DNA from: Paracoccaceae bacterium
Lineage (GTDB): Bacteria; Pseudomonadota; Alphaproteobacteria; Rhodobacterales; Rhodobacteraceae
Reading direction: 5' to 3'
Length of the DNA stretch: 34,294 nt
NCBI GenBank assembly: GCA_020447005.1
Contig: JAGRDO010000038.1
Span: 8,773-43,066 of the forward strand
In this document: piece after piece, positions 1-34,294 of the stretch
Numbering within the stretch: position 1 is the first letter of the stretch
Layout: the number at the start of each line of letters is the position of its first letter
Position numbers and translations under genes: made by a program
Notes under the pieces: generated by a model
The model's input: the letters and a program-made list of their open reading frames with translations, nothing else
The model's database searches: none
Told to the model about the DNA's origin: nothing

Positions 1-399
1 ATCGGCCATTTCGACAATGAAATTCAGGTGGCGAGCCTGAAGAACCACAAATGGACCAATATCAAGGATCAGGTGGACATGATCGAGATGCCTTCGGGCA
101 ACCGGATCATCCTGCTGTCCGAGGGTCGGCTGCTTAACCTTGGCAACGCCACGGGCCACCCGAGCTTTGTGATGTCCGCCTCATTCACCAACCAGGTCCT
201 GGCGCAGATCGAACTGTGGACCAAGGGCGCAGAGTACACGCCCGGCGTCTACATACTCCCGAAACACCTCGACGAGAAGGTTGCCCGGCTCCACCTTGCG
301 CGGATCGGCGTGAAACTGACGCAGCTGCGTGCAGACCAGGCGGAGTATATCGGCGTTACCGTGGACGGCCCTTACAAGTCAGACCATTACCGCTATTGA
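1..399 (+). CDS. ahcY: Adenosylhomocysteinase, C-terminal part (cut by window edge)
   Basis: This is the last 132 codons of S-adenosyl-L-homocysteine hydrolase, an NAD-dependent cytosolic enzyme that splits S-adenosylhomocysteine into adenosine and homocysteine and so keeps methyltransferases active. The reading frame is open from base 1 with IGHFDNEIQ, the block next to the NAD-binding fold, so the gene begins to the left of the window. Further family signatures are the [14 protein letters not shown] stretch, [19 protein letters not shown], and the C-terminal DHYRY that ends most members and reaches the neighbouring subunit's NAD site. Nothing in the visible part is broken. A hairpin follows the stop codon by 4 bases. 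Identification is secure; start and regulation lie outside the window. Confidence 0.97.
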
Positions 400-403
400 C
401 GAT

Positions 404-433
404 TTGCGCCGGTCGCCGGTGCGGCCGGCGCAA
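404..433 (+). terminator. Stem-loop directly after ahcY
   Basis: TTGCGCCGG (404-412) pairs perfectly with CCGGCGCAA (425-433) around a 12-base loop, four bases after the ahcY stop. No run of T follows, so it may stabilise the 3' end or act with Rho rather than be a classical intrinsic terminator. Confidence 0.5.
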
Positions 434-444
434 CATCGCCTCGC

Positions 445-470
445 ATGGGAAATTTCCTGCAATTTCCCAT
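445..470. repeat. Perfect 10-bp inverted repeat between ahcY and the DUF2853 gene
   Basis: ATGGGAAATT (445-454) and AATTTCCCAT (461-470) form a perfect inverted repeat with a 6-base spacer. The left arm contains a second, self-complementary palindrome, GGAAATTTCC (448-457). It lies 122 bases upstream of the next start codon, where an operator or a leader hairpin would be expected. No matching regulator was recognised. Confidence 0.5.
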
Positions 471-591
471 CGACAATTTCGCCTATCCCCCTTTTCTTTG
501 CCTTGCAGCGACCGCCCCGCAGTTTCCAATTCTGCGGAAGCTGATCTTCGGCGGTCGCCGATGAATTGCCGTAGCAAGTGGGAGATACAGA

Positions 592-933
592 ATGGGAAAG
601 CGAGACGAGCTTATTGCAAAATATGCCGAAGACCTGAAATCCAAATGCGGAATGACGCCGGATATGGCACTGCTGGAAAAGGTGACCATAGGCTGCGGAC
701 CCGCAATCTATGATGCGGATGCGTCGACCGTGGCCGGCAGCCAGCCAACCGAGCTTGAAACGGTCAAGAACAACTTTCTGATCAAGAAGCTCGGTCTGAA
801 GGACGGACCTCAATTGATGGCGGCAATCAATTCCGTGCTTGAAACCTATGGGCGGTCCGAAAGGAACAAGTATCGCGCCGTCGTTTACTATATGCTGGTG
901 AAGCATTTCGGAAAGGAAGCCGTCTACAGCTGA
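592..933 (+). CDS. DUF2853 family protein
   Basis: A 113-residue soluble protein recognised as the DUF2853 family, found widely in alphaproteobacteria and without an established function. The sequence opens MGKRDELIAKYAEDLKSKCG and ends VKHFGKEAVYS, so it looks full length. It has no signal peptide or membrane segment; it is rich in Lys/Glu and predicted helices. The start is supported by GGGAG eight to nine bases upstream. It stands alone: ahcY ends 192 bases before it, and a strong intrinsic terminator follows 40 bases after its stop. An inverted repeat at 445-470 may belong to its control region. Family assignment is from memory of the sequence; no role is proposed. Confidence 0.85.
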   Translation: MGKRDELIAKYAEDLKSKCGMTPDMALLEKVTIGCGPAIYDADASTVAGSQPTELETVKNNFLIKKLGLKDGPQLMAAINSVLETYGRSERNKYRAVVYYMLVKHFGKEAVYS

Positions 934-973
934 CAGATCCTCGTCGGCCGGGTCCTTAAAGGCGCAACAAGAT

Positions 974-1001
974 GCCACCCGTCACGGGTGGCTCTTTTGT
1001 T
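974..1001 (+). terminator. Intrinsic terminator of the DUF2853 gene
   Basis: GCCACCCG (974-981), loop TCA, CGGGTGGC (985-992), then TCTTTTGTT: a perfect 8-bp GC-rich stem with a T-rich tail on the plus strand. Confidence 0.85.
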
Positions 1002-1160
1002 AATGCCACACTAACTTATGCTGCTGAAATTAAAGTAATTTTTCAGAAGTCCTTTGTTGCCGAAACCGGCCTGAGCAGCTAGTGTCCAATCAACAGGCCA
1101 GTACGGCCGAGACCTATTCAGTTTCACGTGTGGTGCGAAGGGAGCACGTGGGGTGGCGAA

Positions 1161-1195
1161 GGGTCCCGGTCGGGTGTCCGGGACCCTTTGTATTT
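1161..1195 (+). terminator. Strong hairpin with T-rich tail in a convergent gap
   Basis: GGGTCCCGG (1161-1169) pairs perfectly with CCGGGACCC (1178-1186) around an 8-base loop, followed on the plus strand by TTTGTATTTT. It sits just beyond the stop of the minus-strand DUF1761 gene. On that strand the stem is followed by TTCGCC, so the better T tail is on the plus strand. It may act in both directions, or end a short plus-strand transcript starting after 1001. Confidence 0.7.
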
Positions 1196-1588
1196 TCAGA
1201 ACAGCGCCAGAACCGTGCCGATAATGGTGCAGCCTATGACGGCATAGCCACCGTCAATATAGGTCAGGGATCTTGGCCGGTCCGAATAGGCATAATTGGT
1301 GACGATCCAAGGCAGCGCAACAAAGGCGCCAAGGCCGAGCCCGGACATGAGGCCGGCACCAACCGTTTCGATCCCACCCATTTGAAAGACATGCCGCATC
1401 ATTCCCGCGACGATCAGCATCGCTATCCCGGAAATGACAAAGGGCATCGCGCTGGCATTCGCCGGCTTACCGCTTGCGTCGACGGGGACACCCGAAGCCG
1501 CTATCCACTGCTTCGCCCATTTCATGTACCACACGGCTCCGAACGCATAGGCCGCCGCGGCCGCCACAATCACGCTGAAAAGTTCCAT
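1196..1588 (-). CDS. DUF1761 family small membrane protein
   Basis: A 130-residue integral membrane protein of the DUF1761 family; function unknown. The start at 1588 is chosen over an upstream in-frame codon because AGGAGG lies seven bases before it and because the protein then opens directly with a hydrophobic segment, MELFSVIVAAAAAYAFGAVWY. Three further hydrophobic stretches (about residues 50-65, 72-95 and 110-130) suggest four helices, with a short soluble loop after helix one that carries the WxxKWAKQW region. The gene converges on the DUF2853 gene with a strong hairpin between them, and lies 59 bases downstream of the EVE-domain gene in the same direction. It could be the last gene of the tsaD operon or have its own promoter. 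Confidence 0.8.
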   Translation of the reverse strand: MELFSVIVAAAAAYAFGAVWYMKWAKQWIAASGVPVDASGKPANASAMPFVISGIAMLIVAGMMRHVFQMGGIETVGAGLMSGLGLGAFVALPWIVTNYAYSDRPRSLTYIDGGYAVIGCTIIGTVLALF

Positions 1589-1647
1589 TGAGACCTCCTC
1601 TGAGGATTGAAACCCGCTTCTATCTTGCCGCCGGTCTTTCCGCGGAA

Positions 1648-2061
1648 CTAAAGCCCACCCAGTTCCCGAATGATCTTCCATTCGGTTTCGGTAACCGGTT
1701 GCACCGAAAGACGCGAATTCTTGACCAGGACCATTTCGGCCAATCGTTCATCTGCCTTGATCTCATCAAGGCTGACCGGCCGTCTCAGCGCTTCCACCGC
1801 CTTGATGTCCACGCAGTCCCAACGCGGATCGTCCGTGGTCGAGTCCGGGTGGCTGAGAGCACATACCTCAACCACGCCGACCACTTCTTTTCCGATATTC
1901 GAATGATAAAAGAAGCCCCGATCACCAAGCTTCATCGCACGCATGTTGTTTCGCGCCTGATAATTGCGCACACCGTGCCATTCCTCGCCCGCGTCTCCTT
2001 TGGCTAGTTGCTGCTCCCAACTCCATGTGTCCGGTTCAGATTTGAAAAGCCAATAAGCCAT
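1648..2061 (-). CDS. EVE domain protein (THYN1-like)
   Basis: A 137-residue single-domain EVE protein. EVE domains belong to the PUA-like fold and, from work on the family, bind modified bases in DNA or RNA; stand-alone bacterial members like this one resemble human THYN1. Visible hallmarks are the N-terminal [15 protein letters not shown], the EWHGVRNYQARNNMRAM block, GFFYHSN in the middle and the VVEV strand. The start at 2061 is chosen because the protein then begins at the conserved YWLFKSEP strand, and because the codon shares one base with the stop of the upstream yciI-like gene (TGATG), a sign of translational coupling. The cluster also holds tsaD, a tRNA-modification gene, so a nucleic-acid role fits; that link is inference. 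Confidence 0.9.
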   Translation of the reverse strand: MAYWLFKSEPDTWSWEQQLAKGDAGEEWHGVRNYQARNNMRAMKLGDRGFFYHSNIGKEVVGVVEVCALSHPDSTTDDPRWDCVDIKAVEALRRPVSLDEIKADERLAEMVLVKNSRLSVQPVTETEWKIIRELGGL

Positions 2062-2336
2062 CAGCCAATCACTTTCTTCCATTCGATGACGGTCACGCTT
2101 TCAAACAGACCTGCGGCCTTGTAGGGGTCGCCAGCGGCCCAGGCTTCGGCATCGGCAAGGCCGCCGACCTCAAGGATAATCAGCGATCCGCACATCTGCC
2201 CGCCCTCGACGAGCGGTCCCGCCATGGTGACCACTCCTGTCGTCCGAATATACTCCAGGTGGGCGTCGCGCGTAGCCTGACGCACCGGAAGATGTCCGGG
2301 CTTGTCCCGGCAGATCACAGCAAAGAGCATGTTCAT
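2061..2336 (-). CDS. YciI family protein
   Basis: A 91-residue YciI-like protein (ferredoxin-like alpha/beta fold, dimeric in solved members). The opening [14 protein letters not shown], the conserved R-x5-H region ([10 protein letters not shown]), the GPL-x4-GxMxGSL core and the [16 protein letters not shown] block are typical; the His and a following Asp are thought to form the active site, but no general substrate is known. The start overlaps the gpsA stop as ATGA, and its own stop overlaps the EVE-domain start, so all three are translated from one message. A second Met two codons later is an alternative start. Confidence 0.88.
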
Positions 2337-3298
2337 TCCTTTCTGAGCGGACGCGCCAGCAAGGCAGCGACCGCATCATCCACGCTGACTTTTCCATCGA
2401 CAATTTCGGCAACTTTTGCGGAAACCGGCATATCAATTCCATGTTTTTCGGCAAGGACAGACACTGCTTTTGACGTGGCCGCGCCTTCGACCGTCACATC
2501 CTGATCAAAACCTTCCCGCCGACCGATCGACAATCCATAACGAAAATTGCGTGACAGCTCCGATGAACAGGTCAGGATCAGATCTCCCAATCCCGACAAT
2601 CCTGCAAGCGTCTCCGGCCTTGCCCCCTGCGCTTGCGCAAACCGGTTCATTTCCGCAAATCCCCGAGTCATAAGCGCAGCCCGCGCGCTGTCGCCCAGCC
2701 CGGCACCCGAGACGATCCCTGCCGCAATCGCTATGACGTTCTTCAGCGCTCCACCCAGCTCGGCGCCGATGGTGTCCGGTGTCCGGTAAAGTCGGAGTGC
2801 CGGCGTCGAAAGCAATCCTTGCAGTTGTTTCGCGCGGGCTTCATCCCGACATGCCAGCGTAAGCGCGGTCGGCAATCCACGTGCGATGTCGGCGGCAAAG
2901 CTCGGGCCGGTCAACACGGCAGGAACCGCCGCCGGGCATTCTTCGGCAATGACAGCCGTCGGGCCCCGCCCGGTGGCCAGATCGATACCTTTCGAACAGG
3001 CGATCAGAACCCGCCCGTCCAGCCGTTTTGCATGCAGGCTCAGGAAATCGGCAAGCTGCTGCATCGGAATCGCCAGAAGCACGGCCTCTGCCGCGTCGAA
3101 AGTGTCTATTTCAGCAGAAACCACGATGCTTTCGGCCAGTCGAATACCGTTCAGCCGCCTTGCATTCACCCTTGTCCGGGCGATCTCGGCTGCATGATCC
3201 GCGCCGCGCGCCCACAGGCCAACAGTCTCACCGGTTTGTGAAAGGGATATTGCCAGAGCGGTGCCGAAAGCCCCGGCGCCCATTACTGCAATCTTCAT
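2333..3298 (-). CDS. gpsA: Glycerol-3-phosphate dehydrogenase [NAD(P)+]
   Basis: A 321-residue cytosolic dehydrogenase that reduces dihydroxyacetone phosphate to sn-glycerol 3-phosphate, the backbone for phospholipids. The N-terminal Rossmann motif is GAGAFG (residues 7-12). CSKGI (101-105) and GPSFA (131-135) line the substrate site, K186 in GALKN is the expected catalytic lysine, and [12 protein letters not shown] (233-244) is the C-terminal domain signature. Length matches the family. The start at 3298 is chosen because it places the Rossmann strand at the N-terminus (MKIAVMG) and overlaps the tsaD stop as ATGA; the reading frame is open further upstream, but inside tsaD. The stop overlaps the next gene in the same way. 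The tsaD-gpsA pairing is common in alphaproteobacteria. Confidence 0.97.
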
Positions 3299-4389
3299 GC
3301 TTTGGCCCCCTTCTTGCCGCCCCCGATCAGCGGTGGTTGGGATTGATCGAGCGGCCAACGGGGCCGCGCGGCCAGGTCCATTCCGTCGAACAAGCCAAGG
3401 CGAAAACGCTCGACCCCGGCCCAGGCGATCATAGCCGCATTGTCGGTGCAAAGGGCCAGAGGCGGCGCAACGAATCGCACGCCCAGCCCCGCGCAAAGCG
3501 TTTGCAGGCGCGCCGTGATCTCGGAATTTGCGGCCACGCCTCCGGCAACGGCGAATACGGGTTGCCGGGGGGCATCCGACATGAACGCCTCGATCGCCCG
3601 GCGCGATTTTTCCGCCAGAACGTCGGCGACAGCCCGTTGAAAGCCTGCACAAAGATCTTCGACATCGCGCCTACGCAGACCACCATTTTCGTCGATCAAT
3701 CCATCACGGGTCCGAAGAAGCGCCGTTTTCAAGCCCGAGAAGGACAGGTCGCAACCTTCCCGGTCCAACAAGGGACGGGGCAATGCAAATCGCCCGGCAT
3801 CCCCGGTTCGGGCCGCCTTTTCCACTTCCGGGCCGCCCGGTTGCGGAAGACCAAGCAGCTTGGCGACCTTGTCGAATGCCTCTCCGGGCGCGTCGTCAAT
3901 CGTACCACCCAACCTGACGAATTGGTCAGGGCCCTGAACCACCAGAAACTGGCAATGTCCGCCCGAAACAAGCAGCATGAGATAGGGAAATTCCAGCCCG
4001 TCCGTCAGCCGTGGGGTCAAGGCGTGGCCGGCCAGATGGTTGACCCCGATCAATGGCAACCTTGCCCCTGCGGCGATCCCCTTGGCACACATCACGCCGG
4101 AAAGAACGCCTCCGATCAGCCCGGGACCCGCGGTCACCGCCACGGCGTCAACGGCTGAAAGGCGCAGTCCCGCGAGGTCAAGCGCCTCTTCCACACAATG
4201 ATCGAGCTTTTCTGCGTGGGCGCGGGCCGCGATTTCAGGGACGACGCCGCCAAACTCGGAATGAAGCTCGGTTTGGCCGTAAACGACGGAACTCAGGATC
4301 GCCGGACGGTCCCCCCCGGCCCGGACAATCGCCGCAGCGGTATCGTCGCAGCTTGATTCAAGCCCGAGGATCGTGATCGTTTCGTTCAT
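3295..4389 (-). CDS. tsaD: tRNA N6-adenosine threonylcarbamoyltransferase TsaD
   Basis: A 364-residue ASKHA-fold enzyme that, with TsaB and TsaE, moves threonylcarbamoyl from threonylcarbamoyl-AMP to A37 of tRNAs that read ANN codons. The family opening [14 protein letters not shown] (residues 8-21), the metal ligands H118 and H122 in [15 protein letters not shown] (139-147), the FSGLKTA block, and the C-terminal [11 protein letters not shown] with its metal-binding Asp are all intact. This is the first gene of the minus-strand operon tsaD-gpsA-yciI-EVE. It is divergent from hemD with only 72 bases between start codons, so both promoters must share that gap. The last residues ([10 protein letters not shown]) are a short basic tail without a known role. 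Confidence 0.97.
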
Positions 4390-4461
4390 GTCACAGCCAG
4401 TTGCGCCCCTGTCCCTGCGCAGGTAACACCGGTGAAGACCTCAGACAATCCCGAGGGGGCA

Positions 4462-5205
4462 ATGCCTGTGGAACGCCCCACACTGCTGATCACGCGACCT
4501 GAACCGCAGGCCCAGCGGTTTTCCGACGATTTCCGGCAGCGATTCGGCACTGACTGGCCCGTAGTTCTGTCGCCACTGACCGCGATCCGCAGTATTGAGG
4601 ATGCCGTCATGCCGGCTGAAATACCGATCGTCATTTTCACGTCGGAAAACGCGGTGAAGGCCTATCTGCGCCAACAGAGCGGCGCAGGAAAGCTGGCATG
4701 GTGCGTGGGCGATCGCACCGCGGAAGCCGCCCGGACCGGCGGATTTGAAGCTCGTTCCGGTTCGGGCGACGCGGCAGGTCTTGTTCGGGCGATTTTGGCT
4801 TCGGGCACCCGCGGTCCCGTGCTCTATCCCCGTGGCGCCGACACGGCGTTCAACATGGAAAACGCCCTTGAAACCGCAGGAATTAGGCATATTAGCGTGA
4901 TCACCTACCGGCAAGTCGCCGTGCCGCCGACGAATGAGGCGCTGGCGCTCGTTCGGGGTAGCGCTCCGGTCTTGTTGCCGCTCTTTTCGCCAAACGGCGC
5001 CCGCGCCGCCGCTGCCGCACTTGCCGGTTGCCGCGCTCCGCTGATGATCGCATCGCTCAGCCGGGCCGTACATGCGGCAACCGCCGGGCTGTCGGCTATG
5101 GCAAGTCAAACAGCATCACATCCAAGCAGCGATGCGCTGCTTAATGCCCTGCAAATCCTTGTCAAAAGGGCGAAGACGGTTGAGACGGGTGGAAACGGCA
5201 ACTAG
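4462..5205 (+). CDS. hemD: Uroporphyrinogen-III synthase
   Basis: A 247-residue HemD-family protein that closes hydroxymethylbilane, inverting ring D, to give uroporphyrinogen III for haem and other tetrapyrroles. The family is very divergent; support comes from the opening PTLLITRPEPQAQRF, the PIVIFTSENAVKAYL stretch, CVGDRTAEAARTGGFEA, VLYPRGADTA and the second-lobe LLPLFSPNGARAAAAAL. The start at 4462 (ATG) is preferred over an in-frame GTG ten codons earlier because GAGGGGG lies just before it and the first strand of the fold follows immediately. It is the first visible gene of hemD-mic60-hemY and is divergent from tsaD. hemC is not adjacent on this side. Confidence 0.92.
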   Translation: MPVERPTLLITRPEPQAQRFSDDFRQRFGTDWPVVLSPLTAIRSIEDAVMPAEIPIVIFTSENAVKAYLRQQSGAGKLAWCVGDRTAEAARTGGFEARSGSGDAAGLVRAILASGTRGPVLYPRGADTAFNMENALETAGIRHISVITYRQVAVPPTNEALALVRGSAPVLLPLFSPNGARAAAAALAGCRAPLMIASLSRAVHAATAGLSAMASQTASHPSSDALLNALQILVKRAKTVETGGNGN

Positions 5206-5267
5206 ATTGAACGCAGAAGTCGCAGAACGAATTGGAATCTGTGACGCGCGCCAAGGAGTGTTTACCA

Positions 5268-6632
5268 GTGGCAAGATCACGGAAGACGACCCCGAAGGCC
5301 CAGAAAGTAGCTCTTGCTGCGAATATTGACGATACGGACTCAGACCTCGACGTCACGGGCCCTGCTGCCAGCCCGATTGAAGATACTGTGGTCGCGGCGG
5401 AAGGCACCGGGTCCGGGGACCCTGCCGGGTCAGACGAAGTCGCCCTGCCGTTACCGGAGAGATTGAGCGACGGCGAACCAGCCGACGAAAACGCGCCGGA
5501 CAAGGCAGAGGCCTCTGCAACAGGGTCCGGCAATGGGTCTGAAGTGGCGCCGTCTCCCGGTGCCAAAGCCCATCCTCCCCGGCGCGGGGGGGGCTTTCCG
5601 CTTCTGCTGGGCGGGGGAATTGCAGCCGGGATCGGCGCGGCCGCAATGCTCTATGTCGGCCCGAAAATCTGGCCGCCCGCGCCTGCAATCGATGTCAGCC
5701 CGATGGCACAAGAGATTGCCGATCAGAGCGCGAGGATCGATGCGATCTCTGGTGAGGTTTCCAAGCTGTCGGCGGATGCCGGCTTGGCCGGTTCCGCGCA
5801 AGCCGAGGCTGCGAATACACTAGCGAACGATATCGCTGGCCTGAAGGAATCGCTCTCGGGGCTGGATCAAAGGCTCGCGTCGATTGAAGCCGCCATGTCG
5901 ACGCTCGACGCCCGGCTGGCCGAGGTGGAAAAACGTCCTGCCGCCGACGGCAGTGCTTCGGCAACGGCATTGGAAGCCTTCGGGCGCGAGATGGACAGGC
6001 TGAGGGCCGAGATCGCCGACCAGAAAGCCGCGGCCGAAAAAATTCTGGCTGACATCGCCAGAACCGGGGATGCCGCCGCGGCCCGTATTTCCACCGCCGA
6101 AGCGGAAGCGCAGCAATTGCGCGAAGAGGCGGTGGCCATTTCACAGGAAACCGCCCGTCAAACCGCAATTTCACGGATCGCGGCGGCGATGGACAGCGGA
6201 TCGCCCCTGGAATCCAGCCTTGCCGATCTTGCGGCGTCGGGCGTCGAGGTCCCTTCCGCTCTGGCAGACCAGGCTCAGGGCGTTCCCACCCTGGCCGCGC
6301 TGCGCAGCGCGTTTCCCCCGGCCGCCCGTCAGGCACTTCAGGCATCTCTCAAGTCCGAGGCCGGAGACAGCACCTGGAACAGGCTGACCGCGTTCATCCG
6401 CAGCCAAAGCGGCGCGCGTTCACTCACACCTCGGGCCGGGGACGATCCCGATGCAGTGCTGTCCCGCGCCGAAGCCGCGCTGGTTGCCGGTGACCTTCCC
6501 CTCGCGCTGCAAGAGTTGGAGGGCCTTCCCCCCGCCGGTCGTGACGCCATGGCGGAATGGGCAGGACGGGTAGAGAGAAGGCTGGCCGCATCAGCCGCGT
6601 TGGCGGACCTTACCGCAACCATCAACGAGTGA
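5268..6632 (+). CDS. Mitofilin/Mic60-like inner-membrane protein (COG4223)
   Basis: A 454-residue protein with the layout of alphaproteobacterial Mic60. It has a low-complexity acidic N-terminus (about residues 1-105), one membrane helix preceded by RRGGG (about 108-131), a long coiled coil rich in Ala/Glu/Leu (about 145-305), and a C-terminal mitofilin-type helical domain (about 310-454, with AAMDSG, FPPAARQAL and DLPLALQELEGLPP). Published work on the family ties it to shaping the inner membrane and intracytoplasmic membranes, as its mitochondrial relative does for cristae; its gene is known to sit beside haem-synthesis genes. The GTG start at 5268 is preferred over a TTG twelve codons upstream because AAGGAG lies nine bases before it. 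The gene is 62 bases after hemD and 7 bases before hemY. Confidence 0.88.
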   Translation: MARSRKTTPKAQKVALAANIDDTDSDLDVTGPAASPIEDTVVAAEGTGSGDPAGSDEVALPLPERLSDGEPADENAPDKAEASATGSGNGSEVAPSPGAKAHPPRRGGGFPLLLGGGIAAGIGAAAMLYVGPKIWPPAPAIDVSPMAQEIADQSARIDAISGEVSKLSADAGLAGSAQAEAANTLANDIAGLKESLSGLDQRLASIEAAMSTLDARLAEVEKRPAADGSASATALEAFGREMDRLRAEIADQKAAAEKILADIARTGDAAAARISTAEAEAQQLREEAVAISQETARQTAISRIAAAMDSGSPLESSLADLAASGVEVPSALADQAQGVPTLAALRSAFPPAARQALQASLKSEAGDSTWNRLTAFIRSQSGARSLTPRAGDDPDAVLSRAEAALVAGDLPLALQELEGLPPAGRDAMAEWAGRVERRLAASAALADLTATINE

Positions 6633-6639
6633 GTGTGCA

Positions 6640-8109
6640 ATGATCTGGTCCTTCATCAAGATCGTCGTCTTCGTCGCCATCGTGGTGGGCCTGACCGTCT
6701 TGGCGGGACATCTCGGCGAGACAGGGGCCGGTGTCCGCGTATCCATCGGAAACATGGAGTTTTCGTTTGGCCCGGTGCAGGCGCTTGTCGCGCTGGTACT
6801 GTTGGTTCTGGCCGTTTGGATCGCCCTGAAGCTGCTGGGATTCTTGGGCGCGACCATCAGGTTTCTGAACGGCGACGAGACGGCGATCAGCCGTTATTTC
6901 GATCGCAATCGTGAACGCAAGGGCTATCGGGCGCTTGCCGACGGAATGATGGCGATCGCTTCGGGCGAAGGACGCCTTGCCATGTCGCAGGCTTCCAAGG
7001 CCGAACGATATCTTCGCAAACCGGAATTGACCAACCTCCTGTCGGCGCAGGCCGCCGAGATTTCGGGTGACACCAAACGGGCCGGAGAAGCCTATCGGCG
7101 GCTGCTTGGCGATGAACGCACCCGTTTCGTCGGGGTTCGCGGCCTGATGAAACAGAAACTTGCCGAAGGTGATACCGATACGGCCTTAAAACTTGCCGAA
7201 ATCGCGTTCTCGTTGAAGCCCAAACATGAAGAAACCCAAAATGCTCTTTTGCAGCTTCAGACCGGCGCAGGGGACTGGAAAGGGGCGCGGACGGTTCTCG
7301 GGGCCAAGTTGAAACAGGGCCTGCTGCCGCGTGAGGTGTATCGCCGCCGCGATGCGGTTCTGGCGCTGCAGGAAGCAAAGGACATCGTCAGCGAGGACGC
7401 CTCCATTGAAGTGCGAGAGGCCGCGATCGCCGCCAACAAACTTTCGCCCGATCTGATTCCTGCCGCCGTGATGGCGGCCAACGGATATAGAGATTCTGGC
7501 AAGCCAAAGCTTGCGGTACGCGTCATCAAGAAGGCTTGGGAAGCGCAGCCGCATCCCGATCTTGCGGCGGCCTTCGCGGCGATCGAACCGGATGAGACAC
7601 CGGCGGCGCGGCTCAAGCGATTTGGTGCCCTGCTTTCGATCAACCCGGACCATGAAGAAACGCGGCTGCTGCGCGCGGAACTGAACATCGCGGCAGAAGA
7701 TTTTCCCGCGGCGGAACGGGCCTTGGGCGATCTGACTGAGACGCACCCTACTGCCCGCGCGCTTACGATCATGGCGGCGATCGCACGTGGCAAGGGCGAC
7801 GACGACGCGATCGTGCGCAGCTGGCTGACGCGGGCGCTGACGGCCAGTCGTGGCCCGCGCTGGATCTGCGACAATTGCCAGCACGTGCATTCCGACTGGA
7901 TGCCCGCCTGCGAGAATTGCGCCGGGTTCGACACGCTTTCGTGGCGTGAGCCGGCGCGGGCGGCTGTCGCGATGCCAAATGGTGCAGACATGCTGCCTCT
8001 GATCGTCGGCAAGCCGGGCAGCAACGAAGAAGCAACTGACCCCAGCAAGAGCGGTTCTGAAATCTCAGAGGCGCTCATTCTGGATGAGGAAATCGGTAAC
8101 CGCACCTGA
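6640..8109 (+). CDS. hemY: HemY-like TPR membrane protein with C-terminal zinc ribbon
   Basis: A 489-residue protein of the proteobacterial HemY family. This HemY is unrelated to the protoporphyrinogen oxidase of the same name in Bacillus; its exact task in haem synthesis is unsettled. Two membrane helices (about residues 4-22 and 46-70) anchor it. The rest is helical repeats of TPR type, including LAEIAFSLKPKHEETQNALL and later repeats around RAELNIAAEDFPAAERAL. Near the end lies CDNC-x10-CENC (first Cys about residue 410), a rubredoxin-like zinc ribbon seen in alphaproteobacterial members, followed by a disordered acidic tail. It begins seven bases after the mic60 stop, so the two are co-transcribed. 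No clear terminator was found in the 256 bases between its stop and the tRNA. Confidence 0.92.
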   Translation: MIWSFIKIVVFVAIVVGLTVLAGHLGETGAGVRVSIGNMEFSFGPVQALVALVLLVLAVWIALKLLGFLGATIRFLNGDETAISRYFDRNRERKGYRALADGMMAIASGEGRLAMSQASKAERYLRKPELTNLLSAQAAEISGDTKRAGEAYRRLLGDERTRFVGVRGLMKQKLAEGDTDTALKLAEIAFSLKPKHEETQNALLQLQTGAGDWKGARTVLGAKLKQGLLPREVYRRRDAVLALQEAKDIVSEDASIEVREAAIAANKLSPDLIPAAVMAANGYRDSGKPKLAVRVIKKAWEAQPHPDLAAAFAAIEPDETPAARLKRFGALLSINPDHEETRLLRAELNIAAEDFPAAERALGDLTETHPTARALTIMAAIARGKGDDDAIVRSWLTRALTASRGPRWICDNCQHVHSDWMPACENCAGFDTLSWREPARAAVAMPNGADMLPLIVGKPGSNEEATDPSKSGSEISEALILDEEIGNRT

Positions 8110-8365
8110 CGCCAACGCGCCCGGTGACGTTTATCCGGAACGCAAGTAATCGGTCAGACCGACTTCCGCGCTTACGCTTGCCCCGGCGAGAGTTTGGGTG
8201 TTTCGGCACTGAATGCCGATCCCATGGCAGGGTCACATCCGGACCACGCCTCGTGGGGCTTACAGCCAGTTGCCAACAGGGATGCTGATGCGCAGATCGG
8301 CGCCGGCATAGCTCGGCCGGTGGGGCACACCCTTCGTAAATGCCGTTCGCGCATTCTGATGATAG

Positions 8366-8441
8366 TGGTGCCGCACGAGGGACTTGAACCCCCGACCCAT
8401 CGCTTACGAAGCGATTGCTCTACCAGCTGAGCTAGTGCGGC
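8366..8441 (-). tRNA. tRNA-Thr (anticodon CGU)
   Basis: Read on the minus strand, the 7-bp acceptor stem GCCGCAC (8441-8435) pairs with GTGCGGC (8376-8370), followed by discriminator A and an encoded CCA (8368-8366). The D arm is GCTCAGCTGGTAGAGC, the anticodon stem ATCGC/GCGAT carries loop TTCGTAA, giving anticodon CGU, and the T arm is GGGGG-TTCAAGT-CCCTC. Total length is 76 bases with every stem intact. It decodes ACG. It points toward hemY. Confidence 0.97.
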
Positions 8442-9302
8442 GCGCCGGTGGGTCGTTTAAACGATGAGGATGCCTTGCGCAATCGAAAATGAACCGGGCG
8501 AGGGTCACATGTAGCGATCCCCGCCCAGTCACGCATGCCTGACGCACGGCCTCACCATCTCATGATGCGGACACCTGGCGTATGGCTTGCTGCTTTCGCT
8601 GCATGCGGGCGCAACGGCCCGGTCAGATTCCCTGCACTTTCATGCGTTTCGTATCGGGAATTGACGCGATGATCTGCCCGTCGCTGAAGTCGCTGAACCG
8701 CGATTTCGTCATTCTGTCTGTCTTCTTGGTTGGAACGGCCACTACCCCAAACCCGGGAAGGAAGCGGCTCTCAGGTCGGTGATCACCGCGCGGGGCTGCC
8801 CGATTTGCGCAATAAGCTTCGCCTGAAAGCGCCCCTGCCGCCCCGGCATTCCGGCGCGTTTGCACGAGGATGCCGAGCGTGTCGCCATTGCCATCCGCCG
8901 CCCGCCAGCGCCAGTGCTTCTTGCCGCGGGTCGGGATGACGGCCCTATCGCGGTGCTACTTGTCCGCCAGCCCCGGCCGATCCCGTCTGATGGAGGAGAT
9001 GATCTCACGATGAAAACGCAAGCTTTTCAGGCGCGGCGTGGCCGGCGGCATGTTCAACCAGAAGCCAGTGGCAGCGGCTTCATGCCTCAACACCCTGGCA
9101 ATGCCGATCGGGCAAAAGATGCATTATGCGGGGGCTCTGCAAAGGCGCATATCTTCACGGAACAAATCGCCCCCCTGCGCCACTGGTGCGCCTGTGAAGG
9201 GCGATCCGCCTGATCATCGGCTTATCCCATGAATGTTCGCCGCGCCGGCAAGGCAGGGGCGGTTCGCGGGCCTGCGATGTGGCGAAGTTTCAGGTCTGCG
9301 CC
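8442..9302. other. Gene-poor stretch with insertion-sequence debris
   Basis: No intact gene is visible in these 861 bases. The supported content is a degenerate IS6-family transposase on the minus strand (about 8771-9051) and a weaker candidate IS3-type vestige at about 8662-8712. Short open frames on both strands (for example plus 9038-9232 and plus 8860-9213) have no recognised homology, poor start signals and no conserved motif. The part from 9052 to 9302 shows nothing else that can be named. No T-tailed terminator follows the ureohydrolase stop at 9303. Confidence 0.7.
8771..9051 (-). pseudogene. Degenerate IS6-family transposase remnant
   Basis: Reading the minus strand from an ATG at 9051 gives MPPATPRLKSLRFHREII, which resembles the start of IS6-family (IS26/IS240-like) DDE transposases. 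It then jumps to SIRRDRPGLADK, skipping the helix-turn-helix region expected in between (about 50-60 residues by family memory). Next comes an in-frame TAG at 8958-8956 where the family has Trp (DKWHLDEVVI here reads DK*HRDRAVI). The frame continues as PTRGKKHWRWRAADGNGD and TLGILVQTRRNAGAA, then shifts by one base near 8830-8838 into FQAKLIAQIGQPRAVITD, where matching ends. The first catalytic Asp is kept, the C-terminal third with the catalytic Glu is gone, and no terminal inverted repeats were found. It is inactive debris. The identification rests on motif recognition across the two frames. Confidence 0.8.
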
Positions 9303-10289
9303 TCAATCCGCTCTGCCTCGATCGCCGCGCTCATGCATGATCCTTCCGATCGTGTTCATCAAAAGCTGGGCGGCGAGGATCGATGTCGATCCCGTCGAAT
9401 CGTAATCGGGCGCGACTTCGACCAGATCGAGGCCCACCACCTGGCCCCGCTTCACCAGCCCGGCGATGAGTTCGAGGACTTCGTAATAAATGAAGCCGCC
9501 ATGGCTGGGTGTGCCGGTACCGGGGGCGATCGAGGGATCGAAGGCGTCGATGTCGATCGTCAGGTAATAGCGCGCGCCCTTCGGGATACGCGCGAGCATT
9601 GCCTCAACCCCCATCTTCCGGAATTGCCGGACCGACTGGATGTCTGAGCCCATTGCCCTTGCCGCCTCATACCCGTCACGCGCGGTTGATGAGACATTGC
9701 GGATGCCGATCTGGCTCAGACCGCTGACATAGGGTTTTTCAGCGGCCCGGCGCATCGGGTTGCCATGACCGAAACGCACACCGTGGCGCTCATCGACGAA
9801 ATCGAGATGCGCGTCGATCTGCACCACATGAAGCGGACCGTTGGCAGCACAATCCTCGTCAAAGGCATTGATGCAGGGAATGTTGATCGAATGATCGCCC
9901 CCGATCACCACCGGCAGGGCGCCGGCAGCCAGGATCTTTCGCACGCCGAATTCGATATTGGCATGGCTTTGTACCGTGTCGGTATGCACGATGTCGGCGT
10001 CGCCGATATCGACGATACGTACCTTCGCCGGGTCGAGATAGGTCACGTCATCCTCGTGGTCATAGGCCCCGGCATGCCCGAAGGCAAAAAGGGTGGACGC
10101 CTCGCGCACCCCGCGCGGCCCCATGCGCGCGCCCGACCGCCATTGGCAGCCAAAGTCGAAAGGGGCGCCCATCACCGCGACATCGGCGTCGATGGCGTCC
10201 CAGTTCTCTACATAGGGATATTTCCCGAAGGTACAGATACCCACGAAGGGCAGGTTCAGCCGCCCCGTTTCATAGCCGTGTTTCGACAT
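9303..10289 (-). CDS. Agmatinase-family ureohydrolase
   Basis: A 328-residue member of the arginase/agmatinase family, di-metal enzymes that hydrolyse a guanidino group and release urea. The metal motifs are complete: GGDHS (130-134, H133), D159-A-H161-L-D163, and D246-I-D248 in TIDIDAFDPSIAPGTGTPSHGG, with E291 in LVEVAP. The APGTGTP loop is of the agmatinase type, but this subgroup also includes guanidinobutyrase, guanidinopropionase and guanidine hydrolase, so the substrate cannot be read from sequence alone. The start is supported by AGGAG a few bases upstream, which overlaps the stop of the preceding deacetylase gene; eight bases separate them. It is the last gene of the BMP-transporter operon rather than part of a polyamine cluster, and no arginine decarboxylase is nearby. 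This argues for a transported substrate. Confidence 0.88.
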   Translation of the reverse strand: MSKHGYETGRLNLPFVGICTFGKYPYVENWDAIDADVAVMGAPFDFGCQWRSGARMGPRGVREASTLFAFGHAGAYDHEDDVTYLDPAKVRIVDIGDADIVHTDTVQSHANIEFGVRKILAAGALPVVIGGDHSINIPCINAFDEDCAANGPLHVVQIDAHLDFVDERHGVRFGHGNPMRRAAEKPYVSGLSQIGIRNVSSTARDGYEAARAMGSDIQSVRQFRKMGVEAMLARIPKGARYYLTIDIDAFDPSIAPGTGTPSHGGFIYYEVLELIAGLVKRGQVVGLDLVEVAPDYDSTGSTSILAAQLLMNTIGRIMHERGDRGRAD

Positions 10290-10297
10290 GCTTGCTC

Positions 10298-11212
10298 CTA
10301 TAGCTGCGCCATGACCGGCGCGGAATATTGCGGCATCTGCACCCGGCGCGGTGTGTATTCCCCGCTGGCGGTAACCGAGCGCACATGGGCCGCGATCTCT
10401 TCCATTGGCGCGAACCAGACATCGCCGCGCTCAAGCACCGTTTCGAGAAACCGCGCGACAACCTCCCAACGTGAGAGACGTCCGGTGGCGAACGGGTGGA
10501 CCACAGGCACCCAAAGCCCGCCGTGGCGCCAGGCGGCCTCGAACTCCTGCACGAAGGGCTGCCAGCCCGTTTCGGGCGCGCGGATCGGCATCATGTAGTT
10601 GAGGTCCATCGATTGCACATATTGCGGCCAGTCATCGAGGCCCCAATGCGACGGGATCTCAACCAGCGATCCGCCCGCGGCCTCGATCAGGTAGGGCACG
10701 TCGTCACCCATCAGCGAGGCATCGTATTCAAAGCCGCGCTCGACCAAGAGGGCGGCCGAGTGATCGGAAAAATTGTAAAGCGGCGCGCGCCAGCCGCGGG
10801 GGCGCCGGCCGGTCGCACTGACGATCACCTCGATGCCGCGATCCATCCAGCCTGCCTGCTCTTCCCGGCTTTGCCCTACCGGGTTTTCATGCAGATATCC
10901 GTGATGGCCGATCTCGTTTCCGCCGGCGAGGATCGCCTCCACGGCCTGTGGGTAGGTCTCGATGCACCAGGCGGGAATGAAGAATGTCTGGCGGATGCCA
11001 AGGCGCCGGTAGGTGTCGACGATGCGCGGCACCCCGACCATGGGCCCATATTGCAGCATGGAAATCGCCGAGGCGCGCCTGAACCCGCTTTGCGGGTGTT
11101 CAAGGTGCACAAGGCTGTCGGCATCCATGTCGAAGGTGATGCAGGCGGCAGCGCGGGCGCCGTTCGGCCAGGGAACCGGGTTGGCGATCAGCGGGTAGGA
11201 TACGGGCATCAT
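10298..11212 (-). CDS. Polysaccharide deacetylase (NodB/PuuE-like) family hydrolase
   Basis: A 304-residue NodB-homology protein. Motif 1 is TFDMD (26-30, expected catalytic base D28), the metal pair is H104 and H108 in GHHGYLHEN, and WRAP (141-144) is motif 3. No signal peptide is present, which points to a cytosolic enzyme acting on a small molecule, like the cofactor-independent allantoinase PuuE of the same superfamily, rather than a cell-wall deacetylase. The start overlaps the stop of the second permease as ATGA; a second ATG immediately follows (11209), better spaced from GGAGG, and may be the true start. It lies between the importer genes and the ureohydrolase. A C-N hydrolase working in series with the ureohydrolase is the natural reading, but this is inference. 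Confidence 0.85.
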   Translation of the reverse strand: MMPVSYPLIANPVPWPNGARAAACITFDMDADSLVHLEHPQSGFRRASAISMLQYGPMVGVPRIVDTYRRLGIRQTFFIPAWCIETYPQAVEAILAGGNEIGHHGYLHENPVGQSREEQAGWMDRGIEVIVSATGRRPRGWRAPLYNFSDHSAALLVERGFEYDASLMGDDVPYLIEAAGGSLVEIPSHWGLDDWPQYVQSMDLNYMMPIRAPETGWQPFVQEFEAAWRHGGLWVPVVHPFATGRLSRWEVVARFLETVLERGDVWFAPMEEIAAHVRSVTASGEYTPRRVQMPQYSAPVMAQL

Positions 11213-12150
11213 TTGCCTCCCCGAATGTATCTGGTGCCGATGGCGGCGGGTGGGCGCACCTTGCCGGCGAAAACGACAAGGGCAAGAAATGAGGCGACAA
11301 ACGGCACCATCGAGAAAAGCTGGTAGGGCACGTCTGGCGCGCTGAACTGCAGACGAAGCTGAAGCGCATCGCTGAAGCCGAAGAAGAGACAGGCGAGGAA
11401 GGCGCCCACCGGGTTCCACCGGCCAAGGATCAGGGCGGCCAGCGCGATGAAGCCTTTGCCGGCGCTCATGTTCTCGGTGAAGACATGGACCTGCGCCAGA
11501 ACGATATAGGCGCCGCCCATCCCCGCCAGCGCGCAACTGATCAGGACGGCGAAGGTACGCACCTTCGGAACGCTGATCCCGGCGCTGTCGGCGGCCACCG
11601 GATAGTCGCCGATGGCGCGGAGCGACAGGCCCCAGGGCGTGCGATAGATCGCCCACCAGCAAAACGGGACCAGCAGGTAAAGCGCATATGTCAAGACGTC
11701 GACATCGAAAAGGATTGGCCCGAAGAACGGGATCGCCGACAGCCCGGGTAAGGCAAAGGGCTCAAACCCCGGCATGGTCGTTGTCGCGTCGGCGCCAAGG
11801 ATCAGGCGCGCGAGATAGGATGTCATCCCCAGCATGAGGATGTTGATGGCAATCCCCGCGACCAGCTGGTTGATGGCAAGCCCCACCGCAAGCCCGGCCA
11901 GAATAAGCCCGGCGATCAGCGCCACGACAACGGCAAGGGCAAGACCGGCCACGGGCGTTCCGAACAGATAGGTTCCGACCGCCGCGCCAAAGGCGCCGCC
12001 AAGGATGCAGCCCTCTAGCGCGACGTTGAACACGCCCGATCGCTCGGAGATCACCCCGCCGATAGCGGCGAAGGCGATCGGCACCGCGAGACGCAGGCTG
12101 GTGCCGAGAAGATCTGCCAGCGCCTGTGGATCACTCAGTAGCGTCAGCAT
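11209..12150 (-). CDS. ABC transporter permease, nucleoside/BMP type (second permease)
   Basis: A 313-residue inner-membrane permease of the BPD_transp_2 (LivH/RbsC/YufQ) family. Eight or more hydrophobic segments run from about residue 15 to 300. GGVISERSGVFNVALEGCILGGAF (about 31-54) is the family's conserved N-terminal region, and GLSLRAIGDYPVAADSAGISV the cytoplasmic coupling loop that docks on the ATPase. The start at 12150 is chosen because the frame then opens with MLTLLSDPQALADLLG, as relatives do; the upstream extension lies inside the previous gene and is not hydrophobic. It overlaps the first permease by 20 bases and the deacetylase gene by 4. It forms one half of the transmembrane channel of this importer. 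Confidence 0.93.
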   Translation of the reverse strand: MLTLLSDPQALADLLGTSLRLAVPIAFAAIGGVISERSGVFNVALEGCILGGAFGAAVGTYLFGTPVAGLALAVVVALIAGLILAGLAVGLAINQLVAGIAINILMLGMTSYLARLILGADATTTMPGFEPFALPGLSAIPFFGPILFDVDVLTYALYLLVPFCWWAIYRTPWGLSLRAIGDYPVAADSAGISVPKVRTFAVLISCALAGMGGAYIVLAQVHVFTENMSAGKGFIALAALILGRWNPVGAFLACLFFGFSDALQLRLQFSAPDVPYQLFSMVPFVASFLALVVFAGKVRPPAAIGTRYIRGGK

Positions 12151-13252
12151 CTTTTGCCCCCTGCTTGCGGAATGTGTCACCCACCGCCCGGTCGAGCCGC
12201 TCCCGGCCGCGCAGCCGCGCCGCCCATTTCTCGGCGTCAAGTTTCAGCCCGAGGCTCGCCGCGACGAAAATGATGACAAGTCCCTGGATCGCCTCGATCA
12301 CCGTGCTTTCAAGCCCGGTGGCACGCTGCATGACCAGCGCCCCCGCCTTCAGCCCTGACAGGAAGAAGGCGGCAAGGGGCGCAAGGATCGGGTTCAGTGC
12401 GGCAAGGAACGCCACGACGATGCCATCAAAGCCGAAACCCGGCGAGAAATGGTGATAGAGGCGGTATTTCACCCCCAGCACCTCGAAAGCGCCGGCAAGC
12501 CCGCCGAGGGCGCCGGCCACGAACATGACGCCAACCAGATAGGGCCGTACCGGAACGCCGGCGTAACGCGCCGCGTTGACATTGCGCCCGATCGTGTCGA
12601 GCGCGAAGCCCGTGGTGGAATAGCGCAGCACGAAGTACATGATCATGGCCAGCGCGACGCCGATGACGACACCGGCATGGGCATCAGTTTGCGGCAGGAT
12701 GATCGGCAGCCACAGGCTGGGGCGGATCTCTTCGGAATAGGGATAGGGCGCGCCCGCCTGCATCATCGGCCCACCGGCGACATAGCTGACCAGATTGATG
12801 GCGATGAAGTTCATCAGGATGGTCAGGATCACCTCGTTCAGCCCGTGATAGGCCTTGAAATAGCCGGGGATCATGCCCCAAAGCCCCCCGCCGAGGGCCC
12901 CCGCCAGCACGCAGATCGGCAGCGCGAGGAAAGTGGGCATCTGGGGCAAATAGAGCGCGGCGGCCGCCGAAAACAGGGCGCCCATGTAGATCTGCCCTTC
13001 GGCACCAATGTTCAAAAGGCCCGCGCGCAGCGGCAAGATCACCGCCAGCCCTGCCAGGAGGATGGGCGATGTTTTCACCAGCGTCCCGGCCAGCCCCCAG
13101 TAATCAAGAAAGGCGCCGCGGAACAATTCGCCATAGGCGCCAAGCGGCGAAACCCCCGCCAGAAGGATCAGCCCCGACCCCACGATCAGCGCCATGAGCA
13201 CCGCCCACACCGGGCGAAGCAGGAAAAGATAACGAACAAGGTTGGTCATCAT
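12131..13252 (-). CDS. ABC transporter permease, nucleoside/BMP type (first permease)
   Basis: A 373-residue inner-membrane permease of the YufP/NupP type, the larger of the two permeases typical of BMP-family importers. LRAGLLNIGAEGQIYMGALF (about 76-95) is the conserved family stretch, followed by GGGLWGMIPGYFKAYHGLNEVILTILMNFIA. FALDTIGRNVNAARYAGV is the coupling loop, and the C-terminus is a charged cytoplasmic tail (RLRGRERLDRAVGDTFRKQ). The start overlaps the ATPase stop as ATGA; two ATG codons stand side by side. It pairs with the second permease to form the channel. Confidence 0.93.
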   Translation of the reverse strand: MMTNLVRYLFLLRPVWAVLMALIVGSGLILLAGVSPLGAYGELFRGAFLDYWGLAGTLVKTSPILLAGLAVILPLRAGLLNIGAEGQIYMGALFSAAAALYLPQMPTFLALPICVLAGALGGGLWGMIPGYFKAYHGLNEVILTILMNFIAINLVSYVAGGPMMQAGAPYPYSEEIRPSLWLPIILPQTDAHAGVVIGVALAMIMYFVLRYSTTGFALDTIGRNVNAARYAGVPVRPYLVGVMFVAGALGGLAGAFEVLGVKYRLYHHFSPGFGFDGIVVAFLAALNPILAPLAAFFLSGLKAGALVMQRATGLESTVIEAIQGLVIIFVAASLGLKLDAEKWAARLRGRERLDRAVGDTFRKQGAKDADATE

Positions 13253-14775
13253 GCCTCCGCCCCTTCATGCAGACCGCCCATCAGCGCACCGATCCGCTCG
13301 GTTGTAACCTCGTCCGGGGTCAGGACGCCGGTAATCTCTCCCGCGCACATGACGGCGATACGGTCGGCAACGGTCAGGATGTGTTCGAGTTCGGTGGAGA
13401 TGTAGAGTACGGCCTTGCCGGCCGCGCGCTCGGCGATGACGGTGCGCTGCACCGCCTCGATGGCACCGACGTCAAGCCCCTTGGTGGGCTGCATCACGAT
13501 CAGCACCCGCGGATCGGATTCGACCTCGCGGGCGAAGATCAGCTTTTGCTGGTTGCCGCCGGAAAGGAACCGAACCTTCTGGTCGATACCGCGCATCCGA
13601 ACGTCATAGCGCCGCACCCAGTCTGTGGCTTTCTCCCGAACGGTTCGGGTCTGAACGACACCGCCGCGCGAAAAGGGTGCGGCGGTGAAGTCGCGCAGCA
13701 TGGCGTTCTGGGCGATGGAGAAGTCGAGTACCAGGCCGGTGTGATGCCGGTCTTCCGGCACATAGGATACACGGTGGCGCTGGCGTCTGACGTGAACGCT
13801 GGCAGAGGTGACATCCGCATCGTCGACCAGAACCGAGCCGGACTTCGGTGCAAGAAGGCCGACAATGGCGTTGGCCAGTTCCGCCTGCCCGTTGCCGTCA
13901 ACTCCGGCCACACCGAGCACTTCACCGGCGCGAACCGAAAGCGTAACACCCTTCACCGCCTCGATGCCGCGCGCGTCCTCCACCACCAGATCCGATACCT
14001 GCAGAATGGGCGCGCCCGGGGCGATGTCGCCCTTGTCCATCCGGTCGTGCACCACCTCGCGCCCGACCATCTTGCGGGCCATGTCGCGGGCATCGGTTTG
14101 CGCCACCTTCATCCGGGCAGAAACCTTGCCATGCTGCATGATGGTCACATCGTCGGCGACCGCCTCCACCTCATCGAGCTTGTGAGTGATGAAAAGCACC
14201 GTCCTGCCCGCCGCCCGCAGCCGCCGCAGACCGTCGAGGAATGAGGCGATTTCGTTCGGGGCCAGAACGCTCGTGGGTTCATCGAAGATCACCACCTCCG
14301 CGTCGCGGAACAGGACCTTCAGTATCTCGACCCGCTGGCGCATGCCGATCGGCAGCTTCCAGACGACCTCGTGAGGGTCGATGTCGAAACCGTATTCATG
14401 GGACAATTCGGCCAACCGCGCGGCGATACGGTCCAGATCGAGGCTAAGCCCCTGGCCGGGCAGGCCCAGCGCCACGTTCTCGGCAACGGTAAGGCTGTCG
14501 ACCAGCATGAAATGCTGATGGATCATGCCGATCCCCATCGTCATCGCCTGACGCGGCGAAGAAATGCGAACGGGCTTGCCATTCAGGCGGATCTCGCCCT
14601 CTTCCGGCTGATAGAGCCCGAAAAGAACGTTCATCAAGGTGGTCTTGCCGGCGCCGTTTTCGCCCAGAATGGCATGAACGGTGCCGCGGGAAATGCTCAT
14701 GTCGACGCCGTCAAGGGCGCGAAAGCCGGCGAACAGTTTGGAAATCCCGTGCAGGCTTAGTACATTGTCAGCCAT
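13249..14775 (-). CDS. ABC transporter ATPase with two nucleotide-binding domains, nucleoside/BMP type
   Basis: A 508-residue ATPase made of two fused ABC domains, as in YufO/NupO and sugar importers. Domain 1 has Walker A GENGAGKTT (38-46), Q-loop MIHQHFMLV, signature LPIGMRQRVEIL and Walker B VVIFDEPTSVLAP. Domain 2 has the weakened Walker A GVDGNGQAEL normal for this family, signature LSGGNQQK and Walker B-like VLIVMQPTKGLD, with Gln where the catalytic Glu usually sits. Domain 1 is therefore probably the main ATP-hydrolysing site. The start at 14775 is preferred over one six codons upstream because GAGG lies a few bases before it while the upstream codon has no ribosome-binding site. A GC-rich hairpin lies between it and the binding-protein gene. 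Confidence 0.94.
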   Translation of the reverse strand: MADNVLSLHGISKLFAGFRALDGVDMSISRGTVHAILGENGAGKTTLMNVLFGLYQPEEGEIRLNGKPVRISSPRQAMTMGIGMIHQHFMLVDSLTVAENVALGLPGQGLSLDLDRIAARLAELSHEYGFDIDPHEVVWKLPIGMRQRVEILKVLFRDAEVVIFDEPTSVLAPNEIASFLDGLRRLRAAGRTVLFITHKLDEVEAVADDVTIMQHGKVSARMKVAQTDARDMARKMVGREVVHDRMDKGDIAPGAPILQVSDLVVEDARGIEAVKGVTLSVRAGEVLGVAGVDGNGQAELANAIVGLLAPKSGSVLVDDADVTSASVHVRRQRHRVSYVPEDRHHTGLVLDFSIAQNAMLRDFTAAPFSRGGVVQTRTVREKATDWVRRYDVRMRGIDQKVRFLSGGNQQKLIFAREVESDPRVLIVMQPTKGLDVGAIEAVQRTVIAERAAGKAVLYISTELEHILTVADRIAVMCAGEITGVLTPDEVTTERIGALMGGLHEGAEA

Positions 14776-14804
14776 TGCGCCCTCTTCGGCCATCAGCGAA
14801 ATGG

Positions 14805-14834
14805 GGGCCGGGGCACGGCTGCGCGCCCCGGCCC
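14805..14834 (-). promoter_or_regulatory. Intercistronic hairpin after the binding-protein gene
   Basis: A perfect 10-bp stem, GGGCCGGGGC (14805-14814) with GCCCCGGCCC (14825-14834), loop 10 bases, begins 7 bases past the binding-protein stop and ends 29 bases before the ATPase start. No T run follows on the minus strand. Such hairpins between binding-protein and membrane genes are known to protect the upstream message and give more binding protein than channel. Confidence 0.6.
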
Positions 14835-14841
14835 AAAAGGC

Positions 14842-15798
14842 TCAGTTGGCGGTGATTTCGCCAGAGACCAGCTTGTCTATCACGGCCTGGGTCTCACCTT
14901 GGGTTTCGGCCGAAACCTTGGCTGAATAGCTGCCAAGACGCGCCGCATCGGGTGTCTCGAATCCGAAGACATAGGACTTGCCCTCAAGCTTGCCTTCGGC
15001 CGCCAGCCGGATCACGTCGCCAAGCCCTGCGCGCATGTCGAAGATGGCCGACTGGATGACGGTGTCCGGCCAGTCCGCAATCGCGTCATAATAGATGCCG
15101 ATGCCCATCTTGCCTTGTTCCTGCACGCCTTGAAGGCTGCCAACCACGGCATTGTCCATCGAGGGGAAGATCACGTCCGCGCCCTGGCTGATCAGGTTCA
15201 GCGCTGCCTCCTTGCCCTTGGCGACATCGTCCCAGTCGTTGGTCCAGGCCGTATAGACCTCACCATCCGGGCGCGCGGCTTTGAAGCCATTTGCGAAGCC
15301 CTCGCCAAGCTGGACGTAGAAGGGAATCTGCTGGGCGCCCACATAGCCACCCTTGCCGGTTTGCGAGGTCTTGCCGGCGACGAAACCGACGGCATAGCCG
15401 ACTTCGGCGAAATTGAAGCTCATGGTCGAGACGTTGCCGCCCGCCGTCGTGCCATTCACGATAAGGAATTTGGTGTCCGGGAATTTCGCGGCGACCCGAT
15501 CAACCGATTCCTGAAACTCGCCGCCATGGCCGATGACGAGGCTGTAGCCGCGGCGGGCATAGTCGGCCAGCGCCTCCGGCTGATCGGGCTGCGCCGTCTT
15601 TTCGGAATAGGCAAATTCGGCGCCCAGTTCTTTCGAAATGCGCTCGACGCCCTCATAACCGGCCTGGTTGAAAGACTTGTCGGTGATGACGCCCGGCAGC
15701 ACGATGGCTACGTTGAAATCGCCGGCCACGGCCGCCGATGCGAACGTCGAGACCACCGCTGCTGCCGCAAGCATGGACTTCAGTTTGAATACGGACAT
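14842..15798 (-). CDS. BMP-family ABC transporter substrate-binding protein
   Basis: A 318-residue periplasmic binding protein of the BMP/PnrA family, whose studied members bind purine nucleosides or related ligands. A signal peptide is clear: basic start MSVFKLK, hydrophobic core, and cleavage expected after AVA at residue 25; there is no lipobox cysteine, so it should be soluble in the periplasm. The mature protein opens with NVAIVLPGVITDKSFNQAGYEG, the BMP signature strand and loop, and has the hinge region around IVNGTTAGGNVSTMSFNFAEVGY and IFPSMDNAVVGSLQGV. Ligand residues cannot be assigned safely from sequence alone. GGGAGG lies a few bases before the start. It is the first gene of the six-gene operon and is divergent from the TetR gene. 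Confidence 0.94.
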   Translation of the reverse strand: MSVFKLKSMLAAAAVVSTFASAAVAGDFNVAIVLPGVITDKSFNQAGYEGVERISKELGAEFAYSEKTAQPDQPEALADYARRGYSLVIGHGGEFQESVDRVAAKFPDTKFLIVNGTTAGGNVSTMSFNFAEVGYAVGFVAGKTSQTGKGGYVGAQQIPFYVQLGEGFANGFKAARPDGEVYTAWTNDWDDVAKGKEAALNLISQGADVIFPSMDNAVVGSLQGVQEQGKMGIGIYYDAIADWPDTVIQSAIFDMRAGLGDVIRLAAEGKLEGKSYVFGFETPDAARLGSYSAKVSAETQGETQAVIDKLVSGEITAN

Positions 15799-15822
15799 TG
15801 CTCCCTCCCGTAGTTATGTTCT

Positions 15823-15857
15823 CTCTAAAGTTAGAGTGGCTATAAGTTTGGTGTCAA
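15823..15857 (-). promoter_or_regulatory. Predicted promoter and overlapping operator of the importer operon
   Basis: On the minus strand a perfect -35 box TTGACA (15857-15852) is followed after 17 bases by CTAACT (15834-15829) as a weak -10. The -10 lies inside a perfect inverted repeat, CTCTAA-AG-TTAGAG on the plus strand (15823-15836). A repressor bound there would block RNA polymerase; the adjacent TetR protein is the obvious candidate. Confidence 0.6.
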
Positions 15858-15865
15858 TTGATTTC

Positions 15866-15913
15866 TTGAGCGTGCCGATTACCTGTGCCATAGTGGATCT
15901 GCTCAAAGAGATC
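15866..15913 (+). promoter_or_regulatory. Predicted promoter of the TetR gene with a leader palindrome
   Basis: TTGAGC (15866-15871), 17 bases, then CATAGT (15889-15894) form a plausible promoter 23 bases before the TetR start. GATCT (15896-15900) and AGATC (15909-15913) form an inverted repeat just after the -10, around CTCAAAGAG, where autoregulation could act. It differs in sequence from the 15823-15836 palindrome. Confidence 0.4.
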
Positions 15914-15917
15914 ACTT

Positions 15918-16541
15918 ATGAATCAAACGCTTAGGCAAAAGCAGAAGGCGTCGCGCCATGCTCGGATCCTGAAGGTGGCCCGCCGCCGCTTTCAGGCTGA
16001 AGGCTATTCCAATGTAACGATCGAGGAGATCGCGCGCGAATCCGAACTGTCGCCGGCCACCGTCTACAATTACTTCAACAGCAAGGTCGGGATCCTGCTT
16101 GCCCTTGTCGGTGAGAGCGACGAAATTCTTCTGGCCGAGCTTGACGCGATGTTCGCCGCGCATCGCGGCAGCCTGTCGTCGGCAATTCTGGACTTCGGCC
16201 GCACGCTGCGGCGGCACGCGATGTCCTACCTGCAAAAACCGACATGGCGAGAGGTGCTGTCGGCCTCCATTCAGGACGGCAGCGGTGAGTTCGGCCGAAC
16301 CTACACGGCGCTCGACCGCGTCATCATCGGCAAGATCGCCGACAAGATCCGCTCCATGCAGCGGCAAGATCAGGTTTCGGCGGCGGTCAATGCCGACGAC
16401 CTCGCCGATTGCCTGTTCTCACTCCAGAATATCCGGTTCTTCCAGTTCATCGCCGACGATGCCGTCAGCCTTGAAATGGCCGACGATGCCCTGCGCCGCG
16501 ATCTTGATCAACTGGAACACCTGTTCCGGCCGACCGACTGA
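15918..16541 (+). CDS. TetR/AcrR family transcriptional regulator
   Basis: A 207-residue TetR-type repressor. The N-terminal helix-turn-helix spans about residues 14-60: ILKVARRRFQAEGYSNVTIEEIARESELSPATVYNYFNSK, with the recognition helix in SPATVYNYF. The rest is the all-helical ligand-binding and dimerisation part, which is not conserved enough to name a ligand. The gene is divergent from the binding-protein gene of the importer operon with 119 bases between starts. Inverted repeats overlap both predicted promoters, which supports local control of the operon and perhaps of itself. A substrate or intermediate of the operon as inducer is inference. The 252 bases between its stop and pgm contain no gene and no convincing terminator. 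Confidence 0.93.
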   Translation: MNQTLRQKQKASRHARILKVARRRFQAEGYSNVTIEEIARESELSPATVYNYFNSKVGILLALVGESDEILLAELDAMFAAHRGSLSSAILDFGRTLRRHAMSYLQKPTWREVLSASIQDGSGEFGRTYTALDRVIIGKIADKIRSMQRQDQVSAAVNADDLADCLFSLQNIRFFQFIADDAVSLEMADDALRRDLDQLEHLFRPTD

Positions 16542-16793
16542 ACCGATCCAAGTCAGGCTGAGATTCGCGGCCCGCCGATGCGCCTCCGGGTTTGCCTCTC
16601 TGACCCGTCAATCCGGTTGTTCAGACGCTGGTGCGCCCGATGATCGGCGCCGGGGGGCCTTCGGGGGGCAGGTCACCCGGGTTGATCGGGTCCCGTCGTT
16701 CACAGACCGCGCGCGCATGGATACAGGCCGATCATTCCCTTCCCGAAGCAGGGCAAGGGGCCTGGATGTGTCTACTTCCCGCAAAGCCTCTTT

Positions 16794-20426
<3,633 letters not shown>

Positions 20427-20430
<4 letters not shown>

Positions 20431-22526
20431 ACCGCTTCTCCGCAAGGGACGAGTGACAGCAGGAGGATCGCGCTATCGCTTACGATCAGCCCGCCCTCAG
20501 GCAGCGGGCGGCGCGCCAGCGGAGCGTCGGAAGCCGTGTCCAGTTCCAGCACCCAGCATTGGCCCGCGGGTGCCGGGGGCACGACAACCGGCAGACTTTT
20601 TTCAGCGCGGTTAAAGACAAGGAAAACCGTGTCGTCACTTGGTTCGGCCGGTGCGGATTCTGCCGATCCCCGCAAAATCAGCGCGAAGGACGAAAGGTCA
20701 GGGTCGCGCCATTCGAGTTTAACATCCTCGAAGTCCAGCCATTCGACATCAGGCGTGCCGTCAACTTCGCGCCTTGCGCCGTGCAGGAAGCGGGTCTGTC
20801 GCAGACTGGGATGCGCGCGGCGCAGCACCGACAAACCCTTCACGAAATCCAACAGATCGGTGTCGGCGCGATCCCAGTTGACCCAGCCGACCGCGTTATC
20901 CTGACAATAGGCGTTGTTGTTGCCGTTCTGACTGTTGCCGATTTCATCTCCGGCAAGCAGCATCGGGGTGCCCTGGGACAGAAAGACCGTGGCCAGCAGA
21001 TTCCGCTGGCGGCGGGCGCGGCGGGCGAGGATGCCCGGGTCATCCGTAGGACCTTCGGTTCCGCCATTGTCGCTGAAATTGGCGTGGTGACCATCGTGGC
21101 CCCCTTCGCCATTCGCTTCGTTGTGACGCAGATTGTAGCGGGTCACATCGGCGAGCGTAAATCCGTCATGGGCACTGACGAAATTCACCGATGACCACGC
21201 CCGCCGCCCGGCATTGTCAAAGTGCCCCGCCGATCCCAGAAGGCATGCTGCCAGATCCTGGGCACTATGTTCGGCCCCCATCCAGAACCTTCTGTCGGCA
21301 TCGCGGAACCGGTCGTTCCATTCGCGGAACTCGGGCGGAAATTGCCCGAGCTGATATCCACCCGGCCCGATATCCCAAGGCTCGGCGATCAGCCGCACAT
21401 TGCTCAGAACCGGGTCCTGTCGCAGGGCATCGAAAAACCCCCCGTTCGGGTCGAACCCGTGGTTTTCACGCCCGAGCGTCGATGCAAGGTCGAAACGGAA
21501 CCCATCCACACCCATGACCTCGACCCAGTACCGCAAGCTGTCAAGGATCATCCGCAGCACATAGGGGTGCGCCGCGTTGAAGGTATTTCCGCAGCCGGTG
21601 TCATTCACGTAGTAGCGCGGCTGGCCCTCGATCAGACGATAGTATGAGGCGTTGTCGATACCTCGAAAGCTGAGGGTCCGGCCCAGATGGTCGCCTTCGG
21701 CCGTGTGGTTATAGACCACATCCAGAATGACCTCGATCCCGGCATCGTGAAATCGCCGCACCATGGCACGAAAGCCCTCGCGCCCGGCAGGGCCGCGATA
21801 GCGCGGCTCGGGGACGAAAAACCCGATGGTGTTGTAGCCCCAATAGTTCTTCAGCCCCTTCTGGATCAGGAAACTGTCGTCGACGAAGCCATGAACCGGC
21901 AGAAGTTCGATCGCAGTAACTCCAAGGCCTTGCAGATGATCCAGTATCGCGTCAGAGGCCAACCCCTCGTAGGTGCCCCGCAGGTGTTCGGCCACGCCAA
22001 GGTGTTCCTTCGTCAGGCCTTTCGCATGCGCTTCATAGATAAACAGCTCGTCCAGGGATCGGCGCGGCCTTTCGGCTTCGGGGACAAGTGCCTCTGGGGC
22101 GATCACCACCGATCTTGGGACATAAGGTGCGCTGTCGCGCGAACTGAAGGACAGATCGCCACGCGGATCCGCTTCGTCATAGCCCAAAAGGTCCGTGTGA
22201 TCGGTGAATGTGCCGCAAAACTCGCGTGCATAGGGGTCAAGCAGCAACTTGTTCGGGTTGAACCTGTGACCATTTTCAGGCGCATATGGGCCGTGCACCC
22301 GGTAACCGTACCGCGTGCCCGGCCCGGCCCCTTGCAGATAGCCATGCCAGACCGGCCCGGTGCGTTCGGGAAGCACCAGTCGCCCGGTTTCCGACCCGCT
22401 CGTATCAGAGAAAAGGCACAGCTCGACCTTCTCGGCGTTCGCGGAGAACAGCGCAAAGTTGGTGCCCTCACCGTCAAAATGCGCGCCAAGCCGTCTTGGC
22501 GACCCTTGTTTCAACGTTTTGGTCAT
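20427..22526 (-). CDS. glgX: Glycogen debranching enzyme GlgX
   Basis: A 699-residue GH13 enzyme (isoamylase-like) that hydrolyses alpha-1,6 branches on phosphorylase-trimmed glycogen. An N-terminal CBM48-like beta domain (about 10-110, with GTNFALFSANAEKVELCLF) precedes the barrel. Catalytic residues: nucleophile D346 in GFRFDLAS, acid E382 in IAEPWDIG, and H453-D454 in VSAHDGFTL; VVYNHTAEGD (271-280) is conserved region I. Length is near that of typical GlgX proteins. Its start overlaps the glgA stop as ATGA and its stop overlaps malQ in the same way, so the three are translationally coupled. Confidence 0.96.
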
Positions 22527-23983
22527 GCCGGGGCTTTTCGCTGCCTCGCCTCATCAAGCAAGGTTTGGAACACGGCGCGATAGGCATCGGCGGACGCGTC
22601 CCATCCGACAGGGTGGCGCATGGCGTTGCGCATTACTGCGGTCCACGCCTTTCGGTCGAGGAAAAGGTTGCAGGCGCGGTCGATCGTGTCTGCCAGCGCT
22701 TCGGCGGTCGTCGGGGCGAACTGAAACCCCGTGGCGCAACCCGATTTCATCGCCGCGTCGGATGCGTCGATCACCGTATCCGCCAGACCGCCCGTCCGCG
22801 CGACGACCGGCAAGGTCCCGTAACGAAGCCCGTAAAGCTGGGTCAGCCCGCAGGGTTCGAATCGCGATGGCACAATGATCGCGTCTGATCCCGCCTGCAT
22901 CAAATGTGACAGGCGTTCATCGTAACCGATGATGGTGCCCACAATGCCGGGATGCTGGGCGGAGGCGCGCCTGAATGCGTCCTCCAACCCCTTGTCCCCG
23001 GTTCCAAGCAGTGCCAGACGCGCGCCGCGCGACACCAGGGTTGGAAGAGCCTGAAGCAACAGGTCCAGCCCCTTCTGCTCGGTCAACCGGCTGATCACAC
23101 AGAAGAGCGGCGCATCAACGGCCGGCGTCAACGCAAAGCGCTTTTCAAGCGCCGTACGGCTGGCCGATTTGCGGTTGAGCGCGCGCGCGGAATAGTTTTC
23201 AGGAATATCAGGGTCGGTTTCCGGGTTCCAAACATCCAGATCGATCCCGTTGAGGATGCCGATCAGGTCCGTCTTGCGCGATTGCAAAAGGCCCTCCATC
23301 CCCATGCCGAACTCATTTGACAGCAATTCCCGTGCATAGGTCGGGCTGACGGTCGTTACCCGGTTCGACGCAACGATACCGGCCTTCATCGTGCTGATCT
23401 TGCCCCAGAATTCATAACCGCTGACCGAATATCCCTTGGGGTCGAGGTTCAGGGGCCCGATCAGATCGCTTCCGAACACACCCTGAAACGCGATGTTGTG
23501 GATCGTCATGACACAGGGCAGGCCGGAACCACGCTGACGAAGGTACCATGGCGCAAGGCCCGCCTGCCAGTCGTGGGCATGCAGGATGTCCGGAAACCAT
23601 CCGTCAAATCCGTCGATGGCAACACGCGCCGCCGCTTCGCTGAGTGCAGCGAAGCGTTGCGCATTATCCGCCCAGTCGCGCCCGGCTTCGTCAAGATAGA
23701 TCCCGCCGCCACGCTCGAACAGGTGCGGCGCGTCCAGCAACAACAGCGAGATCCCCTCTTCCTCGGCGGCGATCAGCGTCGCGGTGCCGCCTTGGATGCG
23801 GCCAAGGGGAATTTTCGCGGTTCCCTTTTCCGCGACGCCGCGCAATGCCGGATAACACGGAAGGATGACACGGGCCTCGACGCCTTTTCCTGCCAAAGCC
23901 TTCGGCAGGGCGCCGACAACGTCGGCAAGCCCGCCTGTCTTGACGAATGGCGCGCATTCGGACGCGACGAGAAGGACCCTCAT
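22523..23983 (-). CDS. glgA: Glycogen synthase (ADP-glucose)
   Basis: A 486-residue GT5 glycosyltransferase that extends alpha-1,4 glucan with ADP-glucose from GlgC. The N-terminal KTGGLADVVGALP (K15 onward) is the ADP-glucose loop; the HDWQAGL region follows, and ISRLTEQKGLDLLLQAL plus PSRFEPCGLTQLYGLRYGT mark the C-terminal Rossmann domain with the conserved Glu of the retaining mechanism. Length matches bacterial GlgA (about 480). The start lies one base after the glgC stop, and its stop overlaps glgX. Confidence 0.97.
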   Translation of the reverse strand: MRVLLVASECAPFVKTGGLADVVGALPKALAGKGVEARVILPCYPALRGVAEKGTAKIPLGRIQGGTATLIAAEEEGISLLLLDAPHLFERGGGIYLDEAGRDWADNAQRFAALSEAAARVAIDGFDGWFPDILHAHDWQAGLAPWYLRQRGSGLPCVMTIHNIAFQGVFGSDLIGPLNLDPKGYSVSGYEFWGKISTMKAGIVASNRVTTVSPTYARELLSNEFGMGMEGLLQSRKTDLIGILNGIDLDVWNPETDPDIPENYSARALNRKSASRTALEKRFALTPAVDAPLFCVISRLTEQKGLDLLLQALPTLVSRGARLALLGTGDKGLEDAFRRASAQHPGIVGTIIGYDERLSHLMQAGSDAIIVPSRFEPCGLTQLYGLRYGTLPVVARTGGLADTVIDASDAAMKSGCATGFQFAPTTAEALADTIDRACNLFLDRKAWTAVMRNAMRHPVGWDASADAYRAVFQTLLDEARQRKAPA

Positions 23984-23984
23984 G

Positions 23985-25247
23985 TCACTGGCCCAACCGG
24001 TCGATCATGTCCTGAGTGATAAGGCAGACACCGTTTTCAGTGCGTCGGAAACGCTTGGCATCAAGGATCGGATCCTCACCGACCACCAGCCCTTGCGGGA
24101 TCTGGACGCCGCGATCGATCACGACGTTGCTCAGACGTGCATTCCGGCCGATATCCACATAGGGCAGCGCAACGACCCCTTCGAGATGCGAGAATGAGTT
24201 GCAGCGCACCCCTGTGAACATCAGACAGCGATAAAGGCTGGACCCTGATATGATGCAGCCACCTGAAACCATTGACGAAATTGCCTGCCCGCGCCGCCCT
24301 TCCTCATTATGGATGAACTTGGCGGGCGGCGTCAGTTCCTGATAGGTCCAGATCGGCCATTCTGTCGCATAGATATCGAGTTCGGGTTCAAATTCGGTCA
24401 AGTCGATATTGGCCTGCCAGAACGCATCCACCGTCCCCACATCACGCCAATAGGGTTTCTTCTCCAGACCGCTGGTGACACATGACCGGCTGAACGGATG
24501 CGCCATCGCCAATCCTTCGCGGACCAGTTTTGGAATGATGTCCTTGCCGAAATCGCGGCTTGAATTCGGATCGGCGGCATCTTCGCGCAGCAACTTGAAG
24601 AGGAACTGGGTCTCAAAGACATAAATCCCCATACTGCAAAGCGCCTGGGTCGGATCGCCCGGCATCGCAGGCGGGTTTTCGGGCTTTTCGACAAAATCGA
24701 TGATCCGGTCGTTCTCGTCGATGGCCATCACGCCAAATCCCTTGGCTTCTTCCAGCGACGCCGCGATACATCCAACGGTCACATCGGCGCCCGAATTGAC
24801 ATGTTGCGCAAGCATCACCGAATAGTCCTGCTTGTAAATGTGGTCACCCGCCAGGATCACCATGTATTTCGGCGCATAGCTTTCGATAATGTCGATGTTC
24901 TGAAAGATCGCGTCGGCGGTCCCGAGATACCAGTTCTCTTCGTTCACGCGCTGCGAAGCGGGCAGGATGTCGAGCGACTCGTTGCGCTCGGGCCGGAAAA
25001 AGCTCCAGCCGCGATGCAAATGGCGGATCAGGCTGTGCGCCTTATACTGCGTGGCCACGCCAATGCGCCGGATGCCGGAGTTCATGGAATTCGACAGGGC
25101 AAAATCGATGATCCGCGTCTTGCCGCCAAAGAAAACTGCCGGTTTCGCACGGCGATCGGTCAGCTCCTTTAGGCGGCTGCCGCGCCCACCGGCCAGTACA
25201 AAAGCCATCGACTGACGGGCGAGGCTCCGTTGATCCTGCTTTGACAT
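23985..25247 (-). CDS. glgC: Glucose-1-phosphate adenylyltransferase
   Basis: A 420-residue ADP-glucose pyrophosphorylase, the committed and allosterically controlled step of bacterial glycogen synthesis. The N-terminal nucleotidyltransferase loop is [32 protein letters not shown] holds the metal-binding Asp, FVEKPENP the Glc-1-P Lys, and [18 protein letters not shown] the substrate loop. The C-terminal part (from about 300) is the left-handed beta-helix that mediates tetramer formation and regulation. Work on Rhodobacter enzymes shows activation by fructose phosphates; this protein is probably similar, by inference. The start has GGGAGG about eight bases upstream, among the strongest ribosome-binding sites of the operon. 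Confidence 0.97.
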
Positions 25248-25274
25248 CTATTTCCTCCCATGTGGAAATGTTTC

Positions 25275-27476
25275 TCAGACCCCTGCGGCTTCCAGTTCAA
25301 AAAACAGCGTCGTCAGCGGCGGAAGGGTCACGACAATCGAATGCGGTTGACCGGCCGCCGCGACATCCTCGCTGGCGACACCACCCAGATTGCCCGTACC
25401 GCTGCCGGCATATTCCGCCGCATTGGTGTTCAGGCGCTCTGCCCAGCGCCCCGATGCGGGAACGCCCAGGCGAATAGCGGAGCGTTCCACCGGTGTGAAA
25501 TTGCTGACCACCAGCATCGGCCGGGCCCCGGCCTTGCCACGACGCAGCCAGGCAAAAACGGATTCGTCCGCATTGGACAAAAGCCATTCGAACCCTTCCG
25601 GCCTGCTGTCCAGTTCATAAAGCGCTGGCGCCGAAGCATAGAGCATGTTCAGGTCACGGACGAGGTTTTGCACCCCTTTGTGCAGATCGGTATCGAGCAG
25701 GTGCCAGTCGAGGCTGGAGTCATGGTTCCACTCTCGCCCCTGGGCGAATTCCGATCCCATGAACAGAAGCTTTTTCCCCGGATGCCCCCACATGAAACCG
25801 TAGTAGGCGCGCAGATTGGCGAATTTATCTGCCCCTTGGCCCGGCATGCGGTCGAGCATCGATCCTTTGCCGTGCACCACCTCGTCATGGCTGAGCGGCA
25901 GGACGAAGTTTTCGGAGAACGCATAGTGCAGCCCGAATTCGATCTTGCCGTGATGGTATTTGCGATGCACGGGATCTTCGCGGATGTAGGACAAAGTGTC
26001 GTTCATCCAACCCATATTCCACTTGAACCCGAAACCGAGACCGCCGGAATGCACGGGCGCGCTTACCCCCGGGAAGGCCGTGCTTTCTTCGGCGACGGTC
26101 ATCACGCCATCCATCTCGGCATAGACGAGCGCGTTCATGCGCTGCATGAAAGCGATCGCCTCAAGGTTTTCTCGCCCGCCGTGGATATTGGGCACCCATT
26201 CGCCTTCGCCGCGTGAATAGTCGCGATAAAGCATCGATGCCACGGCATCGACCCGCAGCCCGTCCACATGATGCTCTCGCATCCAGTAGATCGCATTGGC
26301 AATCAGAAAGTTCTGAACCTCTGCGCGGCCATAGTTGTAGACGAAAGTGCGCCAGTCGGGATGCCAGCCTTCCTTGGGGTCGGCATGCTCGTAAAGCGCT
26401 GTACCGTCGAAGCGGCCAAGCCCGTGCTGATCCTCGGGGAAATGGCCCGGCACCCAATCGATGATCAGCCCCAGTTCCGCCGCATGGCATGCATCGACGA
26501 AGGCCCGAAACTCATCCGCGGTCCCGTGACGGATCGTCGGAGCGTACAGCCCGATGGGCTGATATCCCCAGGACCCGTCAAACGGGTACTCTGATACCGG
26601 AAGCAGCTCGATATGGGTAAAACCCATCTCTTTGGCATAGCTGACCAGTTTCTGCGCATGTTCGGTATATGAGAGAGGTCGGTTTCCCTCTTCCGGGATG
26701 CGCCGCCATGACCCTAGATGCACTTCGTAGATCGACATCGGCCGGTCGATGCGCTGCCTTTCGCCGCGTGCCTTCATCCACGCTGCGTCTTGCCATTCAT
26801 ATTGGCCGAGATCGCGCACAACCGATGCGGTCTTCGGCGGATGTTCGGCACCAAAGCCGAAGGGGTCAGCCTTCTGCGGCAACAAATGCCCCTGCGCATC
26901 CAGAAGTTCGTATTTATAGGCCGCCCCTGCCCCGATACCGGGCAGAAAGATTTCCCAGACGCCGGTTCCGCCGCGTTTGCGCATGACAGCGCGCCGGCCA
27001 TCCCAGGAATTGAAGTCGCCGACGACCGACACACGTCGGGCATTCGGCGCCCAGACCGCAAAATGCGTGCCCCATGTGCCTTCATGGGTCATCACATGCG
27101 CGCCAAGCTTTTCCCAAAGACGCAAGTGCGAACCTTCGCCGATCAGATATTCGTCCAGCTCTCCGAGAACCGGGCCGAAGCGATAGGGATCGTCCGTTTC
27201 CCAGCGCTCCGCACCCCGGGTAAAACGAAGCCTGTAGGCGAAGCGGCGCTTGCGGCGCAGCTTGCCGTGAAACACGCCCGCCGCACCCTCGACCGGCGAA
27301 AGGGTTGCGGCGACGCGACCCGTTTCGGCATCGACAAGCTCGACTTTCCCGGCGTCGGGATGGAAGGCCGTCGCCGTCAGCTTCCCCTCCATCTCGTGCA
27401 ATCCAAGCACGGCGAACGGGTCGCCGTTATTGCCGGTGCTGAGAACTTGAAGTGCGGTCCGGCGGTCTGTGTCCAT
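25275..27476 (-). CDS. glgB: 1,4-alpha-glucan branching enzyme
   Basis: A 733-residue GH13 enzyme that cuts alpha-1,4 chains and rejoins them as alpha-1,6 branches. Two N-terminal beta domains (about 1-110 and 115-225, the second CBM48 with THFAVWAPNARRVSVVGDFNSWDGR) precede the barrel. The catalytic residues are D410 in GLRVDAVASML, E463 in VAEESTAFPG, and the HD pair in LPLSHDEVVHGKGS. The usual length for the long form with an N1 domain is about 730. The ATG at 27476 is preferred over the GTG just before it because GGGGG lies seven bases upstream; both are within four bases of the glgP stop. It ends 27 bases before glgC, the widest gap in the operon. Confidence 0.97.
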   Translation of the reverse strand: MDTDRRTALQVLSTGNNGDPFAVLGLHEMEGKLTATAFHPDAGKVELVDAETGRVAATLSPVEGAAGVFHGKLRRKRRFAYRLRFTRGAERWETDDPYRFGPVLGELDEYLIGEGSHLRLWEKLGAHVMTHEGTWGTHFAVWAPNARRVSVVGDFNSWDGRRAVMRKRGGTGVWEIFLPGIGAGAAYKYELLDAQGHLLPQKADPFGFGAEHPPKTASVVRDLGQYEWQDAAWMKARGERQRIDRPMSIYEVHLGSWRRIPEEGNRPLSYTEHAQKLVSYAKEMGFTHIELLPVSEYPFDGSWGYQPIGLYAPTIRHGTADEFRAFVDACHAAELGLIIDWVPGHFPEDQHGLGRFDGTALYEHADPKEGWHPDWRTFVYNYGRAEVQNFLIANAIYWMREHHVDGLRVDAVASMLYRDYSRGEGEWVPNIHGGRENLEAIAFMQRMNALVYAEMDGVMTVAEESTAFPGVSAPVHSGGLGFGFKWNMGWMNDTLSYIREDPVHRKYHHGKIEFGLHYAFSENFVLPLSHDEVVHGKGSMLDRMPGQGADKFANLRAYYGFMWGHPGKKLLFMGSEFAQGREWNHDSSLDWHLLDTDLHKGVQNLVRDLNMLYASAPALYELDSRPEGFEWLLSNADESVFAWLRRGKAGARPMLVVSNFTPVERSAIRLGVPASGRWAERLNTNAAEYAGSGTGNLGGVASEDVAAAGQPHSIVVTLPPLTTLFFELEAAGV

Positions 27477-27479
27477 CAC

Positions 27480-29873
27480 CTAGCCCCCTGTTTTCTTCAG
27501 CAGCGAAGGGGCGTTCCAGATTTCGCTGGCATAGCCCCTGATCGTTCTGTCCGATGAGAACCACCCCGACCGCGCGGTATTCAGCGCGGCCTTTTCTGCC
27601 CAGCTTTTCGGATCGGCAAAGGCTGCGTCAACCCGGCGCTGTGTCGCAAAATAATCGTCGAAATCGCGGGTCACGAGGAAATAGTCATGCTCATACAACA
27701 GGCGGACAAGCCCCTGGTATCGTCCCCGGTCATCGGGCGAGAACACACCTTCGGCAATCTGGGCCAAGACACGGGCAAGCCGCGGGCTGGCCTCGATGGC
27801 CGCGCGCGAAAAGCCTTCCTGCTTGCGGCATTCGACAACCTCTTGCGCGGTCAGGCCGAAGAGAAAAAAGTTCTCGGCCCCGACATGTTCACGGATTTCG
27901 ACATTTGCACCGTCAAGTGTACCGATCGTCGGCGCGCCGTTCAGCGCAAACTTCATATTGCCGGTGCCCGACGCTTCCTTGCCCGCGGTTGAAATCTGCT
28001 CTGACAGGTCCGCCGCCGGGATCAGGACCTCGGCCATGGAAACGTTGTAATTCGGCGGATAGACGACCTTGAGCAGCCCGCCGGCGGCCGCGTCCTTATT
28101 GATGATGTTCGCGACATCGTTGATCAGGTGCACGATTTCCTTGGCCACCACATAGCCCGGCGCCGCCTTGCCGCCGAACACCTTCACGCGCGGTGTCCAG
28201 TTTCCACCGGGAGAGTCATGGATTTCGTTCCAATAGGCCACGGTCTCAAGGATGTTCAGAAGCTGGCGCTTGTATTCATGGATGCGTTTGATCTGCACGT
28301 CGAACATGGCTGAAGGATCAAGCGCCGGCCCGCCCCTTTCGATCAACCAGTTGGACATGCGCTCTTTGTTGGAACGCTTCGCCGCCGCAAAGGCATCGCG
28401 GAAGCCAGCATCTTCGACATGCGGCTCCAGGCCTTTGAGTTGTTCAAGATCGTCCACCCAACCTTTGCCAATTGTCTGGGTAATCAACGCGCGCAGCGGC
28501 GGATTGCAGCTGTAAAGCCAGCGGCGGGGCGTTACCCCGTTGGTCTGGTTGACGATCCGGTCGGGGTAGTCGCGATGCAGATCGGCAAAGACGGTTTTCT
28601 TGACCAGTTCGGTGTGCAACGCCGATACGCCGTTGACGCGATTGGCCATGATGAAGGCAAGCTCTCCCATCTTGACCCCGCGATCCTCGATGATGCGCAC
28701 GTTGCTGCTGGTTTTGGCAATGTGGTCGGCTTCAATCGCCTCGATGATCTGAAGATGCCGTGGAAGGATACGGCCAAACAGGCCGATATCCCACCGTTCC
28801 AGCGCCTCGGGCAGCAACGTATGGTTGGTGTAGGACAGACAGGCGCGGGCGATTTCCATCGCGTCGCCAAGCGCTACCCCTTCGATATCCACCAGAAGGC
28901 GGATCAACTCCGGCCCGGCGATCGCCGGGTGGGTGTCGTTAAGCTGTATCGCGACAAGGTCGGCCAGGTTTTCGACCTTGCGGCCTTCGGATTTGAAGCG
29001 CCGCAGGATGTCCTGCAGGGACGCCGAGGTAAAGAAATACTCCTGCTTGAGGCGCAGTTCCTTGCCGGCTTGGGTCGTGTCATCGGGATAGAGCACGCGC
29101 GAGATCGATCGCGCAAGCGCCTCGGGCACCACCGCGCCAACAAGGTCCCCGCGATTGAAGCTGCCAAGGTCGAACAGCACGGTCGGTTTGGCCGACCACA
29201 GCCGCAGAGTATTTGCCCAGCGCCCCGTCCAGCCGATGACCGGAGTGTCATAGGCTTTGGCGATCACCTGCTCTCCGGATCGCCAGTAACTGTCGTGCAC
29301 CTCGCCCCCGAAGCCGATTTCATAGGCAACCTCCGGGCGCTCGAACTCCCAGCTGTGGCGCTGGGTAAGCCAGCCTTCGGCGACCTCGACCTGACGGCCA
29401 TTCTCGAACCGCTGCTCAAAAAGACCATGCTCATAGCGGATCCCATAGCCGTAGGCCGGAATGCCCAATGTCGAAAGACTGTCCATGAAACAGGCCGCAA
29501 GGCGACCCAGCCCACCGTTACCAAGTGCCGCGTCGGGTTCGTCGGCAACAACTTCGTCATAGTCGAGGCCAAGCGCGCCTATTGCCGCGCGCGCTGCACT
29601 TTCAGCGCCGAGGTTGATGGCCACGTCCTCAAGCAGGCGGCCGATGAGAAATTCGAGCGAAAGATAATAGACCCGCTTGCCCGCCGCCTCATAGGTCTGA
29701 CGTGTCGATTCGAACCATGGCCCGACGACCAGATCGCGCAGCGAGAGGGACAAAGACATGCGCCAGTCATAACGGGTGGCGTGGGCAGAATCCTTGCCAA
29801 GCGACTTTTCCAGATGCTGCAGAATAGCCGATTTCAGAGTGACTGGATCGATCGAATGGGTGTTCAAGTTCAT
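27480..29873 (-). CDS. glgP: Glycogen/alpha-glucan phosphorylase
   Basis: A 797-residue GT35 phosphorylase that releases glucose 1-phosphate from glycogen chain ends using pyridoxal phosphate. Signatures: YYLSLEFLIGR and DAALGNGGLGRLAACFMDSL near the N-terminus, QLNDTHPAIAGPELIR, NQTNGVTPRRWL, VQIKRIHEYKRQLLN, and the cofactor site EASGTGNMKFALNGA with its Schiff-base Lys. Length is normal. It is the first gene of the operon, so a breakdown enzyme is transcribed before the synthetic ones. The ribosome-binding site is weak (GAAAGAG). A 604-base gene-free region with a C13 tract lies upstream. Confidence 0.97.
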   Translation of the reverse strand: MNLNTHSIDPVTLKSAILQHLEKSLGKDSAHATRYDWRMSLSLSLRDLVVGPWFESTRQTYEAAGKRVYYLSLEFLIGRLLEDVAINLGAESAARAAIGALGLDYDEVVADEPDAALGNGGLGRLAACFMDSLSTLGIPAYGYGIRYEHGLFEQRFENGRQVEVAEGWLTQRHSWEFERPEVAYEIGFGGEVHDSYWRSGEQVIAKAYDTPVIGWTGRWANTLRLWSAKPTVLFDLGSFNRGDLVGAVVPEALARSISRVLYPDDTTQAGKELRLKQEYFFTSASLQDILRRFKSEGRKVENLADLVAIQLNDTHPAIAGPELIRLLVDIEGVALGDAMEIARACLSYTNHTLLPEALERWDIGLFGRILPRHLQIIEAIEADHIAKTSSNVRIIEDRGVKMGELAFIMANRVNGVSALHTELVKKTVFADLHRDYPDRIVNQTNGVTPRRWLYSCNPPLRALITQTIGKGWVDDLEQLKGLEPHVEDAGFRDAFAAAKRSNKERMSNWLIERGGPALDPSAMFDVQIKRIHEYKRQLLNILETVAYWNEIHDSPGGNWTPRVKVFGGKAAPGYVVAKEIVHLINDVANIINKDAAAGGLLKVVYPPNYNVSMAEVLIPAADLSEQISTAGKEASGTGNMKFALNGAPTIGTLDGANVEIREHVGAENFFLFGLTAQEVVECRKQEGFSRAAIEASPRLARVLAQIAEGVFSPDDRGRYQGLVRLLYEHDYFLVTRDFDDYFATQRRVDAAFADPKSWAEKAALNTARSGWFSSDRTIRGYASEIWNAPSLLKKTGG

Positions 29874-29895
29874 TTCTCTTTCTTCATCGAAGTCT

Positions 29896-29906
29896 GTACC
29901 GGGTAC
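29896..29906. repeat. Inverted repeat in the glgP leader
   Basis: GTACC-G-GGTAC, five perfect pairs around one base, 23 bases upstream of the glgP start codon. It is a possible operator or the base of a small leader hairpin. Confidence 0.35.
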
Positions 29907-29965
29907 TGCCTGGCGTTCACGTAGGATACTTCACTGCGCGGATCCAAGCGCTCTCGTTACTATGT

Positions 29966-29978
29966 CCCCCCCCCCCCC
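29966..29978. repeat. Homopolymer of 13 C (G13 on the glgP strand)
   Basis: An uninterrupted run of 13 C, about 93 bases upstream of the glgP start. Runs of this length are rare in such genomes and are prone to slippage or to sequencing error. Confidence 0.9.
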
Positions 29979-30175
29979 GCACCTTGAACCGGAATCGTGA
30001 CCGGCATGGCAAAACCTTCCCCCTGGGCGAAGTCTCCGCGACGCGTCAGGTGCGGTTTGGTCTTACGTAACCATTTTCTACCTCAGTTCGCTACATGCGT
30101 GGCGCGCAGGCAATCCCGCCGCACCCGATCATCCACATGGCCCATTGTTCCGGATTGCGTGCCGAGGACTACAAT

Positions 30176-30213
30176 GTTAGCGCTACCACAAGCCAGTACT
30201 ATTGGCGGCCAAT
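30176..30213. promoter_or_regulatory. Paired inverted repeats, candidate operators
   Basis: GTTAGCGCTACC (30176-30187) is an inverted repeat with one mismatch and the AGCGCT centre common to LacI-family operators. ATTGGC-G-GCCAAT (30201-30213) is perfect. Their centres are about 25 bases apart. They lie about 300 bases from both flanking genes, so which gene they control is unclear. Confidence 0.35.
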
Positions 30214-30477
30214 ACCTATTTTTCGGTCGAAGAACGCCCATTAGTGCTTTTTCGGTCCCATGTTTTGCAAGGTGCAGTGGCGGATTTGATCGCCCATGGC
30301 AGACGGCACGGCAAGAAGGACTGAACCTGACCGAATCTTTTCAAGCCTGACGTCTTCGGCACCTGCTTGTGAAGACCGCTTCCTCTGGCGTTGCCAATGC
30401 GCCCGCGCAAGCCTAGCCTTGCACCGACCCGCACGTGCCGTTTGCACGTCCTGTTCATACGGGCGAGGAACAAACGC

Positions 30478-31125
30478 ATGCCGAAACGGCCTGATCAGAA
30501 AAACATGGCCGGCAATCAACAAGAATTGCCGCATCCCGAGGGTATCGAGGTTCTGACACTGACCGGCGCCGCGCTGGAGGCGGCCCTGGACGATGTTGCC
30601 CGGCTGCGGATCGCTGTTTTCCGCGACTGGCCATATCTCTACGATGGCAACCTTTCCTATGAACGGCGCTACTTGCAGACCTACCGAAACAGTTCCGACG
30701 CGATACTCGTCGGTGCGTTCGACAGGGGCAGGCTGGTCGGCGCGTCCACCGGAACCCCGATGGAAGATCACGCCGGCGAATTCGGGGCGGCGTTCGCCGC
30801 GACCGGGCTTGAACTCGGATCAATATTCTACTGCGCGGAATCCGTCCTTCTGCCGGAGTATCGCGGACAGGGGCTTGGGCATGCCTTCTTTGACACGCGC
30901 GAAGCCCATGCGCGCAAACTCGGGCGTACACATTCGGCGTTTTGCAGGGTCGTCCGTCCGCACGATCATCCGCAACATCCCGCCGGCTACCGGCCACTGG
31001 ACGAATTCTGGCGAAAACGCGGATATGCCCCGTTGGAAGGGGCGATGGCCGGTTTCGCGTGGAAAGACATTGGCGACACATCCGAAACGCAAAAACCCAT
31101 GCAGTTCTGGATCAGATCGCTTTGA
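30478..31125 (+). CDS. GNAT family N-acetyltransferase
   Basis: A 215-residue acetyltransferase of the GCN5-related fold. The acetyl-CoA pyrophosphate loop is YRGQGLGHAFF (R-G-Q-G-L-G at about residues 129-134), following the beta-4 strand FYCAESVLLPE. Other blocks are RLRIAVFRDWPYLYDG near the N-terminus and HPAGYRPLDEFWRKRGY toward the C-terminus, the latter typical of a subgroup that occurs next to nitrilase-type genes. The start at 30478 is chosen because GAGGA lies about eight bases before it; the frame is open further upstream, but that part is arginine-rich and unlike the family. The acceptor substrate is unknown. The nitrilase gene follows after 47 bases on the same strand. Confidence 0.88.
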   Translation: MPKRPDQKNMAGNQQELPHPEGIEVLTLTGAALEAALDDVARLRIAVFRDWPYLYDGNLSYERRYLQTYRNSSDAILVGAFDRGRLVGASTGTPMEDHAGEFGAAFAATGLELGSIFYCAESVLLPEYRGQGLGHAFFDTREAHARKLGRTHSAFCRVVRPHDHPQHPAGYRPLDEFWRKRGYAPLEGAMAGFAWKDIGDTSETQKPMQFWIRSL

Positions 31126-31172
31126 ACTGCGATGGCGGATTCCCCAACCATAATGCAACCGGGTAGAAGACA

Positions 31173-32087
31173 GTGAACCTCGTCAAGATCGCCGCCGCCG
31201 CCTATCCGCTCGACTGGTTCGACGACTGGAAAGGCTATGAAGCAAAGCTTGGCTCCTGGGTCGGCGAGGCAGCCGGGAACGGTGCGAACCTGCTGGTCTT
31301 TCCCGAATATGGCGCGATGGAGCTTGCCTCGCTGGGAGGAGCGGCGGTTGCGGGCGACATTCAGGACGCCCTGCATGAGGCAAGCCGGCACAAGGAAAGA
31401 TCCGAGACCCTGCATGCCCGGCTTGCGGCGCAGCATGGCGTGCATATCCTTGCGGCCTCCGGCCCCGTCTTTGGCCTGCCCCATGCGGACGGGCGCCCCG
31501 TAAACAGGGCAAGTCTTTTTGGTCCTGACGGGCTGATAGGTCATCAGGACAAGGCCATGATGACCCGCTGGGAACGCGACGGCTGGAACGTGGTTCCCGG
31601 CGACGGCTTGCAGGTTTTCGATACCCCGCTTGGCCGGATCGGCATCCTCATCTGCTATGACAGCGAATTCCCGCTCTTGGGCCGCGCCCTGGCCGAGGCG
31701 GGGGTCGAGATCCTTTTGGTCCCTTCGGCAACCGAGGCACTGGCGGGCTTTACCCGTGTCCGCGTCGGTGCAATGGCCCGGGCGCTGGAAAACCAGCTGA
31801 TCGCCGTGCACGCCCCGGTCGTGGGCACAGCACCCTGGTGCTACGGAATGGAGGAGAACACCGGTTCCGCCTCTGTCTACGGCCCGCCCGATCACGGGTT
31901 TCCACCCGACGGGATCATCGCCGAGGGCGCGCTGGGCCAGCCCGGCTGGGTCTATGGAGAGGTTTCGCGCGACGCGATCGCGGCGGTCCGCGCCGATGGC
32001 GGCGTGCTCAACCTGCGGCATTGGCCCGAGCAGGAACCACAGCTGGCAAAAGTCGCCCTCATCCCGCGCGACCGAGAAATCTCTTGA
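31173..32087 (+). CDS. Carbon-nitrogen hydrolase (nitrilase superfamily)
   Basis: A 304-residue nitrilase-superfamily enzyme with the full catalytic triad: E45 in LLVFPEYGAME, K127 in GHQDKAMMTRWE and C161 in ILICYDSEFP. These enzymes hydrolyse amides or related C-N bonds; which one cannot be read from this sequence. There is no signal peptide. The start is a GTG with a weak upstream AGAAG, and the protein opens VKIAAAAYPLDWF, the first strand of the fold. It follows the GNAT gene closely and probably shares its transcript: one enzyme would acylate an amine and the other cleave an amide, perhaps on related compounds (inference). infA begins 72 bases downstream and probably has its own promoter. 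Confidence 0.9.
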   Translation: MNLVKIAAAAYPLDWFDDWKGYEAKLGSWVGEAAGNGANLLVFPEYGAMELASLGGAAVAGDIQDALHEASRHKERSETLHARLAAQHGVHILAASGPVFGLPHADGRPVNRASLFGPDGLIGHQDKAMMTRWERDGWNVVPGDGLQVFDTPLGRIGILICYDSEFPLLGRALAEAGVEILLVPSATEALAGFTRVRVGAMARALENQLIAVHAPVVGTAPWCYGMEENTGSASVYGPPDHGFPPDGIIAEGALGQPGWVYGEVSRDAIAAVRADGGVLNLRHWPEQEPQLAKVALIPRDREIS

Positions 32088-32159
32088 AATCCCGGCCCAT
32101 CGGGCGCATTTAACGCGCGCCCGGGCCTGGACACCGGGCTGTACAAGAATGGAGTGACC

Positions 32160-32378
32160 ATGGCCAAGGAAGAAGGACTCGAATTTCCGGGCGTCGTGAA
32201 GGAACTCCTGCCAAACGCGACATTCCGGGTCGAGCTCGAAAACGGCCATGAGATCATTGCAACAATGGCAGGAAAGATGCGCAAGAACCGCATCCGCGTT
32301 CTGGCGGGTGACAAGGTTCAGGTGACGATGACGCCCTATGACCTGAGCAAGGGGCGGATCAATTACCGCTTCAAGTAA
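32160..32378 (+). CDS. infA: Translation initiation factor IF-1
   Basis: The 72-residue OB-fold factor that binds the ribosomal A site during initiation. The sequence from [30 protein letters not shown] to the end [10 protein letters not shown] is a standard alphaproteobacterial IF-1 at exactly the usual length. The ATG at 32160 is chosen over a GTG two codons earlier because it gives the conserved MAKEE start, with GGAG six bases before it. Its 3' end may carry the start of maf in another frame. Confidence 0.98.
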
Positions 32379-32397
32379 GACGCGCCCGCGCCTGATA

Positions 32398-32964
32398 TTG
32401 GGGTCGGGCAGTCCGCGCCGGCGCGAATTGCTGGCCCAGATCGGGCTGACGCCCGATGAAATCCGGGCGCCTGACATCGACGAGACCCCGGCAAGGGGAG
32501 AGCTGCCGCGCCCGTATTGCGAGCGGATGGCGCGCGAAAAGGCCGCGGCCGTCACCGCCACCGCCGATGAGGTGGTGCTGTGCGCGGATACGACGGTGGC
32601 GCTTGGCCGCCGCATTCTGGGCAAACCTGAAACCGCTGGCGAGGCAGCCGAATTCCTGTTGAAGCTATCGGGCCGGCGCCACCGCGTCATCACCGCCGTC
32701 GCGGTCAAACGCGGCGGCAAGCTCTGGCAGCGTTCGGTCGAAACCATCGTCAGGGTCAAGGCGCTTTCTGACCGCGAGATCAACGCATATCTTGCCTCGG
32801 ACGAGTGGCAGGGCAAGGCCGGCGCCTATGGTATTCAGGGCCGTTTTGGCGCGTACATTCCCTGGCTTCAGGGTTCGTTTACCGGGGTTGTCGGCCTGCC
32901 GCTGGCCGAGACTGCGCAGCTTCTGACCGCGGCCGGGATAGATTTGAACGGAGAGACCGCATGA
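32398..32964 (+). CDS. maf: Maf family nucleoside triphosphate pyrophosphatase
   Basis: A house-cleaning enzyme that removes pyrophosphate from non-canonical or excess nucleotides. [11 protein letters not shown] is the substrate loop, CADTTVALG holds the catalytic Asp, and [15 protein letters not shown] fits the dTTP/UTP (YhdE-like) branch. The coordinates use TTG 32398, the only ATG/GTG/TTG in frame after the last stop (32344-32346). That choice removes the conserved first strand: the frame upstream encodes TRPRLIL before GSGSPRR. An ATT at 32362, inside infA, has AAGGGG seven bases before it and would give a 200-residue protein with the whole fold, so it is the more likely true start. The stop overlaps the RNase gene as ATGA. 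Confidence 0.9.
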
Positions 32965-34007
32965 AAGGCCGGGTCATCGTGCTGGGCACCCATCAGGGCC
33001 ATGAAGCAGCGGCGCTGATTGTTGACGGTCAGTTGCAGGATCTGCTGATCGAAGGCGATGCTGACCTGTTTGCGCCCGGGGCAATCCTGCGCGGTGTTCT
33101 CGACAGGCAGGTGAAAGGTCAGGGCGGCGCGTTCGTCAGGCTGCCCGGCGGGGTTTCGGGGTTCGTGCGCGAAACAAAGGGGCTTGCCCCGGGCAAGCCT
33201 GTCATCGTGCAGGTCGCCGGGCATTCGGAGCCCGGCAAGGCCGTGCCGGTAACGACGCGGTTGCTGTTCAAATCACGCCTTTCCATCGTGACACCGTCCT
33301 CACCGGGGCTGAACGTTTCGCGACGCATCAAGAATGCCGGTGACAGGGCGCGGCTGGAATCCATTGCCGCCGGCGCGATGGAAGGTTCGCATTTCGGACT
33401 TATCCTGCGTTCGGCCGCCGTCGATGCCGATGACCAGAGCGTCGCCGGGGATATCGCGCAGATGCGGACACTGGCCGAAGCGATCTGCGCGGATATCGAC
33501 GGCGCCCCCGAGCTTCTGCTTGCCTCGCCCGGCCCGCATGAGCAAGCCGCGCGCGACTGGTCCGATCCCGCGCCTGACGAGGTTGATACCGGCGACGGCG
33601 CCTTCGCCCGCCACGGCATAGACGAATGGATCGATGCGCTCTTGTCGCCGGTGGTCCGTCTGGCGGGCGGGGCACATATGGCGATCGAGCCGACACGCGC
33701 CCTGATCGCCGTCGATGTGAACACCGGCGGCGATACGTCGCCGGCAGCCAGCCTGAAGGCCAATATCGCCACCGCCCGCGACCTTCCGCGTCAGCTGCGT
33801 CTGCGCGGCCTGGGCGGCCAGGTTGCAATCGACTTCGCGCCCATGCCCAAACGAGACCGCGCGGCCGTCGAACAGCAGTTACGGCAAGCCTTTCGGGGCG
33901 AGGCGGCTGAAACCAGCCTTGCCGGCTGGACTCCGCTTGGAAATTTCGAACTTCAGCGCAAGCGCGACCGCTTGCCCGTTGCCACTATCCTGAAGGGGTC
34001 CGCATAA
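32961..34007 (+). CDS. Short ribonuclease E/G family protein
   Basis: A 348-residue RNase E/G-type endoribonuclease. The N-terminal part includes an S1-like stretch (about 40-85, [16 protein letters not shown]). The catalytic block [17 protein letters not shown] supplies D252, and [13 protein letters not shown] supplies D291, matching the two magnesium-binding Asp of E. coli RNase E (D303, D346 by family knowledge), with [10 protein letters not shown] between. It lacks the Zn-link and the scaffold tail of full RNase E, so a full-length RNase E is expected elsewhere in the genome. The start overlaps the maf stop and the stop shares a base with yacG, the usual maf-rne/g-yacG order in this group. 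Specific targets are unknown. Confidence 0.92.
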
Positions 34008-34183
34008 TGGCCTGCCCGATCTGCAACAAGGAAACCGTCCAGCACTATCGCCCATTCTGCTCGCGACGCTGCGCCGATATCGATCTTGGACGCTGGTTGA
34101 CCGGGAGCTATGTGATCCCGGCGGAAGACGAAAACCCTTCCGCCGACGATGAGCCGCCTTCGCGATCCGATCGATCCCACTGA
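34007..34183 (+). CDS. yacG: DNA gyrase inhibitor YacG
   Basis: A 58-residue zinc-ribbon protein, short enough to be missed by length-filtered gene calling. It opens [20 protein letters not shown], with zinc ligands C3, C6, C18 and C22 (CPIC, then FCSRRCADIDLGRW), the YacG signature; E. coli YacG binds GyrB and inhibits gyrase. The C-terminal tail is acidic and probably disordered. The ATG overlaps the preceding TAA (TAATG), showing coupling to the RNase gene. Confidence 0.95.
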   Translation: MACPICNKETVQHYRPFCSRRCADIDLGRWLTGSYVIPAEDENPSADDEPPSRSDRSH

Positions 34184-34276
34184 CGGCGGCTGCGCCTTGG
34201 CATTTCGCGAAAATCCACTGGACAGCCCCGCAATGCTCGCCTACACACACCCCGCCGGGCGCGTGACGCCCCCGGT

Positions 34277-34294
34277 GCCCAGATAGCTCAGTTG
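34277..34294 (+). tRNA. Start of tRNA-Phe (cut by window edge)
   Basis: GCCCAGA-TA-GCTC-AGTTG is the acceptor strand, positions 8-9 and the D-stem start of a tRNA. The sequence matches alphaproteobacterial tRNA-Phe, and the location after yacG is where that gene usually lies. The anticodon is outside the window, so the amino acid is inferred. Confidence 0.8.

Follow-up and report, generated by a model that had tools for sequence, protein, structure and literature searches.

A TetR-flanked operon pairing a BMP-type importer with two hydrolases: a candidate route for ring-shaped guanidino or ureido compounds in a Paracoccaceae bacterium

Six minus-strand genes in a 34,294-nucleotide stretch of DNA from a Paracoccaceae bacterium (the window; contig JAGRDO010000038.1) encode a BMP-type importer, a NodB-fold hydrolase and a ureohydrolase, beside a divergent TetR-family gene. 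We propose, at what we judge to be an even chance of being right, that this TetR-controlled operon would import a small nitrogen-rich acyl-guanidine or acyl-urea ring, creatinine- or hydantoin-like, and hydrolyse it with the NodB-fold enzyme and then the ureohydrolase. What was observed in support of this pathway is which genes the operon contains, their conserved pairing, the folds with their metal sites, and clade membership.

The gene for the BMP/PnrA-like periplasmic binding protein (positions 14842 to 15798) is followed, all on the minus strand, by those for a double ABC ATPase (13249 to 14793), two ABC permeases (12131 to 13252 and 11209 to 12150), the NodB/CE4-fold hydrolase (10298 to 11212, with its start at ATG 11212 or 11209) and the ureohydrolase of the arginase/agmatinase superfamily (9303 to 10289). 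The successive gaps, from the BMP gene to the ureohydrolase gene, are +48, -4, -20, -4 and +8 bases, and with such close or overlapping spacing the six genes likely form one transcription unit. Pfam assigned the importer to Bmp (183.6 bits), ABC_tran and twice BPD_transp_2, the NodB protein to Polysacc_deac_1 (56.4 bits, cut-off 23.1), the ureohydrolase to Arginase (264.7 bits, cut-off 22) and the divergent regulator (15918 to 16541, plus strand) to TetR_N. Coordinates, Pfam families and gaps all agree with an earlier note on this DNA, which had described an overlapping operon with a BMP importer, a signal-less NodB protein and a metal-complete ureohydrolase beside a divergent TetR gene. In 7 of the 8 loci with the same BMP type, the importer is preceded by a TetR gene that matches that of the operon at more than 160 bits. 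A putative promoter and TetR operator (TTGACA ... TTATAGCCACTCTAA), picked by eye with no statistic, lies at 15831 to 15857 on the minus strand; in L006, L068 and L034 similar elements precede the BMP gene, likewise picked by eye with no statistic.

No signal peptide was seen by eye on the NodB protein. Foldseek with its structure model returned 3RXZ first (TM 0.86, 38% identity), HpPgdA (3QBU) second (TM 0.75, 25% identity) and PuuE third, and the Asp-His-His metal positions of HpPgdA and 3RXZ are intact. The protein thus combines the traits of an HpPgdA/HxnM-type imidase: an HpPgdA-like fold, an Asp-His-His site and, by eye, no signal peptide. The earlier suggestion of a PuuE-like allantoinase did not hold, the score against the PuuE allantoinase model TIGR03212 being 76 bits for a cut-off of 424.6 and the second metal His (His108) standing where the PuuE structures 1Z7A and 3CL6 have Trp. 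In the available part of PMC3084791, PuuE is stated not to bind the metal, and HpPgdA, a structural relative, is reported as inactive on allantoin, on acetylated amines and on acetylated polyamines and dipeptides, and as having no proven small-molecule substrate, a point that weighs against our own proposal too; the 3RXZ entry is titled 'putative'. In the nicotinate pathway of Aspergillus nidulans, the dehydrogenase HxnW makes a cyclic imide which HxnM was proposed, from the metabolites of deletion strains, to open (PMC9304392, in part). The metal His is kept and the score falls far under the PuuE cut-off; HxnM, a reported cyclic imidase, appears to be the better model, and we propose that the NodB protein is a cyclic imide or acylguanidine hydrolase. 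An allantoin pathway, with NodB as PuuE allantoinase and the ureohydrolase cutting allantoate, would fit the fold shared with PuuE and the OHCU decarboxylase and AllA-like genes found near another NodB in Aminobacter (L050), but is very improbable in view of the TIGR03212 score, the metal His, the inactivity of HpPgdA on allantoin and the finding of no other allantoin gene among the families of the operon (Pfam, NCBIfam).

The NodB/CE4 fold typically deacetylates. This, together with the Polysacc_deac_1 match and an agmatinase score of the ureohydrolase just above cut-off (TIGR01230), would suit an N-deacylase whose substrate is an acylated guanidino amine such as N-acylagmatine, with the ureohydrolase acting on the freed guanidino amine. 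We consider this unlikely: HpPgdA was inactive on acetylated polyamines and dipeptides, creatininase, allantoate amidohydrolase, OHCU decarboxylase and CtlX are among the neighbours that score above cut-off at related loci, and Pfam recognised no polyamine gene among the families of the operon.

The ureohydrolase carries all of its metal motifs (GGDH, DAHLD, DID and E291) and the clade signatures FxFGHxGAYDxED, DAHLDF and GIRNVSST. Trees were built with FastTree on MAFFT alignments, length-filtered so that fragments were left out, of 99 ureohydrolases (L002, L003 and L075 dropped as duplicates, L074 keeping the C56 copy) and 86 NodB proteins. The ureohydrolase falls on its own branch outside SpeB, GbuA, GpuA and GdmH, in a clade of 68 tips with zero reference enzymes inside (support 0.893), and is 36-37% identical to GbuA, GpuA and 1WOG. 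It marginally passes the agmatinase equivalog TIGR01230 (177.5 against 174.3 bits) but fails agmatinase PRK02190 (197.2 against 302), for which the same genome holds a better candidate elsewhere (385 bits), along with an arginase (280 bits, cut-off 227.6). The position outside the SpeB branch supports the earlier doubt about the 'agmatinase' label, with TIGR01230 on the other side; the label is probably a misnomer.

Residue 13 of the ureohydrolase aligns with residue 61 of 7ESR, so that the N-terminal part of GdmH is lacking, and it has DAHLD where both GdmH-type references have DRHVD. These features, its position outside the GdmH grouping and the finding by Pfam of no nickel chaperone among the families of the operon make it unlikely that the NodB enzyme cleaves a linear acylguanidine or acylurea, freeing guanidine or urea, with the ureohydrolase as a free-guanidine hydrolase. 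On the side of free guanidine, a GdmH-like enzyme adjoins NodB and SDR genes in the place of the ureohydrolase in L103 and L104 (in L104 called in two pieces), and L104 also has a His-rich protein and a urea-amidolyase-associated protein (217 bits, under the 284.7 cut-off).

The binding protein belongs to Pfam Bmp but lacks the ribose residues of nucleoside binders: the ribose-contact Asp98, Asp225 and Lys242 (BmpA numbering; PMC13325309, in part) correspond to Asn, Tyr and Phe, as mapped by motif and spacing rather than structure (72, 194, 17 in Lbp against 71, 198, 17 in BmpA). Asn, Tyr and Phe also occupy these positions in 8 relatives with the same importer type, the L014 and L059 proteins have Asn, Ile or Leu, and Leu, and Asp/Asp/Lys is missing in 10 of 10 aligned module relatives. 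Nucleoside uptake is weakened by this loss, and the nucleoside ligand that the earlier note had associated with BMP importers does not simply transfer. A vitamin B6 importer was also rejected, the scores against the NCBIfam models for a putative vitamin B6 ABC importer, NF047927-NF047930, being 94.8, 178.1, 176.3 and 462.5 for cut-offs of 400, 465, 400 and 670. Among 385 genomes of the class, a close copy of the binding protein occurs in its own genome only, with three others at 49% identity; in two of these loci (L123, L124; two loci only) neither NodB nor ureohydrolase lies within the stretch examined, a result that carries little weight.

Among 68 NodB loci of other genomes, retrieved by closeness to the NodB of the operon so that counts lean to close relatives, 47 have the same ureohydrolase within 9 kb, namely 45 of the 52 with a close NodB and 2 of the 16 with a distant one. 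The importer type of the operon occurs in 8 of the 68, each time with both hydrolases (loci chosen by NodB), and the importer-hydrolase link was mostly sampled from the NodB side, hardly from the importer side. Because the pair is shared by 47 of 68 loci and both hydrolases accompany 8 of 8 same-type importers, the gene order is not chance. The importer is interchangeable among loci with the hydrolase pair, so that the earlier expectation of hydrolases conserved with the importer was borne out for the pair and not for this transporter. More commonly, the pair stands on either side of two SDR dehydrogenases, in the company of other importers and a choline-dehydrogenase-like (GMC) oxidase.

The survey of 198 genomes of the source's family gave a mixed outcome: the ureohydrolase is present in 105 and the NodB type in only 23. 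The two co-occur in 20 of these 23, against 85 of the 175 genomes without NodB (Fisher p = 0.0006, uncorrected for descent), and in only 7 of the 23 do they share a contig at a distance of 10 kb or less. Because 85 of the 105 ureohydrolase-bearing genomes have no NodB type, the usual substrate of the ureohydrolase, judged from these distributions, may not come from NodB, which weighs against a strict two-enzyme pathway. Gene contexts around the solo ureohydrolase (14 of 20 loci) differ and are too few to decide function; genes named by eye adjoin it in L089, presumably a creatinase-like M24 gene, and in L090, where we take them to resemble sarcosine oxidase. An ordinary agmatinase and an ordinary nucleoside importer lying side by side with no shared pathway would agree with these 85 genomes, with the 8 of 68 loci and with the TIGR01230 score; we regard it as quite improbable, given the better agmatinase candidate and the arginase elsewhere in the genome, the clade apart from SpeB, the 8 of 8 same-type importers with both hydrolases (loci chosen by NodB) and the missing ribose residues.

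In 63 of 88 loci, a gene of the ureide or guanidine families, a set chosen after the contexts were viewed, is found no more than 4.5 kb from NodB; the zone at 5.5-10.5 kb contains such a gene in 18 of 88. Of the 63, 48 count through the operon-type ureohydrolase, and another set member is near NodB in 15 of the 40 remaining loci. GpuA-like (3 near, 9 far), creatininase (1, 5), OHCU (0, 1) and HyuA (0, 1) genes are not nearer NodB than the control zone. Some redundancy exists in the 88 loci and in the trees: L099 and L101 duplicate L018 and L047, at zero branch length, and L100 is almost a duplicate of L021. Genes in related loci were called with a home-made codon scorer, some starts being wrong; names without bits were given by eye, and those with bits were tested. 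Creatininase, allantoate/carbamoyl amidase, cytosine-deaminase-like, guanidine-hydrolase-like or HyuAB-like genes occur at some other NodB loci. L014, which also encodes NodB and a BMP importer, has a creatininase (297 bits, cut-off 235) and an allantoate amidohydrolase (PRK09290.1-3, 539 bits, cut-off 452). The L106 and L110 operons contain an amidohydrolase, a creatininase-like protein (195 and 184 bits, respectively, to that of L014), the operon-type ureohydrolase, a second ureohydrolase, an ABC importer, SDR1, SDR2 and NodB, with an additional cytosine-deaminase-like gene in L106. The own genome has two creatininase family members weakly like that of L014 (58 and 49 bits), and no SDR1 ortholog was found there at E 1e-40, in a search with no positive control.

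An operon that breaks down a ureido or guanidino compound in two hydrolytic steps, as the earlier note had it, is still the best reading, with the pair co-conserved and ureide or guanidine neighbours at some NodB relatives, once its PuuE-like and nucleoside parts are dropped. For this reading we infer import, reaction types, step order and substrate class. The BMP protein would catch a free heterocycle with no ribose, which the ABC transporter would import; the NodB-fold enzyme would act as a cytoplasmic metal-dependent cyclic imidase, hydrolysing an acyl C-N bond so that the ring opens and yields a guanidino (or ureido) acid. From this acid the ureohydrolase would strip the guanidino group, releasing urea (or its equivalent) and an amino compound that could feed central metabolism. 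Urease alpha gave one weak match in the draft genome (18.7 bits, cut-off 680) and none above cut-off, so that the use of urea is unexplained. At related loci, the ring to be opened by NodB probably arises from hydroxylated precursors, oxidised by the two SDRs and the GMC oxidase. These neighbours do not fit creatinine itself as substrate. Other substrates weighed by reasoning only were thiamine pyrimidine, pterin, oxidation products of creatinine and glycation products of arginine, and none of them accounts at once for the SDRs, the GMC oxidase, the creatininase and the ureohydrolase. More tentatively, and with the chances against it, the loci may represent a novel pathway in which the SDR pair oxidises hydroxylated cyclic guanidines or ureides, the NodB imidase opens them and a new guanidino-acid hydrolase, labelled agmatinase in databases, strips the product. 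The operon would then be a minimal form equipped with an importer of its own, and the ureohydrolase would serve the same last step in the 85 of 198 family genomes that have it without the NodB type. The gene pair has no apparent description in the open-licence PMC literature searched. The proposal offers a testable chemical role for two poorly understood groups of enzymes, the HpPgdA-type NodB proteins and the tight clade of ureohydrolases present in 105 of the 198 family genomes. With the conserved neighbours as a guide, the search for the substrate can concentrate on small heterocycles; if true, the proposal would give bacteria a further way to recycle the nitrogen of cyclic guanidine or urea compounds.

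Among known systems, HxnW/HxnM/HxnN of A. nidulans resembles the proposed pathway in having an HpPgdA-related NodB-fold imidase and a second hydrolase that frees nitrogen, although that hydrolase is an amidase rather than a ureohydrolase (PMC9304392, in part) and the dehydrogenase part is absent from the operon. In the metformin hydrolase cluster met, ureohydrolase genes are combined with an AcrR-family regulator and an NCS1-like importer, an arrangement shared with NCS1-bearing relatives of the module, but the cluster has two ureohydrolase subunits and nickel-incorporation proteins, and its description, in the available part of PMC11271267, does not mention NodB. By Foldseek, the metformin hydrolase chains are 23-27% identical to the ureohydrolase model. 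GbuA, GpuA and 1WOG share the ureohydrolase fold and metal site but form a separate clade, the inserted motif FxFGHxGAYDxED belonging to the clade of the operon's enzyme, and 1WOG lacks the His of GHGNP. The PnrA/TmpC/Bmp nucleoside importers have the same binding-protein family and importer layout, with the ribose-contact Asp/Asp/Lys differing in the operon. In the creatininase/creatinase and hydantoinase/carbamoylase pathways, of which, to our knowledge, SDR and GMC genes are not part, a ring is opened and a guanidino or ureido group is then removed. The proposal follows the same logic, and creatininase and AllC/HyuC-type genes occur together at L014, but in the operon these steps would be carried out by unrelated enzyme families.

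The operon claimed in the earlier note was recovered on the minus strand of the window (9303-15798), with intergenic gaps of +48, -4, -20, -4 and +8 bases, together with the divergent TetR gene (15918-16541). Pfam and NCBIfam placed the products in the families proposed there, but the PuuE and agmatinase models limit this assignment. The NodB protein scored 76 bits with the NCBIfam PuuE model (cut-off 424.6). The ureohydrolase passed the agmatinase model TIGR01230 (177.5 vs 174.3) and failed PRK02190 (197.2 vs 302), so that the two models conflict on this protein. Between the TetR and BMP genes, a TTGACA-like element followed by TTATAGCCACTCTAA was found at 15831-15857; the matching region of the related locus L006 contains the palindrome TTTATAGTCACTATAAA, and L068 a similar element. 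By eye, we regard 15831-15857 as a candidate operator. Beyond the operon, the minus strand at 16794-29873 carries what we take, from genes named by eye, to be a glycogen/alpha-glucan metabolism cluster, with presumed phosphoglucomutase-like, 4-alpha-glucanotransferase-like, debranching-enzyme-like, glycogen-synthase-like, ADP-glucose-pyrophosphorylase-like, branching-enzyme-like and phosphorylase-like genes.

The tree of 99 ureohydrolases placed the window enzyme in a 68-tip clade (support 0.893; a few of its tips are duplicates) that contains no reference and is separate from SpeB, GbuA, GpuA, GdmH and 1WOG. Identity to the window enzyme is 68-87% inside the clade and 30-37% for the references. 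DAHLDF and GIRNVSST are invariant throughout the clade, and an inserted stretch, FxFGHxGAYDxED, is nearly invariant and poorly modelled (pLDDT <50 at 71-80). The same genome encodes four further members of the family: a GpuA-like protein, an agmatinase (PRK02190, 385 vs 302), an arginase (280 vs 227.6) and, on contig C56 (locus L074, 8491-9459), a close copy that shares 77% identity with the window ureohydrolase. This copy is flanked by what appear by eye to be transporter-like and EamA-like genes, with a presumed IMP-dehydrogenase-like gene close by.

The catabolic module is real and conserved. Searching the genome collection with the window NodB protein as query gave 68 loci, 47 of them with a window-type ureohydrolase within 9 kb; this holds for 45/52 loci whose NodB scored at least 455 bits vs 2/16 with a lower score. 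The usual layout is ureohydrolase-SDR1-SDR2-NodB, and both SDR dehydrogenases are present in 36 of the 68. The other partners are a GMC oxidase (21 loci), an NCS1 permease (19), a relative of the NMT1-type binding protein of L023 (16) and a creatininase-like gene (3). The GMC oxidase of L034 (16354-18051) scored above the choline dehydrogenase equivalog cut-off (742.9 vs 732.1); given its position in a putative imidase module, its substrate may be another alcohol.

The window-type BMP importer occurs at eight of the 68 loci, each also with the window-type ureohydrolase. The genes follow one another as in the window (BMP-ATPase-permease-permease-NodB-ureohydrolase) in L006, L008, L012 and the Ruegeria marisrubri locus L068; L011 shares this order but has about 1.2 kb separating NodB and ureohydrolase; the ureohydrolase precedes NodB in L016 and L034, and in L044 importer and ureohydrolase are divergent from NodB. 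Importer-bearing loci are scattered over several places of the NodB tree, which suggests that the importer was exchanged more than once. In the excerpted text of PMC13325309, Asp98, Asp225 and Lys242 are placed to engage ribose in BmpA and TmpC. Alignment by motif, on sequence only, showed these residues kept in TmpC and Lbp and replaced by Asn, Tyr and Phe in the window binding protein; the remaining 10 module binding proteins lack all three. The window protein lacks the ribose residues and retains the base-stacking Phe of SFNQ, a combination better matched by a free heterocycle than by a nucleoside as ligand. Exchange of the importer with NCS1 permeases (Pfam Transp_cyt_pur) at related loci agrees with such a ligand.

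A survey of 198 genomes of the family gave 23 with the NodB type and 105 with the ureohydrolase (both at E 1e-60); the binding protein turned up in two (E 1e-40), of which one is the window's genome and the other has a match of 33% identity. The ureohydrolase is present in 20/23 NodB genomes vs 85/175 others (comparison of tables, Fisher p = 0.0006, kinship ignored), and lies within 10 kb of NodB on one contig in only 7 of the 23. Neighbours of solo ureohydrolases vary among the 14 loci viewed of 20 fetched. These solo enzymes and the rare co-location are the chief finding that speaks against a strict pathway of two enzymes. Ureohydrolases of the window clade in genomes without NodB are spread across the family.

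Neighbours of NodB relatives were counted over 88 loci. A member of a ureide/guanidine gene set lies within 4.5 kb of NodB at 63 loci, and in the zone of 5.5-10.5 kb, of similar searched length, at 18; since the set was picked after the contexts had been viewed and near-duplicate loci are included, the count is a description and no blind test. The window-type ureohydrolase accounts for 48 of the 63, and another member for 15 of the other 40 loci. GpuA-like genes (3 near, 9 far) and creatininase (1 near, 5 far) are not enriched. L106 and L110 carry a long operon of amidohydrolase, creatininase-like gene, window-type ureohydrolase, second ureohydrolase, ABC importer, SDR1, SDR2 and NodB; the amidohydrolases scored 152 and 147 bits against that of L107, and the creatininase-like proteins 195 and 184 bits against that of L014. 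The L106 operon has an additional cytosine-deaminase-like gene, which we presume to resemble yeast cytosine deaminase; similar genes lie near NodB in 5/88 loci, with TadA as nearest NCBIfam model (69 bits, under cut-off). L014 encodes a creatininase and an allantoate amidohydrolase, both over cut-off, and an EutA-like protein under its own, and L117 a CtlX over cut-off; L118 has what we take by eye to be HyuA-like and HyuB-like genes. A GdmH-like enzyme is present in L103 and L104. The adjoining, very His-rich L104 protein (10315-10812) has no NCBIfam match at E 1e-8 and is possibly a nickel chaperone. In the Aminobacter loci L050 and L016, NodB is clustered with an APC-type permease, an IclR-like regulator, an epimerase-like gene and AllA-like and DUF2848 proteins, which suggests a further ureide pathway; L050 also has an OHCU decarboxylase over cut-off.

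The AlphaFold model of NodB (mean pLDDT 91.3) matched, in order, 3RXZ (TM 0.86), 3QBU (HpPgdA, 0.75) and PuuE 3CL6 (0.75). His104 is conserved in all 86 aligned sequences, Asp30 in 84, the position not being covered in the two PuuE sequences, and His108 in 84, with Trp in the two PuuE. HpPgdA, according to an excerpt of PMC3084791, is a tetramer which, unlike PuuE, binds metal, and is described there as inactive on allantoin or acetylated amines. In its minimal form, the window module is best read as an importer, a ring-opening NodB imidase and a ureohydrolase of a new clade. Its substrate class could be a cyclic acylguanidine or ureide, a proposal we hold about equally likely to be right or wrong. 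In PMC9304392, the fungal relative HxnM is proposed, from metabolites of deletion strains, to open 3-hydroxypiperidine-2,6-dione, which is made by the dehydrogenase HxnW, with an amidase acting after HxnM. Since the bacterial SDR-SDR-NodB layout resembles the HxnW/HxnM system as described there, we prefer a cyclic imidase as the putative role of NodB.
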